From: an uncultured Treponema sp.
Lineage (GTDB): Bacteria > Spirochaetota > Spirochaetia > Treponematales > Treponemataceae
Length of the DNA stretch: 64,000 nucleotides
NCBI GenBank assembly: GCA_946410085.1
Contig: CAMJZA010000003.1
Location: 1-64,000, forward strand
Reading direction: 5' to 3'
Shown: piece after piece, positions 1 to 64,000 of the stretch
How the letters are laid out: each line of letters opens with the position of its first letter
How positions within the stretch are numbered: the stretch's first letter is position 1
Notes under the pieces: generated by a model
Databases searched by the model: none
The model's input: the letters and a program-made list of their open reading frames with translations, nothing else
What the model was told of the DNA's origin: nothing
Translations under genes and position numbers: made by a program

Positions 1-1352
1 CAGTTAATCGAATACAAAGAATCTTGGCGTGATGAATATCTCAAATGGATTTGCGGTTTTGCAAATGCGCAGGGTGGTGTGCTTTATATTGGTAAGCGTG
101 ATGACGGTTCTGTTTGTGGCGTTACTGATTCAAAGAAACTCATGGAAGATATTCCGAATACACATTCGTAGCAGGTGCGTGCGAATGTGGCGATGCGCTT
201 GGATTGATTGTTGATGTATATTTGATTACTGAGAACGGTTTAGATGTCATAAAAATCACCGTTGAAGAAAATCCTTATCCTGTGAATTACAAGGGAGAAT
301 ATCATTATAGGACTGGCAGTACAAAACAGCTTTTGCAAGGTTCGGCTCTGACTAATTTTCTTTTGCGTAAGACTGGTAAAAACTGGGATTCTGTTCCGCT
401 TGAAAATGTGAGCGTTGAAGACCTTGATAAAGAAAGCTTTGATATTTTCCACCGTGAAGCAATTCGCAGCGGAAGAGTGAGTAAAGATGACTTAAAGCTT
501 TCAAATATGGAATTGCTTGAAAAACTGAATCTGCTTGACGGAACTTTGATGAAAAGAGCTGCTGTTTTGTTGTTCCATCGCAATCCAGAAAAATGGATAA
601 CCGGCTCGTTTGTGAAAATTGGATTCTTTGAAACTGATGCAGATTTACGCTATCAGGATGAAGTTCATGGTTCGCTTATGATTCAAGCTGATAGAGTTAT
701 TGATCTTCTTTACACAAAATATCTTACGGCAGAAATTTCCTATGATAATATCACACGCATTGAGCATTATCCGTTCCCAAAGGATGCAATCCGCGAAGCA
801 ATTTTCAATGCGCTCATTCATCAGGATTTTTCTGTGGGCGTTCCTGTTCAAATCAGTGTGTACAAGGATAAACTTTACATCAGCAATGACTGTGTTTTCC
901 CTGAAGATTGGACGGCTGACACGCTCATGCAGAAACATCGTTCCCTGCCGCATAATCCCGATATTGCATATACATTCTATAGGGCAGGCTTCATTGAAAG
1001 CTGGGGACGCGGTATCGAAAAAATCTGTACGCTCTGCAGGGAATACGGTATTCCAGAACCGGAATATACTTTGCATCGCAATGACATTATGATGCTGTTT
1101 AAGACGCGTGTCCCTGTAAATGTCCCTGTAAATGTCCCTGTAAATGTCCCTGTAAATGTCCCTGTAAATCAACGTCAAAAACAGATTTTACTAAGCATTA
1201 AAGAAAATCCTCGCATTACAGCTTTACAGTTATCACAAAAGCTTGTTGTTACAGATAAAACAATAAAACGTGATTTACAGTATTTAAAAGTGAATAAAAT
1301 AATTGAGCATGTTGGACCAGATAAGACTGGCCATTGGGAGGTAAAAGAATGA
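1..1352 (+). pseudogene. Broken AlbA_2/Schlafen-type ATP-binding protein, 5' end outside window
   Basis: The first bases encode the AlbA_2 nucleic-acid-binding core (QLIEYKESWRDEY, then FANAQGGVLYIG) in frame 1. That frame meets a TAG at 169-171, and reading must change frame near 199-205 to reach the rest (GLIVDVYLI onward). The downstream part from 204 is open for 382 residues. It carries the HATPase_c_4-like half (AIREAIFNALIHQDF; GFIESWGRGIEKI), a linker of five exact VPVN repeats (1110-1169), and a C-terminal winged-helix domain (TALQLSQKLVV...KTIKRDLQYL). A TTG at 204 could start a truncated product, so residual function is not excluded. Family members are usually predicted regulators or defence-associated ATP-binding proteins. 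It is AT-rich like the adjoining debris. Family assignment is strong; the pseudogene call rests on two lesions. Confidence 0.8.
1110..1169 (+). repeat. 12-bp tandem repeat (5 units) encoding VPVN linker
   Basis: Five perfect 12-base units (GTCCCTGTAAAT) sit in frame in the broken AlbA_2 gene and encode (VPVN)5 between the ATPase half and the winged helix. Two other AlbA_2-family genes in the window carry a different 12-base tandem repeat at the same protein position. Confidence 0.9.
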
Positions 1353-1678
1353 ATATCTTGCAAATAGAGGAAATCGCCATTGTGGAGGGGAGCTAGCGGA
1401 ATATGAAAAGATGTAATATATGTGAAAGCTAATGGAGGTGAAATATATTGGCTGTAAAAGAATATTTTGACGGACAAAATTATATAACAGAAGAAAATGC
1501 CGCTATAAAAACGAATCAAAGGTTTATAATCACAAAAAGATCCTGAGCGAAAGCCATGTTATTCTTCTGCAGAAGAAACACTATTAGCATTTCTCAAACG
1601 CGAAAAAGATGCTTTTTAAGGATGAAATTGAATATATTATAGAGCAGACATCAGTAAGTATGAAGTTTTTGATTCAAA
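1353..1678. other. AT-rich decayed intergenic stretch
   Basis: There is no intact gene here. A good ribosome-binding site (GGAGGTG at about 1434-1440) precedes a TTG-started 32-codon frame from about 1449 to 1546 (LAVKEYFDGQNYITEEN at its start) that ends in TGA. Further short open pieces follow up to the repeat boundary at 1679. It reads as remnants of one or two small genes left after rearrangement. Confidence 0.5.
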
Positions 1679-2583
1679 TGTCTGAATTCTTGTAGTTTAA
1701 ATACTACAAACCGGCTGCTGTTTTTCCTGCTATCCTTCGGGGCACAAGGTCGTTGACCTTATACCGATTCTCAAGCCTGTATGTCAGGCTGGGTGCTGTC
1801 TCCCGTAAAAAAGACAGAAGGATAGTATATGACAAACATCAACAGTAAGCGCGAGACGAACTTCGCCGTGACCCTGAGCCCGTGCCAGTTCAGGGACCAC
1901 ACCTACGTTGCGCGCGTTCCCCGGCGGACGGTTACGACAGACCAGCTGCTGGACCTCGTTTCTGCCCACAATCAGGGAATTGACCGCTACCAGGTGGGAC
2001 ATGCGATGGAACTGCTCAAGAAGGAAATCCTTGAGCAGGCGGAACTGGGATTCGCCGTGGACATCATGGAAATCTGCAAGCTCTATGTTGCACCGATTTC
2101 TTCCGTGAAGACGCTCACGCCGGAGTCAGAATCCGTTTCCGGATTTGAAGCCCGCTTTGCCGTGAACAGGCAGCTCAAGAAACGGCTCCTGGGTGTTACG
2201 GCAACGGTCACCGCAGTGGTGGATTCTGCCCCGCAGCTTTCGCAGATTGTGAACCCCGTGAACGAAACAGAGGAAGGGGTTCTTGACGCAACCTTCAGCG
2301 CACGGATACGGGGCCACAAGCTCAAGGTCGGCGGAGAGGCAGGCGGCATCTTCTTTGTTCCTGTCACTGGAAGCGGTGAAGCAAATCCGGACGAGACAAG
2401 CTGGATCAAGGTTCCCGATGACTATGTAACGAAGAACACTGACGGCCTGCTGGAATTCCACCTTCCGCGGACGCTCGAAACCGGCAGTGAATACTTTATT
2501 GCCGTACGGACGGCACTTCGCGGCAACAAGGAACTGAAAAATCCGGTAACCGGCTTCAGTAAAATTCCCGTTACCATACGGTA
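1679..2583 (+). repeat. Long direct repeat, copy A (leader plus DUF4469 gene)
   Basis: This stretch matches 12320-13224 with a constant offset of 10641 and no indel that I can find. One mismatch lies in the leader (1698). The remaining differences noticed cluster in the last ~70 bp (from about 2512), where copy A reads ...ACGGCACTTCGC... and copy B ...ACTGCGGTCCGC.... The repeat spans a palindrome, a structured leader and a complete gene. No terminal inverted repeats or recombinase are visible. Confidence 0.9.
1690..1828 (+). promoter_or_regulatory. Structured 5' leader with sequestered Shine-Dalgarno, copy A
   Basis: A palindrome TTGTAGT-N6-ACTACAA (1690-1709) is followed by a multibranched fold. 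A 9-bp closing stem pairs CTATCCTTC (1730-1738) with GAAGGATAG (1817-1825). Inside are hairpins AAGGTC/GACCTT (1746-1760) and AGCCTG/CAGGCT (1774-1790), and a possible CTGTCT/AGACAG stem (1796-1817) that would compete for one base with the closing stem. The 3' strand of the closing stem is the ribosome-binding site of the gene starting at 1829, so the closed form should block initiation. It resembles a riboswitch or protein-autoregulated leader, but matches no class I recognise. Confidence 0.6.
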
Positions 2584-2584
2584 G
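1829..2584 (+). CDS. HU-like DNA-binding domain protein with DUF4469, copy A
   Basis: This 251-aa protein has an N-terminal HU/IHF-like region (about residues 1-120; FAVTLSPCQFRDHTYVARV, then VSAHNQGIDRYQVGHAMELL) and a C-terminal DUF4469 beta domain (about 140-251). Members are annotated as DNA-binding domain proteins in Bacteroidetes and Spirochaetes; their role is unknown, with nucleoid or structural functions proposed from the HU fold. The start is fixed by GAAGGATAG just upstream, which is buried in the leader stem. It differs from the copy at 12470 by a single residue near the C-terminus (TALRG versus TAVRG). It is GC-rich, unlike the AT-rich genes on both sides. No signal peptide is visible. 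Confidence 0.8.
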   Translation: MTNINSKRETNFAVTLSPCQFRDHTYVARVPRRTVTTDQLLDLVSAHNQGIDRYQVGHAMELLKKEILEQAELGFAVDIMEICKLYVAPISSVKTLTPESESVSGFEARFAVNRQLKKRLLGVTATVTAVVDSAPQLSQIVNPVNETEEGVLDATFSARIRGHKLKVGGEAGGIFFVPVTGSGEANPDETSWIKVPDDYVTKNTDGLLEFHLPRTLETGSEYFIAVRTALRGNKELKNPVTGFSKIPVTIR

Positions 2585-2598
2585 CGTCTGTCATCGTC

Positions 2599-2630
2599 CC
2601 TGCCTGTCCGCTTTGCAAAGGACAGGCAGG
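2599..2630 (+). terminator. Perfect 11-bp hairpin after DUF4469 copy A
   Basis: CCTGCCTGTCC (2599-2609) pairs perfectly with GGACAGGCAGG (2620-2630) around a 10-nt loop, 15 bp after the stop codon. There is no U-run, so it may be a 3' end-stabilising structure or a weak terminator. A related but longer GC stem with a T-run follows copy B. Confidence 0.5.
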
Positions 2631-2740
2631 CCGGCGGAACCTTGCCGGAACTACAGTACCCGTATCTGGCAAAGCTTCATCGCGGTAAGGGCGGTTGTGT
2701 GGCTTTCCGGCGTCACGAGGAAGGCGGAAGCTACATCCAG
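2631..2740 (-). pseudogene. Fragment of isochorismatase-family gene 3' end
   Basis: On the minus strand this encodes the last ~30 residues of a nicotinamidase/isochorismatase-like protein (VTPESHTTALTAMKLCQIRVL in two pieces: VTPESHTTAL and TAMKLCQIRVL), ending with the same TAG and the same downstream bases as the complete gene at 15388-15900. Nucleotide identity with 15361-15460 is high up to about 2733 and then stops. It is not an exact copy (the complete gene reads SHATALAAMK), so it may come from a paralogue. It marks a recombination junction between repeat copy A and the AT-rich operon. Confidence 0.75.
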
Positions 2741-2845
2741 TGCGTGTAAGTTGACAGATAGGTCTGGATATCGTACTATAAAAAGGGAAGAAGACAAGGG
2801 ATTTAGATAGCTGGTTTTGAAGAACTGACTACGGAATGAAAAAAT

Positions 2846-5800
2846 ATGCAGAAGAAAGTATATGTATATGACACTCCAATAGAAAATCTCCATCTTTCTC
2901 AGCGGTCTTATAATGTCCTAATGAATACTAATATTGATACGGTAGGAAAACTTGCTGCTTTTGTAAAATCGGATAGAGATGGATTGTTAAGTTTAAAAAA
3001 TCTCGGAAAAAAATCGGAAGAAGAGATCCTCAAGCTTCTTGATGGTATTGAGATTATTGGGATGGAGGAAATTGCTTATGATCAGCTAATAAGCAATAAT
3101 TGCTTTACACAGCAAAGTTGTAATAAATATATAGGAGAAACATCGAACAAAAAAGACACAGACTTCTTAAATCAGAAAGATTCACACAAAAAAATATACG
3201 CCTATAATACACCGATATCTGAGTTCAATCTTTCCTGTCGCTCTTATAATGTCCTCAAGAATAACAATATTGATACAATAGGCAAACTTACCGATTTTTT
3301 GAAGGTAAACACTAATGAGATTCTCCACTTTAATGGAATTGAATCAAGTACCGCTATGTACCTAGCTTCTCAATATCCACAGCTAATGAAGCTGAAGAAT
3401 CTTGGAGTCAAATCAGCACAAGAAATTCTAAACCTTCTTCAGGGTATTCAAATTGTAGACTCGGTAGAAGATATATGTGACACTTTGATAGATGACTGTG
3501 GTCTTTCTCAACGTGCAATCCGCAGTATCAAGTCACGAGATATAAAAACAATATCTGAATTGGAAAAGTATACTTTCGAAGAAATCAAGAAATGGGAAGA
3601 TATCGATAATTATACACTAGCAGAAATTTCTTGTACGTTGTATCCTGCAGATGACCAACCAATAACCGCACTTGGAACAAATGGCTGCATTTACTACTAT
3701 GTCATAAACAAATTCATGCTACAAAGTATGAATAAAAAGAATATAAGTGAATATAGTTTTTCAAACAGGGCTAAAAATGTTTTTAGAGAAAAACAAATAA
3801 AAACTCTTGTAGATTTGAAACAGTATTCTATTGAAGAAATAAGGAGATGGAGGAATGTCGGACAGAAAACAATTGACGAAATAATTGACATTTTGAGCCT
3901 GTCACAAGACATTCCCTTGGGACAGGAAAATATATCGAAGGATAAAATTAATATTTGCGTTTGTATTTCTGAGAATGCATTTCGTTTTTACACCGTATCG
4001 TTTTTATTCTTCAATAAACTTTTATCAATGTACTTTGAAAACGGTGCCTTACTTGATAAATTTCTAGAAGAAGAAGACAAATTTGAGTTTTGTGATACTT
4101 CTGCTATAGACGTCATTTTGTTTCAAAAAGAGTTCTTGAACACAAATCTTTTAAAGTTTTGCGAGTCTATTGCACAGGAGTTAAACAATTTTTCTGGAAC
4201 ACGAAAGAAGTCTTCTGTGGATATACTTATCGCTGCAATACATTGTATTCTTTTAAAACGTATTGAACTTGAAGGAATAATATATGCTCTTGATTCTACA
4301 TTCTATGATCTGGTGTGTAAGGATAAAATTTATCTTGAAGTTGTAAAACGGAAAGAGCTGGAGATTTTAAAAGACACGATATATCCAATCTCCGTGGATG
4401 ATTTTTATCAGTTTTTTCCTTTGGTTATTCAGAATTCAGGACTGGTAAACACAGCTCTGCGTGAGCTTAAGGAAGCAGGTGTCGTTCGAAAGCTTGAAAA
4501 TGATAGTTTTGAAATAATCCGGCCATCTGTTGTTGATTATATAGATGATGTCGAAGATGAAAAAGCAAAAGATATCTTAAAGCGAAGGATAATTAATGGA
4601 CAATCTCTGGAAGAAATAGCAAACAAATATGATTTAACACGCGAAAGAGTCAGGCAAATAATAGTCAAGAACTTCAAAACACAATCTGAGCACATATCAT
4701 TTGTAGAAGATAAATATGCATTCATTTATCAGAAGTACAATTTCAAGAAAAAGGATGCCAAAGTCATATTTGGAGATGTTGCAGCAAATTATTTTTTCTT
4801 AAGATATGAATCTGGAACGATAAATCTCGAAGAAAGTCTTGAAGACAAATCCATTCCGCAGGATATGCGAAAACGCATTCAAAATGAGATAGTTTATACT
4901 GACTACATTGCTGTAGAAAATCAATACGTAAAGAAGTTTCGACCAGACTTATATGATTATTACATCAGACACTATTGTACAGAAGACATCGAACTTGATA
5001 TATTCATAAAGGAATACAGTGCGTTTTGGGAGCGTCATGGTGTAGAGAAAGAAATTTATGAGGTAGATAGTCGGACCATTCAAGGGCAGATGTCAAAAAA
5101 GAAGAATATTCTGTACAAATACCCTCGGACATTCCGCTTCTATGACTTTGACCAGTACGATTTTACAGATTTACTGGACACGCTTAATCTTTCGCAATAT
5201 GAAAATGTTATGCTTTCTACAGCGAAATTCACAAAAGACTATCCGAAGCTGATGAAAAGATATGACATTAGAGATGAATATGAGCTACACAGTCTTTTGC
5301 GAACATTGTTGGAAGATAAAGAGAACAACATAACTTTTCATAGGATGCCAGGGATAGAATTTGGAAAAGCAGATGTAAATGCACAGGTCCTGGAACTGTT
5401 AAACGAAAATGCCCCTGTTTCTCCAGAGAAACTCTCCCTCCTATATGAAGAAAAATACGGTGCACAGGCTATGACCGTTCGAGCCAGTTATTTTAACTGT
5501 ATAAGCAAGTACCTTCAGAATGGATTATATATTATAGATTTACCATCGTTGACAGATGATGAGTTTGAATATCTTAAACAGCAATTAACAGATGATTTTT
5601 ATACTATAAAAGATGCGAAGAAAATATTGGAACAAAAATTTACTGATTCATCGCATATAAACTCAATGACTCTAAAAGAGCTTGGATTTATCGTTAATGA
5701 GAATTACATTGTTAATGGAAGGTTTGAGTCTGCGGCTTCTTACTTCAAGTATCTTTTGTCAAAAAACGAAAAGATAACCTATGAGGGTATTCCTGTAGAA

Positions 5801-6340
5801 ATAAGGCATGTTGTAATGTTCAATACGGTTCTTAACAGCCTTCTTGATGATTATGAGATAGTTGAATATGACAAGAAAAAATATTTGAACTTCTCCAAAC
5901 TTTCGAGTATAGGAATAATAAAAGAGGATATTCATGATTTCTGCAAAGAAATATACTCTTTAAATTTATCAGAGTTTTTCGGAATGAAGCAAGTAAAAGA
6001 AACCGGTTTTAAACATAAACTCTTTGAGCTTGGATTTGACGATTGGTTTTATGAGCGAATCCTGTCACGAAACGACACTCTCTTTTCAAGCCAACAAATA
6101 GGTGGAAGTATAGTTCTCTCCAAAGGAAGACAAACGGTAACATGGGTCTCATTGCTGGAATATCTCCTGCCAGAGGAAGGAATGAATATACACAGGCTTG
6201 CAGAAAAACTGAATGCAGACTATGGCATGCGCGTTAGTAAAAATGATATCTTGGCAAGAATAATAGATAGTAATTTATATTATGACAAGATTATGGAAAA
6301 GCTGTATATTTGCTATGCAGATTATTTTGCGGAGGCTTAA
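2846..6340 (+). CDS. Large protein with RpoA-CTD-like repeats and sigma-region-4-like HTH
   Basis: This is an 1164-aa cytosolic protein. The N-terminal ~360 residues hold about four copies of a module like the C-terminal domain of RNA polymerase alpha: TPIENLHLSQRSYNVL then LKNLGKKSEEEILKLL (10-66); TPISEFNLSCRSYNVL (~122) then LKNLGVKSAQEILNLL; a diverged one near 215-265; and FSNRAKNVFREKQIKTL then WRNVGQKTIDEIIDIL (~305-355). Around residues 565-605 sits a sigma-70 region-4-type HTH (SLEEIANKYDLTRERVRQII). The remaining ~550 residues are not recognised. Real alpha has a single CTD, which contacts DNA, sigma and activators, so a protein that mimics or senses transcription machinery is an inference. 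It is first in an AT-rich operon, and its stop is two bases before the next start. Confidence 0.7.
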   Translation: MQKKVYVYDTPIENLHLSQRSYNVLMNTNIDTVGKLAAFVKSDRDGLLSLKNLGKKSEEEILKLLDGIEIIGMEEIAYDQLISNNCFTQQSCNKYIGETSNKKDTDFLNQKDSHKKIYAYNTPISEFNLSCRSYNVLKNNNIDTIGKLTDFLKVNTNEILHFNGIESSTAMYLASQYPQLMKLKNLGVKSAQEILNLLQGIQIVDSVEDICDTLIDDCGLSQRAIRSIKSRDIKTISELEKYTFEEIKKWEDIDNYTLAEISCTLYPADDQPITALGTNGCIYYYVINKFMLQSMNKKNISEYSFSNRAKNVFREKQIKTLVDLKQYSIEEIRRWRNVGQKTIDEIIDILSLSQDIPLGQENISKDKINICVCISENAFRFYTVSFLFFNKLLSMYFENGALLDKFLEEEDKFEFCDTSAIDVILFQKEFLNTNLLKFCESIAQELNNFSGTRKKSSVDILIAAIHCILLKRIELEGIIYALDSTFYDLVCKDKIYLEVVKRKELEILKDTIYPISVDDFYQFFPLVIQNSGLVNTALRELKEAGVVRKLENDSFEIIRPSVVDYIDDVEDEKAKDILKRRIINGQSLEEIANKYDLTRERVRQIIVKNFKTQSEHISFVEDKYAFIYQKYNFKKKDAKVIFGDVAANYFFLRYESGTINLEESLEDKSIPQDMRKRIQNEIVYTDYIAVENQYVKKFRPDLYDYYIRHYCTEDIELDIFIKEYSAFWERHGVEKEIYEVDSRTIQGQMSKKKNILYKYPRTFRFYDFDQYDFTDLLDTLNLSQYENVMLSTAKFTKDYPKLMKRYDIRDEYELHSLLRTLLEDKENNITFHRMPGIEFGKADVNAQVLELLNENAPVSPEKLSLLYEEKYGAQAMTVRASYFNCISKYLQNGLYIIDLPSLTDDEFEYLKQQLTDDFYTIKDAKKILEQKFTDSSHINSMTLKELGFIVNENYIVNGRFESAASYFKYLLSKNEKITYEGIPVEIRHVVMFNTVLNSLLDDYEIVEYDKKKYLNFSKLSSIGIIKEDIHDFCKEIYSLNLSEFFGMKQVKETGFKHKLFELGFDDWFYERILSRNDTLFSSQQIGGSIVLSKGRQTVTWVSLLEYLLPEEGMNIHRLAEKLNADYGMRVSKNDILARIIDSNLYYDKIMEKLYICYADYFAEA

Positions 6341-6342
6341 AA

Positions 6343-7557
6343 ATGACGTTGTTAGACGAAGGCTTGGAAAGTGGTGCTGTTGTAAAGACTCAGATGTCCA
6401 AAAAGTTTTCAATCGATGGGACAACACAAGTTTTCCCTGTGTATCGTATAAGGCTTGATTTGTTATATTTTAATGACCAGAATAATCGTATAGCGACATG
6501 GCTGAGTCAATACCGCTCGGAACATAATGGTGATTCGCCATCTACCAATGATAAAGAATCCTTCAACAGGATTATTGAAGATTACATCATAAAGAGCAAT
6601 CCAGAGGCCATAAAGCGCACGGAAACGAATATAGAACTTGTTGATCAGCGTGAGCCGGGTGTCGTATTGAACGATGGCCGCATTATAGATGGAAACAGAC
6701 GTTTTACTTGTCTTCGCCATCTTGCAAGGAAAACGGAGAAATTCAATGCATTCGAGGCCATTATCCTTAACAGGGACATAGAGAAAAGTGCAAAACAGAT
6801 AAAACTTTTGGAACTTGCGATTCAGCATGGTGAAGAAAGCAAGGTCGATTACAATCCAATAGATGAACTGGTCGGTATTTATAATGATATTGTACTGACA
6901 AAGCTTGTCTCGGAAGAGGAGTATGCAAGGAGTTGTAATATCCCTCTAAAAGATGTAAAGCACCGCCTTGAAAATGCAAGGCTCTTGAATGAGTTTTTGG
7001 AATACATAAATGCTCCTAGGCAATACCATATTGCCCGGGACTTGGATATTGCCACATCTCTTGATGCTCTCAATATCCTGTTAAAGAAACTGCATGATGA
7101 AGAAGAAAGGGAAAAAACGAAAATCTGTATTTTTACAAATATCATTATGCACACAGGATCGGATATGAAAATTTTTGTCCGTGACATCGGAAAAGTTGCA
7201 AATTCCATTTACTTTGATGAATATCTTGAGGAGCAATTACCCATAGCTGAACAAGTTGCGAATATGCTTCCTGAAATTGGAAAAAGCAATGCGGCTTCCA
7301 TAACACAAACAGTAAGAAAGAATGACAGCATTCGCAATGACTTGGAAGATTCACTTGAGAAGGTTCTGTATAAAACAAAGCGCAAAGAAACAAGAAATCT
7401 TCCTGCAAAGAACCTCTCAAAGGCAAAATCGATACTTGAAGGAATAGATACAAATATCTTTCAAAAACTATCAGAGGACGAAATTAACGATGTAAAGCGT
7501 GAGTTGAACAGATTAAAGTTTTATGTTTCTGAAATAGAAAGGAAGCTAAATGTTTGA
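6343..7557 (+). CDS. ParB-like domain protein
   Basis: This 404-aa protein starts at the ATG behind GGAGG, which overlaps the end of the preceding gene. The N-terminal ~130 residues read as a ParB/Srx-type nuclease-like domain: VFPVYRIRLDLLYF at the start, then VLNDGRIIDGNRRFTCLRHL, matching the family pattern of Gly-x-Ile-x-Asp-Gly-(H/N)-(H/R)-R. The middle is helical with charged segments, as in ParB DNA-binding regions, and the C-terminus (KSILEGIDTNIF...LKFYVSEIERKL) looks coiled-coil. It may be a DNA- or nucleotide-binding partner rather than a partition protein, as no ParA is nearby. It lies between the RpoA-CTD-like gene and the helicase and overlaps the helicase start by 8 bp. Confidence 0.65.
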   Translation: MTLLDEGLESGAVVKTQMSKKFSIDGTTQVFPVYRIRLDLLYFNDQNNRIATWLSQYRSEHNGDSPSTNDKESFNRIIEDYIIKSNPEAIKRTETNIELVDQREPGVVLNDGRIIDGNRRFTCLRHLARKTEKFNAFEAIILNRDIEKSAKQIKLLELAIQHGEESKVDYNPIDELVGIYNDIVLTKLVSEEEYARSCNIPLKDVKHRLENARLLNEFLEYINAPRQYHIARDLDIATSLDALNILLKKLHDEEEREKTKICIFTNIIMHTGSDMKIFVRDIGKVANSIYFDEYLEEQLPIAEQVANMLPEIGKSNAASITQTVRKNDSIRNDLEDSLEKVLYKTKRKETRNLPAKNLSKAKSILEGIDTNIFQKLSEDEINDVKRELNRLKFYVSEIERKLNV

Positions 7558-9442
7558 TTGTATCTTTATTTTCAGTAACCAATTTCTTCTCAAATTTGCA
7601 TCTGAAAACCTGACAGAATTTCAAGCAACTTTTTTCTACAAGTTATATATAAAGATGTATGTAGAAAAAGTAGTTGACAATACAATTATTTTCAGAAGGA
7701 ACTTTTCCTATCTAAAACTTAACAAACTACTGGAAACTTTGAAGGGAGCTGCAGATCGCTATAAAATTACATGGCAGATAGATGATAGTGTTAATGCTTA
7801 TATAAAAGAAAAAGAAATTCATATAGAAGAACGCTATAAGCTTGGAAACGAGTTGAAGCATCATGACGCAAAACTCTTGGAAAGGTTCAACCAATATAAG
7901 GAAATTGTAAACTCTCTGATGATTCGTCCCCTGCGAGAACGTCAGATGTGGGATTCTTTCTTTATGTTTGCAATGCAAAAGGCTGGAAACTTTTCGGTTC
8001 CTGGCTCCGGGAAAACAGCGGCAGCCCTTGGTGTTTATGCATATTTGTATAAAATGAAAAGAATCAACCGTGTTATAGTGATTTGTCCTAAAAATGCTTT
8101 TGGCTCATGGATTGACGAATTTGGCTTGTCCTTTGGCGACAATATTTCGTTGCATTATTTTATGCTGCATAATAAAGCATATAAAAGCATTCAAGAAAAG
8201 AAAAACGCAATACTATATGACTCTGGAAAATCAAACCTTCTTCTGTTCAACTATGAATCCTTGAGAACATATTGCAATGACATCTCGCAAATTGTTGACA
8301 ATGAAACGCTGTTAATATTTGATGAGGTTCATAAGGTTAAGAAAATAAATGGGGAATATGCTGTAAACGCCTTGAAGATTGCAGAGAATGCCAGCTCAGC
8401 GATAGCAATGACTGGAACACCGATACCAAATTCATACTTGGATATTTACAATTTCCTGCATATTCTTTTTCCAAATGAATACGATGATTTCTTTGGCTTC
8501 GAAACCAGCACATTGGCAAATCCCGGAAAGGATATGATGCAAGTGATAAACCTGAGAATACAACCGTTCTTTTGCAGAACAAACAAACAGGAGATGAATG
8601 TCCCGCCTCCAAATCCAGATTTTATAGATTTCTTTTCATCAACAAAAGACGAAAATGAGGTTTTGAACATCTTGTTGAAAAAATACAGGGGGAATAACCT
8701 TGCTTTGTTCGTAAGGATTCTTCAGTTGGAATCAAATCCGAAGAGGCTTCTCGAAGTGCTTGACATAAGCGAATTCTGCCACATCTTTGATATAGATATA
8801 AAGGATGAAGAGAAGATTGATTTTGCTGATTACTCAGAGGATATAAAAAAGCTTATAAACTCTATATCTATAACGACTAAGTTTAAGAGATGTTTACATA
8901 TTGTGAATCAAATTGTGGATGAGAATAAACCTGTAATAATCTGGTGTATATTCAGGGATACGATTCAGCATTTCTCAAAGGCGCTAAAAGAAATAGGAAT
9001 AACTGCAAAATGTATTTATGGGGAAGTAGAGCTTGAAGAACGGCAAAGATTGCTTCAGTCATTCAGGGATAGGGAGTTTGAAGTTCTGATAACCAATCCG
9101 CATACGCTTGCTGAATCAGTTTCCCTTCATTCTGTTTGTCATGATGCAGTATACTTCGAGTACAGCTACAATCTCGTACATTTGCTTCAATCAAAAGACC
9201 GTATCCATCGCTTGGGGTTGCCACCGGATCAATATACACAATATTACTTCTTGCAACAGAATTATCGGATAAATGATATCTATTTTGGGGTCGGAGACTT
9301 TTCTTTGGATAAAAAGGTTTATGACAGGCTCCTTGAGAAAGAACATATTATGTTAGAAGCCATTGATAATGACATTCTTGAGACGATGCCCACAAATGAA
9401 GAGGAGTTGAACATGATTTTTAAGGAATTTGATAAAAGGTAG
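7550..9442 (+). CDS. SNF2-type DEAD/DEAH helicase
   Basis: This 630-aa superfamily 2 ATPase has Walker A PGSGKTAAAL (~151), a segment VIVICPKNAFGSWIDEF (motif Ia), DEVH (~258), TGTP (~290), and a C-terminal helicase lobe with VIIWCIFRD (motif IV) and LLQSKDRIHRLG (motif VI, ~547). The arrangement is that of SNF2/Rad54-like translocases. The first ~140 residues show no known domain and may be a partner-binding region. It overlaps the ParB-like gene by 8 bp, so the two are probably translationally coupled. Such ATPases are common engines of anti-phage and DNA-modification systems; that role here is inferred from context. All key motifs are present, so it is likely active. Confidence 0.85.
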   Translation: MFDCIFIFSNQFLLKFASENLTEFQATFFYKLYIKMYVEKVVDNTIIFRRNFSYLKLNKLLETLKGAADRYKITWQIDDSVNAYIKEKEIHIEERYKLGNELKHHDAKLLERFNQYKEIVNSLMIRPLRERQMWDSFFMFAMQKAGNFSVPGSGKTAAALGVYAYLYKMKRINRVIVICPKNAFGSWIDEFGLSFGDNISLHYFMLHNKAYKSIQEKKNAILYDSGKSNLLLFNYESLRTYCNDISQIVDNETLLIFDEVHKVKKINGEYAVNALKIAENASSAIAMTGTPIPNSYLDIYNFLHILFPNEYDDFFGFETSTLANPGKDMMQVINLRIQPFFCRTNKQEMNVPPPNPDFIDFFSSTKDENEVLNILLKKYRGNNLALFVRILQLESNPKRLLEVLDISEFCHIFDIDIKDEEKIDFADYSEDIKKLINSISITTKFKRCLHIVNQIVDENKPVIIWCIFRDTIQHFSKALKEIGITAKCIYGEVELEERQRLLQSFRDREFEVLITNPHTLAESVSLHSVCHDAVYFEYSYNLVHLLQSKDRIHRLGLPPDQYTQYYFLQQNYRINDIYFGVGDFSLDKKVYDRLLEKEHIMLEAIDNDILETMPTNEEELNMIFKEFDKR

Positions 9443-9510
9443 CGAAAAACATTGTGATTTTGAATATTTCTTGAACAATAAATTTTTATAAGAATAAAGG
9501 GATACAATTT

Positions 9511-10371
9511 ATGGATTATATTGATTACAGAAAACAACTTGGTATTGACTTCAATGATTCTGAGAAGCAGAAGCTGTTTGTAAAAAGAATTCATACACTA
9601 TTTCTTACAAGATATGAAGTAGAGTTTTGTGAGAATGAAGATATAAAATTCTGTTGTGAGATGGGATTTGAAAGTCTTATTGAGAAACGTGATATGCAAC
9701 ATTTAATACTGTCAAAAAATAATGAACCACTTGGTATGAAACGTTTGTTTTATTATCTTGACTCTTATTCTAAGGACTTTTATGATTATCTGTATGGCAT
9801 TTTAACTTTTCTAAATATCTGTGTTTTTGATTCAGAAATAAAAATCTCTATGTTTAATGCAGTAAAAACGGCTTTAGAAAGTTGTCATATTCAATATGAT
9901 TGTTTTCAGGAAAACGAAAAATATTTTATATTTCCAAAAGGAGCAAAAGAACTTGATAGGGCTTTGGTATCAGAACCATTAGAATGGCTTTCTAACTATC
10001 CAAATTCAAGAAAATCATTCGTAAAAGCATTGGAATTATACTCTAATTCTACTAATAATAATGCAAGTGATGTTGCAGATGCTTTTAGAAAAGCATTAGA
10101 GACTTTCTTTCAAGATTTTTTTGAATTGAAGGATTTAACGATTGAAAAAACATTAGAAAGAAATGTGTATGAAAGATATTTGAAAGAAAAGGAGATTCCT
10201 GGTGAAATCAGGAACAATTTTCGTTCTCTTCTGGATTCATATCGAAATTTTATGAATAATTACGCAAAGCACCATGATAAAACGACAAATAGTATATTAG
10301 AATATATTATGTATCAGACTGGAAATATAATTCGATTATTGATTACTTTGAAGCATTCAGAAGAGAAATGA
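9511..10371 (+). CDS. Abortive-infection-like protein (weak similarity to AbiJ/HEPN-type C-termini)
   Basis: This 286-aa protein has no signal peptide or membrane segment. The C-terminal half (about 165-286) resembles domains at the end of abortive-infection proteins: EWLSNYPNSRKSFVKALELY, SDVADAFRKALETFFQDFF, then a helix ending RNFMNNYAKHHD and a final ILEYIMYQTGNIIRLLI. The Arg/His pair in RNFMNNYAKHH recalls HEPN ribonuclease motifs (R-x4-6-H), but the spacing is not canonical. The N-terminal half is not recognised. It starts 68 bp after the helicase gene in the same direction and base composition, so it probably belongs to the same unit as a possible effector. Function is inferred from position and weak similarity. 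Confidence 0.5.
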   Translation: MDYIDYRKQLGIDFNDSEKQKLFVKRIHTLFLTRYEVEFCENEDIKFCCEMGFESLIEKRDMQHLILSKNNEPLGMKRLFYYLDSYSKDFYDYLYGILTFLNICVFDSEIKISMFNAVKTALESCHIQYDCFQENEKYFIFPKGAKELDRALVSEPLEWLSNYPNSRKSFVKALELYSNSTNNNASDVADAFRKALETFFQDFFELKDLTIEKTLERNVYERYLKEKEIPGEIRNNFRSLLDSYRNFMNNYAKHHDKTTNSILEYIMYQTGNIIRLLITLKHSEEK

Positions 10372-10488
10372 TACTTTAGGATCTATGTTTGTTCAACAAA
10401 AAACTGTGTGGTTGAGTTTTTGATTTAGGAGAAGTTGAAAACTTAAGAAACATTGGAATAATAAGGAAATCTTTGACTGGAAGAAAAA

Positions 10489-10692
10489 ATGAGTAACATA
10501 CATATCAATTCAATAAATATCGACACCTACAGGGGAATCAGAAAGCTCAAGCTGGAAGGGTTTATGAGAGTCAATATCCTTACAGGGGACGACAACTGTG
10601 GTAAAACGAGTGTTCTTGAACTGCTGAATATGCTCATAAACCAAACGGATGTGCAGGTATGGCAGTCGGTTATATGGAGGTCCTCATGTTAG
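10489..10692 (+). pseudogene. Truncated OLD-type AAA ATPase (N-terminal stub)
   Basis: This 67-codon frame starts like an OLD-family or RecF-like ATPase (INSINIDTYRGIRKLKLEGF) and contains a Walker A P-loop (GDDNCGKTSVLELL). Similarity fades about ten residues before its stop, exactly where the next gene's ribosome-binding site begins (GGAGG at about 10677). The other ~300 or more residues expected for the family are missing. OLD ATPases are often effectors in defence systems, so this is probably the relic of another defence gene cut by insertion of the AlbA_2 gene. Confidence 0.75.
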
Positions 10693-12296
10693 ACCTGCAA
10701 TCACTTCTTTCCTCTCGTTCTGAAAATGAAGTTCTTGAATTCAAGGAAGCAAAGAACAGCTTTGACATCGACAAGCTTGGTAAGTATTTTTCTGCACTGA
10801 GCAACGAAGCGAATCTTGCAGGCAAGGACAAGGCATATCTGCTTTTCGGTGTAAAGGATGACAGGACTATCGTCGGAACGAATATTTCTGATTCGACGGT
10901 CAACGAGTTTAAACGGGAAATTTCCAAAAATACGTCGCCGACCATTTCTTTTCTTGATGTCGAACGGATTCAGACGGCTGACGGCGATGTACTTTGCTGT
11001 GTGATTCCTGCCGCCCCGCACGGAGTTCCGATTGCATGGAAGGATTTGTATTACGGCAGGGCGGGAGAGAGCCTTGGCGGATTGAACCTTGATGAGATTC
11101 AGCGGATTCTGAATCAGACCCGATACAGTGACTGGAGCGCACAGATTGTTCCGAATGCGACGATAGGACACCTCTCTCCAAAAGCGATTAAACTTGCACG
11201 GACGATGTACGCCGAAAAGAATCCCCGGTTGGCGGGCGATATTGAACGCTGGGATGACCAGACCTTCTTGAACAATGCACGGCTTACCCGAGAGGGAAAG
11301 ATAACCAATGCGACGGTTCTTCTTTTAGGAAAGCGGGAGTCAGAAGATTTGATTCTTCCTGCCCTCAGTCAGATTACCTGGATTCTGAAGGACCGTGATG
11401 GTGTTGTGAAGGATTACGAGCACTTCTTCTGCCCGCTGATTGTTTCAGCTGAACAGGTACAGCAGAAAATCAGGAATCTCACATACCGCTATATGACGGG
11501 TGTCTCAATTTTCCCGAAGGAGACTTTGCAGTATGACCCTTATATCATTCGCGAGGCTTTGAATAATTGCATTGCCCATCAGGACTACACGAGGGCTGGA
11601 AGAATCACGGTACAGGAGCATGAGGATGACTATCTGATTTTCTGTAATTGCGGTGATTTCATTCCGGGAAGCATCGAGAATGTACTGAAGGCAGAATATT
11701 CTGCGAGCAATTATCGCAATCCGTTCCTTGCAACCGCTATGGTGAATCTGAATATGATAGATACGGTTGGCAGCGGAATCCTCAAGATGTTCCTTGCCCA
11801 GAAAATGCGTTGCTTTCCGCTCCCGGATTATGACTTCTCCAATCACGAAGTTCGCATGAAGCTGTACGGCAAGATTCTTGACGCACAGTATACAAAAAGA
11901 CTTCTTGATGAAGATTTAACGCTCCCGGAAGTACTTGTACTGGACAGGAAGCAGAAAGAAACATATGTGAACGCAGGAGCAAAATTTGACGTTACTGTAC
12001 AAAGCTTCGTTGATGACGGTAATGCCACGGTAGATGGGACTATGCCCAATAAACTGCCCAATAAACTGCCCAATAAACTGCCCAATAAACTGTCGGAAAA
12101 TACCCGAAAAACATATCATGCAATAGCCGAAAACCCGGCAGCGACCATCCGGCAGTTGTCTTCCCAACTTGGATTTTCAGAACGCACAATAAAAAGTCAT
12201 CAATCCCTGCTAAAAGAGGCTGGACTTATACAATATGTTGGTTCCAGGAAAGACGGCTACTGGAAAATTCTGGAAACGGAGGCTGACGGGAGCTGA
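10686..12296 (+). CDS. AlbA_2/Schlafen-type ATP-binding protein with winged helix
   Basis: This is the intact member of a family that is broken at both window ends. The start is the ATG at 10686 behind GGAGG, giving 536 aa. Order: AlbA_2 domain (residues 1-150; NEVLEFKEAKNSF, then GKDKAYLLFGVKDD, then YYGRAGESLGGLNLDEI), an HATPase_c_4-like region (REALNNCIAHQDY; DTVGSGILKMF), a linker with four LPNK-type repeats (12045-12092), and a winged-helix domain (IRQLSSQLGFSERTIKSHQSLL) ending YVGSRKDGYWKIL. The family is often called putative transcriptional regulators or RecG-like; some members take part in phage defence. It lies just 23 bp upstream of repeat copy B, and its broken relative lies upstream of copy A, which suggests a linked unit. 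Confidence 0.85.
   Translation: MLDLQSLLSSRSENEVLEFKEAKNSFDIDKLGKYFSALSNEANLAGKDKAYLLFGVKDDRTIVGTNISDSTVNEFKREISKNTSPTISFLDVERIQTADGDVLCCVIPAAPHGVPIAWKDLYYGRAGESLGGLNLDEIQRILNQTRYSDWSAQIVPNATIGHLSPKAIKLARTMYAEKNPRLAGDIERWDDQTFLNNARLTREGKITNATVLLLGKRESEDLILPALSQITWILKDRDGVVKDYEHFFCPLIVSAEQVQQKIRNLTYRYMTGVSIFPKETLQYDPYIIREALNNCIAHQDYTRAGRITVQEHEDDYLIFCNCGDFIPGSIENVLKAEYSASNYRNPFLATAMVNLNMIDTVGSGILKMFLAQKMRCFPLPDYDFSNHEVRMKLYGKILDAQYTKRLLDEDLTLPEVLVLDRKQKETYVNAGAKFDVTVQSFVDDGNATVDGTMPNKLPNKLPNKLPNKLSENTRKTYHAIAENPAATIRQLSSQLGFSERTIKSHQSLLKEAGLIQYVGSRKDGYWKILETEADGS
12045..12092 (+). repeat. 12-bp tandem repeat (4 units) encoding PNKL linker
   Basis: Four perfect in-frame units (CCCAATAAACTG) encode (PNKL)4 between the ATPase half and the winged helix. 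Slippage by one unit would change linker length without breaking the frame. Confidence 0.9.
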
Positions 12297-12319
12297 AGGC
12301 GAAGCAATCCCGGTCCGCC

Positions 12320-13224
12320 TGTCTGAATTCTTGTAGTTAAAATACTACAAACCGGCTGCTGTTTTTCCTGCTATCCTTCGGGGCACAAGGTCGTTGACCT
12401 TATACCGATTCTCAAGCCTGTATGTCAGGCTGGGTGCTGTCTCCCGTAAAAAAGACAGAAGGATAGTATATGACAAACATCAACAGTAAGCGCGAGACGA
12501 ACTTCGCCGTGACCCTGAGCCCGTGCCAGTTCAGGGACCACACCTACGTTGCGCGCGTTCCCCGGCGGACGGTTACGACAGACCAGCTGCTGGACCTCGT
12601 TTCTGCCCACAATCAGGGAATTGACCGCTACCAGGTGGGACATGCGATGGAACTGCTCAAGAAGGAAATCCTTGAGCAGGCGGAACTGGGATTCGCCGTG
12701 GACATCATGGAAATCTGCAAGCTCTATGTTGCACCGATTTCTTCCGTGAAGACGCTCACGCCGGAGTCAGAATCCGTTTCCGGATTTGAAGCCCGCTTTG
12801 CCGTGAACAGGCAGCTCAAGAAACGGCTCCTGGGTGTTACGGCAACGGTCACCGCAGTGGTGGATTCTGCCCCGCAGCTTTCGCAGATTGTGAACCCCGT
12901 GAACGAAACAGAGGAAGGGGTTCTTGACGCAACCTTCAGCGCACGGATACGGGGCCACAAGCTCAAGGTCGGCGGAGAGGCAGGCGGCATCTTCTTTGTT
13001 CCTGTCACTGGAAGCGGTGAAGCAAATCCGGACGAGACAAGCTGGATCAAGGTTCCCGATGACTATGTAACGAAGAACACTGACGGCCTGCTGGAATTCC
13101 ACCTTCCGCGGACGCTCGAAACCGGCAGTGAATACTTTATTGCCGTACGGACTGCGGTCCGCGGCAATAAGGAACTGAAAAACCCGGTAACCGGCTTCAG
13201 TAAAATTCCCGTTACGATCCGCTA
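12320..13224 (+). repeat. Long direct repeat, copy B (leader plus DUF4469 gene)
   Basis: This is the second copy of the ~905 bp repeat and begins 24 bp after the AlbA_2 gene. Flanking sequence differs completely from copy A on both sides (left ...CGGTCCGCC versus ...GATTCAAA; right GGCGCCAGG versus CGTCTGTCA), so the match ends are sharp. Confidence 0.9.
12331..12469 (+). promoter_or_regulatory. Structured 5' leader with sequestered Shine-Dalgarno, copy B
   Basis: It has the same palindrome (12331-12350) and multibranch leader as copy A. The only difference (12339, T to A) falls in the palindrome loop, so every stem is kept. The closing stem again pairs with the ribosome-binding site of the gene at 12470. 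Confidence 0.6.
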
Positions 13225-13225
13225 G
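12470..13225 (+). CDS. HU-like DNA-binding domain protein with DUF4469, copy B
   Basis: This 251-aa protein is identical to the product of 1829-2584 except for one residue near the C-terminus (Val for Leu). The HU-like N-terminal domain and DUF4469 C-terminal domain are as described there. The stop is followed by a strong GC hairpin and T-run, so it is probably monocistronic from a promoter in the repeat or upstream. Near identity between two copies 10.6 kb apart implies recent duplication or ongoing gene conversion. Confidence 0.8.
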   Translation: MTNINSKRETNFAVTLSPCQFRDHTYVARVPRRTVTTDQLLDLVSAHNQGIDRYQVGHAMELLKKEILEQAELGFAVDIMEICKLYVAPISSVKTLTPESESVSGFEARFAVNRQLKKRLLGVTATVTAVVDSAPQLSQIVNPVNETEEGVLDATFSARIRGHKLKVGGEAGGIFFVPVTGSGEANPDETSWIKVPDDYVTKNTDGLLEFHLPRTLETGSEYFIAVRTAVRGNKELKNPVTGFSKIPVTIR

Positions 13226-13244
13226 GCGCCAGGCGCTTGGTGCC

Positions 13245-13300
13245 CCGGCCTGTCCGCATTGTGTGGGCGGGCCGGTAAGCGTCTGGCAGTTTTTTTAGGT
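13245..13300 (+). terminator. Probable terminator after DUF4469 copy B
   Basis: CCGGCC (13245-13250) pairs with GGCCGG (13270-13275), with GTCC/GGGC-type pairs inside. A seven-T run follows ~15 nt later (13290-13296). The distance from stem to T-run is longer than usual. Confidence 0.5.
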
Positions 13301-13383
13301 GTCGCCCAGCGGCTTGTTCGTTGCCCTTTCTGCGCCCTCAAATGCCGCCTCAACGCCCGCTGAAAAATTGTTTTGATTTTCCC

Positions 13384-13414
13384 TTGACCTGGCCGGAAGG
13401 GCCGGGTTTAGTAT
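13384..13414 (+). promoter_or_regulatory. Candidate sigma-70 promoter for creatininase operon
   Basis: TTGACC (13384-13389), then 17 nt, then TTTAGT (13407-13412), or TAGTAT two bases further on. This leaves a leader of about 115 nt before the start at 13532. Confidence 0.45.
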
Positions 13415-13531
13415 ATGGCTCAGGTTTGCAGGCGATATGCAAACGATACGCAGCCGGCAGGCGGACAGCCGCGGCAGATGTCCCGCGCTTTTGTCGCAGG
13501 AGACGCTCTCAGGCTGCTGCAGGAGGAAACA

Positions 13532-14413
13532 ATGAAGGACCTGAGCCTATTGACATGGAAGGAGATTAAGTCGCTCGATAAGGAAAAGAGCATCGTGTTT
13601 GTCGTGCTTGCTCCGATCGAAGAGCACGGCCTGTGCCTGCCGCTTGCGACGGATCTGCTGGAGGGACTGCACTGGAGCAGGGGCGCCATGGCCCGTGTGG
13701 AAGCCGCCCTGGATGCCGAATGCTGCTACCTGCCGCCGTTTCCGGTTGCAGCCGCCTCGGTCACCGGCTTCTACGGTTCGATCCATTTTACGATGAAGAC
13801 CACGTATGACGTTGCCCGGGGCATTCTTGAAAGCTTGTGCTGCATGGATTTCATGCACATCATCGTCATCGCATCCCATGCGGACCCCCAGCACCAGATT
13901 GCCGTCGAAAAGGCCGTGCGGAAGGTAAACCGCAGGTATGGAACCCGTGCAATGGCTCCGATGGGGCCGATATTCATGGGAGCGGGTGTTGCACAGGCAG
14001 AGCCGGTCCGGCGTATGCAGCAGGAACATGCGGATGACTATCATGCAGGCTGGGTCGAAACTTCATGCATGCTGGACATTGACCGCAGCAGCGTTCGGGA
14101 CGGCTACCGGCAGCTGCCCGATTCAGAGATTTTCGGCAGGGATATGATCTTCAGGAAAAGGCAGGAGCAGGCGATGGGGGTATACGGGCACATCGGCTCC
14201 CCGCAATACGCAACGGCGGAACTGGGAAAGCTGCTGAACGAAAACTGCATTGCTTCCCTCTGTGAAGCGGTGGTATGCTTTTATAAGCGGAGCGGCTATC
14301 AAAGGTATGCGAAGTATCCGCTGTACGCAATCCTTCCGCTCCATATCGGCTTTCTGGGCATGGCCGGAAAGGTACGGCGGAGGAGTCCGGAAAAAAGGAG
14401 GCAGGGAGCATGA
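13532..14413 (+). CDS. Creatininase-family amidohydrolase (divergent)
   Basis: The start is the ATG at 13532 behind AGGAGGAAACA; upstream in-frame codons do not look like protein. The product is 293 aa, close to the family's usual 240-270 plus a basic tail. The first metal-binding block is present (APIEEHGLCLPLATD), and HAGWVETSCML matches the family's HAGExETSxML with Trp in place of Glu. The normal Asn-Gly-His-Gly-Gly-Asn block is replaced by IASHADPQHQIAVE, keeping one His. Family members hydrolyse cyclic amides such as creatinine or formamides made in riboflavin/F420 or mycofactocin pathways; the substrate here is unknown. It overlaps the MerR gene by 4 bp (ATGA), so the two are co-transcribed. 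Confidence 0.75.
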   Translation: MKDLSLLTWKEIKSLDKEKSIVFVVLAPIEEHGLCLPLATDLLEGLHWSRGAMARVEAALDAECCYLPPFPVAAASVTGFYGSIHFTMKTTYDVARGILESLCCMDFMHIIVIASHADPQHQIAVEKAVRKVNRRYGTRAMAPMGPIFMGAGVAQAEPVRRMQQEHADDYHAGWVETSCMLDIDRSSVRDGYRQLPDSEIFGRDMIFRKRQEQAMGVYGHIGSPQYATAELGKLLNENCIASLCEAVVCFYKRSGYQRYAKYPLYAILPLHIGFLGMAGKVRRRSPEKRRQGA

Positions 14414-15327
14414 TGTATTCACGGGGTCAGTTTGCCGTCATGGGCAAAGTGGGGCGGAAGGCACTCCGCCTGTATCACGAAGAAGGGCTGCTTGTTCCCG
14501 CGCATACAAACGAGGCGAACGGCTATCATTATTATGCGGAAGAACAGCTTGCCGTCCTTGCGCGGATAAAACGGCTCAGGGCCATCGGCCTTTCCCTCTT
14601 TGAAATCAGGCAGGTGCTCGACGGGAATGCCAGCGAGGACAGGCTCGTGAAAGGCAGGATACGGGAGATGCGTGCGCAGCTTGCGTCGGTCAGGGAACTG
14701 GCTTCGCAGGAAGACTTCCCTGCCGGTTCTGCAGACGGAAAAAGAGCGGGTGCCATTCCCGACATGCAGCGCTTTGAACGGAAATGCTGCCTGTTCATCG
14801 ATGAAAACGTCGAAAAAGAAGACCTCGGCATGTCGGTCGGCAGGCTGCATGAAAAGGCGGCCCGGGAAGGCCTGCGCGTGCAGGGAAGCCATTTTGTCAT
14901 CTATACCGGGCTGGCGGACGAAAACGCCTTTTCCATGCGGACCTGCCTGCCGGTGAGCGCCGGAACTGGAGGGGCAGACAGGGATGGTGACGGTGATACT
15001 GCCGGCGCTCGTGGCAACAGCGGTGGAACTGGTGGAACTGGAGGGGCTGCCGGGGACGGCACTATTGAAGTTGACGGCAGGGGAGATGCCGCCGGTGCCG
15101 CTGGAACCGGTGCTGTTGCTGGAGACGGCATTACCGACGTCTGTGAGGAATGTTGCCTGCACCTGAACTTTCGGGGCGGCTTTTCAAGAACGGGGGAAGC
15201 CCATCGGATCATCAGGCACTATGCGGAAGGACAGGGCATTGCCCTTGCGGACAGCGTCGTAGAAGTCTACAACCGGGATATGTCGGTGGACGTGTACTGG
15301 CCGCTGAAGGCCGCCCCTGAAGCCTGA
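14410..15327 (+). CDS. MerR-family transcriptional regulator with low-complexity insert
   Basis: This 305-aa protein has an N-terminal MerR HTH and wing (YSRGQFAVMGKVGRKALRLY, then NGYHYYAEEQLAVLARIKRL, ~1-70), the MerR dimerisation helix, and a C-terminal effector-binding domain that resumes in the last ~60 residues (IRHYAEGQGIALADSVVEVY, then DVYWPLK). Residues about 185-245 are a Gly/Ala/Thr-rich insert (GGTGGTGGAAGDG style) that splits the effector domain. It overlaps the creatininase gene by 4 bp and may regulate it or a transporter in response to a small molecule. The insert is one of several of this kind in the window. Confidence 0.8.
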   Translation: MMYSRGQFAVMGKVGRKALRLYHEEGLLVPAHTNEANGYHYYAEEQLAVLARIKRLRAIGLSLFEIRQVLDGNASEDRLVKGRIREMRAQLASVRELASQEDFPAGSADGKRAGAIPDMQRFERKCCLFIDENVEKEDLGMSVGRLHEKAAREGLRVQGSHFVIYTGLADENAFSMRTCLPVSAGTGGADRDGDGDTAGARGNSGGTGGTGGAAGDGTIEVDGRGDAAGAAGTGAVAGDGITDVCEECCLHLNFRGGFSRTGEAHRIIRHYAEGQGIALADSVVEVYNRDMSVDVYWPLKAAPEA

Positions 15328-15387
15328 GCGGCGGAATCCTGTTTCCTGTCCTGCCGCAGAAGACCGGCCAGCGGAACCTTGCCGGAA

Positions 15388-15900
15388 CTACAGTACCCGT
15401 ATCTGGCAGAGCTTCATCGCGGCAAGGGCGGTCGCGTGGCTTTCCGGCGTGACGCAGGCACAGCAGGAGGAATCCGCCGTAATCGGAACTTCCGGTAGTT
15501 TTGCCTTGAGGATGAAGGCGTTGCTGATGACGCAGATGCCGGTGCACAGGCCGACGAGCTCTATGTCCGTCAGCCCGTCCAGCGTTGCCGCGAAGTCGGC
15601 AAGTGCCAGGGAGCCGAACGAGGGTTTGTCAAAAATCTGGCTGTCTCCGACCGGAAGTTTGTCCGAAATCTGCCAGCCCTGCGTTCCTTCGACGTAGTGG
15701 ACGACGGGAAGGTTCTTCCCCTCCTGCGTTTCAAGATAGTTCTGCTGATGCGTGTCGCGCGTAAACACGACCATATCGCCCGCAGCCCGGGCGCGGGCAA
15801 TCTTTGCCGCAACGGCGGGGACGATGGCGGCCGCCTCTTTTGTTCCCAGCGCGCCGTCAATAAAATCATTCTGCATGTCAATGACGATGAGCAGTTTCAT
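15388..15900 (-). CDS. Nicotinamidase/isochorismatase-family hydrolase
   Basis: The start is at 15900, behind AGGAGG, giving 170 aa; extensions further upstream do not resemble the family. Catalytic triad: Asp in LIVIDMQNDF (residue 8), Lys in FDKPSFGSL, Cys in LVGLCTGICVISNA. The stretch DSSCCACVTPESHATAL matches the nicotinamidase signature (canonical DACxGVTPESH). It probably deamidates nicotinamide or a related amide for NAD salvage, although the metal-site histidines of classical PncA are only partly visible (FTRDTH present). The gene stands alone and convergent with the MerR operon. A fragment nearly identical to its 3' end lies at 2631-2740. Confidence 0.8.
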   Translation of the reverse strand: MKLLIVIDMQNDFIDGALGTKEAAAIVPAVAAKIARARAAGDMVVFTRDTHQQNYLETQEGKNLPVVHYVEGTQGWQISDKLPVGDSQIFDKPSFGSLALADFAATLDGLTDIELVGLCTGICVISNAFILKAKLPEVPITADSSCCACVTPESHATALAAMKLCQIRVL

Positions 15901-15974
15901 CCTGTGCCTCCTGTCCGGTCGAGTATACACTATTTTGCAAAAGAGTACAGCCGTGTGCCGCGTCCGGGCTCGCA

Positions 15975-16003
15975 TTGCCTAGAAGCGCGTTCTGTGCTAC
16001 TAT
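15975..16003 (+). promoter_or_regulatory. Promoter placed for a leaderless mRNA
   Basis: TTGCCT (15975-15980), 17 nt, TACTAT (15998-16003), then only 8 nt to the ATG at 16012. Transcription should start at or within a base or two of the start codon. Confidence 0.55.
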
Positions 16004-16011
16004 CATCTGAT

Positions 16012-17208
16012 ATGGATCGTGCTTACTATACGCCGGACTTTTTCAGGAATGATGCGCTCCGCGCCATTGACGCAAAGTTCGAGGCCCAGAAAATCGCCTT
16101 TTCCCCGCTGACCTTCCAGGCCGTCCGCGCCCTGCTGGAACTGGGCCTGCTGCGGGCGGTGGAAGAGGCCGGTGACGGGGGCATTTCCCCGGCGGACCTG
16201 GCGGAACGGACGGGTGTTTCGTCCTACGGGGTTGCGGTGCTCTGCGAGATGGCGCTCGGGATGGGCGTCCTGAAGCTCGCCCCTGCCGGGACCGAGACAG
16301 CCCCCGCCGCTCCGGTGCGCGATTCCAGTTCGACCGGCGGTACGCCCCCTAATCCGCCCGTCCCCGCAGAAACCACTTCCGCCGGGGAGGAGCGCTACGT
16401 CCTGGGCAAGACGGGCTGGATGCTCCTTGAAGACGACCTGACCCGCGTCAATTTCAATTTCGTAAACGACATCTGCTACAAGGGCGCCTTTGACCTCGTT
16501 GATTCCGTCAGGAACGGCAGGCCGGAAGGGCTCAGGCAGTTTGCCGGTCAGTGGACGACGATTTACGAGGCCCTGTCCAGCCTGCCTGCGCGCGAAAAGA
16601 AATCCTGGTTCGACTTTGACCACTTTTATTCCGACATCGCCTTTCCCGAGGCCCTGCCGATCGTCTTTGCCTCCCGCCCCCGCTCCATCGTGGACATCGG
16701 CGGTAATACGGCAAAGTGGGCCGTCGCCTGCTGCCGCTACGACCCGGACGTGCGGGTGACCATCGTGGACCTGCCGGGGCAGACTGCCGTGGCGGAACGG
16801 AATGCGGCGGAGGCAGGCTTTGCGGACCGCATTGCGACGCGCCCGGGCAACATCCTTGACGCCGCTACCGCCCTGCCCGAATCCCCCGATGCGGTATGGA
16901 TGAGCCAGTTCCTGGACTGCTTTTCGCTTGCGCAGGTGACGAAAATCCTGCGGAAGGTCCATGAGTACGCCGGGCCGCAGACGGACGTCTACGTGCTTGA
17001 ACCCCTCTGGGACCGGCAGCGCTTCGTCGGGGAATCCTATGCCCTGCAGGCAACTTCCCTCTACTTTACCTGCATGGCGAACGGCAACAGCAAGATGTAC
17101 CGCTACGGCGAGCTCGTGCAGGCGGTCGAGGCGGCGGGCTTCAGCCTGCGCACGGCCCACCACAACCTGGGGTCCAACAGCTATTCCCTGCTGGTGTTCC
17201 GCAAATGA
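16012..17208 (+). CDS. SAM-dependent O-methyltransferase (family 2 type)
   Basis: This 398-aa protein has an N-terminal winged-helix dimerisation domain (~30-90; LTFQAVRALLELGLL, then LAERTGVSSYGVAVLCEMAL), a Pro/Thr/Ser-rich insert (~90-122), and a C-terminal Rossmann methyltransferase with SAM motif SIVDIGGNTAKWAVACC and DLPGQ. The pattern is that of polyketide O-methyltransferases. It overlaps the next gene by 4 bp and heads a three-gene set matching one end of aryl-polyene-type clusters, where the methyltransferase acts on the aryl head group; that role is inferred. No ribosome-binding site is visible, in keeping with the promoter just upstream. Confidence 0.75.
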   Translation: MDRAYYTPDFFRNDALRAIDAKFEAQKIAFSPLTFQAVRALLELGLLRAVEEAGDGGISPADLAERTGVSSYGVAVLCEMALGMGVLKLAPAGTETAPAAPVRDSSSTGGTPPNPPVPAETTSAGEERYVLGKTGWMLLEDDLTRVNFNFVNDICYKGAFDLVDSVRNGRPEGLRQFAGQWTTIYEALSSLPAREKKSWFDFDHFYSDIAFPEALPIVFASRPRSIVDIGGNTAKWAVACCRYDPDVRVTIVDLPGQTAVAERNAAEAGFADRIATRPGNILDAATALPESPDAVWMSQFLDCFSLAQVTKILRKVHEYAGPQTDVYVLEPLWDRQRFVGESYALQATSLYFTCMANGNSKMYRYGELVQAVEAAGFSLRTAHHNLGSNSYSLLVFRK

Positions 17209-18065
17209 CACTCTACGCAACGACGCCCGCCTGCTGGGCACCCGGCCTTGACGGTGATGCTGCCTGGAAGGACTGGCTGGAAGGCCGGCGGGCGATAGAG
17301 CGGACTGCTGCAATGCCTCCGCTTTCCTTTACGGCACCCCTCTTCCGCAGGCGGCTCAGCCAGCTGTCCCGCATGACCGTGCAGGTGGTGCACGATGCGC
17401 TGGAACTTGCGGGCTTGGGCACGGGTCCGGGAGCTGCCCCCCTCAGGCAGTCCTTCGTTTCTTTCCGGGGCGAACTTGCCCGCCAGCTTTCCATCAACAG
17501 GACCCTCATTACCGAACAGGACGTCCTGCCTGCATCCTTTTCCCTGTCCGTCTTCAATATCCCCATGGCGCTCGCTTCGATGGCATGCGGACTTACGGGC
17601 GGCTACTCCGTCCTCTTTCCTCCGGCAGACGCCTTCTACGACGGCTTCTGTGCCGCCTGCGCCCCCCTCCTGTGCGGGGAGGAAGACCGCCTCCTGTTCG
17701 TCTATGCGGACGAGGCCGTACCTGCCGAATATGCTGCCTTCTGCCCGGACGATGCGGACCCGCTCGCCTTTGCCTGCATCCTGTCTGCCTCCGTGCCCTG
17801 CGGCAGTTCCATCGCCTTTGACCACACGGCCGCCGCGGGCATGACGCCCGCCTCCTTCCTGCGCATGCTGCTCCGGGAGACGGCTGCCGGCGGTCCCGGT
17901 TCCACCAGTTCCGTCAGTTTCACCGGCGGTACTGACTGCGATTCCGGTTCCACCGGCGGCAGCGCTGTCCGCGTCCCCGGTTCCACCGTTGCAGGCGGCG
18001 GCGGAAACAGTAGCGGCAGGATCAGAGACTGCGGGAACAGCGGCGGCAGGAGCGCCGGACAATGA
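17205..18065 (+). CDS. Beta-ketoacyl-synthase-like protein (chain-length-factor type)
   Basis: This 286-aa protein resembles the short ketosynthase-like proteins (Ketoacyl-synt_2) found with aryl-polyene genes: an N-terminal WKDWLEGRRAIERTAAMPPL region, DVLPASFSLSVFNIPMAL, then a small hydrophobic core. No catalytic Cys-His-His triad is evident, so it probably partners an active ketosynthase. The last ~65 residues are a Gly/Ser/Thr low-complexity tail (GGTDCDSGSTGGS style), one of several such elements in the window. It overlaps both neighbours by 4 bp, which indicates tight co-translation. Confidence 0.65.
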   Translation: MTLYATTPACWAPGLDGDAAWKDWLEGRRAIERTAAMPPLSFTAPLFRRRLSQLSRMTVQVVHDALELAGLGTGPGAAPLRQSFVSFRGELARQLSINRTLITEQDVLPASFSLSVFNIPMALASMACGLTGGYSVLFPPADAFYDGFCAACAPLLCGEEDRLLFVYADEAVPAEYAAFCPDDADPLAFACILSASVPCGSSIAFDHTAAAGMTPASFLRMLLRETAAGGPGSTSSVSFTGGTDCDSGSTGGSAVRVPGSTVAGGGGNSSGRIRDCGNSGGRSAGQ

Positions 18066-18856
18066 GACGCCTCGCTGCGAATCTCCTGTACTGCTACCGG
18101 AGCCTCGTCAAGATGACCGCGATTTTCTGCTTCGGGCTCGGCGCCGTCATCATGGGCGTGCTCGTCATGCCGCCCCTCAGCCTGCTTGTTCATCCGGCAG
18201 ACCGCTTCAAGCGGGTTTCGCGCTACATCATCTTTTTGTCCTTCCGCCTCTTCGTCGCCGTCCTCTCCCTCTGCGGCGGCATCCGCCTGACGGTCAGCGA
18301 CCGCGCGCGCTGCCGCAGCATGCGCTCAATGGTCGTCGCCGCAAACCACCCGTCCCTGCTGGACGTCGTGATCCTCCTGTCCCTCTTTCCCAACGCAGAC
18401 TGCATCGTGAACGGAGCCCTTTCCCGGTCGCCGCTCACCTGGGTTATCCGACGGCTCTACATCGTGAACTCCCTTGACTTTGACGCGCTCATGGAAAAGT
18501 GCCGGCAGTCCCTTGCGACCGGGGCAAACCTCCTGATTTTCCCCGAAGGAACGCGGACGCCGCACGGCGGAACCGTCCCCTTCCGGCGGGGGGCCGCCCG
18601 CATTGCGTTTGAGGCGGGCGCCGACATCCAGCCCCTCTACATCGGGGGGAACGAAAAGTACGGGCTGGGAAAGCACGACCCGCTTTTTTCGTACAGTAAA
18701 GGCGACATCTACCGCTATGACCTGGTCCTGCTGCCGCCCGTCCGCGTGCAGGACTATAAGGAACTTGAACCCCAGATTGCGGCCCGCCGGATGACCGAAC
18801 GGCTGCACGAGCTGCTTGCGGGGGAGGCCCTACGCCGCGACGCCCGCGTCCTGTAG
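18062..18856 (+). CDS. Lysophospholipid-type acyltransferase (PlsC-like)
   Basis: This 264-aa protein has one N-terminal membrane segment (~17-45) and the acyltransferase motifs NHPSLLDVV (HxxxxD with the His-Asp pair) and FPEGTRTPHGG. The ending (AARRMTERLHELLAGEAL) is family-like. It transfers acyl groups to a membrane lipid acceptor. In aryl-polyene clusters an enzyme of this kind attaches the polyene to a lipid, which fits the neighbours. It is the last gene before AT-rich foreign debris; the acyl carrier proteins, dehydratase and reductase that usually follow are missing from this window. Confidence 0.8.
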   Translation: MRRLAANLLYCYRSLVKMTAIFCFGLGAVIMGVLVMPPLSLLVHPADRFKRVSRYIIFLSFRLFVAVLSLCGGIRLTVSDRARCRSMRSMVVAANHPSLLDVVILLSLFPNADCIVNGALSRSPLTWVIRRLYIVNSLDFDALMEKCRQSLATGANLLIFPEGTRTPHGGTVPFRRGAARIAFEAGADIQPLYIGGNEKYGLGKHDPLFSYSKGDIYRYDLVLLPPVRVQDYKELEPQIAARRMTERLHELLAGEALRRDARVL

Positions 18857-18896
18857 GGAAGCTGGAAGAGTATTTGAATGCTGTCAATCTTTTGTT

Positions 18897-19166
18897 TTAT
18901 ACGTTAAATCTTCGACAGGTGTCATCTATGACACGATGCAGGTCTTCCGTCAGTGTTTGGGCAAAAAGACGGGGATTTATGTCAGTTTGAGCTTCCATGG
19001 CAGTGAAGAATTCTGCTACGGGAACACTGAAGAAACTTGCGAGGCGAGCGAGTGTTTCCGGAGATACCCATTTTTTACAGTTTTCGATATCATTTATGAA
19101 GGTGATAGCCATACCAAGCTCTGTTGCAAGCTTGAACTGAGACAGGCCTTTCTGCTTCCTGGACAT
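18897..19166 (-). CDS. XRE-family HTH regulator
   Basis: This 89-aa protein has a lambda-repressor-like HTH (QKGLSQFKLATELGMAITFINDIEN, seen in parts as SQFKLATELGMAITF and then LARLASFFSVPVAEFF). Family members normally have ~10 more residues before MSRKQKGLSQ. The frame is open upstream but lacks a good start, so the gene may be slightly truncated or start at a weak codon. It is AT-richer than the acyltransferase gene it converges on. It could be the regulator of a lost toxin-antitoxin or prophage unit. Confidence 0.75.
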   Translation of the reverse strand: MSRKQKGLSQFKLATELGMAITFINDIENCKKWVSPETLARLASFFSVPVAEFFTAMEAQTDINPRLFAQTLTEDLHRVIDDTCRRFNV

Positions 19167-19186
19167 AACATCATTAACCCCGTATG

Positions 19187-19692
19187 ATGACGGAATTGGA
19201 ATTCAGTTCGGGAATAAGCATTTTATTCTCCAATTCTCAAATGCAGCATTCGCATATCAGATAATAATGCGGCTTTTAAATGCCCGCTAAAAAAAGATTT
19301 GATTAGTTAAAACTAAAATCAAAGGAGTTCCTTATGAAGAAAATAGCCCTTAGTTTCATCTTGTTGTCCATATAATAACAAGAGAATATGGTCTAAACGA
19401 TATTCTCTTAGCAAGTGCTACAAAAGGATATTATTTTCAAGCAACAATCAAACAACACCTCAAGGTAAGAAGAAATATAAGAATGTGGTTTATTTCACGG
19501 AAAAAGAACTGCAGTTTATCCGTGAATGTGCCTGTATGAGATATTACAAGTCGCAAAGTAAGTGATTACTGATAAAAGGACTTAGATTATAAGGGAAAGA
19601 AATTCATGATAGAATGGTACTACAGCAGGAAAAATGTGAGCAAGTCGCTTGATGCCTGTGGTTTCTGCCGGGTAAGGGGCTTTACGAAATTC
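19187..19692. other. AT-rich intergenic debris
   Basis: No complete gene is visible. AAAGGAG precedes a 13-codon peptide (MKKIALSFILLSI, from 19334). A perfect dyad AGAGAATAT-N10-ATATTCTCT spans 19381-19408. About 19470-19563 encodes KYKNVVYFTEKELQFIRECA then a stop, which faintly recalls ribbon-helix-helix mobilisation proteins. The last part (19640-19680) is weakly similar to the antitoxin fragment at 21512-21694. It reads as several overlapping relics. Confidence 0.4.
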
Positions 19693-21054
19693 TCAGCATG
19701 AAGCAGGAGGTGTAAAATCCTGTAAATAGCGTTTCAGCAGGAACGAACAGAAATAGGGAAACGTGAAAATGCTGTTCGAATAGCCGTTGTTTCCCTGAAT
19801 GAATTTTATTCCGTACTTTATATCTGCGTAATGATCGTTTTGCAACAGGGTTCTCAGGGATTTTGCCGTTCCGTTTGTTGCCTTTACTTCAACAGGAATA
19901 AGATAGTTCTTTGCACGGACAAAGAAATCCTCTTCGAGCGTCGAATCTTCTTTCTTGTAGTAATACAGTTCGTATTCCTGCTTACGCAGGGATTCCGCGA
20001 TGATGTTTTCATACAGTGCGCCTTTATAGACTCCCAGATTTTCATTTACCCGCAGATCATTCTGAGCATCTTCATCAAGATTCGCAACCAGCAGTCCCGT
20101 ATCAAAAAAATACAGCTTATATTTCGATGCATCATAATTGCCTTTCAGAGGAAGCTCCGGGAAATTCATGCAATAGCAGACATTTACTATACCGGCCTCT
20201 TTGAGCCATTCTATACAGCCCCAGTAATCCTTAAACCGTGCCCCGCGGGCTACTTTTGAAATCTGGAATTTCTTATTCTTTTTTGCAAGCTGAACTGGAA
20301 TATGATCAAGGACATGTATAATCCGTGTTTTATCCAGGCCTTCTGCATATTTTTTTGCATCCTCCTTATAATTCAGGATTAGCTGCCGTTGCATTTCGAG
20401 CACACCTTCAAAAGTGCCCTTCTGTATATACGAAGAAACAATTGCCGGCATTCCGCCGGTAATACAGAAATCGCGGAATAAGCTGGAATATATTTTCAGT
20501 TCAAGCTCGCTGAACGGCGAAGCAGCTTTCATTTTCTCAAGCATTTCCGACGGGGCGCCATTATATCCCTTTGCCCACAAGAATTCTTCAAAATCAAGGG
20601 AAGACATTTCATAATCAGTTTTATATCCGACGCTGTTGCTTTGGATCCGACTATAGCTTATTCCTAAAAGTGAGCCGGAACAGATAACATCATACAGACT
20701 TTCAGTCTTAAAGAACTTGAGGCTTGTTGCTATCTCGGGATATTCCTGCAACTCGTCAAAAATAATGAGTGTTTTATGAGGGATAAACTTTTTGGAAGAA
20801 TCAACAAGCGTGATGTTTTTGATAATGTTCTGCGGCTCATAGCCGTCCTTCGTAATTATCCTGAACTTTTCGTCCACCACAAAATTGATGTAGACGATAT
20901 TCTCATAGGAAAGGCGGGCGAAATGCAAGATGGTTTCCGTTTTTCCAATCTGTCTGGCTCCCTTTACAACGAGAGGGAGTTTCCGGGGATTTGCTTTCCA
21001 TTCTGCAAGATACAAGTCTGCTTTACGCCGCATATAGAAACCTGAGTGTTCCAT
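19693..21054 (-). CDS. AAA_14 ATPase with DUF4143
   Basis: This 453-aa protein begins with an AAA_14 P-loop ATPase (LPLVVKGARQIGKTETILHF, Walker A at ~30-40; LIIFDELQEYPE, Walker B). After a helical middle part (FCITGGMPAIVSSYI) comes a DUF4143 nuclease-like region (LYFFDTGLLVAN; YENIIAESLRKQ; LIPVEVKATNGTAKSL). The ELYYYKKED...EEDFFV...IPVEVKA pattern resembles a PD-(D/E)xK fold. These solitary genes are common in host-associated bacteria and archaea; their function is unproven. It appears complete and sits in AT-rich accessory DNA beside an IS relic. An alternative start at MRRKADLYLAEW (21033) is possible. Confidence 0.85.
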   Translation of the reverse strand: MEHSGFYMRRKADLYLAEWKANPRKLPLVVKGARQIGKTETILHFARLSYENIVYINFVVDEKFRIITKDGYEPQNIIKNITLVDSSKKFIPHKTLIIFDELQEYPEIATSLKFFKTESLYDVICSGSLLGISYSRIQSNSVGYKTDYEMSSLDFEEFLWAKGYNGAPSEMLEKMKAASPFSELELKIYSSLFRDFCITGGMPAIVSSYIQKGTFEGVLEMQRQLILNYKEDAKKYAEGLDKTRIIHVLDHIPVQLAKKNKKFQISKVARGARFKDYWGCIEWLKEAGIVNVCYCMNFPELPLKGNYDASKYKLYFFDTGLLVANLDEDAQNDLRVNENLGVYKGALYENIIAESLRKQEYELYYYKKEDSTLEEDFFVRAKNYLIPVEVKATNGTAKSLRTLLQNDHYADIKYGIKFIQGNNGYSNSIFTFPYFCSFLLKRYLQDFTPPASC

Positions 21055-21166
21055 ACCATATTTTACATTTTCATGAGCGACTTTTCAAGGAAAAATCACA
21101 AAAGATGAGGGAATTTTGTCCCGGGTTGTACCAGTCAATAAAAGTGGACAAAAAAAATGTTTTTAT

Positions 21167-21510
21167 TCAGCTCCTGTTTCCAAGAGTGGACAAATCCTGA
21201 GTTTTTCCTTCAGATTCGTTTTTAGAAGTGGACAGTTTCTTCTGAACGAATTTCGGAGTTTCCGTTAAAACACGGTTCCTGAAGGTATCCTTCTCCCCAA
21301 GCTCTCCATTCCTGTACCTCTGCTCATAATGGCTGGGAATGTCATATCCCAAGGCATAGCAGGGGCGCATTTTGTTGTAAAAGTCGATGTGTCCTGCGAC
21401 CGTGCCCGGAATATCATCGCTTTTATCCAGGTTAAAGTCTAAAAACAATTCCTCCTTTATCCATCCGTTCAAGGATTCATTGACGGGATTGTCCGTAAGT
21501 TTTCCCCCAC
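21167..21510 (-). mobile_element. IS3-family transposase C-terminal fragment
   Basis: About 110 residues of an IS3/IS150-type OrfB integrase end are present (NPVNESLNGWIKEELFLDF, then DFYNKMRPCYALGYDIPSHY), the last part of the rve_3 domain. Upstream codons in the same frame are unrelated. No DDE triad other than the final Glu, no OrfA and no terminal inverted repeats were found, so this is an inactive relic. Confidence 0.75.
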
Positions 21511-21511
21511 G

Positions 21512-21694
21512 GCGATACAGCATCTCCGCACCGGCAAGGCAGAGAACGTGAAGGCAAAGACGCTCCTTTCCGTCCTGCACGAGCTTGGCTATAGCCTGAT
21601 GCCCGCGTGGCTTCTGCCGGATAAAGGAAAACCAGGCAGAAATCAGAAAAAATCGGGAAAAAGCCCACGGTTTTGTCCCCTTCGCCCCCTGTAG
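21512..21694 (+). pseudogene. HipB/XRE-type antitoxin C-terminal fragment
   Basis: The plus strand reads TGKAENVKAKTLLSVLHELG then YSLMPAWLLPDKGKPG and a stop. It resembles the end of HipB-like antitoxins, where a short 'GKAxxVKAETLxxVLxALGYxL' signature closes the HTH. No start or HTH helices precede it, and the 5' side abuts the IS3 fragment. It is probably a toxin-antitoxin remnant disrupted by the IS. Confidence 0.5.
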
Positions 21695-21743
21695 GGAAGC
21701 TGGCTCAGGGCCGTTCCGCCCCCTCGGCCTGTGGAGAAGTGTG

Positions 21744-21753
21744 CCCCCCCCCC
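21744..21753. repeat. Homopolymer of 10 C
   Basis: Ten consecutive C lie about 45 bp upstream of the -35 box of the symporter gene. Tracts of this kind near treponemal promoters can vary in length. Confidence 0.85.
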
Positions 21754-21795
21754 TTGTCCTGCCCGGGCTTTTTGCGGTCCGGCCCGCCTGCCCCA

Positions 21796-21824
21796 TTGCC
21801 GAGCGGGGCTTTATGCTTTATACT
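21796..21824 (+). promoter_or_regulatory. Promoter with 9 nt to start codon
   Basis: TTGCCG (21796-21801), 17 nt, TATACT (21819-21824), then 9 nt (GGAAAGACT) to the ATG at 21834. The usual transcription start would fall at or next to the start codon. Confidence 0.6.
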
Positions 21825-21833
21825 GGAAAGACT

Positions 21834-23381
21834 ATGGCAGTTCGCATTATTCTTCTCATCGTATTCTTTGCGATGATGGTAGCCGTCGGCGTATACTCCC
21901 GCAAGCGGAGCGCCGACGTTGACGGCTTTGTCCTCGGCGGCAGGACGGTCGGCCCCTGGCTTTCCGCATTTGCATACGGAACCTCCTACTTTTCGGCAGT
22001 CGTCTTCGTCGGCTATGCAGGCCAGTTCGGCTGGCGCTACGGCATTTCAACGACCTGGATCGGAATCGGCAATGCCGTCATCGGCAGCCTGCTCGCCTGG
22101 GTCTTCATGGGACGGCGCACGCGCGTCATGACCCACCACCTTGACGCCAGAACCATGCCCGACTACTTCGGCAAGCGCTACGACAGCAAGGTGCTCAAGC
22201 TGGTTGCCTCGGCAATCGTGTTCATCTTCCTCATTCCCTATACGGCGTCTGTGTATACCGGCCTTTCCAAGCTCTTCGGCATGGCGTTCAACATCGACTA
22301 CAAGTGGTGCGTCATGGCGATGGCGGTCCTGACCGCCTTCTACGTGATCCTCGGCGGCTACATGGCAACGGTCATCAACGATTTCATCCAGGGCATCATC
22401 ATGCTGATCGGCATCTGCTGCGTTATTGCGGCGGTCCTGAAGGGGCAGGGAGGCTTCCTTGCCGCCCTCGCAAAGCTGTCCGAAATCCCCGCCGATCCGG
22501 CGAACACCGCCCCCGCCCTGCAGGGAATGCAGGGAAGCTTCTCGTCCTTCTTCGGCCCCGACCCCGCGAACCTGCTCGGCGTCATCATCCTGACCTCGCT
22601 GGGAACCTGGGGACTGCCCCAGATGGTGCAGAAGTTCTACGCAATCAAGAGCGAAAAGGCCGTCAAGACAGGGACCGTCGTTTCCACCTTCTTTGCCATC
22701 ATCATTGCAGGCGGCTGCTACTTCCTCGGCGGCTTCGGCCGCCTCTTCGACAATCCGTCGATCCACGGCGCAGGCGGGAAGATACTCTATGACGGCATCA
22801 TCCCGTCCATGCTTTCCACCCTGCCCGACGTCCTGCTCGGCGTCGTCGTCGTGCTCGTCCTGTCTGCGTCCATGTCCACGCTCTCCTCGCTCGTCCTGAC
22901 GTCCAGCTCCACGCTGACGCTCGACTTCCTCAAGGATTCCCTGTTCAGGAAGATGAGCGAAAGACAGACCCTGCACATCATGCGGGCGCTCGTCGTCTTC
23001 TTCATCATCGTTTCGGTCGTGCTCGCCTTTAACCCCCCGACTTTCATCGCCCAGCTCATGGGCATTTCATGGGGCGCGCTCGCGGGCGCCTTCCTCGCCC
23101 CCTTCCTCTACGGCCTGTTCTGGAAGGGCGTCACGAAGGCCGCCGTCTGGGCGGGCTTCATCTTCGGCGTGGGAATTACCGTGCTGAACCTCTTCCTCAA
23201 GTTTGCCTCGCCGATCAACTGCGGTGCCTGGGCCATGCTCGGCGGCCTCATCGTCGTTCCGCTCGTGAGCCTCATCACGCCCAGACTTGACCGGACGAAG
23301 GTCGATGCAATCTTCACCTGCTACGACGAGTCGGTCACCGTCACCAAGAAGTTCTATCTCAAGGAAGACGAGGACAAGTAG
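21834..23381 (+). CDS. Sodium:solute symporter (SSS/SLC5 family)
   Basis: This 515-aa integral membrane protein has about 13 hydrophobic segments, the first at the very N-terminus (VRIILLIVFFAMMVAVGVYS). Family features include GFVLGGRTVGPWLSAFAYG, YFSAVVFVGYAGQFGWRYG, the sodium-site helix TLPDVLLGVVVVLVLSASMS, and a conserved LTSSSTLTLDF. The family imports sugars, proline, pantothenate or similar compounds with Na+; the substrate cannot be told from sequence. Start chosen at 21834 because the upstream ATG (21813) lies inside the promoter spacer. The methylase-like gene follows after 33 bp and may be co-transcribed. Confidence 0.9.
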   Translation: MAVRIILLIVFFAMMVAVGVYSRKRSADVDGFVLGGRTVGPWLSAFAYGTSYFSAVVFVGYAGQFGWRYGISTTWIGIGNAVIGSLLAWVFMGRRTRVMTHHLDARTMPDYFGKRYDSKVLKLVASAIVFIFLIPYTASVYTGLSKLFGMAFNIDYKWCVMAMAVLTAFYVILGGYMATVINDFIQGIIMLIGICCVIAAVLKGQGGFLAALAKLSEIPADPANTAPALQGMQGSFSSFFGPDPANLLGVIILTSLGTWGLPQMVQKFYAIKSEKAVKTGTVVSTFFAIIIAGGCYFLGGFGRLFDNPSIHGAGGKILYDGIIPSMLSTLPDVLLGVVVVLVLSASMSTLSSLVLTSSSTLTLDFLKDSLFRKMSERQTLHIMRALVVFFIIVSVVLAFNPPTFIAQLMGISWGALAGAFLAPFLYGLFWKGVTKAAVWAGFIFGVGITVLNLFLKFASPINCGAWAMLGGLIVVPLVSLITPRLDRTKVDAIFTCYDESVTVTKKFYLKEDEDK

Positions 23382-23414
23382 CAGCGGAAAAACGGAAAAA
23401 GGAGCGATGCGATT

Positions 23415-25268
23415 ATGATGACGGATGAATCCTGCAGGAAAATACTGAAGGCCCTCGGCAGTTCCCCGGGCGGACAGAAGGCGGAACCCTATATCCGCAG
23501 CAGGATGCATCTGTACGTCTGGCTCTACCTGTGTGCCGAAGCGGACGCACAGGGCCTGTCCCCGCTTTCTCCGGCCGTCCCGCTTTCTTCGGCCGTCCCG
23601 CAGGCAGAGGCGCCTGCGCCCGGGGCAACCGCGCCCGAAGCGGCGGATTCTTCCCGGGACCGGCCGCATGCCGCCCCGCTTTCCCCTGCGGAACTCCTGG
23701 CAAAGGCGGACATCCCCGAAGACATCCGGCCTGCGCTCCAGGACTATGCGGCAGGATGTGCGTCGTTTGCGGCTGAGGACTGTTCGCAGTGTACGAAGGC
23801 GAACGTCACGGCATTCTTTGAACAGGTCTACGCGAGCTTCGTGACGAGCTATACCACGACGGGAACACCTGAAACCCTCTACCGGTTCATCACATCCCTG
23901 CTTGCACCCGGGGAGGACGACGACATTGCGGACTTTTACGGCAATGCCGCCTTTGCAGGATACCTGTGCGGACAGCATGCCGGCCGCTCCGTCAGCTGTT
24001 TTGAGCCGCTGGCGGAAGACTGGCTCTTTGCCCGCATGTACGCCCGGCTGACCGGAGCGCAGCCCGCCTACCGCTGCCTGCAGCGCGATCTGACCGAAGG
24101 TGCGGACGGGCTTGCGGCAGCCTTTTCCAGAATCTACGCCTTTCCCCCCTTCTACCAGAAGATGACGGTTGCCGAATCGACGAACAACGTCCGCATCGTG
24201 CGGAACATGCAGCGCAGTCCCGAAGACCGGACCGTGCAGCTGATCAGCCAGGTGCTCGACTGTCTTGCAGACGGGGGCCGGGCGGTCGTGCTCGTGTCCA
24301 ACTCGCTCTTTACGCGGAACTACGCCACCTTTCACCGGCAGCTGCTTGAGGACGGGTTTTTAACGCAGGTCATCAATCTGCCTCAGGGGGCCGTATACCC
24401 CCGGAATGTCAGCGCAAGCTTCCTCCTGTTTGAAAAGCAGGAGGGGAACCGGGGTATCCGCTTCACAGACCTGCGCTCCGTTGCGCCCGCCCTGCCCGCC
24501 CTGTCCGTTACGCCTCCGTCAGTTCCGCCGGGCGCCGACGTGTCCCAGGTGCTCATGGACCTCCTTGCCGCAGACGATGCCGCATACAGCGTTTTTGTTC
24601 CTTATGAACGGATTGCATCTTCCGGCTGTGACCTGAACGGCAGAGCCTACATCGGCCGTCATTCCTCGGACAGCAGGCAGCCCTTCATTCTGGGCCGGGA
24701 AGCGCAGATATTCAGGGGCCTGCAGGATACGGGTTCGTTCAGGGTCCTGCAGGAGCAGGACTCCGCGGGAGATTCCCGCTTTTACGGCGGTGACCGCTAC
24801 CTGCGGATTACCGACATAGAAGAAAACCGGATTCAGGACACGATGCCCGCCATTGAATGGTTGGGGCGGGAGCCGGAAAAGTTCATGCTGACGAACCGCG
24901 ATGTCATCATCAGCAAGACCGCCGTGCCCGTCAAGGTTGCCGTACCGGAAGTTCCCTTCATATACCCTGCGGGAAATATCTTCATCATCCGCCTCAACGA
25001 AGATTCCCTGCTGAACCGCTATTACCTCAAGTGCTTCCTGGAATCTGAGGAGGGCCTGCGCAGGCTGCGGATGCTCTCTTCAGGCAGTTCCCTCGTTTCG
25101 TTCACGAAGGGCAGCCTTGACCGCCTTGAAATACCCTACAGGCCTGCGGCGGAACAGAAGGCGCTGGAAGAACGCTACCGGACCTGCGAGGCAAAAATCC
25201 GCCGGATGGAAGACGAACTCAAAAAGCTCAAGCAGGAACAGAAAGGCTATATCGCAGGCCTCCGCTAG
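23415..25268 (+). CDS. Methylase-specificity fusion (type I HsdM/HsdS-like) with degenerate catalytic motifs
   Basis: This 617-aa protein has a helical N-terminal part, an Ala/Pro-rich insert (~50-92), then an N6-adenine methylase-like domain: TTTGTPETLYRFITSLL, degenerate SAM motif ADFYGNAAFAGYLCG (normally DPACGSGG), and FPPF in place of the catalytic NPPF (in IYAFPPFYQK). The segment DGGRAVVLVSNSLF through LPQGAVYPRN and SASFLLFEK is well kept. The last ~200 residues form one HsdS-type target-recognition domain ending in a coiled coil (EERYRTCEAKIRRMEDELKK). No HsdR is nearby. DNA binding seems possible but methylation unlikely; the loss of activity is inferred from motifs. Confidence 0.7.
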   Translation: MMTDESCRKILKALGSSPGGQKAEPYIRSRMHLYVWLYLCAEADAQGLSPLSPAVPLSSAVPQAEAPAPGATAPEAADSSRDRPHAAPLSPAELLAKADIPEDIRPALQDYAAGCASFAAEDCSQCTKANVTAFFEQVYASFVTSYTTTGTPETLYRFITSLLAPGEDDDIADFYGNAAFAGYLCGQHAGRSVSCFEPLAEDWLFARMYARLTGAQPAYRCLQRDLTEGADGLAAAFSRIYAFPPFYQKMTVAESTNNVRIVRNMQRSPEDRTVQLISQVLDCLADGGRAVVLVSNSLFTRNYATFHRQLLEDGFLTQVINLPQGAVYPRNVSASFLLFEKQEGNRGIRFTDLRSVAPALPALSVTPPSVPPGADVSQVLMDLLAADDAAYSVFVPYERIASSGCDLNGRAYIGRHSSDSRQPFILGREAQIFRGLQDTGSFRVLQEQDSAGDSRFYGGDRYLRITDIEENRIQDTMPAIEWLGREPEKFMLTNRDVIISKTAVPVKVAVPEVPFIYPAGNIFIIRLNEDSLLNRYYLKCFLESEEGLRRLRMLSSGSSLVSFTKGSLDRLEIPYRPAAEQKALEERYRTCEAKIRRMEDELKKLKQEQKGYIAGLR

Positions 25269-25679
25269 CAGCCGACCGGCAACGCGGAACCTGCACGGTT
25301 TTGTCGGCGGGCTGGCAGGAGCCGCCCGGCAAAGTCTGCGGTATGCACGTGCAGAAGCTGCGGTACAGACGTGCAGATTTAAAGTACCTCAAGAAGGAAA
25401 GGCGACCGGAACATTTATATTATGGAATATTTCTGCGCATAATGCATATGAAAAACAAAACAAAATAATTCCAAAGTTCGTCCAGTTCTTTCAGCAGGCT
25501 GGTCTTCGCTTATGCACAAATCTAGCACAATTGCAGTACAATTGCTAGTCCCCGCGGACCGGATCCGGGCCCGCCAGTGCCGCCGCAGCATTACCGCCCG
25601 CAGGGCTATCCGGCAGCGGGGCCTAGCCTGCCCGGCCATAATCCTGTTACCAATTCCCCTCTGAGGAATTTATAGTGGT
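25269..25679. other. Intergenic region with one near-palindrome
   Basis: No gene was seen in about 410 bp. CTAGCA (25522-25527) and TGCTAG (25543-25548) flank two direct ACAATTGC words, forming a near-palindromic operator-like site about 130 bp upstream of the exported-protein gene at 25680. GGAATTTATAGT immediately precedes that start. Confidence 0.4.
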
Positions 25680-26207
25680 ATGAAGACAAAAGCCCTGCTT
25701 ATTGCGGCAGTCATAGCCGTACTGCCCCTCACGGCGATATGTGCGGACGACGATGAACCGGCCCTTTGCGACGTTATCGAAAACGCCGACCTCTATTTCA
25801 GGTGCGATACGCCCGAATTTGCTTCGGAACTGGATGAACGGGTCTGGAAAACGCTTGCGGGCGTCTACATAAAGGACGGACCTCCCGCGTCGGTCGGAAA
25901 CCCGGAGCTGAGCAACACTATCTGGGGGATGGACTATATAGACTTCGGCCCCGGGACGCTCGAAGTTTCCTACTGGGACGGCGAATGGTATTTCAGCGGC
26001 GCAGGTATCACGGAAGTGATGCAGATGGATTCCGTTTCCGCGGACGGAAAGACCTTTCATACGGTAAACGACTGGTACCCCCTGACATTTAGGCTGGAAG
26101 GCGAGTACCTGATCATCGAAGAATACGGCGAACGCTTCTACAAGGCGACCGGCCCCGATTGCCACATGCGCTTCCTGAAAAAGTACGTTTCGGAGCTGGA
26201 GCAGTAG
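25680..26207 (+). CDS. Exported protein of unknown function
   Basis: This 175-aa protein has a clear signal peptide (MKTKALLIAAVIAVLPLTAI, cleavage probably after ICA). The mature part is acidic and rich in aromatic residues (YWDGEWYFSGAGI, then FRLEGEYLIIEEYGERFYKA), suggesting a small beta-barrel or lipocalin-like fold. I recognise no family. It is probably periplasmic. It stands alone between intergenic stretches. Confidence 0.7.
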   Translation: MKTKALLIAAVIAVLPLTAICADDDEPALCDVIENADLYFRCDTPEFASELDERVWKTLAGVYIKDGPPASVGNPELSNTIWGMDYIDFGPGTLEVSYWDGEWYFSGAGITEVMQMDSVSADGKTFHTVNDWYPLTFRLEGEYLIIEEYGERFYKATGPDCHMRFLKKYVSELEQ

Positions 26208-26333
26208 CAGCTGACGTCAGCCGCGCGTAATCATTACCGCCCCGCGTGCGTACGGAGTCAGAGGGCAACGCTGTCAGATTCAAAAAGCCAGTACGCACCC
26301 GCAAGCTCCGCACACGTTGCCTCGTCGTCAAGG

Positions 26334-26714
26334 TCAAGAACTTGCCCTCATCTCCTCTTCTACGTCCGCAAGCGACATTCCTTTCTTGTGTACGAATTTA
26401 TCAGATTGTACGAATTGTGCGATGCTTGCCCTCTTTGCATCATCAACATACGTCCGGTTTATCAAATCCGTATGCTCAAGAGGTTTATCCATGGTCCAGT
26501 ATTTCATGTCGCCGATCCTAAGCACGCGGTAGTCGGAGTTTCCGTATTTCTCCGTATATCCTTGCTCCCGGAGTAAATATGCGAATTCGACCATCTGCCT
26601 TTGAATCTCCGGTCTCCACGCAAGGCAGGTGTATTCGTGCGGTGCATGGGGGTAGGTTTTTGCATATTGCCAGCGGAGAGAATTCACGAAACATTCGGCT
26701 TGCTCCAGTATCAT
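26334..26714 (-). CDS. Small hypothetical protein
   Basis: This 126-aa protein starts at 26714, where AAGGAG lies 7 nt upstream; an ATG nine codons earlier lacks such a site. It has no signal peptide. Features seen: AECFVNSLRWQYAKTYPHAP, RPEIQRQMVEFAYLLREQG, YRVLRIGDMKYWTMDKPLEH. The composition is cytosolic and moderately AT-rich. I recognise no domain; it may be a nucleotide-processing or phage-derived protein. The gene upstream on the same strand is broken. Confidence 0.6.
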   Translation of the reverse strand: MILEQAECFVNSLRWQYAKTYPHAPHEYTCLAWRPEIQRQMVEFAYLLREQGYTEKYGNSDYRVLRIGDMKYWTMDKPLEHTDLINRTYVDDAKRASIAQFVQSDKFVHKKGMSLADVEEEMRASS

Positions 26715-26792
26715 AGGCAGCTCCTTATTTTTTTGATTCACGATGTTATTATATCACGCAGCCGGTGTCATAGAGTGTTACCGTGAAAAAAA

Positions 26793-27459
26793 TTACGCGC
26801 GGGGCCTCACGATGTCGAACAGGCGGTCCCAGTCCAATATGCCCCCGGGAAAACCTGTCACGCTTTTGTCATAGGTGAGGTCAATGAGGCTCCGGTCTAT
26901 TATTTCCCCTTCCTTGTAGTTGTGATATACGAGCGGAAAACGCTTTATGACTTCCTGCCTGAATTCAGGGCAGAAATCATTCAGGTAATCACAGAGGAGC
27001 TGTTTCTTATCCCTGTTCGGATTGAACGCAATAGAAGGAACCTCGCCATACGAAAGTGTGTAATCGTCCGCCTTGTGCATCTGGGAGAGGTCCTCGTTCA
27101 GGTTGACGAATGTGTCGGGTTCAGGATAATCGAGGAATTTTTCCATGATGGCGCGGTACTGATGGTTGCGCTCAAGCTCGCGGGCAATCAGGACCATGAA
27201 GGCAGGGAGCATCTTGTACAGGGGATGCAGGTGCTCCATCGTCCCGGCAATGAGGCCGCCGTTTTTGTCGTAGGCCGCGACCGTCAGCTTCTCGCCCTTC
27301 AGGTATGCCCTGTAGGAGTACAGCCCACTTTCCAGCAGCTTGTTCTCCCTCCAGTCTTCGGGGGACATCCAGCTCAAGGAAGTATTCGTCCTTGGCCGGG
27401 CTTACCCAATAATCCCCGAACGGCTCCTCTTTGTCCGCATTTATAATGGAAGGAAGCAT
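26793..27459 (-). pseudogene. Frameshifted hypothetical gene
   Basis: Two frames on the minus strand make one protein. From 27459 it reads MLPSIINADKEEPFGDYWVS then PAKDEYFLELD. Sequence that fits then continues one frame over from about 27370 (MSPEDWRENKLLESGLYSYR onward) to the stop at 26793. The joined product would be ~220 aa, cytosolic, of unknown family (LDWDRLFDIVRPR at the end). A single-base change near 27365-27375 explains the break. Similarity continues poorly upstream (next entry). Confidence 0.65.
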
Positions 27460-27678
27460 GCTTGAAAAAAAGAACCATGGCTTCCCCTATCGGGCTGGCA
27501 GAGGGTCGTCGTCCCGTTGTATGACTGGTTGTTCGGGTGAACGTAGTACTGGGTCCCGTTGCTCAGGTGCTTGAAACCGAAGCCCTTGTAAATCTGCTTC
27601 TACTCCTTCTCCCGGTCAGTTTCAGGGAGCTTTTCCACGATGTCCGCAGCAAGCTTTATGCTAGCACAAAGCAGACCG
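27460..27678 (-). pseudogene. Decayed upstream coding remnant
   Basis: The minus strand reads KLAADIVEKLPETDREKE, a stop, then KQIYKGFGFKHLSNGTQYY and VHPNNQSYNGTTTLCQPDRG before losing frame at a seven-T run (27467-27473 region). The reading is protein-like, but no start was found. It may be the 5' part of the frameshifted gene at 26793-27459 or a separate phage-type fragment. Confidence 0.4.
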
Positions 27679-28494
27679 CTACGCAACCGTGAACACAGCC
27701 GGGAAGGTGGACGACAGGGGGCTTTTGCGGATATGCTGGCCGTTCACGTATTGCGTCACCACCCGGATGCGGTACTCAGAGCCCTTGTCAAGTTCCCCGG
27801 GGACAAGGCATTCGATGGCGGACGGCCTGTTGCGGAAGAGCTTCCCGGGCGCAAGCTTTACTGACCCGCCGGGATTCGTCACGCTGTCGAAGTAAAGGCC
27901 GACAGCATCGCTTCCGCCCTCAATGCGGAGCCGCCTGCCTTCGATGAAAAGGATATTCCCCCGGCTGAGCGTCCCGGTTTCCTGCCGCTGCGGTCCCGGG
28001 CCGTTCCCGCCAGTGCAATCCCTGCTGTCCCAGCCGGAGCCGATGTCACGGACGCGCAGGAGCTCGGGATGGCATGTGTTTCCCTGCCTGATGACGGTGT
28101 CCAGAGATTCCATCACCTTTTTCATGCCCTCGGACGGCCTGTAGCGGACCGTAAGCCGGTTCCTGTTCCTCCTGAAGCCTGACTGCTCGTTGTCAAAGCT
28201 GCCGCTGACTGCCGGGGAGAGTACCCCGAGCCCGAAGTCCACGGACATCCCGGAACTTATGCGCACCGCTATGGCGTTCATCACGGCATCCCAGTTCTTC
28301 TTCATGTAAGCGGCGTCAAAGCCGTCGTCGCCAGCGCGCAGGTCGTTGAAGATGTCATCTATCCTGAGCGTCCCCCTGTTGATGACGCGGGCAAAGAAGC
28401 TTTCCTCCCCGCGCATGCCGTTCGCGTACAATGCGATGGGAAGCTTGCCGGTCTTGGGCTCGGTATCCTCACCGCCGATGAATTCCTGTATCAT
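27679..28494 (-). CDS. Divergent HU-like/DUF4469 protein
   Basis: This 271-aa protein has the same layout as the two near-identical proteins at 1829 and 12470: an N-terminal HU-like region (PIALYANGMRGEESFFARVI, then KNWDAVMNAIAVRISSGMSV) and a C-terminal DUF4469 domain (GNILFIEGRRLRIEGG, then FRNRPSAIECLVPGELDKG). Sequence identity to them is low. The leader lacks the fold seen in the duplicated copies. Upstream on the same strand lies the 22-bp tandem array. Confidence 0.7.
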   Translation of the reverse strand: MIQEFIGGEDTEPKTGKLPIALYANGMRGEESFFARVINRGTLRIDDIFNDLRAGDDGFDAAYMKKNWDAVMNAIAVRISSGMSVDFGLGVLSPAVSGSFDNEQSGFRRNRNRLTVRYRPSEGMKKVMESLDTVIRQGNTCHPELLRVRDIGSGWDSRDCTGGNGPGPQRQETGTLSRGNILFIEGRRLRIEGGSDAVGLYFDSVTNPGGSVKLAPGKLFRNRPSAIECLVPGELDKGSEYRIRVVTQYVNGQHIRKSPLSSTFPAVFTVA

Positions 28495-28757
28495 ACATTT
28501 TCCTCCAAAGTAACAGTGGAAACAATATACAGCAAGGAGGATGAGTGAAAATGTAGTAAATTCTCACAACCCGTCCGGGTGCGGTCTTTCACTCGGGCGG
28601 TCGAGTTTTCTCACTCGGGCGCGTGGGACTCTTCACCCGTGCGCGTGCGAATTTTCACCCGTGCGGGTGAGGCATTTCACGCGGTCGGGTGAGCGCGTCG
28701 GAAGACAGGGAAGCAGAAAGCTTCGCCCCTTACACATAAACCCGTCATCATCGTAAT
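28495..28757. repeat. Degenerate 22-bp tandem array between divergent-copy DUF4469 gene and LacI gene
   Basis: TCAC-led units start at 28564, 28589, 28611, 28633, 28655 and 28677, with spacings 25, 22, 22, 22 and 22. The best units contain a dyad CACCCG-TG-CGGGTG (28656-28669). The consensus is about TTTTCACYCGKGCGSGTG. The array sits about 70-200 bp upstream of the DUF4469 start (28494, minus) and just after the LacI stop, so it could be stacked operators or a transcription-ending structure. No gene lies inside it. Confidence 0.75.
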
Positions 28758-29777
28758 TTAAAACCGTTCGGGAACGTTCCCGGCGCTCTCGCGCACGATA
28801 AGCTTTACGGGAACAACGACAGAATCCTGAAAGCCTGCTTCCGCCATCATGCGGCAAAGAAGTTCCACTGCTTTTACGGCCCTCGTTTCGTTGTCCTGTT
28901 GAACTGAACTAAGAGTGGGCGAGACCATGAGGCAGCGGGGACTTCCGTCAAAGCCGATTATGGAAATATCTCCCGGGATCCGAATGCCATTTCGCAAAAG
29001 AAAGCCCATAAGGTCAATGGCATAGTAGTCGGACACGGCGAAAACGGCGGTGTGTGCTTTTATAAAATCAAGCTGGGTCTGGTAGAATGCCAGCCGTCTT
29101 TCCGTTTCCATGGGGATTTTCAAAAAGTCGGCCCGAGCTCCAAAACCTTCGCAAAAGCCTTCATACCGGTCTTTGTCCATGCAAATTTCGTTGTCCGCAA
29201 TACACAGCGCTTTTCTATGCCCCTGTTCAAAAAGAAAGCGCCCTGCCTGCCGCCCTCCATCAAAGTCGTCAATCTTTACCATGCTTATCCGCGACTGTCC
29301 ATCAGCCGGAAAGCCGTCATATACGACAAAGGGAATTCGAATATGGTCGCGGAGCTTTTGGTATTCATCTTCACAAAAGCCGATGAGCATCATTCCTTCA
29401 AGATTCCATATTGTAGAGAACTTTACGATTTCCATAATGCCCGTCGCCTTTTTGAGCATCATAAAATACCCGGCGCGCTCTATCTCGTCATACAGGAAAT
29501 TGACCGCCGAGCTTATGAAGAAATCTTCAAGGACGTGGCCTTCATATTTTTTGTGATTGTTTATGACGACTGCGATAATCTTGGAATTGTTGCGGCCAAG
29601 AAGGGTTGATGCCATGTTGGGGATATAGCCGCGCTCTTCAAGCTTGCGTTCTACAAGGCGCACCGTCTTGTCAGAAATCTTTTTTGTCTTTCCATGCAGG
29701 ACGTTTGACACGGTAGCCGTACTCACATCAAGCTCCTGGGCTATGTCGATGATCCTGACTTTCTTCTCGTCCCACAT
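28758..29777 (-). CDS. LacI-family transcriptional regulator
   Basis: This 339-aa protein has an N-terminal LacI HTH (VRIIDIAQELDVSTATVSNV, residues ~7-30) with the hinge helix following (NMASTLLGRNN), and a periplasmic-binding-protein-like sensor domain (IIAVVINNHKKYEG; MMLIGFCEDEY; SIIGFDGSPRCLMVSPTLSS). It probably represses sugar-use genes in response to a sugar; no transporter or catabolic gene of that type is adjacent, and the next gene on this strand is a MATE exporter 119 bp upstream. The gene is complete. Confidence 0.9.
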   Translation of the reverse strand: MWDEKKVRIIDIAQELDVSTATVSNVLHGKTKKISDKTVRLVERKLEERGYIPNMASTLLGRNNSKIIAVVINNHKKYEGHVLEDFFISSAVNFLYDEIERAGYFMMLKKATGIMEIVKFSTIWNLEGMMLIGFCEDEYQKLRDHIRIPFVVYDGFPADGQSRISMVKIDDFDGGRQAGRFLFEQGHRKALCIADNEICMDKDRYEGFCEGFGARADFLKIPMETERRLAFYQTQLDFIKAHTAVFAVSDYYAIDLMGFLLRNGIRIPGDISIIGFDGSPRCLMVSPTLSSVQQDNETRAVKAVELLCRMMAEAGFQDSVVVPVKLIVRESAGNVPERF

Positions 29778-29896
29778 TGAAACGCAGTGTATCTTAAAAA
29801 GGCAAAAGATTCAATCGGTCATTGGTCTGCCGGCCGACAGCCGATTGTCCGCCCGGCATTGCATGGCCGCCGGCACCGCTGTGGCCGCCGGCTCCG

Positions 29897-31216
29897 CTAT
29901 TCAATCGTGTTCATCCACTTCCTGCTCCGGAACATGAATATCGTGATGACAAGCCTTACGAGCTCTTCTTGTGAAAGGATGAAGTAGACCCATACGATGG
30001 GAAGCCGCAGTACAAGTCCTGTAAAAAGTCCTAGCGGAACACCGACGAGCCAAGTTCCCAGCATGTCTATTATCATGATGTATTTTGTCCTTCCTCCGCT
30101 CCGTATGATGCCTCCACCAAGAATCATGTTTGCGACCTTTGCCGGGGCGAGCACTGCGAATGCGACAAGGAGTCCTGCTCCTATGTTCCGTACCTCGCCG
30201 CTCACATTATAAAAACCTGTGTAAATCCGGGCAGAAAAGAAAAGCGCGAGGGACAGGACCAGCGACCCTATGAATCCGTATAGGCACAGTTTTTTTGATT
30301 CCCCGTATGCCCGCTCAAAATCCTTTTCTCCCAGCCGCTTGCCGATGAGGATTCCTGCGGCTTGGGCAAGCCCTGAGAGCGCCCCGATGAACAGCCCCTG
30401 CACCGGTCCTGTAAGCGACATCCCTGCAAGGGCATCCGTTCCGATATGGCCGTACACGAAGGTGTTCACATTCTGTCCGAGCGTCCACAGGAATTCGTTC
30501 ATTACGATTGGAAGCAGTATGACGGCATACTGTTTTGTCTCGGAGGCCGTCATGCTGAAGTTGAAACGGAACTGGACCAGTTTCTTGTGGACAAGCAGCA
30601 TGAGAAGAAGGTTTGCCGTTTGTGAAACAACGCTTGCGATTGCCGCCCCCTGTATTCCCATGGCTGCAAAACCAAGATGGCCAAAGATAAGCACATAATT
30701 CAAGGCCGTGTTGATGACGGCGCAGGCTGCGCTTATGTAGAGCGGGTATTCCGAGTGGTCCTTGCATCTGATTTGTACGGCAAGGATTGTCGCAATACTG
30801 GAAAGAGGGTGGACAATCGATATGATTCTGATGTAGCTGGAAGCGGAACTGATGACGGAAGCGTCATTTGTAAAAATCTGTGCGCATCCAGCGGGAAATG
30901 CAAAGCACAGGAGGAATGTCAGCAGTGCAATAAAAAAAGCGACGCAGAGGTTCAACGTCATGCTGGTGTTGATTTTTTCTTCGTCCTTCTTGCCCATGTA
31001 CTGGCTGACCATGATTCCCGTCACGGTTGCAACGGCCCCGCACACGAATGAAAAAACAAAGCCGGGCTTCCCGCCGATTTCCACGGCAGCGACGGCTGTC
31101 TCTCCCAGCTGCCCCACCATGAGCTGGTCTATGATGGAAAAAGACGACTGCAACATGGACTGCAACGCCACGGGGACTGCAATGCCCATCGCCTGCTTGA
31201 AAAAGCCATCTTTCAT
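29897..31216 (-). CDS. MATE-family multidrug/Na+ exporter
   Basis: This 439-aa protein is typical of the family, with 12 predicted membrane segments in two MatE repeats. The start at 31216 lies behind GGAGG; further upstream codons are not protein-like. Seen: FFKQAMGIAVPVALQSMLQS, QLMVGQLGETAVAAV, GIMVSQYMGKKDEEKI, and in the second half MNEFLWTLGQNVNTFVYGHIG. It exports cationic drugs or metabolites in exchange for Na+ or H+. Paired dyads upstream (31279-31316) suggest repression by a regulator; the LacI gene 119 bp downstream is one candidate. Confidence 0.9.
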   Translation of the reverse strand: MKDGFFKQAMGIAVPVALQSMLQSSFSIIDQLMVGQLGETAVAAVEIGGKPGFVFSFVCGAVATVTGIMVSQYMGKKDEEKINTSMTLNLCVAFFIALLTFLLCFAFPAGCAQIFTNDASVISSASSYIRIISIVHPLSSIATILAVQIRCKDHSEYPLYISAACAVINTALNYVLIFGHLGFAAMGIQGAAIASVVSQTANLLLMLLVHKKLVQFRFNFSMTASETKQYAVILLPIVMNEFLWTLGQNVNTFVYGHIGTDALAGMSLTGPVQGLFIGALSGLAQAAGILIGKRLGEKDFERAYGESKKLCLYGFIGSLVLSLALFFSARIYTGFYNVSGEVRNIGAGLLVAFAVLAPAKVANMILGGGIIRSGGRTKYIMIIDMLGTWLVGVPLGLFTGLVLRLPIVWVYFILSQEELVRLVITIFMFRSRKWMNTIE

Positions 31217-31278
31217 TTTTGTCCTCCACAGTGTTTGTTTCCTTTTCATAGTAGTCTGGAGGGAGGGATATGGCAAGC

Positions 31279-31316
31279 GGTTAATGGCGTAACCTATGTG
31301 GTTAATGACGTAACCT
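31279..31316. promoter_or_regulatory. Two 17-bp operator-like direct repeats upstream of MATE gene
   Basis: GGTTAATGGCGTAACCT (31279-31295) and GGTTAATGACGTAACCT (31300-31316) differ at one base and are spaced 21 bp apart, two helical turns. Each is a dyad GGTTA-N6-TAACC. They lie 63-100 bp upstream of the MATE start codon. Confidence 0.7.
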
Positions 31317-31368
31317 GTCTCCTGGTCGGTTATGAGAGCTTTGACGGCAGCCGCAGCCTTGCGGCCCC

Positions 31369-32172
31369 TCATGCCCCCGCACTCCCGTAATGCCTGAGCC
31401 CGCACTTCCAGAACGAGCAGGCGGCGATTCCGGCTATGGCTGCAACGAGGGGCGGGGCATAGCACAATGCCGGGTGGCCCGTGCTTTTGCCAAGCAGGAG
31501 GGCGACCGGGTAGTAGCCGGTGAAGGCATAGGGGACGATGAAGGTCAGGACTGCCTGCATTCCCCTGGAGTAAATCGGCAGCGGGTAGTCCGTGTAGTTC
31601 TTGAGCCCGTAGTTGTTGTCCGTCAGGAGCGAGACGATTTCCTCGCTCTTTATGGTCCAGAAGCTCACCGTGCCCGTAAAAACCGTGACGGCGGAAAATA
31701 TCACGAAGGCGGAGAGCATGTTCAGCGCATAGAGCAGCAGCGACGGCAGGCTCCAGGCAATCTGCAGTCTTTCCATGCTGTAAAGCCAGAAGCCCAGCGA
31801 AAAGACGAGGCGGGGTATGAAGGTGTACTGGAACTGCTGCAGGACCATATACAGGAGGGGCGGCAGGGGCCGGGTCAGGTACAGGTCAAATTTCCCCGTC
31901 CGCACAAGCTCGCCCATGTCCTTCATCGGACTCCAGAAGAAAAAGCAGCTGAAGCTGTAGCTGACCCAGCTTGTCGTGAACATGAAGAGGACCTCATATT
32001 TGTTCCATCCGGCGATGCTCCCGAAGTTGTGGAAGATGACCGTGAAGCCCGCGAAGTACACGCCGATGAGGATCGTGTTGGCGACCAGCTCGAACAGGAG
32101 CGCGCCGTGGTAGGCCATCTTCCCCTTCACGTATATCACGGTGAAATGGCGGTATATTTTGAACAGGTTCAT
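31369..32172 (-). CDS. ABC-2 type exporter permease (subunit 2)
   Basis: This 267-aa protein starts at the ATG at 32172 (MNLFKIYRHFTVIYVKG), which lies two bases after the stop of the other permease. It has six hydrophobic segments. Conserved features include FWSPMKDMGELVRTGKFDLY and LTRPLPPLLYMVLQQFQY, the signature of the paired ABC-2 permeases (DUF990/ABC2_membrane_6 type) encoded with one ATPase. It would form a heterodimeric membrane channel with the product at 32175-32972. The substrate is unknown; relatives export drugs, lipids or peptides. Confidence 0.85.
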   Translation of the reverse strand: MNLFKIYRHFTVIYVKGKMAYHGALLFELVANTILIGVYFAGFTVIFHNFGSIAGWNKYEVLFMFTTSWVSYSFSCFFFWSPMKDMGELVRTGKFDLYLTRPLPPLLYMVLQQFQYTFIPRLVFSLGFWLYSMERLQIAWSLPSLLLYALNMLSAFVIFSAVTVFTGTVSFWTIKSEEIVSLLTDNNYGLKNYTDYPLPIYSRGMQAVLTFIVPYAFTGYYPVALLLGKSTGHPALCYAPPLVAAIAGIAACSFWKCGLRHYGSAGA

Positions 32173-32174
32173 GC

Positions 32175-32972
32175 TCAGCCTCCCTGGACGACGAGTTTCT
32201 TTGTCCCGGTTTTCCACGTCACTTTCATCAGGATGAACAGAAAAGCGAGCCAGAAGACCTGCACCGAAAGTTTCCCGGCGATGCGCTTCCCGTCCATTGG
32301 AAGCGTGATGATGCTCACGGGAATCTCGTAGATTGCCCTGAACGGGAGGAATGCGTTCAGCTTCCTGAGCGCGTCCGGGAACATCGCGGCGGGAATCCAC
32401 GAGCCGGAAAGGAGCTTGTAGACTGCGCCCAGGAGCATGTTCAGCGGCCAGGTCACGATGAGCCAGAAGGCCATGAGCCCGAGTATCAGCGAATACAAAA
32501 ACTGTATCAGATACGCGAGCAGCACGGAAGCAAGGGCGAACGGCAGCTGCGCGGGACAGCACAGGGGCTGCCCGAAAAAGAGCGCGGAAATGACCGCGAG
32601 GGGTATGCCGTAGAGCAAGAGCCGTACCGCGCTCTTACCGGCGTGCCTTGCGAATACCATCGCGCCGAAGCCGATGGGCCGGATGAGCTGCACGGCGATG
32701 TCCCCGCTCTGAATCTGACTGTTTATCCACTGCACCGCGTCGCACTCGATGAACGTGGAGATAATCGTCGCCACAATCACATAGCGGAGCGTGTCCTCCC
32801 TGCCCATCGCAAGGCCCGCATGTGCCTGAGAGGAGAAGAGCGCGGTCCACAGGCAGAACTGCATGTATAGGTATACTATCCGGGAGAGGAATGTCGCCCA
32901 GACAGAGCTCCGGTAGGCGAGGTGCTCCTTTATTCCGATACGCATATAGTCAAGATACTTCCGCACAGGCAT
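32175..32972 (-). CDS. ABC-2 type exporter permease (subunit 1)
   Basis: This 265-aa protein starts at MPVRKYLDYMRIGIKEHLAY (32972), overlapping the ATPase gene by 23 bp. It has six membrane segments and the family stretches SQIQSGDIAVQLIRPIGFGA and MFPDALRKLNAFLPFRAIYE. It pairs with the downstream permease; the short overlap and tight spacing argue for one mRNA and a fixed complex. Confidence 0.85.
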   Translation of the reverse strand: MPVRKYLDYMRIGIKEHLAYRSSVWATFLSRIVYLYMQFCLWTALFSSQAHAGLAMGREDTLRYVIVATIISTFIECDAVQWINSQIQSGDIAVQLIRPIGFGAMVFARHAGKSAVRLLLYGIPLAVISALFFGQPLCCPAQLPFALASVLLAYLIQFLYSLILGLMAFWLIVTWPLNMLLGAVYKLLSGSWIPAAMFPDALRKLNAFLPFRAIYEIPVSIITLPMDGKRIAGKLSVQVFWLAFLFILMKVTWKTGTKKLVVQGG

Positions 32973-33732
32973 CCTCCTCTGGCCCTGCCATTCCGTTCTG
33001 GTAAATCTGCTTGATGATGTCCTCAAGGTCCGTCGTCCGGTAGCGCTCCTTCAGGGCGCAGAGGGTCCCGTCGTACAGCAGGATGCCTTTGTCGACAATC
33101 AGCATTTTCTCGCACAGGGTTTCGATGTCGGAAACGTCGTGGGTCGTGAGGATGACCGTCGTGTGCCGCTCGCGGTTCACCGCGAGGATGAAATTCCGTA
33201 TCCGCTCCTTGGAAAGCACGTCAATGCCGATCGTCGGCTCGTCAAGGAAGAGGACGTCGGGATTGTGCAGGAGCGAGGCGGCGAGGTCAGCCTTCATCCG
33301 CTGGCCCAGGCTCAAAAGGCGGGGCGGCTGCCCGATGAACTCGTCAAGCCCGAGTATGTCCGAGAAGAGCTCCATGTTCTTCCGGTACACCGCGTCGGGA
33401 ACGCCGTACATGTCCTTGAAGAGGCGCAGCGTGTCCAGCACGGGGATGTCCCAGCAGAGGACGCTCTTCTGCCCGAAGACGATTCCGATTTTGAGCATGA
33501 TTCTCCTGCGGTCCCTGGGATAGCTCATGCCGTTTATGGAAACGCAGCCCGCGTCCGGGGTCAGGATGCCCGTGAGCATCTTTATCGTCGTGGACTTGCC
33601 CGCCCCGTTCGGGCCGACGAATCCGACGATTTCCCCGTCTGGTATCGTGAATGAAATGCCGTTCACGGCGGTCTTGTAGACCTTCCGCCTCAGCCTGTAG
33701 TTTTTGGTCAAGTTGCTTGCAGTCACGCTCAT
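32950..33732 (-). CDS. ABC transporter ATP-binding protein
   Basis: This 260-aa ATPase has Walker A GFVGPNGAGKSTTIKML (~37-53), a Q-loop FGQKSV, signature LLSLGQRMKADLA, Walker B VLFLDEPTIGID, and the switch His in TTHDVSD. It powers the exporter formed with the two downstream permeases and is first in their operon. The operon is divergent from a LysR gene across a 142-bp gap with two dyads. Confidence 0.9.
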   Translation of the reverse strand: MSVTASNLTKNYRLRRKVYKTAVNGISFTIPDGEIVGFVGPNGAGKSTTIKMLTGILTPDAGCVSINGMSYPRDRRRIMLKIGIVFGQKSVLCWDIPVLDTLRLFKDMYGVPDAVYRKNMELFSDILGLDEFIGQPPRLLSLGQRMKADLAASLLHNPDVLFLDEPTIGIDVLSKERIRNFILAVNRERHTTVILTTHDVSDIETLCEKMLIVDKGILLYDGTLCALKERYRTTDLEDIIKQIYQNGMAGPEEDACAEVS

Positions 33733-33786
33733 ACGTCTTGAAGTTCCCCTTTGTTTCCTGTATGATAGCGGGCGAAGGGCGATTAG

Positions 33787-33828
33787 TCAAATTGAAAGAT
33801 TTGAACTGAATCATCATAAATTTTGATG
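33787..33828. promoter_or_regulatory. Two dyads between divergent ABC and LysR genes
   Basis: TCAAAT-N6-ATTTGA (33787-33804) and CATCA-N7-TGATG (33812-33828) lie between the divergent starts at 33732 and 33875. LysR regulators bind T-N11-A dyads in such gaps; the first matches T-N10-A-type spacing only loosely. Control of the exporter by this LysR protein is inferred. Confidence 0.5.
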
Positions 33829-33874
33829 GTACATAACGGATGCGGCACGGCGGATTTGCCGGCAGGAGGCAGGC

Positions 33875-34759
33875 GTGAATATTTTCCAGTTAGAGACCTT
33901 CCTTAAGATTGCGGAGACAAAGAGCTTCACGGCAGCCGGGAACATCCTGGGCTACGCGCAGTCAACGGTGACGACCCAGATCAAGCAGCTGGAGGACGAG
34001 CTCGGCTGCCTCCTCTTTGAGCGGCTGGGGAAGTCCATCGTGCTGACGGCGGAAGGCGAGAAGCTGTGCGTCTACGCGGAAAAGATGCTCCAGCTCAAGC
34101 GGGAAATCTTTCTGGAAGTCCCCTCATCCGGGGAGCCTTCTGGAATCATAAAGCTCGGTGTCTCGGAATCATTGTGCTACGACAGGTTCCCGAAGCTGCT
34201 CCTGAAATACCGGAAGAGATACCCCAAGGTGGATATCCAGATTCAGTTCATCACCCATGAGGCGATTCCCGCCATGCTCAAAAACGGCGCGCTCGACCTG
34301 GTGTATACGCTCAACCCGCTCATAGAGAACCCGGAGCTGACCCTCCTTGAGAAAAAGCGGGAGTTCCTCGCCTTCTTCGCAAGCCCCGCCCACCCGCTCG
34401 CCGGAAAAAGCGGCGTTGCCGAAAAGGACCTGCAGGGCGTGCCGCTCCTTCTGACCTCGCACAGCTGCAGCTTCCGCGCGATGCTTTTGGAGGACCTGAA
34501 AAAACATGCGGTCGTCCCCTCCGTCGCGCTGGAAACGAGCAGCAAGGAAATATTGAAGCAGTTCGCGGCGAACCAGCTCGGGGTCGCCTTCATGCCGGAA
34601 ATGGCCGCCCGTGCGGAGCTGAAGGCGCGGAAGCTGGTACAGCTTGCCTGGAAGGGGGCTGACTTTCCGATTTACTCGCAGCTGCTGGTTTACAAGGGCA
34701 AGAGCCTCAGCAAGGCTATCGACGCGCTCGTGAAGATGCTGGCAGGCGGGAAGGACTGA
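33875..34759 (+). CDS. LysR-family transcriptional regulator
   Basis: This 294-aa protein has an N-terminal winged HTH (MNIFQLETFLKIAETKSFTA, then GNILGYAQSTVTTQIKQLE, residues ~1-60) and a LysR substrate-binding domain (GIIKLGVSESLCYDRFPKLL, then FAANQLGVAFMPEMAARAEL). It is complete. It is divergent from the ABC exporter operon, the usual position for a regulator of the neighbour. The effector is unknown. Confidence 0.9.
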   Translation: MNIFQLETFLKIAETKSFTAAGNILGYAQSTVTTQIKQLEDELGCLLFERLGKSIVLTAEGEKLCVYAEKMLQLKREIFLEVPSSGEPSGIIKLGVSESLCYDRFPKLLLKYRKRYPKVDIQIQFITHEAIPAMLKNGALDLVYTLNPLIENPELTLLEKKREFLAFFASPAHPLAGKSGVAEKDLQGVPLLLTSHSCSFRAMLLEDLKKHAVVPSVALETSSKEILKQFAANQLGVAFMPEMAARAELKARKLVQLAWKGADFPIYSQLLVYKGKSLSKAIDALVKMLAGGKD

Positions 34760-34770
34760 CACGGGAAGGC

Positions 34771-34832
34771 CGGGGCAATGCAGAAGCGCTTCCGCACTGC
34801 CCAAGGCCTGCGGTCCCGCAGCCCTTGCCCCG
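34771..34832. terminator. Inverted repeat between convergent LysR and macro-domain genes
   Basis: CGGGGCAA (34771-34778) and TTGCCCCG (34825-34832) flank smaller stems such as GCAGAAGCG/CGCTTCCGC-like pairing. The position between convergent stops suggests a shared transcript-end structure. No U-run is visible. Confidence 0.4.
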
Positions 34833-34834
34833 CT

Positions 34835-35356
34835 TTATCCTGCGCTTTCCGCCAGGATTTCAGTTCCCGCCTTTAGCTTCCGGTCCTCCGGGATGGCAAA
34901 GATGATGTCCAGCTCATAGTCCTGATTCCCGCTGATGAAGTCCCTGCAGGCGCGGATGGCCTGAACCCAGGCGTCATGGAGCGGATAGCCGAAGATGCCG
35001 GCGGAAATCAGCGGAAAGACGACGGAATGGATGTCGTGTTCACGGCACAGTTCGAGCGATTTTTTGTATGCGCCGTACAGGGCGTCCGGTTCGCCATGCC
35101 TGCCGTCCAGATACTGCGGGCCCACTGCGTGAATTATGTATTTGCAGGGGCAGGCGAATCCCGGTGTGATGACCGCACTGCCTTCATCGCAATGGCCTAT
35201 TGCCCCGCATGCTGCCGTCAGCTCCTCATAGCCTGCCCTGTCAAAGATTGCGCCGCACACACCGCCGCCCGCCCACAGGCCGGAGTTTGCCGCATTCACG
35301 ATGGCATCCGCCGGTATGTCCGTGATCCCTTTCTGCTGAATCCGTATTGAGCTCAT
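34835..35356 (-). CDS. Macro domain protein (ADP-ribose-binding)
   Basis: This 173-aa protein is a single macro domain: TDIPADAIVNAANSGLWAGG (loop 1 with the conserved Asn-Ala-Ala-Asn), GGVCGAIFDRAG, GFACPCKYIIHAVGPQYLDG, and VVFPLISAGIFGYPLHDAW (the glycine-rich second loop). It matches the YmdB/MacroD type that removes ADP-ribose from proteins or O-acetyl-ADP-ribose. Cytosolic, standalone; a link to NAD metabolism (nicotinamidase-like genes occur elsewhere in the window) is only suggestive. Confidence 0.9.
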   Translation of the reverse strand: MSSIRIQQKGITDIPADAIVNAANSGLWAGGGVCGAIFDRAGYEELTAACGAIGHCDEGSAVITPGFACPCKYIIHAVGPQYLDGRHGEPDALYGAYKKSLELCREHDIHSVVFPLISAGIFGYPLHDAWVQAIRACRDFISGNQDYELDIIFAIPEDRKLKAGTEILAESAG

Positions 35357-35414
35357 CCTGTGCCCTCCTTTTCATGCTTTCGCATACAGTGCCCGTACAT
35401 TTGAGGGGTGCCCT

Positions 35415-35735
35415 TTATGCATCCGGAACATCAGGTATGGACGAACCCGGTACCCCGTAGCGGAACCAGAGGGTGCTGTTTTCCTCTGTATTCGTAATGG
35501 ACAGATACCTGCCGTCTCCCCCCCGCAATACCTGAATTTCAGATGCTCCCAGCAGGCATTGCAGGAATGTTTTTTCGAAATCCATAATCACGGCATCGCC
35601 GGGTACGGATGTGCTGATGAAATCATCATGTACCTTCATGGACTCTCCGTCGACAGTTATGCTTACGGCGAAAGAATTGATCCCTGAATACCCGATTATT
35701 TCGTACGAACTGTCACTCTTTGTCCAATAAAACAA
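35415..35735 (-). CDS. Small hypothetical protein
   Basis: This 106-aa protein begins MFYWTKSDSSYEIIGYSGIN and ends with an acidic tail. It looks like an all-beta domain (FAVSITVDGESMKVHDDFIS, then SITNTEENSTLWFRYGV). It has no signal peptide, so either it is cytosolic or the gene has lost its 5' end. A C7 run (35518-35524) inside the frame would put it out of frame if its length changed. I recognise no family. Confidence 0.5.
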   Translation of the reverse strand: MFYWTKSDSSYEIIGYSGINSFAVSITVDGESMKVHDDFISTSVPGDAVIMDFEKTFLQCLLGASEIQVLRGGDGRYLSITNTEENSTLWFRYGVPGSSIPDVPDA

Positions 35736-35848
35736 TCAGTTTTATGCTTCGTTTCAACAAATGAGTCAGTTCCGCCGCTCGGGGCTGTAAAAGGCGGCTG
35801 CGAAGACGGGCTGGCGGACTTGGGCTTCCCGTGCTATACTGGGAGCTG

Positions 35849-36337
35849 ATGAAACGACTGCCGTGTTTCCTGTCTGCCCTTGTTTTCCTCGTCCTTGCCC
35901 CGCTCGGGGCGGAAAGCTGTTTTGCCCTCTACTTTAATGCGGAGCAGACGCGGATCAGGACCGTGATAATCTACAATGAAACCGGCCTGCCCCTGTCCCT
36001 CTCCCTGAACGGCGAATGTGTCTGGGAACATTCCGGCAGGGCTGCTGCTGGAACTGCGGGGGCTTTTGCCGGAAGCGGCGGGCCGGGGCCGGACGGCGGG
36101 AGCGCCCCGGACGATGAAAACGTCCCGGACGGCAGCAGCACCCCGGACGGCGAGAGCGCCGCCGTTCTGGTATCCGGCGACCTGATTTCCCTGCGCCGGA
36201 ACTTTACGACGGGCGACTGCATTACGATAGCCTCGGAAAGCGACGGGGTCTCCCTTGCCGTGGACAGCGACCGGGACAGCGTCTACGTCTATGCCCGGGA
36301 AGGACTTGACAAAGGGCGGGCACACGCAGAACAATAA
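35849..36337 (+). CDS. Small secreted protein with low-complexity insert
   Basis: This 162-aa protein has a signal peptide (MKRLPCFLSALVFLVLAPLG). The mature part has a beta-rich first half (TVIIYNETGLPLSLSLNGEC), a Gly/Pro/Asp/Ser insert (~63-108; DGGSAPDDENVPDGSSTPDG), and a beta-rich end (GDLISLRRNFTTGDCITIAS). TATACT at 35835-35840 lies 8 nt before the ATG, so the mRNA may be leaderless, although GGGAG also sits in that gap. I recognise no family; probably periplasmic. Confidence 0.6.
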   Translation: MKRLPCFLSALVFLVLAPLGAESCFALYFNAEQTRIRTVIIYNETGLPLSLSLNGECVWEHSGRAAAGTAGAFAGSGGPGPDGGSAPDDENVPDGSSTPDGESAAVLVSGDLISLRRNFTTGDCITIASESDGVSLAVDSDRDSVYVYAREGLDKGRAHAEQ

Positions 36338-36470
36338 AGGGCACGGTTTTCGGGAAGCCTGAAAAGCGTTTTCCGGCGCTTTTTCGGGGCCTGCCTGTAA
36401 CGAACTGTAGATTTTAGAGATTTTATTACCGAGTATACCGAAAGATAGTGTCATCGTAAGGAGGATAGAA

Positions 36471-37157
36471 ATGAAAAAGCAAACTGTTCTGTACATGTTC
36501 ATCGCCCTGCTGTCTGCTGCGGCATCCGCAGCCTTTGCTGATGTCGTGACAAGCACGTCATCCCGGACCCTGCACGAAGAGGCCCCCCTGAACAGGGACA
36601 TCAAATCCCTGTCGATGGAGCGCCTGCTCACGCAGGACGGCGAATTCCTCTTCGTCACCATGAAATTCTCCGGCGTTCCCGTCCTGAACCCCGGGGACAA
36701 GCTGATTCTCCTGCTGGACGACAGCTCGCTGGGAGGCAAGAAAGCGACCGAATACCGCGACCGGGGCGTCAAGAACCCTGCAACCTTTACGACCGTTGAT
36801 GCAAGCGTGGACTACAGCTTTGTCGACATCCCGGGAGAAGGCCGGACCGGTGCCTGCCGGACGAACTACAGCTGGAAGCTCCGCGAGGACGGCCTGTATG
36901 AGGCATCGCGGGAAGACCTTTCCTTCATGATAAACATCGACTACATCATGCTCGAAGCAAAGAAGGCGAAGGGGAGCGATTCGTTCAGGCTCGTCGCCTT
37001 CATCTCCGACCTCTGGAAGACGAATGCGGATCCCAAGCTGAACGGGACCTCCCACGTCATTGATGTGGCGCCCGCCTCGGGGGTTGCAATCGGCCACACC
37101 CAGACGGAATCGGATACGGTGGCCGTCTTCTTCGACAAGGCACTGATTCTGGAATAG
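36471..37157 (+). CDS. Exported protein of unknown function
   Basis: This 228-aa protein has a signal peptide (MKKQTVLYMFIALLSAAASA) and a strong ribosome-binding site (AAGGAGG). The mature part looks like a single beta-sandwich (FLFVTMKFSGVPVLNPGDKL; DASVDYSFVDIPGEG; SFRLVAFISDLWKTN) and may be a carbohydrate- or matrix-binding module of the kind used in treponemal envelope proteins. I recognise no family. It stands alone, 313 bp before a lectin-like gene in the same direction. Confidence 0.65.
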   Translation: MKKQTVLYMFIALLSAAASAAFADVVTSTSSRTLHEEAPLNRDIKSLSMERLLTQDGEFLFVTMKFSGVPVLNPGDKLILLLDDSSLGGKKATEYRDRGVKNPATFTTVDASVDYSFVDIPGEGRTGACRTNYSWKLREDGLYEASREDLSFMINIDYIMLEAKKAKGSDSFRLVAFISDLWKTNADPKLNGTSHVIDVAPASGVAIGHTQTESDTVAVFFDKALILE

Positions 37158-37267
37158 GATCTCCGCGGAGGAGCTGGCTGCCGGAACGGCGGTTTGCCAG
37201 TACATCGGCTGTTCAGCCTGCCGCCCTACCTGCTGCCGGCCGGCAGGGAAATTGCGGCAGCCGGGGC

Positions 37268-37296
37268 TTGCCATTTGCGGAAGCCCGTGTCATAAT
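37268..37296 (+). promoter_or_regulatory. Sigma-70-type promoter of lectin gene
   Basis: TTGCCA (37268-37273), 17 nt, CATAAT (37291-37296). The leader is ~35 nt with AAGGAG before the ATG at 37336, in contrast with the leaderless arrangements elsewhere. Confidence 0.55.
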
Positions 37297-37335
37297 GGCA
37301 GAAACTGCGTCCGAACGGACGGAAGGAGTCTTTGT

Positions 37336-38085
37336 ATGAAAAAGTCTGGCTTGAAGGCAGCGGGGCTTGCCGTGCTGTTCCTGTTTGCGGCCGGAGCGGC
37401 GGCATCCGCACAGGAAGGGGAATCAACAACCTATAACGGGCACAAATATACCTATTATGAGACCGGCTGCAGCTGGGAAGAGGCGAAGGAATTCTGCGAG
37501 CAGCAGGGCGGCCATCTTGCTACCATCAGTACCCGCGGTGAGCAGAAAGCCCTCCGGGCACTGCTCAAATCCGGGAAGAAAAGCCGCTACTGGATCGGCG
37601 GTAGCAAGGAACTGGTGGCGCGCTCAACACGCTTTCATTGGATAACCGGCGAGAAATTCTCATATACGGAATGGGTTTCCGGCTCCCCGGACGACACCCC
37701 CATGAGTCAGAAGGACGCCCTGATGATGTACCGGAGCAGCGGCGGCTGGAAGGATGAGAGCGGGGAAAAGCCTGCGGGAAAGGCGGCTAACCTGAAGAAG
37801 TTCGGCTTTATCTGTGAATGGGAAGACGATATGGGCGATGTGTCTGAGCCTGTCCTTTCCAAAAAGCAGAAGGACGAACCGACAGCAACCGGCTCTCCGA
37901 TGGGGGTCTTCCTGAATGTCGGCAAGCGGGTCAAGCTCTTTGCCCCGGCCGGTTCAAAATGGTCAAGTTCCGACGAAGATATTGCGACCGTGAATCAGAA
38001 CGGGGTCGTTACGGGTGTGTCCGAAGGAACGGCGGTCATCACCGCAAAAGGCCTGGGCAGCATCACCGTCCTTGTGACGGAATAG
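37336..38085 (+). CDS. Secreted C-type lectin/BIG2 fusion protein
   Basis: This 249-aa protein has a signal peptide (MKKSGLKAAGLAVLFLFAAG), a C-type lectin-like domain (~30-165: YTYYETGCSWEEAKEFCEQQ, GGHLATISTRGEQKAL, YWIGGS, TEWVSGSPDD, FGFICEWEDD) and a C-terminal bacterial Ig-like BIG2 domain (~180-249: SKWSSSDEDIATVNQNGVVT, then GTAVITAKGLGSITV). The lectin WIGG and final Cys-Glu-Trp are kept. The combination suggests a surface protein that binds glycans or matrix, plausible in a host-associated spirochaete; the ligand is unknown. It is complete, with its own promoter. Confidence 0.85.
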   Translation: MKKSGLKAAGLAVLFLFAAGAAASAQEGESTTYNGHKYTYYETGCSWEEAKEFCEQQGGHLATISTRGEQKALRALLKSGKKSRYWIGGSKELVARSTRFHWITGEKFSYTEWVSGSPDDTPMSQKDALMMYRSSGGWKDESGEKPAGKAANLKKFGFICEWEDDMGDVSEPVLSKKQKDEPTATGSPMGVFLNVGKRVKLFAPAGSKWSSSDEDIATVNQNGVVTGVSEGTAVITAKGLGSITVLVTE

Positions 38086-38241
38086 CGGCGGGGCGCCACG
38101 GTGAAGGCGCCTCCTGCCGGGGAGGGCGTCTCTGCGGAGGCGTTCCTGCCATCCGTTCCCTCTCCCCTGCCGCCCGGCTTTTGGAGCGGGCGCAATCTTT
38201 TTTCTGGTAAAATTCAGTAAAAGGGTGTATACTGTTTCTCT

Positions 38242-38709
38242 ATGGACGTATCGCTCTTGAACCCGTTTTTATCCTCATGTCAGGAAGCATTTTCTCAGAT
38301 GTTCAATATTGCGCCGCAGAACAAGCCTCCCTATCTTCTGAACCCCATCGGAACGCACCCGTGGGAAGTGTCGGGAATCGTCGGTGTTTCCGGTGATGAG
38401 ATGGGTATTGTCGCATTCCGCCTGCACCGGCTGCTGGCGACCAAGATGCTTGCCATTTCCGGCGTTGAAGCAGATACGGACGAAGAAAAGGAGGCGATGG
38501 AAAAAGACCTCGTTACGGAGTTTACCAACATCATAACGGGTAACGCCATTTCGGCGATACCGAACAAGAATATCACGGTTTCTGCGCCCTTCATCCTCTC
38601 GGGACCGAACCACGAGATTCCCTGGCCCAAGAATACCAAGATCATCGCCGTTCCCTTCATTACCCGGCAGGGCTCCTTTGAAGTGGACCTCTGCTTTAAG
38701 GAGCGCTAG
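38242..38709 (+). CDS. cheX: CheX chemotaxis phosphatase
   Basis: This 155-aa protein matches CheX in length and layout, with the catalytic helix EKDLVTEFTNIITGNAISAI (Glu and Asn spaced as in the family) near residues 90-110 and the MGIVAFRLHRLLATKM beta-alpha part. CheX dephosphorylates CheY-P and sets flagellar behaviour in spirochaetes. No other chemotaxis gene is adjacent, and the gene is monocistronic. TATACT (38228-38233) ends 8 nt before the ATG, so the mRNA is probably leaderless; the -35 is weak. Confidence 0.85.
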   Translation: MDVSLLNPFLSSCQEAFSQMFNIAPQNKPPYLLNPIGTHPWEVSGIVGVSGDEMGIVAFRLHRLLATKMLAISGVEADTDEEKEAMEKDLVTEFTNIITGNAISAIPNKNITVSAPFILSGPNHEIPWPKNTKIIAVPFITRQGSFEVDLCFKER

Positions 38710-38767
38710 CGGCCCGGCTACCCTGCCGTGCCGTATTCCACGGACGTCCCGCGCCGGGGTATGGTGA

Positions 38768-38796
38768 TTGCGTTCCCGCCCCGGATGTGCTATCAT
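38768..38796 (+). promoter_or_regulatory. Promoter placed for a leaderless lipoprotein mRNA
   Basis: TTGCGT (38768-38773), 17 nt, TATCAT (38791-38796), then 7 nt to the ATG at 38804. No Shine-Dalgarno sequence fits. Confidence 0.55.
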
Positions 38797-38803
38797 GCCC
38801 TGC

Positions 38804-39586
38804 ATGAAAATACCAAGGTTTTTCCCCCTGCTTGCCATGCTCCCCCTGCTGGCATCATGCCGCAGCACCGGGCTTACGGACAGCATTTCTGAAAAAATCG
38901 AGACCGTGACGGCTTCCCGGGATCAGGTACCCGAGCGCCTGCAGCTTGCCGGCGAAAGCTATGTGCACAGTTTCTATGACACTGACCTGTATTTTACCTG
39001 CTACGAAGCTGATGAATCCGACATTGTCGCCCGGCAGGACGGACGCATCTACTACCGGCCGCCGCATCCTGACCTGCGTCTGCTTGCGTTTGCCGGGCCT
39101 TCCGGTTCCGGCACGCAGGAGCACCCCGTCTACTGTGCCGAAAGCCAGCTGGACGCGGCGAAAGCCTGGTTTACTGACCGCCTGAACTGGACCTGCTACT
39201 ACGGGCACGGGACGGATATGGCGAACCGCCCGACAAGCGCCGTCGCCTGGGCTTCCGTTGATCAGTTTGATGCCCTCATCAAATTCTGCCGGGAAAACAG
39301 CTACCGGCCCTTCGGCGGTACACGGAACCGGACCATACAGACGGTCGAATTCCCCCTGCCCGAAGGTCCCGTTACCGAAATCGTGTTCTATAAGGAAAGC
39401 AATGACGGCTTCTTCTGTTCCAATAAAAACGATGTCATGATCCTGCGGGACGGAAAGCTCTACCTCGTCTACACCTACGATTTTGACCGCCAGCATGACG
39501 GCAGGAACGCAAGGATACTGGCAGTCCCCCTGCCGGAGGACCTGCAGCCCCACTTCCTCTCGATTATCAGGCGCTACGGCCTGTAG
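38804..39586 (+). CDS. Lipoprotein of unknown function
   Basis: This 260-aa protein has a lipoprotein signal (MKIPRFFPLLAMLPLLASC, lipid-modified Cys at 19). The mature part is rich in Tyr and Phe (DTDLYFTCYEADESDIVARQ, RLNWTCYYGHGTDMANRPTS, LYLVYTYDFDRQHDG). I recognise no family. Start chosen at 38804 from the promoter position and the lipobox. It converges on the methyltransferase gene across a short palindrome. Confidence 0.75.
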   Translation: MKIPRFFPLLAMLPLLASCRSTGLTDSISEKIETVTASRDQVPERLQLAGESYVHSFYDTDLYFTCYEADESDIVARQDGRIYYRPPHPDLRLLAFAGPSGSGTQEHPVYCAESQLDAAKAWFTDRLNWTCYYGHGTDMANRPTSAVAWASVDQFDALIKFCRENSYRPFGGTRNRTIQTVEFPLPEGPVTEIVFYKESNDGFFCSNKNDVMILRDGKLYLVYTYDFDRQHDGRNARILAVPLPEDLQPHFLSIIRRYGL

Positions 39587-39591
39587 TCTGG

Positions 39592-39603
39592 CGCCTGCAG
39601 GCG
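39592..39603. terminator. 12-bp palindrome between convergent genes
   Basis: CGCCTGCAGGCG is a perfect palindrome just after the lipoprotein stop and just before the methyltransferase stop, a possible bidirectional transcript end without a U-run. Confidence 0.3.
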
Positions 39604-39617
39604 TATAGCCTCCGGGC

Positions 39618-40853
39618 TTATTGCTCCGGGCTGCCCGGAGCCGTGCCGTTCCGCAGGCGGTCCAGCTCCTGTTCCAGCCCCAGGGCTGACAGGAGGGCCT
39701 TTTCCCGTTCCCGCGACCGGGCAATTGTCTTCTGCCCGTCCGCACTGCGTACATCCGCATCCCGTTTTTTAACCGCCCGCAGCAGGACATTCTTGGGCGT
39801 ATGGCTCATGTCGACGAACTCAAGCACCTGAACCCGGTAGCCTGCCTGTTCCAGCAGTTCGGCCCGGACGGCGTCCGTCATGAGGGCGGCAAAACGCTCC
39901 CTGATCAGCCCGTAGCGGGTCAGCGGGGCAAAGGGGCTTGCGTCGGGAACAGGGGCGTTTGCCTGCAGCCGGGTGTTCAGTTCATGCTGGCAGCAGGGCA
40001 CGGAAAGGATTGCCGCTGCCCCCTGCCGTATCGCCCAGTCCAGCGCATAATCGGTCGCCGTATTGCAGGCGTGGAGGGTCACGACCAGATCGGGCCGCCG
40101 GGCGTCTGCGTAGTCGGCAATGTTCCCCACCATAAAGCGGAGCCGGTCATAGCCTGATTCCCCGGCAAGGCGCTGGCAGTCGGCAATCACGTCAGCCTTC
40201 AGGTCCAGTCCCGTAATGTCGACGTCGATATGGCGCAGGCAGTGCAGGAAATAGTAGACCGCAAAGGTCAGGTAGGACTTGCCGCAGCCGAAGTCCACGA
40301 TGCGCAGGGGGCGGTCGGGCGAAAAGCCCCCGTCGCCTGCTGCCCGTTCCGTCAGCTCGTCCAGAATGTCATCGATATACTCAAGGAAGCGGTTGATCTG
40401 CCTGAACTTGTCATGCTTCTGCGCGGCGATTTTCCCTTCTTTTGTCATGACGCCCAGCCGGACCAGGAAAGGAATCGGGACGCCTTCTTCCAGTATGTAC
40501 TGCTTTCTGCGGTCTGCACTTGCGGCAAAGGACGGCCGGGCGGGCCCCTTGAGGGGGCGGGAAAGGCGCCTGATTTCTCCGTGCCGGTTGGCAAGGACCG
40601 TAATCTCCGCATCTTCCGTCCGCTCTACGACGGCGCGGAAGCTTTTTCCTGCGTGCTCCTGCATGAATGCCGCCAGTTCTGCTTCCGTAAAGCTCCGGCG
40701 GAAGGACTGGGTGTCCGTAAAGAACTCCGCATCGTAGACAGGACGGGCAAGACCGGCACCGGGCCGCCGCCAGACCCGGATCTTCCGGTAGGGGCGGTCC
40801 ATGAGTTCCGCAATGTTCCTGACGGGTTTGGAAAAGCTGACGGAAAGTATCAT
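39618..40853 (-). CDS. SAM-dependent methyltransferase (Methyltransf_32 type)
   Basis: This 411-aa protein has an N-terminal region with KIRVWRRPGAGLARPVYD and a methyltransferase domain at ~175-320: RIVDFGCGKSYLTFAVYYFL (SAM motif I), ITGLDLKADVIADCQRLAGE, DLVVTLHACNTATDYALDWA and LSVPCCQHELNTRL. The HACNTATD and CCQHE motifs are typical of the family, often annotated as an RNA or protein methyltransferase of unknown target. It follows the glycan gene cluster on the same strand by 6 bp, so it is probably read from the same transcript. Confidence 0.85.
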   Translation of the reverse strand: MILSVSFSKPVRNIAELMDRPYRKIRVWRRPGAGLARPVYDAEFFTDTQSFRRSFTEAELAAFMQEHAGKSFRAVVERTEDAEITVLANRHGEIRRLSRPLKGPARPSFAASADRRKQYILEEGVPIPFLVRLGVMTKEGKIAAQKHDKFRQINRFLEYIDDILDELTERAAGDGGFSPDRPLRIVDFGCGKSYLTFAVYYFLHCLRHIDVDITGLDLKADVIADCQRLAGESGYDRLRFMVGNIADYADARRPDLVVTLHACNTATDYALDWAIRQGAAAILSVPCCQHELNTRLQANAPVPDASPFAPLTRYGLIRERFAALMTDAVRAELLEQAGYRVQVLEFVDMSHTPKNVLLRAVKKRDADVRSADGQKTIARSREREKALLSALGLEQELDRLRNGTAPGSPEQ

Positions 40854-40859
40854 GGCATG

Positions 40860-42785
40860 CTACTCGCGCAGGGTAATGGGGGGATTCTTGAAGTAGACGT
40901 AGTAGACGTTGTCTTTTGCATATATCGTGTGATAGCGGGTATTCAGCTGCAGCGGATAGGAAGGGAACTCCAGATCCCAGGGCGTATACTTGTCTGTTTC
41001 TGCCTGTATGCCGAAGCCGAGATCCTGCAGGTGGAAAATGACGGCATGGCCGCCGAGCTTTTCTATCATCCGGGTCGTCAGCGGGTAGGTGGTCGCCAGG
41101 TTCCTGACGATGCGGGTATGATCTATGTCGCTCAGCAGGTGGATGTGGATGTCGTTCTGGTCCTCCGGCACGATCCGGGACAGGTCTTCCAGCAGGAGCG
41201 TCATGCGGAAGTCCGTGTATTTCTTCTGGGAAGCCTGGGCATTTCCGAAGGCAAAGGCATACACGAGCATGCTGTATGCCAGAATGACGATGACCGCCCG
41301 CCCGCAGGCAGGCAGCCAGCCACGGGGTTTCCCCCGGGTTGCTTCCCGGGGTGCTGCCGGTCCCGCCGCCGCTGCCGTTCCGGGCGTTGCTGCCGGGCCG
41401 GTCCAGCCTGCAACGCTGAGCGTCATGAGGCTCAGCATGATTCCGAAGGGGAACATCGACCGCGGTTCCAGCAGGGGGCGGCCCATGACCAGAAAGGCCC
41501 CGTAGGAAAAGAGCGTGCTGAAGGCGATGAGCAGGAGGCTGACGAAAAGCGTTGCAAGCCGCTTCTGCCTGCTGTTCCGGCAGGACAGCAGCACGAAGAA
41601 GAACAGGAGGAACAGGAAGGCGATCTTCAGGGCACTCCAGCCGAAGTCATCCCATATCTGTGCAAGATAGGCTTTTGCATTACGGGGAAACGCACTGATG
41701 AAAAAGTTCTTGTCGACATAGGACTCTCCGGTCGGCTGCACGTTAAAGATGGCAAAGAAAATCAGGAGGGACAGGGCGTATGCGGCGACTGCCGTCAGGA
41801 TGAAAAGCAGTAGCCGGCGCAGGCTGCACTCTTTCCGGCACCACATCCTGAACACACAGAAGGCGCAGACGACGATGTAGACCCCGGAAGCCGCCTGATA
41901 GGACAGGCACATCAGGAAAAGGCTGACCAGCGAAACCGGGGCAAAGATGCGGAGCCGGTCCGTGAACAGGAAGGGAAGGATGCAGAAAAATACCGAAAGC
42001 GCCATGTAGGGGGCGTCGTAGCGGTATGACAGGTTCTCGAGGAAATAGGGGAAGAGGCAGACCGGGATTGCCGCCAGGTAGACGAAGGGCGACAGCGGCC
42101 TCGCCGCCGGAGCTGCGGCTGGTGCCGTTCCCGCGGCTGGCACCGTGCCAGAGGCGGCAGCTGGTGCAGGGGCCGCTCCGCTGCCGGGAGCAGCCTCCGT
42201 GCCCGGAACATCGTGCGGCACGAAGAGGCGGATCAGCAGTACGGCCGAAAGCGCCATTACCAGAAGGGCGAGCAGCTGGGTAAAGGGCGCAATGTCGAAC
42301 AGCTTCGGGCTTGTATGGACAAATATGGAAAGGAAATGCGAGATATAGCGGTAAAAGTTGCGCCAGGCCCGCGCCCCGGATATGGCCCGGTACAGGTCGT
42401 CCGCAGCCCCGTAGTAATAGTTCGCCCGGAAAACCGTCAGCATTCCGAAGGCATAGAGGCAGAAGAGGATGAGGACCGCCTTCCGGTCGGCATACAGGCT
42501 GCGGGCATGGGAGCGCAGTTCCCCGGCAAGCTCGCGGCACAGCGACCTGCCCCGGCCGGTCGCAAATGCAAGGCAGCAAAGCAGGTCAAGGGCAAAGACG
42601 ATGAAGGAGAGGGCAAAGAGCTGCTGGGTCCAGTAGTTCATGTTCAGTGCCCGGTGCATGTACCGGGCTTCCATGAAGTGAACCAGTGCCTGCCGTACGG
42701 GCGGCAGCAGACCCGCCCCCGAGACCAGGGCAAGCAGGACGGCGGCCGCAATGCAGGCAGGCTTCCAGAATCGGGCGCTCCTCAT
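40860..42785 (-). CDS. Glucosyltransferase GtrII-like membrane protein
   Basis: This 641-aa protein has about 11-12 membrane segments. The early part reads RANYYYGAADDLYRAISGAR with the acidic Asp-Asp pair expected of GtrII/GT-C-type glycosyltransferases, followed by FYRYISHFLSIFVHTSPKLF. Two low-complexity Ala/Pro/Gly segments interrupt it (~190-220 and ~460-485). It would add a sugar from a lipid carrier to surface polysaccharide. It overlaps the upstream glycosyltransferase gene by 4 bp. Confidence 0.75.
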   Translation of the reverse strand: MRSARFWKPACIAAAVLLALVSGAGLLPPVRQALVHFMEARYMHRALNMNYWTQQLFALSFIVFALDLLCCLAFATGRGRSLCRELAGELRSHARSLYADRKAVLILFCLYAFGMLTVFRANYYYGAADDLYRAISGARAWRNFYRYISHFLSIFVHTSPKLFDIAPFTQLLALLVMALSAVLLIRLFVPHDVPGTEAAPGSGAAPAPAAASGTVPAAGTAPAAAPAARPLSPFVYLAAIPVCLFPYFLENLSYRYDAPYMALSVFFCILPFLFTDRLRIFAPVSLVSLFLMCLSYQAASGVYIVVCAFCVFRMWCRKECSLRRLLLFILTAVAAYALSLLIFFAIFNVQPTGESYVDKNFFISAFPRNAKAYLAQIWDDFGWSALKIAFLFLLFFFVLLSCRNSRQKRLATLFVSLLLIAFSTLFSYGAFLVMGRPLLEPRSMFPFGIMLSLMTLSVAGWTGPAATPGTAAAAGPAAPREATRGKPRGWLPACGRAVIVILAYSMLVYAFAFGNAQASQKKYTDFRMTLLLEDLSRIVPEDQNDIHIHLLSDIDHTRIVRNLATTYPLTTRMIEKLGGHAVIFHLQDLGFGIQAETDKYTPWDLEFPSYPLQLNTRYHTIYAKDNVYYVYFKNPPITLRE

Positions 42786-44185
42786 GCGTGTGCCTCCCCG
42801 TGTCCGCCGGTTGCCGCTGTCCCCGATGTACCAGCGGCCGGAGCTGCCGCCTCTGTTCCGTCGGTTGCCGGTACCGGGTCCGGTGCCCCCGATGTACCAG
42901 CGGCGGTTGCTGGCTTCCCGGATTCACCGTCACCGGTGCCTGTTGCCGACTCCCCGCCGGCGCCTGTCACCGCAGCCGGGGCCGCAGCTGCCGCCTCTGT
43001 TCCGGCGCCTGCCGGATGGAGCGGGCCGATTTCCTTGAGGAACTGCTTCCCGATGACGTCCCAGTCCCGGCCGGTCAGGTCAAAGTCGTAGCTCCGGTAC
43101 TTTTCGGCTACCGCTTCCCGCACGGCCTGTATGAAGTCCTCGTAGCGGTAGGTAACGCGCACGCCCGCAGCGGCAAGCTTTTCCGTGTCCGAATAGGCGA
43201 CGATGGGCTTGTGGGCCGCCATTGCCTGATAGTATTTTGCCGTAATGCCGAGCGGCCGGTCCTTATAAAAGTCCGTCACGTAGGGAACCATGACCGCCGT
43301 ACAGTTCGTTATCCAGGCGGGGACTTGCCCGCTCGGTATGCCGGGGATGTAGGTCAGGTTGGGTATCTTTTCCACCCGGTTCAGCACGGCCTTGTCCGGG
43401 TAGTTCGGGCAGATGACGAAGAAATGCAGCTTGGGAAGTTCCCCTGCCGCCCGGTACAGCAGTTCCCACTCAACCCCCCAGGCACCGGCGTAGACAATGC
43501 CCTTCTTTCCCTTCAGGGCTTCCGGTTCGGAATAGCGGCGCATGTAGGGGGCAAGGTCCACGCCGTTGGGCAGGATCGTACAGGATACCTTCCGGTCGAA
43601 TTCCGGGATGACCTGCCTGTATGCTTCCAGCCCCTCGCTGTTGACGAGCAGGACCCGGTCGGCCTTGAGCAGCATGTTCTTCTCCAGCTCCCTGGTCCGC
43701 TCGGGAACCGATGCGTAGACGAGGGGGTCGGAAGGACGGTAGATGATTTTTGCCTGGGGGAAGAGCTTTTTTATCTTATCGACAAAGGCGATTCCCTCGC
43801 AGGACTCAAAGACAAAGCAGTCCGCCCCGGCAAGAAACTTCCTTGCAAATCTCCGGAAGCTCCTGAGCGAATGGCGGAGCAGGAAGTTCATCACGCAGGC
43901 GGGAACAAGCTTTCCGCAGGCGTCCGGGATGCGGAAGGTTGGGAAAGTCACGTTCAGGATGCGCTTGCCTTCTTCCAGTTCGTACACCGCTCCGGCGGAA
44001 AGCTTTTTTATGACCCCGGCATTCAGCTGTTCCCGCTTGAGCAGGAGCCCGTAGTAGGGGCGGGGAAAACTGAAGAATACCGTCTCAAGCCCCGCCCGGC
44101 AGGCCGCTTCCGCAAGCTTGTGAAAGCCGCCCAGCCGCTTTGTGTCCCAGTTATGACTCGTAATGAAAACTATCTTTCCTGCCAT
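42782..44185 (-). CDS. Glycosyltransferase (GT-B fold) with low-complexity tail
   Basis: This 467-aa protein has a GT-B glycosyltransferase body of ~390 residues (KIVFITSHNWDTKRLGGFHK; VLLVNSEGLEAYRQVIPEFD; CTILPNGVDLAPYMRRY; KGIVYAGAWGVEWELLY; DRPLGITAKYYQAMAAHKPI). After HPAG a ~75-residue tail of Ala/Gly/Thr/Pro repeats runs to the stop; such tails are unusual for the family. It is expected to act in cytosolic assembly of a surface glycan together with its neighbours. It overlaps the GtrII-like gene by 4 bp. Confidence 0.8.
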   Translation of the reverse strand: MAGKIVFITSHNWDTKRLGGFHKLAEAACRAGLETVFFSFPRPYYGLLLKREQLNAGVIKKLSAGAVYELEEGKRILNVTFPTFRIPDACGKLVPACVMNFLLRHSLRSFRRFARKFLAGADCFVFESCEGIAFVDKIKKLFPQAKIIYRPSDPLVYASVPERTRELEKNMLLKADRVLLVNSEGLEAYRQVIPEFDRKVSCTILPNGVDLAPYMRRYSEPEALKGKKGIVYAGAWGVEWELLYRAAGELPKLHFFVICPNYPDKAVLNRVEKIPNLTYIPGIPSGQVPAWITNCTAVMVPYVTDFYKDRPLGITAKYYQAMAAHKPIVAYSDTEKLAAAGVRVTYRYEDFIQAVREAVAEKYRSYDFDLTGRDWDVIGKQFLKEIGPLHPAGAGTEAAAAAPAAVTGAGGESATGTGDGESGKPATAAGTSGAPDPVPATDGTEAAAPAAGTSGTAATGGHGEAHA

Positions 44186-44209
44186 TGCATATCTCCTTGC
44201 CTGCCGCCT

Positions 44210-45388
44210 CTAGTTGCCGGACGGGAAAGCGTCTTCCAGTATCCCGCCCAGCTGATCCCGGAACGCATCCGTATAAAAGTACGCCGCCCGCTGCCGGGCC
44301 GCCTGAGACATCCGGGCAAGCAGGGCGGGGTCGCGGGCAAGTTCCTCCGTGCGGGCAAGCAGCTCTGCGGGTGTCGTCCACTTAAAGCCTGCGCCTTCCG
44401 TGACGATTTCCGCCTGCCCGCCCCTGTCTATGACGACGGGAACGCAGCCCGCCCCCATCGCTTCCACGGTCGTCATGCCGAAGTGTTCCATCATATAGGG
44501 GTCGTCCTCGCCGTAGCCCTTGCTGTGCCAGAAGATTTCCGCCCGGGCATACAGGTCTGCCATCGTGTCCCAGGAGGCGTTGGGGTACAGCGTAACGTCG
44601 CCGCTGCTTGTATAGGCACAGATTTTTTCCCAGTAGTCCACGGTGTCGCTCGCGTTGTTGCCGGCGATGACCAGCCGGTAGTTTTCATGCAGGAAGGTGG
44701 AACTGCGGTAGGCGTCTATCAGCAGTTCGAGCTTCTTGGAAGCGTCAATCCTGCTGCACACGAGGATCAGTTTTTCCTTGGGCAGGCCCCGGTCGGGGAC
44801 GGGGGCAATCGGCGGGTAGAGGAGCCGTATTTTGTCCCGGGGGATGTCCGGCCAGTACTGTTCGAGGTAGCCCTGCGTGAAGGTCGAATTGGGAAGGAAT
44901 GCGTCGTAGGAGGCGGCAAAGGCCCGGTGCCGCAGTGCGTGCAGGAAGCGTGCCGGCAGGGATTCCGGTCCGTCCGGCTGCATCGGGAAATGGATGACCG
45001 CTATGTTGCGTTTTGCCCTGAACGTGAGGTAGCCCCGGCTGCAGTAGAAGAAAAGGTCAAAGCCCCGGGAACCTGCCGAAAGCCGCCGCCGGAACAGGAG
45101 GCGTCCGAGCCGCCCTGCCGTCCCGCCCGGAGCGGTGCCTGCATCGGACACCGGCTTCAGGTGAACCCTGTCCGGGTCAAACGTAACCCCGTAGCGTTCG
45201 TTCATGAGCGCGCAGAATGCAGCGTCACCCTCGTAATCGGCCGGGGCATGACATTCGGACACGAAGGAGACGGCAGCCTCCGGGTAGAGTTCCGCAAGGG
45301 CCGCCGCCATCCTGACGGTGTAGGCCTCCGTTCCTCCCCGGTTATAAAGCACCTCGTGAATGTAAAGACCGATGTTCCTGGGCTGCAT
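44210..45388 (-). CDS. Glycosyltransferase family 4
   Basis: This 392-aa GT-B enzyme has an N-terminal acceptor lobe (NIGLYIHEVLYNRGGTEAYT), the nucleotide-sugar lobe (KLILVCSRIDASKKLELLID), and the family-4 ending HSKGYGEDDPYMMEHFGMTT then VEAMGAGCVPVVIDRGGQAE (E-x7-E motif). It is first in the glycan operon, 24 bp before the next glycosyltransferase. The donor sugar is unknown. Confidence 0.9.
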   Translation of the reverse strand: MQPRNIGLYIHEVLYNRGGTEAYTVRMAAALAELYPEAAVSFVSECHAPADYEGDAAFCALMNERYGVTFDPDRVHLKPVSDAGTAPGGTAGRLGRLLFRRRLSAGSRGFDLFFYCSRGYLTFRAKRNIAVIHFPMQPDGPESLPARFLHALRHRAFAASYDAFLPNSTFTQGYLEQYWPDIPRDKIRLLYPPIAPVPDRGLPKEKLILVCSRIDASKKLELLIDAYRSSTFLHENYRLVIAGNNASDTVDYWEKICAYTSSGDVTLYPNASWDTMADLYARAEIFWHSKGYGEDDPYMMEHFGMTTVEAMGAGCVPVVIDRGGQAEIVTEGAGFKWTTPAELLARTEELARDPALLARMSQAARQRAAYFYTDAFRDQLGGILEDAFPSGN

Positions 45389-45474
45389 ACGTGCCTTTCA
45401 GTGTATCGTATTTCGGCGGTAAGCACAAGTTTAGGGCCGGTCTTGCCGGTTCCGTAATGTAAGGAAAGAAGCAC

Positions 45475-45504
45475 AAAAAAGCCCGCCGGCGGAGGCCGGA
45501 GGGC
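45475..45504 (-). terminator. Rho-independent terminator after lipoprotein gene
   Basis: On the minus strand a GC stem (GCCC-T-CCGGC paired with GCCGG-C-GGGC) is followed by six T. It lies 73 bp after the lipoprotein stop (45577) and before the glycan operon start (45388). Confidence 0.75.
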
Positions 45505-45576
45505 CCGGGACCAACGGCCGGAGGCGGTGTACCGCCCTGCCGGGCAGCAGGGACGGCGCACTGCCGCCGGCTCGGA

Positions 45577-46140
45577 TTACTGGTAGCTGGTGGACATGCT
45601 TCCCGAGCTCGGGGCGCTGCCTTCCGTGAACACCTTATCACTGGTAATCCTAGTGTAGCTAAGCATAGACATATCTTGGCTTGACCCATCGAATTTGAAG
45701 CTGTTGCCATCAATTATTGTGGTAGTATCGGTGAAATCTGCTCCACCACCAATACCAGGCCAAGTAAAGGATATCGTATTGCCACTGATGGAATACGTAA
45801 TGTCTGTGCTGGTGTAACTGCTACCATTCCAGCTAAAGTATTTTGCGGCAGTGTCGGAGGTCCCCGTGATGTAGCTCCAGTTTGTGTATGTCTTTATATA
45901 TTTGGTATAGGTACTGCCGTCAGACTTCGTCTGGGTGCTGCTGTATTCGAACGTGTCCGTATACGACGCGCACACAAAGGTCTTGCCGTTGAGCGTGGTA
46001 ATCGTACCTGCTCCTGTCGGTGCAACTGCTGCTCCGCCATCGTCGTCATCGCTGTTTCCGTTGTTGCAGGCAGTCAGCAGGCAGACTGCCGTCAGGGATG
46101 CCAGCATGAGGGCCAGCAGGCCGTTCCGTTTCATTTTCAT
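45577..46140 (-). CDS. Small lipoprotein of unknown function
   Basis: This 187-aa protein has a lipoprotein signal (MKMKRNGLLALMLASLTAVC then LLTACNN, Cys at ~25), an acidic spacer (SDDDDGG), and a Ser/Thr/Tyr-rich beta domain (TLNGKTFVCASYTDTFEYSS, then YSISGNTISFTWPGIGG), similar in character to the small lipocalin-like lipoproteins expanded in treponemes. It has its own terminator downstream. A run of eight C (46206-46213) lies ~66 bp upstream of the start; on the coding strand this is poly-G. Confidence 0.75.
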   Translation of the reverse strand: MKMKRNGLLALMLASLTAVCLLTACNNGNSDDDDGGAAVAPTGAGTITTLNGKTFVCASYTDTFEYSSTQTKSDGSTYTKYIKTYTNWSYITGTSDTAAKYFSWNGSSYTSTDITYSISGNTISFTWPGIGGGADFTDTTTIIDGNSFKFDGSSQDMSMLSYTRITSDKVFTEGSAPSSGSMSTSYQ

Positions 46141-46730
46141 TATCGTTCCTCGTCTGTTTTGTAAAAGTAGGGCGGTATTTCATTATATTGTCTGATAATG
46201 CAATACCCCCCCCTACTATACTAGGGCATATTCTGCCGTAATGTCAAGGGAAAAAGCGTCATTTTCAGAGAATTTTTGTATTTTCCGGGCTTTTGCGCAG
46301 GCGGACCGTCTCCTGCCCTGGAGAGGGTGTCGCTCCCGTCCTGGAGAGGGTTCGTATACAGCCCTGGAGAGAGTCCGTATACAGTCCTGGAGAGAGTCTG
46401 TATACAGCCCTGGAGAGGGTCTGTATACAGGCCATGCATCGGTCTGTTGCATTGCGGGGCACTTGAAGATCCGCCTCGGGCTGCCTTGCCTCAGGCTGCG
46501 GACGGCCGGAGTGGGTACTGCCTGGCGGGGCTTTTTTGCGTTTTTTCCAGTTTTTTCCTGCAAAGTGTACAAAAAGAGCATTCCTCCACAGATAAGCAGG
46601 TACAAGCACGCAGGGCTTGAGCACAGCACAAGCCCTGCATTCGCCATGCCCGTCAGGCACCCGGCGGGCGTGGTGCAGGGGGCTCCTGCCCCCTCTTGTG
46701 CCTCACGCACAATTATGTGGAGGAAAACGT
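46141..46730. other. Intergenic region with poly-C tract and 23-bp array
   Basis: No gene is supported in these 590 bp, although repeat-derived frames are open on both strands. It holds the promoter region of the lipoprotein gene, the C8 tract (46206-46213), the 23-bp tandem array (46317-46431), a GC/T-rich stretch with TTTTTTGCG and TTTTTTCC words (46537-46560), and the leader of the Rpn gene. Confidence 0.6.
46317..46431. repeat. 23-bp tandem repeat, five units
   Basis: Units begin at 46317, 46340, 46363, 46386 and 46409, exactly 23 bp apart, with consensus CCTGGAGAGRGTYYGTATACAG-C. The first unit is diverged in its second half. Each of the others contains GTATAC, often extended to the palindrome CTGTATACAG. 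Spacing is close to two helical turns, and there are no unique spacers as in CRISPR. Confidence 0.9.
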
Positions 46731-47639
46731 ATGCAGAACATGCAGAATAATCAGAATCCAAATGAATTCAGGCGGCTGAACCCCCGCCTTGACTTCAACT
46801 TCAAGGGCATCTTTACGCAGGACAGACCGGAATCCCGGATCGCCCTCAAGTCCTTCCTTTCCGCCATGATCGGCGAGGAAGTGACGGAAGTCACCGTAAA
46901 GGAAAACGAGCCGGCCGGCCAGTACGAGGAACAGCGGGGTATCCGCTACGACATAAACTGCGTATTTGCCGACGGTACCAAGGCACAGATCGAAATGCAG
47001 GGCTATGACCGGGAAACAGACTACGGCAGGCGGGCTGAATACTACGTTTCACGGCTGGTCAGCTCAGTGGCCATGGTGGGAGACGACTGGGGAAACCTGC
47101 CCAGGGCCTACCAGATATCCGTACTGAATTTCAAGTACGACACCGGCAACGAGTCTTTCCTGCACCGCTACGTGCTGGCAGACATGACGGACGGGGCAAC
47201 GCTGGAGGGTGTCATCAACGTGATATTCCTTGAGCTTCCCAAACTGCCTCCGGTTAACGACGACACGGATATTGAAAGCTTGCCAAGCGCGGTGAAATGG
47301 GGTAAATTTATACAGGAAGCGGACAATCCTGACAAGCAGGATTTGATAGACAGGCTCTCGAAGAGCGAGGAGGGAATCATGAGTGCAGATGCAATGCTGA
47401 GGACCTTAAACAATACTGACTGGCGGTGGATTGAGCAGGGAAAGATTTTCGGAGATGAGTGTGACCGCATTACCGGCCTGCACAATGCGGAACGCCGGGG
47501 AGAACGAAATAAGGCCCTGTCTGCCGCCCGGAATATGCTGGCAGACAAGCTTCCGCCAGAGAAAATTGCGCAGTATACCGGCTTGTCAGCCGGAGACATA
47601 CAGGCACTCGCAGCAGAGCCTGCCGTCCAAGGGATGTAG
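46731..47639 (+). CDS. Rpn-family recombination-promoting nuclease/putative transposase
   Basis: This 302-aa protein starts at the ATG at 46731 behind GGAGG; longer upstream frames cross non-coding sequence. The PD-(D/E)xK-like core is visible: LDFNFKGIFTQDRPESRIAL, then GIRYDINCVFADGTKAQIEM (Asp ... Glu-x-Gln) and YYVSRLVSSVAMVGDDW. The C-terminus has helices and a short HTH-like end (IAQYTGLSAGDIQAL). Rpn proteins are multicopy DNA nucleases linked to horizontal transfer and, in some studies, to phage defence. It sits after the 23-bp array. Confidence 0.85.
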   Translation: MQNMQNNQNPNEFRRLNPRLDFNFKGIFTQDRPESRIALKSFLSAMIGEEVTEVTVKENEPAGQYEEQRGIRYDINCVFADGTKAQIEMQGYDRETDYGRRAEYYVSRLVSSVAMVGDDWGNLPRAYQISVLNFKYDTGNESFLHRYVLADMTDGATLEGVINVIFLELPKLPPVNDDTDIESLPSAVKWGKFIQEADNPDKQDLIDRLSKSEEGIMSADAMLRTLNNTDWRWIEQGKIFGDECDRITGLHNAERRGERNKALSAARNMLADKLPPEKIAQYTGLSAGDIQALAAEPAVQGM

Positions 47640-47744
47640 CCCCGGCCACGGCAATGCCGTGGTCAATGAGGGCCCTGCGGCCTTTCACGGACAGATAGCC
47701 CCGACTGAAAGTTCAACAGGCGTGGCTCCGCCCGGCGGCCCGCC

Positions 47745-47773
47745 TTGACAGCACCTGTCTCTTTCTATAGAAT
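47745..47773 (+). promoter_or_regulatory. Sigma-70 promoter of icd
   Basis: Consensus TTGACA (47745-47750), 17 nt, TAGAAT (47768-47773), about 65 nt before the icd start; one of the best matches in the window. Confidence 0.65.
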
Positions 47774-47838
47774 TCGGCAACGACTGTATGCGTTTCATGC
47801 TGTCCATACATTCCATCCATAATCTTACGGAGAAAACC

Positions 47839-49035
47839 ATGGCAAAGATACAGATGAAGAACGCCGTCGCGGAACTCGACGGCGACGAGATGACCCGGGT
47901 CCTCTGGCAGGTCATAAAGGACAGGCTCCTGACCCCCTACGTTGACCTCAAGACCGAGTACTACGACCTGTCGATTACCGAGCGCGACAGGACCGACGAC
48001 AAGGTGACCTACGAGGCGGCGGAAGCCATCCGCAGGCTCGGCGTGGGCGTCAAGTGTGCGACGATCACGAGCAACGCCGCCCGCATGGAAGAGTACAAGC
48101 TCACCCACCTGACCCCCAGCCCCAACGGCATCCTGCGCGGCGAGCTGGACGGCACGGTCTTCCGCGCCCCGATTTTCGTCAGGAACATCCACTGCAACGT
48201 CAAGAGCTGGGTCAAGCCCATCGTGCTGGGCCGCCACGCCTACGGCGACGTGTACAAGAACTGCGAGATCCGCACCCCCTGCGCGGGCAAGGCGGAGCTC
48301 GTCTTTACCGGGGCGGACGGAAAGGAAATCCGCAAGACGATCATGGAGATGAAGGGCCCCGGCATCTTGCAGGGCATCCACAACCTGGACTCTTCCATAG
48401 AAAGCTTTGCCCGCTGCTGCTTCAACTACGCCCTTGACCAGAAGATAAGCGTCTGGTTCGGCGCGAAGGACACGATCAGCAAGACCTACGACGGCCGCTT
48501 CAAGGAGATAATGCAGCAGGTCTTTGACAGGGAGTTCAAGGCCAGGTTCGACGCAGCGGGCCTGGAATACTTCTACACGCTGATTGACGATGCGGTCGCC
48601 CGCGTGATGAAGACCGACGGCGGCTTCCTCTGGGCATGCAAGAACTACGACGGCGACGTGATGAGCGACATGATTGCTTCCGCCTGCGGCAGCCTTGCGA
48701 TGATGACGAGCGTCCTCGTGAGCCCGAGCGGGCAGTTCGAGTACGAGGCGAGCCACGGCACGGTGCAGAAGCACTACTACCGCTATCAGAAGGGCGAGAA
48801 GACGAGCACCAACCCGGTTGCCCTGATCTTCGCCTGGACCGGCGCGCTTGCCAAGCGGGCGGAACTGGACGGCACCCCCGAGCTCGCAGACTTCGCCCAT
48901 AAGCTTGAGAAGGCGACGCTCGGCACGATCGAGGACGGCATCATGACCGGCGACCTCGCCCGCCTTGCCGACCCCGCCGCCAAGAAGATCGTCAACAGCT
49001 GGGAGTTCATCGACGAGATAGCCGCCAGGCTGTAG
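47839..49035 (+). CDS. icd: NADP-dependent isocitrate dehydrogenase
   Basis: This 398-aa protein starts behind GGAG, with MAKIQMKNAVAELDGDEMTR, the eukaryote-like (type II) homodimeric form. Substrate and metal motifs are present: LTPSPNGILRGELDGTVFR (the active-site Ser/Asn/Arg block), RHAYGDVYKNCEI, KNYDGDVMSDMIASACGSLA (dehydrogenase signature) and EASHGTVQKHYY. It makes 2-oxoglutarate and NADPH from isocitrate in the cytosol. Full length, no defects. It has its own promoter and no TCA-cycle neighbours in the window, so it probably serves glutamate or NADPH supply. Confidence 0.95.
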   Translation: MAKIQMKNAVAELDGDEMTRVLWQVIKDRLLTPYVDLKTEYYDLSITERDRTDDKVTYEAAEAIRRLGVGVKCATITSNAARMEEYKLTHLTPSPNGILRGELDGTVFRAPIFVRNIHCNVKSWVKPIVLGRHAYGDVYKNCEIRTPCAGKAELVFTGADGKEIRKTIMEMKGPGILQGIHNLDSSIESFARCCFNYALDQKISVWFGAKDTISKTYDGRFKEIMQQVFDREFKARFDAAGLEYFYTLIDDAVARVMKTDGGFLWACKNYDGDVMSDMIASACGSLAMMTSVLVSPSGQFEYEASHGTVQKHYYRYQKGEKTSTNPVALIFAWTGALAKRAELDGTPELADFAHKLEKATLGTIEDGIMTGDLARLADPAAKKIVNSWEFIDEIAARL

Positions 49036-49161
49036 CCGGACTATGGGCTGCCTGTCGAAGGCGGCCCGCCCGTGGACCGCGTGCTGCCCGCGGGCGGACA
49101 TCAGGAAAACCGTGCCCGCTATCAGGATTGCCTGCCGCGTTTTCTCAGACACCCTCATCCC

Positions 49162-50298
49162 CTATGCGTACTGCCGTGAAATGCGCTCCTCGGGATCCGT
49201 GCTGAGCAGATAGAGCGCGAAGGCAAACAGCCACTCAAGCGGCTTCATCAGGACATAGACCGCATCGGCACGGAGCGGTGTCGTGATGAGCCGTGAGATC
49301 GGGTAGCCATGCGCATCGTAGAAGCGGCGGATCTTTCCATGCGGGCGCGGGGCTCTTTCCGCAAGCAGTTCCTCGAACGCGTTCGCCACCATGAGCTGGC
49401 GGTTCACGACGATGCTTACCCCCCTGCGCTTTCCCATGCGGAGCGGCTTCACGAGCTTTCTGTGCCCGCCCGCGGCAACCGTGCAAAGATAATGCCCGTC
49501 ATAGTCAAGCGGCGGAGGCGGAATCTGGGAAGAAAAGGTCCAGTCCGCCGTCATCGTAAACATCTTTGCGCAGCCGTCCGCCCCCTGTCCGAACAGGATA
49601 AGAACGGCTTCTGTCAGCATCACAAGAGGGACGAGGGCGGCGAACGTTGCGACGGACCAGTGCGAAGCCTTCCTCAAAAACGAATACAGCCGTTTAAGGA
49701 CGGAAGAACGCGACCTTTCTATCTTTCCGTCCATAAGCGGAATCTGCGCCAGGACCTGGGCGCGGACATGATAAAGCGAAATCAAGAGAACATTGAAATG
49801 GAACAGCAGAGGCATGCTCTCTATAAAACCCGCGAAATACGGCGGGGATTTCATGAAGAAGAGCGGCGCGAGCTGCAGGCAGAACAAGACGCTCAGCACA
49901 TTCCCGAGCAGGACGCCCGCCAGAGAAAAAGCCGCGGCAATCGGAGAAAGCTTCCGCGCAGGAACAAGGGCAATCGTAAGGAGAGAGACAATTCCGACCG
50001 CAATCAAAGTCAAGAACGAAAAAAGATACTCCCCGGAAAGCGGGGAATGATACGCCCCCTCAATAACCTCCTCGTTCCATTCCGCATCAGTCACGTCAAA
50101 GACAACTGCATGCACCCAATAAAAAGCAATTCCCAGAATCAACGTGAGGAACAGCAGGACCCGGGGGATAAGCTTGCGTCCGGCGAACAAATTCCAGAGG
50201 TTGAGGAAGCTGAGAACGAAAGGTATTCCTATAAAAATTGCGAACAAAATAATCACACACATAAACATTTCCACCAGGTTGAGGAAGGTGAAGTCCAT
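49162..50298 (-). CDS. Membrane protein of DUF6688 type
   Basis: This 378-aa protein has seven to eight hydrophobic segments in its first ~260 residues (MFMCVIILFAIFIGIPFVLS at the start), then a soluble C-terminal part DYDGHYLCTVAAGGHRKLVK, RRGVSIVVNRQLMVANAFEE and YDAHGYPISRLI, which is typical of the DUF6688 family. Function unknown. It follows the DUF4153-type gene by 20 bp on the same strand, so the two are probably co-transcribed. Confidence 0.7.
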   Translation of the reverse strand: MDFTFLNLVEMFMCVIILFAIFIGIPFVLSFLNLWNLFAGRKLIPRVLLFLTLILGIAFYWVHAVVFDVTDAEWNEEVIEGAYHSPLSGEYLFSFLTLIAVGIVSLLTIALVPARKLSPIAAAFSLAGVLLGNVLSVLFCLQLAPLFFMKSPPYFAGFIESMPLLFHFNVLLISLYHVRAQVLAQIPLMDGKIERSRSSVLKRLYSFLRKASHWSVATFAALVPLVMLTEAVLILFGQGADGCAKMFTMTADWTFSSQIPPPPLDYDGHYLCTVAAGGHRKLVKPLRMGKRRGVSIVVNRQLMVANAFEELLAERAPRPHGKIRRFYDAHGYPISRLITTPLRADAVYVLMKPLEWLFAFALYLLSTDPEERISRQYA

Positions 50299-50318
50299 CT
50301 CCGGCCCCGGCCCTTGTC

Positions 50319-51863
50319 TTACTCTTGCACAATCCTCCGCGCCCGTGCGCGGGAAAAGTTCCAGCTGCGGGGCGTGAAGGGCTTGTCCCCGAGTTTTTCC
50401 CTGAGCACATCGCGGTAGTCGAACGACTCCGCCACATGCCGCCCCAGCGCATCACAGGCGAAATCCACGCACAGCATACCTGCGCGCTCAAAGGCGGAGG
50501 CGGCATCGCAGGAGGTCTTCCGGGCAAGCATCTCAAGTTCGGTGATGTCCCGGAACGACAGCTTTGTCCCGTCCTGCTCCAGTCGCGACAGGTTGTAGTC
50601 CGCTATCCAGTAGTCAGGTCGGGCGAGCGAGAGGGCGACGTAGCAGGCGCAGGTGACGGCAAAGCCGTAGCGGAAGAGGGGGAAGCGGCGCGAGAAGACC
50701 TGCGCGGCCTGACCCGCAAGCAGAAGTGACAGGACGGCGAGCGTCCACAGGACGAGCACGCGCAGGAAGGTCAGCTGCCCGTAGTGGCCGATGTAGCGGA
50801 ACATGCGGAGGGCGGCGGAGGCTATCATCGCGTATGTGCAGGCGCAGAAGACGGAGAGCAGGACCTTGAGCGGGGCACAGTCCCCGAAGCGGGCGAGGAC
50901 CGCCTGCACGATTATGACGTTTATGACGCTGACCGCTAGCAGCTGGAAGAATCCCTCCCGAGCAGTCCCGGCATACGACGCCCCATCAGGCGGCGGGACG
51001 AACTGGCTCAGGACGAAGCTTATGTAGACGAGGCAGAAAAGGGTCAGGGCGGTCAGCGCGACGGCGGCCGGGAACTGCCGCCTCTCCTTCACATCGGAAG
51101 GGAGATTTCCCTTGAGCAGGAAGCGGCTCGTGCAGTAGGCGACAAGGACCGACGCGGCGGAAAAGAGGCATACCCTCATGGCGGGGCCCGGCTGCACATG
51201 ACCGAACAGCCAGCCCAGCTGCGCCGCGTAGCGTTCGTCCGCCGAGCAGAGCAGGCTTATGACGACCGCGAGCAGGGGGGCGGAGATCGCCGCGCCCGCA
51301 AGCGCGTAAATGACGGTCCTGCTCCCCTTCCCGGCCTCCCGCCTCCAGACCAGCAGGTCGCTCACCGCATCCCCCAGGGATTCAACCGTGCCGCCTGCGC
51401 AGCGGATCATGCGGGCAAAGTATGTCCCGAGCCGCCAGAGCCTGTCATCGCAGAAGTTGTGGAGCAGGGCGACCGCGAGGACAAGGCATATCCCTATGTT
51501 GTTGCAGGTGATGATGAAGGCGTTGTCCGTCAGGCAGTCCGACAGGGCGAGCAGCAGCATGACCGCGAAGCAGAAGAGGCTTCCCCGCTTGGGCTTCTGT
51601 ATGCCCGAAAGCCGCATGACATGACGGAAGAAGGCTATGACGGCAATGACAAAGAGAGGCATCGTCACGGAAGCGGGGTTACCGTAGACGAGTATAGTAG
51701 CGAGCAGTCCGAGCACGAGCGCGGGCAGGGCAAGACCCCTCCATATCCTGACCCGTTCCGCGCGGGCTTCCTCGCTTTCCTCCGGCACATTGCTGACGGC
51801 ATCCGGCGAGGCGGCGTCGGCCTCCCGCTTCCTCATAGACTCAATGCTTTCATCATTGTCCAT
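50319..51863 (-). CDS. Polytopic membrane protein (DUF4153/DUF4173-like)
   Basis: This 514-aa protein has an acidic N-terminal tail and about 11 membrane segments followed by a soluble C-terminal part (RPDYWIADYNLSRLEQDGTK, then LRHVAESFDYRDVL in paraphrase of the visible region). The layout, with the DYWIADYNL-type motif at the end of the membrane region, fits the DUF4153/DUF4173 group found with YozG-like regulators. Function unknown. It ends in an operon that begins with DUF2975 and the HTH gene. Confidence 0.7.
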   Translation of the reverse strand: MDNDESIESMRKREADAASPDAVSNVPEESEEARAERVRIWRGLALPALVLGLLATILVYGNPASVTMPLFVIAVIAFFRHVMRLSGIQKPKRGSLFCFAVMLLLALSDCLTDNAFIITCNNIGICLVLAVALLHNFCDDRLWRLGTYFARMIRCAGGTVESLGDAVSDLLVWRREAGKGSRTVIYALAGAAISAPLLAVVISLLCSADERYAAQLGWLFGHVQPGPAMRVCLFSAASVLVAYCTSRFLLKGNLPSDVKERRQFPAAVALTALTLFCLVYISFVLSQFVPPPDGASYAGTAREGFFQLLAVSVINVIIVQAVLARFGDCAPLKVLLSVFCACTYAMIASAALRMFRYIGHYGQLTFLRVLVLWTLAVLSLLLAGQAAQVFSRRFPLFRYGFAVTCACYVALSLARPDYWIADYNLSRLEQDGTKLSFRDITELEMLARKTSCDAASAFERAGMLCVDFACDALGRHVAESFDYRDVLREKLGDKPFTPRSWNFSRARARRIVQE

Positions 51864-51901
51864 TCTTAGTTTCCCCCTTCATTCTGACTGTCTTGACTGT
51901 C

Positions 51902-52162
51902 CTAATTGTCCCGGTTGTCCTGCCCGGACTCCTCACCCTCGTGAGAGTCCCCGGGGAAATCCGGCTGGTATTCCAGTATGTCGCCCGGCTGGCAGCCGAG
52001 TGCGGCGCAGATTTTGTCCAGCGTTTCCATCCGCACGGCCTTTGCCTTGCCGTTTTTAAGGATGGAGATGTTCGCGAGCGTTATGCCCACTTTATCAGCA
52101 AGCTCGCCGACCTTCATCTTGCGGCGGGCAAGCATCACGTCCAGGTTCACGATGATAGCCAT
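51902..52162 (-). CDS. YozG-like XRE-family regulator
   Basis: This 86-aa protein is a compact HTH: MAIIVNLDVMLARRKMKVGE, then LADKVGITLANISILKNGKA and LDKICAALGCQPGDILEY. It is of the short YozG/Cro type. It follows the DUF2975 gene by 9 bp, a very common pairing, and probably regulates its own operon by binding the dyad upstream of DUF2975 (52692-52710). It has an acidic tail of ~15 residues. Confidence 0.9.
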   Translation of the reverse strand: MAIIVNLDVMLARRKMKVGELADKVGITLANISILKNGKAKAVRMETLDKICAALGCQPGDILEYQPDFPGDSHEGEESGQDNRDN

Positions 52163-52171
52163 GAGAGCCCC

Positions 52172-52633
52172 CTAGATGGTCAGGTCGTTCTCGTTCTTGA
52201 CGAGCCAGGCATGGTGAATCAGCCGCGACAGGACCTCGCAGATGGCGGAGAAAATGAAGCTCAGAAGCCCCATGAAAATCAGGTACATCGCGCGGATGAT
52301 GATGAGCCTGCCCCGGACTGCGAAGAAAACGAGCATGCCGAAGAAGCATGCGACGAACACGAGGGCGATTGCCGCCATGACACGGAACGACCTCCGGTTC
52401 TCCGGAGAAAACGAGTTGTCCCTGCCTATCTGCCCCGCGATTCCCCAGAAAACCGCGAGCTCCGCGTAGCAGCCTGCAACGATGACTATATGGAAGAAAA
52501 GCGCGTCGTTTATCAGCTCCGCGACGTGGGTCTGGTAGGCCCGAGCGTAGAGGGCGAACGCCGTGAAGAACGCCGCCCCCATCAGGCCGAGCAGGATGAC
52601 GACTGCCTTGAGCAGGATTCCGTATCTTTTCAT
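52172..52633 (-). CDS. DUF2975 membrane protein
   Basis: This 153-aa protein has four membrane segments (MKRYGILLKAVVILLGLMGA; FFHIVIVAGCYAELAVFWGI; FRVMAAIALVFVACFFGMLV; YLIFMGLLSFIFSAICEVLS) and ends ARLVKNENDLTI-like (WLVKNENDLTI). This is the usual size and end of the family, which is nearly always paired with a YozG-type HTH. The role is unknown; the regulator may be membrane-responsive. It is first in the operon, preceded by a dyad in an AT-rich promoter region. Confidence 0.9.
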   Translation of the reverse strand: MKRYGILLKAVVILLGLMGAAFFTAFALYARAYQTHVAELINDALFFHIVIVAGCYAELAVFWGIAGQIGRDNSFSPENRRSFRVMAAIALVFVACFFGMLVFFAVRGRLIIIRAMYLIFMGLLSFIFSAICEVLSRLIHHAWLVKNENDLTI

Positions 52634-52691
52634 ATCGTATGAACCTCCTTGGGTGCAGGATACTACACGTATATGCGAAAGTCAATAGAAA

Positions 52692-52710
52692 TTTATCGAA
52701 AAACAATAAA
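52692..52710. promoter_or_regulatory. Operator-like dyad of DUF2975/HTH operon
   Basis: TTTATCG-AAAAA-CAATAAA is an imperfect 7-5-7 dyad (one mismatch) about 60 bp upstream of the DUF2975 start. Autoregulation by the small HTH protein is inferred from its position. Confidence 0.45.
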
Positions 52711-52863
52711 ATTTAATCGTACTATGATATGAGTGTCAGGGGAATGCCCTGTCCTGACGGTGCAGGCGATGTGTCCTCGGCGGCTCAGGCGGGGCTTCCT
52801 GGGGGACTGCGGCGGGCTTCCACAGGACTCAGGCAACGCTCCCCAGAGGACCGCGGCAGGCAA

Positions 52864-52895
52864 AAAAATCCCCGGTCATGCGGCCGGGGATTTTT
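52864..52895. terminator. Bidirectional-looking intrinsic terminator
   Basis: AAAAATCCCCGG, an 8-nt loop, CCGGGGATTTTT. It has an A-run before and a T-run after the stem on both strands, downstream of the exported-protein operon (minus strand, stop at 53011). Confidence 0.8.
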
Positions 52896-53010
52896 ACATT
52901 GGTGTTATATCGGTTTCCGGGGCGTTCCGTGCCTGGGCTTGGCTCTGTGCCCCGGCCGCAGCTGCCGTCAGAGGCCGTCGGGTTCTGCGGGTGCGCCGGG
53001 TTCCGTGCCG

Positions 53011-53796
53011 TCAGAGGCCGTCAGGCGCGTCTGGTCCGGCGGGGGCGTCGGACCCTGCTGCTTCTTCGGTGGCAGCGGGCTCGGCTGCTTCGTCCGGGGT
53101 AAAGGTGTCGTCCCAGGCTTTCTGCACTGCCGCGCGGACTTTCGGCGACAGGTTGAGTGCCTCGGCGGACTCGAACAAAGCCTGCTTCTTGTCCAGGTCG
53201 CTGGTCTTTGCGATGTTGCCGAGAATCTTGAATGCGGTGATGTCGTCCAGCGAGCTGCTTATCTTGGACGACTTGACGTAGACCGTGCGGACGGCATACT
53301 GGCGCTCGGAGAAGTAGCTCACCTCGGTTATGTCTATGTCGCCGGTGGCGGTCACGGTGCTGCCCGTCGCAACGACCGAACCGGCATCCAGGTGCGCGTT
53401 CACCACGTCCGCAAGGCTCTTCGTGTTGTACATGGCGCAGTCTTCCAGGAGGACCGCGGGCTTCTTCTGCATGATGAAGCGGTTCGAGATGGCCCAGTAG
53501 CTCTTGCCGTCGTATTTCACCTGGGCGAAGGTCAGCGTCTTGCCCTTGGAGCCGTCATACTCCGCTTCCTTTATCTTTGCGACCGGGTTGCCGGACGCGT
53601 CAGTCTCGCCGCTCGTCTCCACGGTAATCGCCGTCCCCTCGCTCATCTTCACCGAGGCGGACATGATCCCGTCTTTCTGCTCCGTCCACAGCCAGCCGCC
53701 TTCCTGCAGGAACACGCCGGGGACGCTTTCCGCGAACGCCGCAAGCCCGCCGGCCAGCAGCATGCCCAAAAGAACCGCATATTTTTTCATTGCCAT
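53011..53796 (-). CDS. Exported SH3-like protein, paralogue of next gene
   Basis: This 261-aa protein starts at MAMKKYAVLLGMLLAGGLAA behind AGGAGG and has a signal peptide ending at FAE. The mature domain has the pattern GGWLWTEQKDG...GTAITV...VKYDGKSYWAISNRFI, close to the lipoprotein encoded upstream (GGYWRLTDED...GTKVQAY...FDGHDYWAQDYSIV). Both resemble double SH3-like barrels. The C-terminus is a Glu/Ala/Pro-rich tail with DAPAGPDAPD. It is separated from the lipoprotein by 15 bp, so one operon is likely. Function unknown, envelope-located. Confidence 0.7.
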   Translation of the reverse strand: MAMKKYAVLLGMLLAGGLAAFAESVPGVFLQEGGWLWTEQKDGIMSASVKMSEGTAITVETSGETDASGNPVAKIKEAEYDGSKGKTLTFAQVKYDGKSYWAISNRFIMQKKPAVLLEDCAMYNTKSLADVVNAHLDAGSVVATGSTVTATGDIDITEVSYFSERQYAVRTVYVKSSKISSSLDDITAFKILGNIAKTSDLDKKQALFESAEALNLSPKVRAAVQKAWDDTFTPDEAAEPAATEEAAGSDAPAGPDAPDGL

Positions 53797-53811
53797 ACTC
53801 CGCCTCCTCTA

Positions 53812-54627
53812 GTTCTGCCATTCTTCCGGGTATTCACCGGGGTAGTCCGCCTGGAACAGCTCCAGGAACATATCCTGCATCGTGTCCGGCAGCTCGAAGG
53901 ACAGCGCCGTTTCGAACAAGTCCTTGCGGGCGACGGCATCGGTCAGCAGGGACTCGCCCTTGGAATCCTTTTCGGCCAGCTTGTTGTATATCTGCATGGC
54001 GAGCAGGGTCTTGGCGGTAATGCTGACGGCATCCTTGGCGAGGTAGGAGCCTTCGATCAGGTGGGAATTCACGTAGGCGCTCGCCTTGACGTATTTGTCC
54101 GCATAGGGGCTGGAAGCGGCGTCCACGCCGTCGTTCAGGACCCCCACGACCGTCCCGACGTCCAGCTTCTTGTCGCCCATCGCGTCGGGGCTGGGCTTCG
54201 TGAAGAGGTAGGCATTGTTGCCCACGACGACCGCCGGGGTCGCGTCCACGACAATGGAATAGTCCTGCGCCCAGTAGTCATGCCCGTCAAACTGGATGTG
54301 GATGAAGTCGCGCTTCTGGTTGTCCGTCGTGCGGACGACCTGCCGCTTTGTTTCCGCCCTGTCGCCGGAGGCCGGGTCGGTGGAGCCGTAGGCCTGCACC
54401 TTGGTGCCGGGCACGGCGTATTCCACCCATTTCATCGTGTCCTCGTCGGTGAGCCGCCAGTAGCCGCCGGCTATCATCACGGAGTTTATCATCTCCACCT
54501 TGGGTGCGGGGGCCGGTGCCGGTGTCTCCTGCACTTCCGCCTGCTGGCTGGCCGCAGGGGCTTCCGTCTTTTTGCAGCCTGCAAGCAGTACGAGGGCCGC
54601 AAGGGTGCATGCACATAGTTTCTTCAT
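53812..54627 (-). CDS. SH3-like lipoprotein
   Basis: This 271-aa protein starts at 54627 with lipoprotein signal MKKLCACTLAALVLLAGC (Cys at 18), a Pro/Ala/Gln linker (QQAEVQETPAPAPAPK), and two SH3-like parts (GGYWRLTDEDTMKWVEYAVP then FDGHDYWAQDYSIVVDATPA; second half GVLNDGVDAASSPYAD). It is the upstream partner and paralogue of the protein at 53011. It is probably anchored in the envelope, with the downstream protein free in the periplasm. Confidence 0.75.
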
Positions 54628-54879
54628 ATAATCTCCTGAGTCAGTGCAAGGCCCGGCACGACAAAGACGGGCGGGCGCTTTGAAACTGCCTCTTTTGTCA
54701 AATACGGATGTCATAATGCCACATATTTGCTTTTGGGGGAAGTCCCGTCAGGTCGGGCGCGGTATGTGGGGTCAGCGTGGATGGGGCCCCCGGCCCGGCG
54801 TGGTGTTGGGCGTTGCCTCGGGCTGTTTCGGGGCCCCCGGCACGGCGGCAGGGGCTGTCTTCCCATAACAATAAAAAAT

Positions 54880-54908
54880 TTGCAAATAGCTCCTTTGTAC
54901 TGTACACT
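54880..54908 (+). promoter_or_regulatory. Promoter of FIST/kinase operon
   Basis: TTGCAA (54880-54885), 17 nt, TACACT (54903-54908), followed by AAGGAAGGAG and a GTG start at 54928. Confidence 0.6.
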
Positions 54909-54927
54909 GGGAAGGAAGGAGCTGCAT

Positions 54928-56124
54928 GTGGATTCGCTAACCCTTTACACCGAAGAAATTGACGATCTTGCAGAGGCCGCCGCCGACCTGTTTGAACAGG
55001 CTTCGTCCTTTGCCTTCAGAAAAAACACGCTCGCCATCCTCTTTGCAGAAGAAGACACCGATTTCCCCGGCCTGTACGCCCTGCTGTCCGAGCGCTGGAA
55101 GTTCCCCGTCATGGGCTGTACTGCCCTGTCCATGCTGCTGGGCAAGGAAGGCTACTGCGACATCGGCATTTCCGTCATGCTCCTGACCGCCGACGACTGC
55201 GAGTTTTCCGTCGGCATGACGGACGAGCTGAACATGGACAACTACCGGGAAGCTGTTTCCGCCACCTACAAAAGGCTTTCCGCTGCCCTTCCTTCAAAGG
55301 AAAAGCTCATCATCTCCTACGGCGGACTGGTGAACACCGAGGATGACGTCGGCGGCGACGACCGCGTGAACATCCTGAACGACCTGAGCGGGGGCGTGCC
55401 CGTATACGGAGCCGCTGCGTCCGACAGCTTTAACTTCAAGAACCTCAGGCTCTTCTACAACGGAAAGACTTCGGAACGGGGGCAGGTCATGGCGCTCGTG
55501 GCGGGAAACATTGCCCCCCGCTTCATCTGCGTCAATTCAATCGAAAACAAGAGCGAGTTCGCCTACGAGGTTACGGAGGCACGGGGAAACCAGGTCTTCC
55601 GCCTGGGAAACGACACCTTCATCGACACGCTCAGGCGGGAAAACATGGTGAGCGACAAGACGAACGTCATGGCAGACTACCTGCTTTCCCCCTTCGTCGT
55701 GACCGTGCGCAAGGAAAACGGCGACAGCGTCCAGTCCGCCCGGACCCTTTCCGTCCTGAACCATGAAAACGGCAGCGGTTCCTTCCTGGGCGTCATTCCC
55801 AAGGATTCCGTACTCGGCATCGGCATCATCAGCCGTGACGACGTGCAGCATTCCATAGAGGAGGCCGTGGACAGGATGCTGGAACGGCTAAAGGAGTCCG
55901 GACAGGAATGCCGCACGATGCTCTGCACCAGCTGCTGCGCCCGCTTCCTCGCGCTCGCCAGCAATACGAGGGCCGAAGCCCAGGCGCTCCAGAACCGCAT
56001 TCCGCCGTCCATGGCACTGCTGGGCATGTACTCTTTCGGCGAGTACTGTCCCGCCGTCGGCAACGTGACGGGCACGGAGTACAACCTGTACCACAACTTC
56101 ACGTTCACCATACTGGCATTGTAA
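54928..56124 (+). CDS. FIST-domain sensor protein
   Basis: The start is the GTG at 54928: AAGGAAGGAG lies 7 nt upstream and the promoter is just beyond, while longer upstream frames overlap that promoter. The product is 398 aa with FIST N-terminal domain (LAILFAEEDTDFPGLYALLS; KFPVMGCTALSMLLGKEGYC; GGVPVYGAAASDSFNFK) and FIST_C domain (SFVVTVRKEN-like LSPFVVTVRKENGDSV; CTSCCARFLALASNTRAEAQ; MALLGMYSFGEYCPAVG). FIST domains are thought to bind small ligands such as amino acids. The hybrid kinase follows 18 bp later, so this is probably its cytosolic sensor partner. Confidence 0.85.
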   Translation: MDSLTLYTEEIDDLAEAAADLFEQASSFAFRKNTLAILFAEEDTDFPGLYALLSERWKFPVMGCTALSMLLGKEGYCDIGISVMLLTADDCEFSVGMTDELNMDNYREAVSATYKRLSAALPSKEKLIISYGGLVNTEDDVGGDDRVNILNDLSGGVPVYGAAASDSFNFKNLRLFYNGKTSERGQVMALVAGNIAPRFICVNSIENKSEFAYEVTEARGNQVFRLGNDTFIDTLRRENMVSDKTNVMADYLLSPFVVTVRKENGDSVQSARTLSVLNHENGSGSFLGVIPKDSVLGIGIISRDDVQHSIEEAVDRMLERLKESGQECRTMLCTSCCARFLALASNTRAEAQALQNRIPPSMALLGMYSFGEYCPAVGNVTGTEYNLYHNFTFTILAL

Positions 56125-56142
56125 TGGTAAAGGCAGGTGCTG

Positions 56143-58503
56143 ATGGACGAAGAAGGACAGAAAGAGCTGGAACAGCTCAGGCTGGAAAACAAAAAGCTGG
56201 CCCGCGAAGTAAAGCGCCTCAAGAAGGACAACGAGTTCCTGCAGCTGGCAAACGATCAGGCTGCACGGACCCAGTCCTACATCCAGAAAGACGTAAACCG
56301 GCAGCTTTTCTTTAACCGGCAGCTGCTCAAGACCTGCCCCTACCTGCTCATCCTCACCGACGAACAGATGAACACGGTCATGGCAAGCGACGTCTTCTTC
56401 AGTTACGCCCCCGAATACGACAAGGACAAGGTAAAGCGCGGCATTCCGCTCAGGGACGCCCTGGAACACGTGCTGCCCGCCGCTGACCTTGCCGAACTCA
56501 TTGAACGCTGCCGGCAGGTCCTGCAGGAAGGTTCGGCCGAACCCTACCTGCTCAGGACAACCGTTGCAGGCAAGCCGACGGACTGGCAGGTGTCCATCCG
56601 CCAGATGCATCAGGACAGGACGGTCCGGGGCCTGAACATCCTCTTCATCGACATGACCGAGTACGTTGACGCGGTGGAACGGGCAGAGGCGGCAGACAAG
56701 GCGAAGGGCAACTTCCTTGCCAACATGAGCCACGAAATCCGCACCCCCATGAACGCCATCAACGGCATGGCGGAGTTCATCCTGCGCGACAGCAGGGACG
56801 AAATGGCCGTCCGGCACGCGACGATGATAAAGTCCGCCTCGGGGACCCTGCTTTCGATCATCAACGACATCCTCGACTTCTCCAAGATAGAATCCGGCAA
56901 GATGGAGATCATCAACGATTCCTACCAGCTTTCTTCGCTCATAAACGATGTGGCGACGATGATAAAGATACGCCTCAACGACAAGGCGGTAACGCTGGAC
57001 CTGGACATTGAGGAAGGCATTCCGAACGCCCTGTACGGCGATGAGGTGCGCTTCAAGCAGGTACTCATCAACATCATGGGCAACTCGGTCAAGTTTACCC
57101 ACGAGGGCACGATTACGCTCAGAATGCGCTGCAAGCAGGAGGACGAGCGGCATGCCCGCCTCTTCGTGGAAATTGCGGATACCGGCATCGGCATAAAGGA
57201 AGAAGACCTGGGCAAGCTCTTTTCTACCTTTACCCAGGTGGACACCAGGCGCAACCGCGCGGTGGAAGGAACGGGTCTGGGCCTTGCCATCAGCAGGCGG
57301 ATTGTCGAGATGATGGACGGCCACATCGGCGTTTCCAGCACATACGGCGAGGGAACGACCTTTGCCTTCGACATCCGTAGCGAAGTGGAAGACTGGACTC
57401 CCATCGGCGCCATCAGCGACCGGCTGGAAGACGTGCATCAGGAAGCCTTCCGCATCAGCTTTACCGCGCCCGAAGCCAGGGTACTGGTCGTTGATGACAA
57501 CGAGATGAACCTTGACGTTGCGACGGGCATCCTTGCCCCCTACCGGATACAGCTGACGAAGGCGAAAAGCGGGCCGGAGGCGATGGTCGAATTCCTCAAG
57601 GGGACCTTTGACATCGTATTCATGGACCACATGATGCCGATCATGGACGGCGTGGAAACGATGCAGAAGATACGGCAGATGCCGCGCGGCAGGGACGCCG
57701 TCATCATTGCCCTGACCGCAAATGCCCTGAGCGGGGCGTCGGCGGAATACCGGACGCTGGGCTTTCAGGATTTCCTCGCAAAGCCGATTGTCCCGCAGGA
57801 GATGGACAGGATGCTCCTCAAGTTCCTCCCCGAAGCGCTGATTGTCCGCGAGGGCGAGGACGGGACGGCAGGCGCCGGAGCGTCCGGGGCAATCGCTGCG
57901 GCTGCTGGTGCAGGATCCGCCGGAACGGATGGAGCGGCAGGTGCCGGTGCTGCCGGTACAGCCGATGCTGCGGCAGGCCGGCCTTCTGCGGAAGCGCAGG
58001 CAGGTTCCAGAGAGCCGGCAGGCTCCGTGGACCGGAGCAGCCCCGGAGGGCAGGCCGGAACCGGGGACCCGGCCCGAAAGGAGACGGGCAGCGGACGGGC
58101 GGAAGCACAGGCCGCCGTTTCTGGTGCGGGGAGTCCGTCTGCCGGGAATACACGCTATATCAGCCAGAAAAGCGAGATAGACACCCGGATGGGACTGAAA
58201 TACTGCCTGGGAGACCGGACCTTTTACCAGAAGGTGCTCGTGAACTTTTCAAATTCGAACGACGGCAGGCGGCTGGAAGAACTGTACCGGCAGGAGAACT
58301 GGCAGGAATATGCGGTTACGGTTCATGCGATAAAGAGCACGTCGCTGACGATCGGGGCCGTTAGGCTTTCCGACGATGCAAAGGCGCTCGAATATGCAGC
58401 CCGTGACAACTGGGTTGACTTTATCCGTGAACATCACCAGCCGTTCATGCAGAAATTCGACGATACCTGTACGTCCATCCGCCTGGGCGACGTAAAGGCC
58501 TAG
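56143..58503 (+). CDS. Cytosolic hybrid histidine kinase with receiver and HPt
   Basis: This 786-aa protein has no membrane segment. Order: coiled coil (1-50), PAS-like domain (~55-180), HisKA with FLANMSHEIRTPMNAINGMA (His ~200), HATPase with LINIMGNSVKFTHEGT and EGTGLGLAISRRIVEMMDGH, receiver with VLVVDDNEMNLDVATGILAP and DIVFMDHMMPIMDG (Asp ~495), then an ~85-residue Gly/Ala low-complexity linker (~572-660), and a C-terminal HPt with VHAIKSTSLTIGA (His ~728). This allows a His-Asp-His relay to a separate response regulator, none of which is adjacent. It is co-transcribed with the FIST sensor. Confidence 0.9.
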   Translation: MDEEGQKELEQLRLENKKLAREVKRLKKDNEFLQLANDQAARTQSYIQKDVNRQLFFNRQLLKTCPYLLILTDEQMNTVMASDVFFSYAPEYDKDKVKRGIPLRDALEHVLPAADLAELIERCRQVLQEGSAEPYLLRTTVAGKPTDWQVSIRQMHQDRTVRGLNILFIDMTEYVDAVERAEAADKAKGNFLANMSHEIRTPMNAINGMAEFILRDSRDEMAVRHATMIKSASGTLLSIINDILDFSKIESGKMEIINDSYQLSSLINDVATMIKIRLNDKAVTLDLDIEEGIPNALYGDEVRFKQVLINIMGNSVKFTHEGTITLRMRCKQEDERHARLFVEIADTGIGIKEEDLGKLFSTFTQVDTRRNRAVEGTGLGLAISRRIVEMMDGHIGVSSTYGEGTTFAFDIRSEVEDWTPIGAISDRLEDVHQEAFRISFTAPEARVLVVDDNEMNLDVATGILAPYRIQLTKAKSGPEAMVEFLKGTFDIVFMDHMMPIMDGVETMQKIRQMPRGRDAVIIALTANALSGASAEYRTLGFQDFLAKPIVPQEMDRMLLKFLPEALIVREGEDGTAGAGASGAIAAAAGAGSAGTDGAAGAGAAGTADAAAGRPSAEAQAGSREPAGSVDRSSPGGQAGTGDPARKETGSGRAEAQAAVSGAGSPSAGNTRYISQKSEIDTRMGLKYCLGDRTFYQKVLVNFSNSNDGRRLEELYRQENWQEYAVTVHAIKSTSLTIGAVRLSDDAKALEYAARDNWVDFIREHHQPFMQKFDDTCTSIRLGDVKA

Positions 58504-58613
58504 GACGGCGCAAAAGTCCGGGGCTGCGGAAGTGGCGGACAGGGGCCGGTAATGGCGGACTGCGGTGCCGCTCCGAAAGGCCCGGGCCCCGGAACGCCCC
58601 GGACCTGACGGGG

Positions 58614-59609
58614 CTACATCCGCACCGTCTGCCGGAGGGCGGAAATGTCCGCGTTGGCAGGACCGGTCAGGTCGTTCGCTTCCACTTTGCGCAGGATTGC
58701 ATCGGCACTGTAGGCCGCCCCCGGGTAGAGGACGATGACGCTTTCGTCCCCGTCCTGCAGGAAGGTTGACTCGCCGTAGTCGGTGTAGCGGGTTGCCCCG
58801 ATGGAAACAAGGATTTTCCCGGGCATGCCTGCTTCCACGAGGTAGGAATGAATGTCTTCCGCAGGTCCTTCGTCCTTCTGAAAGTTCAGCCGGTCCACAA
58901 GCCAGTCCGTCAGCTTTTCCCAGATGTAGCTGTAGCCGGACACGGGGCTGTCCTCGCCGTAGGGGTGCACTTTTCCCTCCCGGATGAGGAAGCTCGCAAT
59001 CCGGTAACCGGCAAGTTCACAGCCTGCACGGAAGCGGGTGAGCGGAATCGTGTGGCCGGCAAAGCCCTTGCTGCACGTTCCCCAGTTCTTCTTTTCGCTT
59101 ATCTTTTTTGCTCCGGCCCTGCGGATGGAACAGTCGTTGGAAGCGCCGAAACAGCGGGGCGTCAGCAGCAGCACCTGGTCGTCCTGCCAGCAGACGTCAA
59201 AGATGACCGCACACTCGGGTTCTATCTGGAGCTTCTCTTCCCCTGCCGGGAAAATGATGATCCGGCTGTCAAAGGGGAAGTTGTGCAGGAAGGCGGGGAT
59301 GACTGCGGAGCCTCCGTCTCCTGCGCTTTCTGCCGGATGCTGATGTGCCGCAGCTTCGTTACCGGCGTACCCGGCGGATTCGGCATCAGCGCTGCCGCCG
59401 GTGCTGTCCGTGCCTGCCGGGTTACCCGAAAAGGCGCTACGGACTTCCGCAGGCGTGGGAATATAGGTCGGAAAAAGGGCCTTGGGGGCGGTCGCCTCCG
59501 CAGTCTTAACGTTCACAAAATCTGCCGCTTCGCCCGCCTGTTCCAGATGGCCGGTAAAGTTCCCCGCCACGCCGAATGCGGGGATTGCCCTCAAGTCTAG
59601 CTCTCTCAT
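58614..59609 (-). CDS. DUF5718-family protein
   Basis: This 331-aa protein starts at 59609 with the family opening RELDLRAIPAFGVAGNFTGH, then LEQAGEAADFVNVK and APKALFPTYIP. A Gly/Ala/Ser/Glu-rich insert (~60-98) interrupts. The second half is FPFDSRIIIFPAGEEKLQIE, NDCSIRRAGAKKISEKKNWG and SGYSYIWEKLTDWLVDRLNF. Function unknown; relatives are cytosolic and found in Epsilonproteobacteria and spirochaetes. It is convergent with the kinase gene and divergent from pheS. Confidence 0.8.
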   Translation of the reverse strand: MRELDLRAIPAFGVAGNFTGHLEQAGEAADFVNVKTAEATAPKALFPTYIPTPAEVRSAFSGNPAGTDSTGGSADAESAGYAGNEAAAHQHPAESAGDGGSAVIPAFLHNFPFDSRIIIFPAGEEKLQIEPECAVIFDVCWQDDQVLLLTPRCFGASNDCSIRRAGAKKISEKKNWGTCSKGFAGHTIPLTRFRAGCELAGYRIASFLIREGKVHPYGEDSPVSGYSYIWEKLTDWLVDRLNFQKDEGPAEDIHSYLVEAGMPGKILVSIGATRYTDYGESTFLQDGDESVIVLYPGAAYSADAILRKVEANDLTGPANADISALRQTVRM

Positions 59610-59741
59610 GTTATGCCGATTATAGCGGAAAGCTCTGCCGTTCATCAAGACGGGACGCAGACCCGTCGCCAGACACCATCTTACGCAGTCTGAATCTGAG
59701 CCCGTTCCCGCCGCCCGCTCCTGTTGTTCGAATCCATCTGA

Positions 59742-59770
59742 TTGATTAAAGCCCCTCAATCTGCTAGTAT
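59742..59770 (+). promoter_or_regulatory. pheS promoter placed for a leaderless mRNA
   Basis: TTGATT (59742-59747), 17 nt, TAGTAT (59765-59770), 8 nt, ATG at 59779. There is no Shine-Dalgarno. Confidence 0.6.
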
Positions 59771-59778
59771 CTAATGCT

Positions 59779-61356
59779 ATGACTGACGCAGAGATTAAGA
59801 CGCTGATAAAGAACCTGCACCCGCTTGAAACCAAGGTGCTGCTGAACTATACCGAAAACGACGAGCTGACCGGCGAGAAGCTCCAGAAAGAACTTTCCTA
59901 CAAGGAAGGCCACTGCAACCAGGCCTTCAGCTGGCTGTCCGGCAAGAAGCTGCTCAAGGAGACCGGCAGGACCGCCCACACCTACTACGAACTGACCGAC
60001 TACGGCCGCGCTATCGCCAAAAACGGCAGCGCGGAAGAGCGGATTATCTCCTGCCTGAAAGACGGCGGTCCCAAGAGCCTGCCCGAGATTGCTTCCGCAC
60101 TGGGACTTGAGAACAAGGACGTCGGATCTGCGTTCGGCCCCCTCAGCAAGGAAGGCGTGCTCCGCATGACCGCCGACAAGAAGGCCGAATACACCGGGGC
60201 CGCTGTCCCGGAGCGGATAGCCCGTGCCAAGGCCCTCATCGCAAAGGCCGAGAAGTCGCAGGCGGGCGGGCTTGACGGCGCGCTCGATGCCGCATCGCTT
60301 TCCAAGGAGGAGCTTGCCGACATCTCCACGATGACCAAGAAGCGCGGGGTCAGCGACACGGCTTTCAAGACCGTCGAGCGCGAGACCGTGACCTACCGCC
60401 TGCTCCCCGATGCCGCCGCCGTCAGCAGGGCGCTCAAGGAAGCCGGAGTCACCGGCGAGGAAATCGGAGCGATTACCGGCGCGATGCTCTCATCCGGCGA
60501 CTGGAAGAAGGGCACCTTCCGCGCCTACAACATCTCTGTCCCGCCCGCCCGCATCATACCGGGCCGCACGAACCCCTATGTGGACTTCCTTGAATCCGTC
60601 AAGGACAAGATGTGCTCGCTGGGGTTCGAGGAGTTCGACGGGCCGCTCGTCGAGACCGAGTTCTGGAACGGCGACGCGCTCTTCATGCCCCAGTTCCACG
60701 CCGCCCGCGACATCCACGACGTGTACCGCATCAAGACCCCGACCCACGCCAAGTCCATCGAAGAGCCTTATCTTTCCGCAGTCCGCGCCGTCCATGAGAA
60801 CGGCGGCAGCACCGGCAGCCGGGGCTGGAACTACAAGTTCGACACGGAGTTCACCCGCCGCCTCATCATGCGCAGCCAGGGCACGGTGCTTTCCGCCCAC
60901 CAGCTGCACAAGGCCAAGGTGCCGGGCAAGTACTTCGGCATTGCCCGCTGCTTCCGCTACGACAAGGTAGACGCGACCCACCTGAGCGACTTCTACCAGA
61001 CCGAAGGCATCGTCCTGGGCGAGGACGTGAACCTTCGCACGCTGCTGGGAATCCTGCGCATGTTCGCCGTCGAAATCGCGGGGGCGAGCGAGGTCAAGTA
61101 CGTGCCGGGCTACTTCCCTTTCACCGAGCCTTCGATCGAAGTGCACATCAAGCACCCCAAGCTGGGCTGGTTCGAGCTCGGCGGTTCGGGCATCTTCCGC
61201 CCGGAAGTCACCGAGGCGATGGGCGTGCACGTCCCCGTCCTTGCCTGGGGCATCGGCATAGACCGCATGGCCCTGATGGCCCTGGGACTGAACGACCTGC
61301 GCGAGCTGTTCAGCGAGGACGTCGAGAAAGTCCGCCTCCGCAAGGCCAAGTTCTAG
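59779..61356 (+). CDS. pheS: Phenylalanyl-tRNA synthetase alpha subunit (archaeal/eukaryotic type)
   Basis: This 525-aa protein is longer than ordinary bacterial PheS (~330-350) and has N-terminal winged-helix DNA-binding-like domains (LKNLHPLETKVLLNYTENDE, then two further HTH-like units to ~180), as in archaeal, eukaryotic and spirochaetal enzymes. The catalytic core shows ETEFWNGDALFMPQFHAARD, RSQGTVLSAHQLHKAKVPGK, motif 2 CFRYDKVDATHLSDFYQTEG, and motif 3 AWGIGIDRMALMAL. It charges tRNA-Phe with a beta subunit, which is not adjacent here. Start at 59779 fits the promoter position. Confidence 0.95.
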   Translation: MTDAEIKTLIKNLHPLETKVLLNYTENDELTGEKLQKELSYKEGHCNQAFSWLSGKKLLKETGRTAHTYYELTDYGRAIAKNGSAEERIISCLKDGGPKSLPEIASALGLENKDVGSAFGPLSKEGVLRMTADKKAEYTGAAVPERIARAKALIAKAEKSQAGGLDGALDAASLSKEELADISTMTKKRGVSDTAFKTVERETVTYRLLPDAAAVSRALKEAGVTGEEIGAITGAMLSSGDWKKGTFRAYNISVPPARIIPGRTNPYVDFLESVKDKMCSLGFEEFDGPLVETEFWNGDALFMPQFHAARDIHDVYRIKTPTHAKSIEEPYLSAVRAVHENGGSTGSRGWNYKFDTEFTRRLIMRSQGTVLSAHQLHKAKVPGKYFGIARCFRYDKVDATHLSDFYQTEGIVLGEDVNLRTLLGILRMFAVEIAGASEVKYVPGYFPFTEPSIEVHIKHPKLGWFELGGSGIFRPEVTEAMGVHVPVLAWGIGIDRMALMALGLNDLRELFSEDVEKVRLRKAKF

Positions 61357-61375
61357 CCGGAAAACCGACCGCTGC

Positions 61376-61873
61376 ATGGAAATACGAAAGGCAACAAAGG
61401 AAGATCTGCCCGCCATACTGGCGCTGTATGAATATGCCCGTGCTTTTATGGCACGGAACGGCAATGCAAGCCAGTGGGGAACAACGAATCCGCCCCGAAC
61501 GCTCATTGAGAGCGACATAGCGGCCGGGAAAAGCTATGTCTGCATTGCGGAGGGGAAGATAGCGGCGGTGTTCTACTTTGCCGTCGAGTGCGAGCCGACC
61601 TACACCGTCATCTCCGGTTCCTGGCTGAACGATGCCCCCTACGGCGTCGTTCACCGGATTGCTTCGGACGGCAGTACGAAAGGGGCTGGAACGTTCTGCC
61701 TGCAGTGGGCGCTGGCGCAGTGCGGGAACATACGGATCGACACCCACCGCGACAACAGGCCCATGCAGAACCTGCTTGCAAAGCTCGGCTTTTCGTACTG
61801 CGGAACGATTACGATTGCGGACGGAACGGAACGCATTGCGTTCCAGAAGCAGACGGAGGGCAGGCATGCGTGA
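61376..61873 (+). CDS. GNAT-family N-acetyltransferase
   Basis: This 165-aa protein has the GNAT fold: MEIRKATKEDLPAILALYEY at the start, SYVCIAEGKIAAVFYFAVEC (beta strands), APYGVVHRIASDGSTKGAGT then FCLQWALAQ (the acetyl-CoA loop region in a Gly-poor form), and IRIDTHRDNRPMQNLLAKLG. It is 19 bp after pheS and overlaps the isochorismatase gene by 8 bp. The substrate, a small amine or tRNA-related compound, is unknown. Confidence 0.85.
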   Translation: MEIRKATKEDLPAILALYEYARAFMARNGNASQWGTTNPPRTLIESDIAAGKSYVCIAEGKIAAVFYFAVECEPTYTVISGSWLNDAPYGVVHRIASDGSTKGAGTFCLQWALAQCGNIRIDTHRDNRPMQNLLAKLGFSYCGTITIADGTERIAFQKQTEGRHA

Positions 61874-62414
61874 TGCGGTCCTGCTGGTAATTGATACCCA
61901 GAAGGGAATTACAGACGATCGGCTCTTTGCGTTTGACAGGCTCAGACAGAACATCATGGAACTGATTGCGCTGGCACGGAAGAGCGGCGTGGAGGTCGTG
62001 TTCGTGCAGCACGATGACGGGCCGGGCTCCGGCTTTTCCAAAGGAGACCGGGACTTCGAGATCTTCGATGACTTTGCGCCTGCCGAAGGCGAGAAGGTTT
62101 TCGTCAAGACCGTGAACAGCGCGCTCCATCCGTCGACGGGGCTTGCTGACTACCTGCGGGGAAAGGGGATAAAGACGATTGTAACGGTGGGATTGCAGAC
62201 CAATTACTGCGTTGATGCGACGATCCATACGGGATTCGACTGCGGGTTCGAGATGCTCGTGCCGGAGTACACGAACTCGACCTTTGACAACGTCTACATG
62301 GACAAGGAGTCCTGCTACCGCTATTACAACGAGTTCCTGTGGAACGGCAGGTTCTGCCGCTGCGTTTCAATGGATGAGGCACGGTCGGCAATCAGCGGCA
62401 GGATGGGAGAATAG
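61866..62414 (+). CDS. Isochorismatase-family cysteine hydrolase
   Basis: This 182-aa protein starts at MRDAVLLVIDTQKGITDDRL (61866), overlapping the GNAT gene by 8 bp. The triad is present: Asp in LLVIDTQKG, Lys in FVKTVNSALH, Cys in TNYCVDATIHTG. The C-terminal ~25 residues are typical. It is a different subfamily from the nicotinamidase-like gene at 15388. It is a member of a pheS-GNAT-hydrolase-TfoX run of genes. Confidence 0.85.
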   Translation: MRDAVLLVIDTQKGITDDRLFAFDRLRQNIMELIALARKSGVEVVFVQHDDGPGSGFSKGDRDFEIFDDFAPAEGEKVFVKTVNSALHPSTGLADYLRGKGIKTIVTVGLQTNYCVDATIHTGFDCGFEMLVPEYTNSTFDNVYMDKESCYRYYNEFLWNGRFCRCVSMDEARSAISGRMGE

Positions 62415-62415
62415 C

Positions 62416-62727
62416 ATGGCATCGACGAAAGAATACCTGGACTACATACTCGACCAGCTCTCGCTCTTGGACGGAATCACCCACCGGGCGATGATGGGAG
62501 AGTACATCCTGTATGTGAACGGAAAGATTTTCGGCGGGATATACGACGACCGCCTCCTCGTCAAGCCGACCAAATCCGCGCTGGCAAAAATGCCCGAGGC
62601 CCCGCACGAACTGCCTTACGAGGGGGCAAAGGAGATGCTGCTCGTGGAGGACGTGGACAACCGCGAGTTCCTGCGCGAACTTGTCACGGCGATGTACGAG
62701 GAATTACCGACCCCGAAGAAACGATAA
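62416..62727 (+). CDS. TfoX/Sxy N-terminal-domain protein
   Basis: This 103-aa protein matches the TfoX N-terminal domain (MASTKEYLDYILDQLSLLDG, then RAMMGEYILYVNGKIFGGIY and DDRLLVKPTKSA). It starts directly after the isochorismatase stop. In gammaproteobacteria the longer Sxy/TfoX activates competence genes; the short forms elsewhere are of unknown function. Confidence 0.9.
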   Translation: MASTKEYLDYILDQLSLLDGITHRAMMGEYILYVNGKIFGGIYDDRLLVKPTKSALAKMPEAPHELPYEGAKEMLLVEDVDNREFLRELVTAMYEELPTPKKR

Positions 62728-62751
62728 AGCCCCAGGCGGGCAGCCTGCCCG

Positions 62752-64000
62752 TCACGGCTGCTTCGTGCGCGTTTTGAAAGCAATTCCCTTTTCCGTAAGC
62801 CTGTATTTTTGGGTCGGACTTTTGGGGGAATCTGGCTGAGTCATTTCAATCAGACCTAATTCTATGGCAGGCTTTATATAATCACTGACCAAGGTAGGTC
62901 TATGCCTTAAATCAAGTTTTTCCAATATTTCTTTTGTGGATAGACCTGTTTCCTCTAAAACTCTTAATAACCGAATTACTTGTGGGGCTACTTGTTCGGT
63001 TACTTGTTCGGTTACTTGTTCGGTTACTTGTGTGGCTACAGGGACATTTTCTCCGGCAGCAGGAACATCGTCATCCAGAGGAATCGTTACCCTGAAAATA
63101 TCGCCGTCCATCATCGTGGGCTTTGCGCTGATTCCCGAATACATCGGAACATATTTGTAAAGGTTGCGTGTGCCAGAACCAAGCTCCTCAGCGAATCCGA
63201 TTTCCCGGAACACTTTCGCAATCATAGGATTCTTAGAGAGCGGACTCAAGTTTTCGAGCGTGATTTCATCGGGCATCTGAGCCTTATTTGCGTTTTCGGT
63301 GATAATCCTGTCTTTTTCGATTATAAAGCGGGGAATCAGGCTGCTTGAAAACTCACGGTGCATGAGCATATTCACGATGATTACACGGCAGATGTTGCTT
63401 GAAAGGCTTATTCTCTGCATATCGGGTGCGAGATAGAATTTGTCATTTCAAGCCAGGGATGATCTTTGTTCCGGTTCTGGATTCTCACCCGCACCTTCTT
63501 AAAGACATCATCCCTAAAGTCCTCAATCTTAAAGTTGAAGAACATTTTTCGTTCGGTAAAGATATTCTGTTTCCTGATATACAGCTGGACTATTGGGTCC
63601 GTGCCTTTCACGACGAAATCGCTGTCATCAATGCGGTCGTATATTTTCCCTTTTAGGGTATGCACCTGAGAGGAAGCACCGATGTATGCATGAATAATGA
63701 CTTTATCTTCTATCTTGACTTCTTCGACAGCGCATACGGTAGTGGGATTAAAAAGATTCTCGTTATTGAGGCAGTTGTTGAAATTGCGGATTAAATCTTT
63801 CACGCCTTTTCCGGGAGTCCGAGAATCGCCCCGTCATCCTCCACGCCAAGAAAAATATCACCGCCCCAGCGGTTCAAAAACGCGCAGACCGTCTCCAAGA
63901 CATCATGCTCAATATTGCCGCCGCAACGCTTGAATTCGCAGGTGAGGTTTTCTCAAAGTGCAATTTTATCCAATGCTTTCTGCGCTGTCATCGCGATTCT
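62752..64000 (-). pseudogene. Broken AlbA_2/Schlafen-type ATP-binding protein, continues off window end
   Basis: Read on the minus strand from the window edge, the AlbA_2 core is recognisable (ENLTCEFKRCGGNIEHDVLE then AFLNRWGGDIFLGVEDDG) but interrupted by an in-frame TGA just before it (IAL-stop-ENLT). A frame change occurs at PEKA/VKDLIRN near 63803, and another near 63410 where one frame ends in TNSISHPICRE and the next continues MQRISLSSNICRVIIVNM. The rest is an HATPase_c_4-like part (VFREIGFAEELGSGTRNLYK), the repeat linker, and a winged helix (STKEILEKLDLRHRPTLVSD). At least three lesions make it non-functional. It is AT-rich, as at the other window end. Confidence 0.8.
62978..63037 (-). 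repeat. 12-bp tandem repeat (5 units) encoding QVTE linker
   Basis: Units at 62978, 62990, 63002, 63014 and 63026. The three central ones are identical (plus strand ACTTGTTCGGTT), the outer two variant. They encode the run TQVTEQVTEQVTEQVAPQV on the minus strand. Confidence 0.9.

Follow-up and report, generated by a model that had tools for sequence, protein, structure and literature searches.

Autogenous leaders, which are bound by the protein of their own gene, occur in ribosomal-protein operons. In bacterial promoters, the transcription start is expected 6–8 nt downstream of the −10 hexamer. We analysed a segment that can be compared with both. It lies upstream of a DUF4469 gene in an uncultured Treponema sp. 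(GCA_946410085.1, contig CAMJZA010000003.1, positions 1–64,000, forward strand; this whole stretch of 64,000 nt is called the window). An earlier note on this DNA had proposed a closed RNA domain that hides the ribosome-binding site of the gene. We consider it probable that the segment is an operator and promoter of the DUF4469 family and that a short leader bearing conserved hairpins, whose RNA would start at approximately 1743, comes after it. At the level of sequence, this reading is supported by the geometry and specificity of a promoter box, the breakdown of a 9-bp stem, covariation in one hairpin (P1) and two compensated pairs in another (P3). We infer in addition a transcription start, a regulator and a role for each hairpin.

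The DUF4469 genes and their surroundings

The gene (copy A, 1829–2584, + strand) encodes 251 amino acids and matches PF14734 with an E-value of 3e-17. Its Shine-Dalgarno sequence, AAGGA (1818–1822, + strand), is read directly from the sequence, 6 nt ahead of the ATG at 1829. Further upstream lies the palindrome TTGTAGTTTAAATACTACAA (1690–1709). As the earlier note described, CTATCCTTC (1730–1738) is perfectly complementary to GAAGGATAG (1817–1825) over 9 bp in both copies of the leader, and hairpins are present inside this stem at 1746–1760, 1774–1790 and 1796–1817. The second copy of the operator, promoter and leader (12331–12469, + strand) precedes copy B of the gene (12470–13225, + strand); it was correctly reported to differ by a single base, in the loop of the palindrome. 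Copies A and B are 98% identical across 942 bp and, being recent duplicates, count as one observation, not two.

The copies are part of direct repeats (1679–2717 and 12320–15454) that consist of the DUF4469 unit and the end of an isochorismatase-like gene. These repeats flank approximately 9.6 kb with defence-like genes, which encode an RpoA-CTD/PglW-like protein (2846–6340), a SNF2/ZorD-like helicase (7550–9442), a PDC-S32-like protein (9511–10371) and a Schlafen AlbA_2 protein (10659–12296). The genes just upstream of the two copies have 12-bp in-frame tandem repeats near their ends (1108–1170 and 12045–12095), which read VPVNVPVN... and LPNKLPNK... and are possibly length-variable linkers. 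At 46307–46444, a 23-bp unit with CCTGGAGAG is repeated in tandem.

DUF4469 proteins can be viewed as HU-like plus Ig-like. The HU-like domain that the earlier note ascribed to the copy A protein does have an N-terminal match (PF14848), but at 22.4 bits this match is below the Pfam cut-off of 30. The predicted structure has a mean pLDDT of 50, with low confidence in the N-terminal half, and a sequence search matched the protein to no solved structure. The source genome contains 18 dispersed PF14734 matches; DUF4469 is present in about half of the genomes sampled from the genus, with up to 20 copies per treponeme genome. We found no paper bearing the name DUF4469 in the literature searched.

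Searching the leader across the genus with blastn gave a single clear homologue (L022/L278) and a few partial homologues; most weak matches were due to chance. In a scan of 84,980 species genomes, orthologues of gene A that are 64–75% identical were found at 13 loci, all in Treponema or Spirochaetales/Spirochaetaceae records; a search of viral contigs gave none. Three of the 13 (T. ruminis, one uncultured Treponema and RUG14227) have the same leader family. Among the other ten, five (L279, L280, L282, L284 and L285) keep CTACA-21/22-TAnnTT and have a different leader, which suggests that the operator and promoter are older or more constrained than the leader.

With Rfam 15, the 64-kb window gave no match at the gathering threshold, and positions 1600–1900 gave none at E ≤ 5, in agreement with the earlier note, which could assign no known riboswitch. 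The evidence supports a leader that is conserved, bears hairpins and matches no Rfam family.

The 9-bp stem and the ribosome-binding site

The idea of a closed domain depends on the 9-bp stem (1730–1738 with 1817–1825), and this stem is broken in relatives. Seven of its nine pairs are kept in L023, six in L276, five in each of L278, L027 and L003, four in L028 and two in L262; all nine are found only in copies A and B. Lost pairs are not compensated in any of these seven homologous leaders, an outcome that the earlier note itself had named as refuting its proposal. A −10 element (..CTT) and a Shine-Dalgarno sequence (AAGG) would form the remaining pairs in any case. When the −10 and Shine-Dalgarno windows were swapped among DUF4469 loci, perfect helices of 7–8 bp arose in 6 of 378 pairs, and helices of 9 bp never did. 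The 9-bp match is unusual, though ..CCTT.. and AAGG sequences partly match by themselves.

The 5′ arm of the stem coincides with an extended −10 element (TGcTATCCT, 1728–1736, + strand), so that transcription should start at approximately 1743, downstream of the arm. The predicted start (1742–1744, + strand) is placed by its distance of 6–8 nt from the −10 hexamer, and it is in this inferred sense that it lies beyond 1738, the position past which a start was said to speak against the closed domain. The 5′ arm is probably promoter DNA. RNA carrying the arm could nevertheless arise by read-through from upstream or from a second promoter.

We scored the accessibility of the Shine-Dalgarno sequence (at 1819–1823) by folding the RNA from different starts. 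The probability of being unpaired is 0.01 if the RNA starts at or before 1730, and 0.30–0.44 for starts at 1735–1748; for five homologues, folded as predicted transcripts, it is 0.73–0.89. The Shine-Dalgarno sequence is hidden only when the 5′ arm of the stem is included in the RNA. The folding energy behaves similarly: positions 1690–1840 fold with a z-score of −3.75, better than all 200 dinucleotide shuffles, and the z-score is only about −1.5 when the RNA begins at the predicted start at 1743, so the excess is due mainly to the inclusion of the palindrome and the 5′ arm. Judged against its seven homologues, the window leader lacks a masking helix with compensatory changes, which we expect of a leader that masks the Shine-Dalgarno sequence. 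Most probably, the ribosome-binding site is not masked by the 9-bp stem.

We also considered a stem around P1 (UCGG at 1737–1740 with CCGA at ~1764–1767). We rejected it, although it appears by eye to be compensated in L278 and L259: its position is ahead of the predicted start, and L276, L023 and L028 have lost it.

A probable operator and promoter box, nearly exclusive to DUF4469 genes

The 20-bp palindrome TTGTAG-N8-CTACAA (1690–1709) is a probable operator, centred approximately at −43.5 from the predicted start. The extended −10 element, which overlaps the 5′ arm of the stem, follows its CTACA by 22 nt. Among 156 distinct upstream regions of DUF4469 genes, CTACA-N22-TAnnYT occurs in 15 and the N21 version in 4, where shuffles lead one to expect 0.1–0.4. 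Other spacings are close to background in these 156 regions, except for N25 with 4 occurrences. What is conserved between CTACA and TAnnYT is the length, not the sequence. The window has the features of this arrangement, namely an extended −10 with TAnnYT 21–22 nt past CTACA. Its −10 hexamer, TATCCT, is weak, and a consensus scan reported no sigma-70 site at this hexamer.

In four other DUF4469 genes, the ATG is only about 30 nt past the TAnnYT element, with the Shine-Dalgarno sequence in between. The third DUF4469 gene in the window (27679–28494, − strand) also has the box, and because only about 30 nt separate its −10 element from the ATG, it has no structured leader.

The pattern ACTACA-N21/22-TATMTT has 13 sites in the source genome, versus 2 for a reversed control. 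Nine of these precede DUF4469 genes from among the 18 PF14734 matches of the genome, a tenth (C25) is ahead of a truncated DUF4469 copy, and the promoter sequence at an eleventh (C55) is identical to that of one DUF4469 gene. The exact box occurs twice in T. ruminis (CP031518.1), both times ahead of DUF4469 genes, and the same is true of genome G086. Within the source genome, the composite box is almost confined to DUF4469 genes. Two of its copies there (L083 in C25 and L092 in C116) have an intact promoter box and a DUF4469 gene that is truncated soon after the start codon. Among the few sites at other genes are those with a GACAAAATACTACA box at L269 (C129) and L270 (C17:33-46), before a small gene and an NlpC/P60 gene.

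Hairpins of the leader

P1 (AAGGUC-GUU-GACCUU, 1746–1760, + strand) has a CGUUG that is invariant in 13 leaders, and covariance-model matches to it occur in other genomes. If the leader has a ligand-binding core, CGUUG is the only invariant candidate for it in the window leader. Across the 13 sequences, 92% of the cells are paired and four of the five pairs show double changes, which amount to 8 cells compared with 2.8 in shuffles; these counts are inflated, given that L056, L076, L009 and L011 were noticed owing to the hairpin and three others were found with a model that includes P1. The covariation of P1 is 0.485 versus 0.206, a value that none of 500 shuffles reached, and every slid register scored lower.

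P2 (AGCCUG-UAUGU-CAGGCU, 1774–1790, + strand) is kept in L278, L023, L028 and L262 and missing from the T. ruminis orthologue. Because its sequence hardly varies, it says nothing for or against pairing. P3 (CUGUCU...AGACAG, 1796–1817, + strand) directly adjoins the Shine-Dalgarno sequence. Two of its pairs are compensated in the T. ruminis orthologue of gene A (L276), which also has P1 and the box, with TATCTT as the −10 hexamer, although the covariation of P3 alone is not significant (62 of 500 shuffles were as high). P3 with a Shine-Dalgarno sequence directly behind it also occurs before DUF4469 genes of another subfamily in several genomes (L024, L026, L140, L196 and L198). Over the whole DUF4469 set, a hairpin that abuts the Shine-Dalgarno sequence is not enriched (24 vs. 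17), and we dropped it as a family-wide rule.

A covariance model of the −10, P1 and P2 region (R1) strongly matched sequences before DUF4469 genes and one leader without a gene in the source genome (C11). The two best matches in its weak range that we checked (L263 and L264) have no DUF4469 gene. The leader without a gene (L259, C11, 32459–32530) comprises the operator, promoter and P1–P2 leader, and is a solo or decayed copy.

A four-hairpin leader in other treponemes

A different leader, with four hairpins, was found before other DUF4469 genes. We recognized it in L056, L075, L076, L077, L154 and L195, and then in L327, L332, L340 and L344; it ends in GACC-loop-GGGGTCAA. A covariance model (R2) was built without giving either the switching helix, P0, or the Shine-Dalgarno sequence as pairs. 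A search with R2 brought up four additional loci within the genus, with E-values from 9e-12 to 2e-8, and another four elsewhere in the family, in other genera (9e-6 to 8e-13). Position or protein match places each of the eight directly before a DUF4469 gene. The R2 loci, which lie outside the window, are L345–L358, L372 and L375–L378; L332/L346 (G194) is an exception in being ahead of a DUF4417 gene, and the member in G037 sits at a contig end. A pattern search for the GGGGTCAA hairpin across the genus gave mostly chance matches and was abandoned. In Rfam, the R2 loci searched had no match other than a tRNA in L076.

In an alignment of 15 members, which was fitted to the model and hence leans towards it, 93% of the cells pair and 15 of 21 pairs show double changes. 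There are 45 such cells versus 12 in shuffles; none of 500 shuffles was as high, and slid registers were far lower. In 14 members, 105 of 113 positions of P0, whose strands were picked by eye, are paired (e.g., AUGCGUGA/UCACGCAU, GUGUGGUA/UACCACAC and CGUGGUAUGC/GCAUACCACG). The Shine-Dalgarno/start region of a locus is likewise complementary to the 3′ strand of its P0, examples of strand and region being GAUACCAC and GUGGUAUC, AUAGUAUCAC and GUGAUACUAU, and AGCAUAC and GUAUGCU. This match is specific to the locus: when the Shine-Dalgarno windows of 16 loci were permuted 100,000 times, the observed sum was never reached, and the fraction was 0.008 for the six loci found only with the model, where neither fraction is a strict probability given that R2 loci are not independent. 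In L056, L327, L340, L144, L121 and L375, uninterrupted Watson-Crick pairing with the Shine-Dalgarno/start region is at most 5 bp. The predicted energies of the two competing helices are similar in several members (−11.7/−14.0, −12.9/−13.3 and −12.6/−12.4 kcal/mol), as expected for two competing states.

By its sequence, the four-hairpin leader is a good candidate for an RNA switch. A leader that masks the Shine-Dalgarno sequence does seem to exist before other DUF4469 genes, outside the window. It is the strongest RNA signal of our analysis and is a lead worth pursuing. L006, L173 and L204 represent a further class, in which a 5′ strand after the start (UAAGGUUG, AUAAGGUUG and AAAGCUGCCGCG) pairs with a later strand and, judged by eye, seems to change with compensation.

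The window leader and the R2 class have the gene family and a CGUUG element in common. CGUUG is inside P0 in L056, L076 and L154, with GCAC or ACAC nearby. In the source-genome paralogues L009, L011 and L012, a strong stem surrounds P1 and has CCUCC, complementary to GGAGG, in its 3′ strand. The R2 model gave no match in the window at E ≤ 10 or in the source genome at E ≤ 0.1. In the window leader, pairing of the segment after P1 with the Shine-Dalgarno sequence is no better than in shuffles (0.47), and we therefore keep R2 membership as a minority reading.

Proposed explanation and its rivals

We propose that the segment controls transcription as well as translation and is shared by the dispersed DUF4469 genes. 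A palindromic operator (1690–1709) would stand at a fixed distance from the extended −10 element (1728–1736), and RNA would start at approximately 1743, giving a 5′ UTR of about 86 nt with P1, P2 and P3. The most likely role of P3, which ends exactly at the Shine-Dalgarno sequence, is to hold the ribosome-binding site exposed and in position, not to hide it. P1, with its conserved CGUUG loop, is probably a recognition element or one that stabilizes the 5′ end. The DUF4469 genes are probably under the joint control of a common trans-acting regulator that acts at the operator.

Among the rival explanations, everything could happen at the level of DNA, with P1 and the palindrome as two operators for transcription factors and the hairpins incidental. 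As DNA, P1 is close to a palindrome and is found just past the predicted start, and the palindrome has a position typical for regulators. However, P1 keeps its loop invariant and shows compensated changes in its arms, a pattern more readily explained by RNA than by a DNA half-site, and compensated changes are also seen in P3 beside the Shine-Dalgarno sequence; we regard this rival as unlikely. It is doubtful to a like degree that treponeme DUF4469 genes are subject to cis-acting RNA switches of a new family, where a single strand would alternate between a CGUUG-containing domain and the Shine-Dalgarno/start region, and of which the window leader would be a shortened member with a DUF4469-specific operator in addition. 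Also unlikely is a narrower version, a reduced relative of the four-hairpin leader that still switches between P1 with its flanks and a masking helix (~1760–1772 with ~1819–1830). The four-hairpin model misses the window leader, and the pairing stays at the level of shuffles not only in the window but also in L278, L276, L023, L028 and L027. In its favour, a GCAC motif near CGUUG is shared within the same gene family, one predicted fold of the transcript pairs the ~1760–1772 region with the Shine-Dalgarno sequence, and the stem around P1 in the three paralogues carries the CCUCC described above.

The repeated segment might instead be the end of a gene cassette that is mobile or recombines, repeated for recombination and not for regulation. 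Direct repeats around a defence-like island would suit such a cassette, as would truncated copies, a leader that no gene follows, and the dispersal of the family, which has 18 matches in the genome. Yet what the paralogues have in common is a promoter of fixed spacing, not element ends; the neighbourhoods of the orthologues differ and have no common ends, and the repeat has no integrase or transposase associated with it. We find a cassette quite unlikely. As for the closed RNA domain, opened by a ligand or by the protein itself, the perfect stem in copies A and B and the nearly complete pairing of the Shine-Dalgarno sequence that results from that stem are in its favour. Given that the 5′ arm coincides with the −10 element, that the stem is broken without compensation in all seven homologues, and that A and B are not two observations, it is very unlikely. 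The perfect stem, as read from the sequence alone, was probably half promoter.

Comparison with known systems

A box that is nearly exclusive to DUF4469 genes, together with a candidate RNA switch in a subset of them, suggests joint control of expression and provides a handle on the function of DUF4469. Like autogenous leaders, the window has a conserved hairpin before a gene whose product may bind nucleic acid. Unlike the case of such leaders, the HU-like match is sub-threshold, and what the paralogues share most widely is the operator box, not the leader. The 5′ UTR resembles riboswitches that sequester the Shine-Dalgarno sequence in having hairpins upstream of the ribosome-binding site and adjoining it, but it has no conserved alternative pairing with the Shine-Dalgarno sequence and no Rfam match.

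The four-hairpin leader is similar in its location before DUF4469 genes and in the CGUUG of several members. The differences are that the first two hairpins of that class and its GGGGTCAA hairpin are missing from the window leader, which R2 fails to match. In comparison with extended −10 (TGn) promoters of the sigma-70 type, the hexamer TATCCT is weak and no −35 consensus was found. By contrast, the TGnTAnnnT pattern, the fixed spacing and a start expected 6–8 nt downstream all agree with such promoters, and the palindrome just upstream of the −35 position corresponds to an extended −10 promoter with a site for a regulator.

Follow-up and report, generated by a model that had tools for sequence, protein, structure and literature searches.

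A portable operon joining an alpha-CTD/sigma region 4 protein to a ParB-type protein and exchangeable effectors, with a likely role in defence

Parts of the operon described here recur in known systems. Besides MutL, Z1, DUF and AIPR proteins, MZA contains MzaA (NCBIfam NF041931), a defence-associated protein with a helix-turn-helix (HTH) like that of sigma region 4. The PLD-type anti-phage protein NF042964 and DISARM DrmD combine an HKD/PLD domain with an SNF2 motor. PglW, of type-2 BREX (Pgl), is described in the available excerpt of its source as carrying an alpha-CTD-like module and then winged helices, and is proposed there to be a sensory hub (PMC12839542). A Swt1-type HEPN-ParB fusion appears in a table of HEPN families (PMC3710099, 2013, excerpt), and the accessible part of PMC10853773 lists HEPN, HKD-helicase and wHTH parts for Dnd systems.

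We have analysed a 64-kb stretch of Treponema DNA (the window) containing an operon that resembles several of these in part. An earlier sequence-only reading had singled out four same-strand, AT-rich genes (g1-g4) with junctions of +2, -8 and +68 bp; the ORF listing gives the same junctions, and GC content is 0.33-0.42 at 2-10 kb vs 0.55-0.65 at 12-18 kb. The start of g2 was placed at an ATG internal to a listed ORF that begins at 6310, and residues of its two motifs are counted from base 6340. The features are as follows.

1679-2615, unstranded: left direct-repeat copy (HU-DUF4469 gene), island boundary
2751-2779, + strand: sigma70-type promoter-like site of the operon, TTGACA-17-TACTAT (1 found vs 0.3 expected in shuffles)
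2846-6340, + strand: g1, 1164-aa putative DNA-reading protein with alpha-CTD array, sigma4 HTH and winged-helix array
2864-3040, + strand: g1 alpha-CTD module 1 (profile match, 56.8 bits)
3194-3442, + strand: g1 alpha-CTD module 2 (match split by an insertion into 3194-3298 and 3377-3442)
3470-3637, + strand: g1 alpha-CTD module 3 (profile match)
3728-3898, + strand: g1 alpha-CTD module 4 (profile match and structure comparison)
4322-4519, + strand: g1 winged helix, residues ~493-558 (Rpa2 winged helix 9f2a_C, Z 9.8, rmsd 1.4 over 63)
4556-4669, + strand: g1 sigma-70 region-4 HTH, recognition helix R599 E600 R601 R603 Q604
4748-6331, + strand: g1 winged-helix run, residues ~635-1162 (read from predicted secondary structure)
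6343-7557, + strand: g2, 404-aa ParB/Noc/KorB-like protein, putative CTP-switch clamp
6688-6702, + strand: g2 ParB nucleotide motif D-G-N-R-R, residues 117-121
6811-6825, + strand: g2 ParB ENxQR-like motif, E158...Q162
7550-9442, + strand: g3, 630-aa SNF2 translocase
9511-10371, + strand: g4, 286-aa cargo gene, PADLOC candidate PDC-S32
10659-12296, + strand: AlbA_2/RecG-C-terminal-like gene, in the same island as g1-g4
12320-13261, unstranded: right direct-repeat copy, island boundary, 97.7% identical to the left copy

About four alpha-CTD-like modules and a sigma region 4 had been read in g1, and both are borne out. Pfam finds RNA_pol_A_CTD (3e-44) and Sigma70_r4 (2.7e-7), the RNA_pol_A_CTD matches resolve into four modules, and the alpha-CTD fold was confirmed on an AlphaFold model (residues 297-353 vs RNAP alpha-CTD 7vpd_S, Z 10.6, rmsd 0.9 over 57). 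A Foldseek comparison of the whole g1 model with the PDB gave no match at E <= 0.001, the best row being a UFL1/DDRGK1 chimera (2.4e-3). The last ~260 residues of g1 are common to a MutH/Sau3AI-type protein and partly also to a set of 437-aa proteins. Residue conservation was tabulated for 54 g1 rows chosen by us, among which L021, L025 and L032 begin late at contig ends. The sigma-type R-E-R-x-R-Q is intact at all five scored positions in 50/54, so that the residues of the -35-reading helix are present in the family; in sigma70 these include R584, E585 and R588, according to the available part of PMC2613000. The DNA contacts of the alpha-CTD are likewise kept across 107-109 modules (R265 91%, N268 85%, G296 80%, S/T299 87%), K298 and N294 in only 56%. 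Alpha-CTD modules are not universal in the family, occurring in 44/51 or 45/54 members by two counts; rows truncated at contig ends lower the tally.

Pfam reports nothing above cut-off for g2. The ParB-type assignment made earlier from its motif is upheld by the AlphaFold model, which resembles KorB (8qa9_A, Z 10.7, rmsd 4.9 over 198) and ParB-CDP (7bnk_B, Z 10.2, rmsd 9.9 over 132), and by 60 aligned rows, chosen by us, in which D117, G118, R120, R121, E158 and Q162 are each present in 60/60. GxRR and ExxxQ are what we take to be the nucleotide motifs of the ParB/Noc/KorB superfamily, to which g2 is assigned by these motifs and its predicted N-domain fold. It shares fold and motifs with chromosomal and plasmid ParB, Noc and KorB, but the window operon is without the adjacent ParA of a ParABS locus: the neighbours of g2 are g1 and g3, and g2 is paired either with an SNF2 motor or with a HEPN domain. 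A scan of viral_contigs with g2 alone returned no relative.

The SNF2 assignment of g3 likewise stands (Pfam SNF2-rel_dom 2.5e-19, Helicase_C 2.7e-10). In other lineages a long version of g3 carries an HKD/PLD domain (PLDc_2 by Pfam) before the SNF2 motor, as do NF042964 and DrmD; g3 of locus L033 matches NF042964 at 3.9e-16 over its PLD part. The window g3 lacks this N-terminal nuclease, which we count against our preferred explanation below, and differs from those proteins also in its other partners and in matches far under the family cut-offs (DrmD, 41.3 bits vs 610). Its PADLOC match to ZorD (3.9e-25) spans the common SNF2 core, and it scores 24.1 bits vs a cut-off of 1500 for ZorD of type I Zorya.

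Comparison with collections of defence models, a check that had been proposed for the operon, found no PADLOC or NCBIfam model that covers g1 or g2, and g3 is matched only as a generic SNF2 motor. PglW resembles g1 in having an alpha-CTD-like module and winged helices within a large protein, but its excerpted description also includes a NERD nuclease, kinases and iSTAND (PMC12839542); the match of g1 to PglW is weak (PADLOC 4.5e-13; NCBIfam 7.2e-9, 33.9 bits vs a cut-off of 990), and neither PglX, PglZ, BrxC nor any other BREX family is among the Pfam matches of the nine proteins scanned in the window (204-14410). MzaA shares with g1 the sigma region-4-like HTH, but its match is confined to ~30-40 residues and lies far under cut-off (window g1, 6.4e-4, 18.6 bits vs 800; g1 of L018, 3e-8), and the same nine proteins yielded no other MZA component. 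The HEPN-ParB fusion of PMC3710099 has the make-up of g2 in a sister lineage, but in the accessible part of that article it is given neither an alpha-CTD/sigma4 or HIRAN partner nor an exchange with SNF2. Similarly, no alpha-CTD protein is among the Dnd parts described in the excerpt of PMC10853773. We found no description of the g1-g2-g3 set in the open-licence literature.

A census of neighbourhoods, which the sequence-only reading had also called for, showed that the genes mostly travel together and that relatives stand beside restriction genes and effectors. A g1-type protein directly adjoins g2 in 72 of the 80 loci nearest to the window's g2 (best 80 of 168), where "g1-type" takes in six 437-aa proteins matching g1 in C-terminal parts only (L078-L082, L086) and a fragment at a contig end (L040). 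Six of the remaining eight lie at contig ends; L071 and L091 lack g1 despite contig room. Distances among g1, g2 and g3 correlate (Mantel r 0.79-0.88) over 37 of the 45 SNF2 loci, as do distances over 22 of the 23 HEPN loci (r 0.87), both sets being selected by score thresholds; 0/2000 permutations reach these values in either set, and the correlation may be partly due to common descent. A g1-type protein stands beside g2 in Enterococcus plasmids too. The distribution is patchy. Within the genus, 2/146 genomes have g2, the window's own included, and among 391 genomes of one class g2 occurs in six, only one of which (the sample's own centre) has g1; of the other five, one offers just 0.6 kb of upstream sequence, a second is L091 and three are remote (1e-33 to 1e-37). 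A phylum-wide search gave a g1 match in 182/392 genomes, full length only in G000 and G144; the other listed matches are short sigma-region hits of ~20-35 bits and were left out of the counts. The census supports a conserved, portable g1-g2-g3 operon.

The effector is exchanged between lineages. By profiles built in this analysis (SNF2, HEPN, PLD, HIRAN), the best 80 of 168 g2 relatives have SNF2 at 49 loci, HEPN at 27, both at 0 and neither at 4. The HEPN RNase is an N-terminal fusion to g2 with its RN-x3-H motif intact in 27/27; Pfam HEPN_Swt1 is found in 12/49 g2 rows scanned, 12 of the 49 being of HEPN type, and also in L040, L071 and L091. In L070 g2 and g3 are fused, and in L077 a Sau3AI-like part is joined to the g1 C-terminus. 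A Dcm-type methyltransferase and/or Sau3AI-like gene accompanies 16/41 loci outside the window's clade (best 80 of 168), and type III R-M, a BanI-type REase, NOV_C, PLD nuclease and BrxL are further partners. The swap to an RNA-cutting domain and the company of restriction enzymes in many bacteria point to an undescribed antiviral system, and a defence role of the g1/g2 gene set is thus well supported by context.

Our preferred reading, held with modest confidence, is that g1-g2-g3 forms a defence system that is modular, moves horizontally and targets DNA. Here g1 would be the DNA-reading subunit, its site possibly promoter-like, with the four alpha-CTD modules contacting the minor groove of A/T-rich, UP-like DNA and the sigma region-4 helix contacting -35-like DNA. 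The end of its winged-helix run probably docks g2, and we infer that g1 would load g2, a putative ParB/Noc/KorB-type CTP switch and clamp, at this site. The clamp would then recruit the effector: here the SNF2 motor g3, and in relatives a PLD-nuclease/SNF2 fusion or the N-terminal HEPN RNase, which may be switched on once clamp closure pairs two HEPN domains. If so, ParB-type CTP clamps would be a general switch in immunity for a DNA motor or an RNase. Against this reading stand the origin of the 72/80 count in close relatives, the class sample in which g2 mostly occurs without g1, the uneven presence of alpha-CTD modules, and the solitary g1 and the ParA genes described below. A more specific version, which is possible though we doubt it, is that g1 unites readers of the UP element and the -35 without a polymerase, that strong promoters serve as the clamp loading site and that the clamp fires exchangeable effectors. 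Loading promoters could, for example, be left free by phage takeover or enter naked on foreign DNA, and the trigger would be promoter DNA rather than a methylation state or a phage protein. Were this true, a restriction accessory module could have become methylation-free, possibly suicidal immunity by adopting promoter-recognition modules, and the operon would make it possible to test cleanly if promoter elements can serve bacteria as a mark of invasion.

Other explanations account for parts of this evidence. That g1 watches or captures transcription complexes (phage-taken RNAP or sigma) through alpha-CTD and sigma4 protein contacts and then triggers g2/g3, as had first been proposed, is suggested by the derivation of both module types from the RNA polymerase holoenzyme, and the solved structures nearest to the g1 modules are those of RpoA alpha-CTDs and of region 4 of primary sigma factors. 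We consider it very unlikely. An acidic residue occupies position 261, where E261 makes the alpha-to-sigma contact, in only 18% of 107 modules, and position 259 in 40% of 101, vs 91% for the DNA contact R265; the base-reading residues are conserved and the sigma-contact residue is not, so capture is not supported. Many relatives also accompany restriction enzymes, whose substrate is DNA. That company suits a restriction-type system in which g1 reads a fixed target, g3 translocates for cleavage and a methyltransferase encoded elsewhere protects self DNA; the g2 tree has Dcm, BanI, Sau3AI or type III associations on its deep branches, and a MutH/Sau3AI-type protein contains the C-terminal part of g1. 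Such a system is nonetheless unlikely here, a methyltransferase match being present in the flanks of 1/39 loci of the window's clade (the window itself not counted) vs 15/41 elsewhere (best 80 of 168), a comparison in which flank lengths vary and the few queries (Dcm, HsdM and Mod only) missed any methyltransferase in six actinobacterial type III-like loci. The same three queries had no match among ORFs of the 64-kb window, and no methyltransferase is among the Pfam matches of its nine scanned proteins.

A role outside defence, in mobile-element maintenance, partition or gene regulation, would cast g1 as a regulator of transcription and join g2 with g3 in ParB-based DNA organisation. Plasmid location and the ParB fold fit this, as do ParA genes that precede g2 in two Exiguobacterium plasmids, the only such case among the plasmid loci examined, and a full-length g1 standing alone in the L141 chromosome, without the last ~58 profile positions. 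The operon's own promoter-like site has a perfect -35, and TTGAC (21/63 vs 13.0 expected, 2/200 shuffles as high) and TTGACA-N16-18-TANNNT (2/63 vs 0.29, 5/200 shuffles as high) are in excess upstream of g1. However, TTGACA alone is not enriched there (7 vs 4.7 expected), nor are A-tracts; Pfam finds no ParA in the nine window proteins, and HEPN fusions with intact motifs, PLD nucleases, restriction partners and BrxL suit defence better. We therefore regard a non-defence role as quite improbable.

The fourth gene had been read as an Abi-like protein and the toxic effector of the system. Beyond the PADLOC PDC-S32 match (6.5e-19), a family for which we found no mention in the open-licence literature, an Abi-like C-terminus was not confirmed: Pfam gives nothing above cut-off, the HEPN_Apea match standing at E 0.13. 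Relatives of g4 are absent from ORFs of the other 94 loci and from 72,556 plasmids, so g4 was rejected as a system member; g1-g2-g3 is the unit and g4 separate cargo outside it. In L017, the protein two places downstream of g3 has no similarity to g4. The operon as first interpreted survives as a conserved, portable, unmodelled gene set in a defence context, and loses the g4 effector, the capture of transcription complexes and the nearby OLD gene. When stop-to-stop frames >250 aa of the 64 kb were scanned for G-x4-GK[S/T], one ABC-type and one AAA-type ATPase were the only hits, and no OLD appeared; the other neighbour cited as the mark of a defence island, the AlbA_2 gene, was confirmed by Pfam (4e-16).

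The g1 and g2 genes belong, with an effector, to a modular system that is real and widespread, that most likely serves in defence, and of which no description was found in the literature searched. The sequence-only reading had proposed a four-gene operon in the Treponema window, and an ORF listing reproduced its four reading frames and their junctions exactly. All four lie within an AT-rich stretch bounded by a repeat:

2846-6340 (+), g1, alpha-CTD array and sigma region 4 helix-turn-helix (HTH), 1164 aa
6343-7557 (+), g2, ParB/Noc/KorB-like protein, 404 aa
7550-9442 (+), g3, SNF2 translocase, 630 aa
9511-10371 (+), g4, cargo gene, PADLOC candidate PDC-S32
1679-2615 and 12320-13261, HU/DUF4469 repeat copies, each with a RecG-C-like gene ahead of it

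The direct repeat flanking this island (942 bp, 97.7% identical) carries an HU/DUF4469 gene, was found in a search of its own genome in the two bounding copies only, and is possibly a cassette-exchange site. The RecG-C-like products (204-1352 and 10659-12296) bear short tandem peptide repeats before a C-terminal HTH (PVNVPVNV... and PNKLPNKL...), and the second also contains AlbA_2. An 89-bp repeat (93% identical) occurs at 2629-2717, just past the left HU gene, and at 15366-15454, beyond the island's right end. A solitary AAA-type ATPase gene (19693-21054 (-), P-loop GARQIGKT) in a lower-GC stretch is perhaps a second acquired gene.

The g2 alignment was scanned against a species-genome collection, and the best 80 of 168 relatives were used for a census, in which the nearest named loci were two Treponema MAGs (g2 76-77% identical). 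A g1-type protein directly adjoined g2 in 72 of these 80 loci; six of the other eight had no contig room for one (L034, L070, L076, L089, L092, L093), and L071 and L091 lacked it despite having room. SNF2 followed or was fused to g2 in 49 of the 80, including 21 with an N-terminal PLD nuclease, HEPN_Swt1 was fused to g2 in 27, and no locus of the 80 had both. The HEPN motif RN-x3-H was intact in 27/27, and HIRAN genes were present at 22 of the 80 loci, 21 of them HEPN loci. Neither effector was seen at four: L025 and L028, which reach contig ends, L060, with HIRAN, and L035 (6963-13244), where BrxL (1.6e-134) lies downstream of g1 and a g2 extended at its C-terminus and may be a third effector type. 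L070 has a g2-g3 fusion, and in L077 the C-terminus of g1 is joined to a Sau3AI-like part.

Pfam recognized alpha-CTD (3e-44) and sigma region 4 (2.7e-7) in the window g1, and among 51 relatives found them in 44 and 49, respectively; the array is largely absent from enterococcal g1. Searched against solved structures, a profile of these 51 relatives had its best matches in RpoA alpha-CTDs (8.6e-17) and in region 4 of primary sigma factors (1.1e-10). The AlphaFold model of g1 has a mean pLDDT of 80.1 and a pTM of 0.46, so that domain placement is uncertain; within it, the predicted alpha-CTD fold aligned with 7vpd_S (Z 10.6, rmsd 0.9 over 57) and the predicted sigma4 fold with WhiG 6pfj_A (Z 8.6, rmsd 2.2 over 59). 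From residue ~635 to its end, g1 reads to us, on predicted secondary structure, as a run of winged helices. The DNA of alpha-CTD modules 1 and 2 (2889-2962 and 3225-3298) is 78% identical over 74 bp, perhaps reflecting a recent module duplication.

Residues were tabulated for 110 alpha-CTD modules, found in 45 of 54 proteins searched. R265 was kept in 91%, N268 in 85%, G296 in 80% and S/T299 in 87%, K298 and N294 less so (56% each); all six are DNA-contact positions. Positions 261 and 259, which contact sigma, were acidic in 18% and 40%. In the sigma4 recognition helix, R599, E600, R601, R603 and Q604 were all present in 50/54 g1 proteins, and a host RpoD-like protein (L122) has the identical helix TRERIRQI. 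With its DNA-contact and recognition-helix residues thus conserved, g1 keeps base-reading surfaces; that it reads promoters is a bold idea, with which this conservation is consistent. Alpha-CTD contacts to DNA include R265 and N294 and those to sigma D259/E261 (PMC5511352), and -35 reading is linked to sigma70 R584, E585 and R588, the last making no direct contact in the crystal structure (PMC2613000). The promoter-like site of the g1-g2-g3 operon has a perfect -35 TTGACA, making autoregulation by g1 possible, and TTGAC is mildly enriched upstream of g1 genes (21/63 versus 13.0 expected).

Sequence profiles of g2 against the PDB gave no convincing relative by sequence alone. The structure model is good (pLDDT 86.8), and its best Foldseek matches were Noc and CDP-bound ParB (2e-4 to 1e-3); VIA-align likewise placed the predicted fold near KorB 8qa9_A (Z 10.7, rmsd 4.9 over 198) and ParB 6sdk_A (Z 10.2, rmsd 10.6 over 151). 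D117, G118, R120, R121, E158 and Q162 are invariant over 60 rows.

Judged from the parts alone, the likeliest order is that g1 would bind its DNA and then load a g2 clamp, which would recruit or activate the effector. The ParB nucleotide domain pairs upon CTP binding, and HEPN RNases act as dimers. In HEPN-g2 the HEPN domain lies just before the nucleotide domain, and clamp closure would thus be a natural switch. The window's g3 motor has no nuclease; its possible roles are to strip DNA, silence it or compact it, or to act through a partner such as g4, which had been proposed as a toxic effector.

A quick 93-row g2 tree with flagged long branches was rooted on Dcm/BanI-type rows; restriction-associated loci make up its deepest branches. 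The HEPN group has one origin (SH-aLRT 100), and the window g2 falls in a 40-row clade of this group and SNF2 without PLD (SH-aLRT 98). Flanking methyltransferase matches occurred at 1/39 fetched loci of this clade versus 15/41 others, methyltransferases being undercounted since the small query set gave no match at the six actinobacterial loci that carry a type III Res-like gene; 16/41 loci outside the clade had flanking Dcm and/or Sau3AI. Subject to this undercount, the pattern suggests how a restriction accessory could have become a methylation-free system.

In class, phylum and genus searches, where few candidates were scored per genome and some may be missed, g1 reached E <= 1e-25 in 4 of 391 genomes of one class (2 over most of its length), full-length g1 occurred in 2/392 genomes of the window's phylum and g2 in 2/146 of its genus, its own included in both. 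Counting against the proposed system, the class had g2 in 6/391: the sample's centre, with g1-g2-g3; the L091 locus again, with HEPN-g2 and no g1; and four with g2-SNF2, no g1 and a nearby gene called Dcm-like by sight of sequence starts, three being remote relatives and one having only 0.6 kb upstream. One of the two class loci matching g1 over most of its length, L141, likewise carries a stand-alone chromosomal g1 relative (7207-9795 (-), 862 aa) with its sigma4 helix intact; the 17 kb of this locus that were read contain no g2. Its last ~58 profile positions are missing, as would be expected, in this one case, if that end docks g2.

Among 72,556 plasmids, 66 had g2 relatives and 52 had g1. 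Plasmids of E. casseliflavus, E. faecalis and E. lactis carry g1-g2-g3, in E. lactis adjoining type I R-M, and g2 is split on another Enterococcus plasmid. Further plasmids pair g2-g3 with type III R-M, or g2 relatives with Dcm and MutH/Sau3AI-type genes or with ParA genes, and one streptococcal phage carries g2 and SNF2 genes together with those for a BanI-type REase, NOV_C and Dcm. On the Exiguobacterium acetylicum plasmid NZ_CP081879.1, the second half of g1 was matched at five separate places, and two ParA-family genes lie just upstream of g2.
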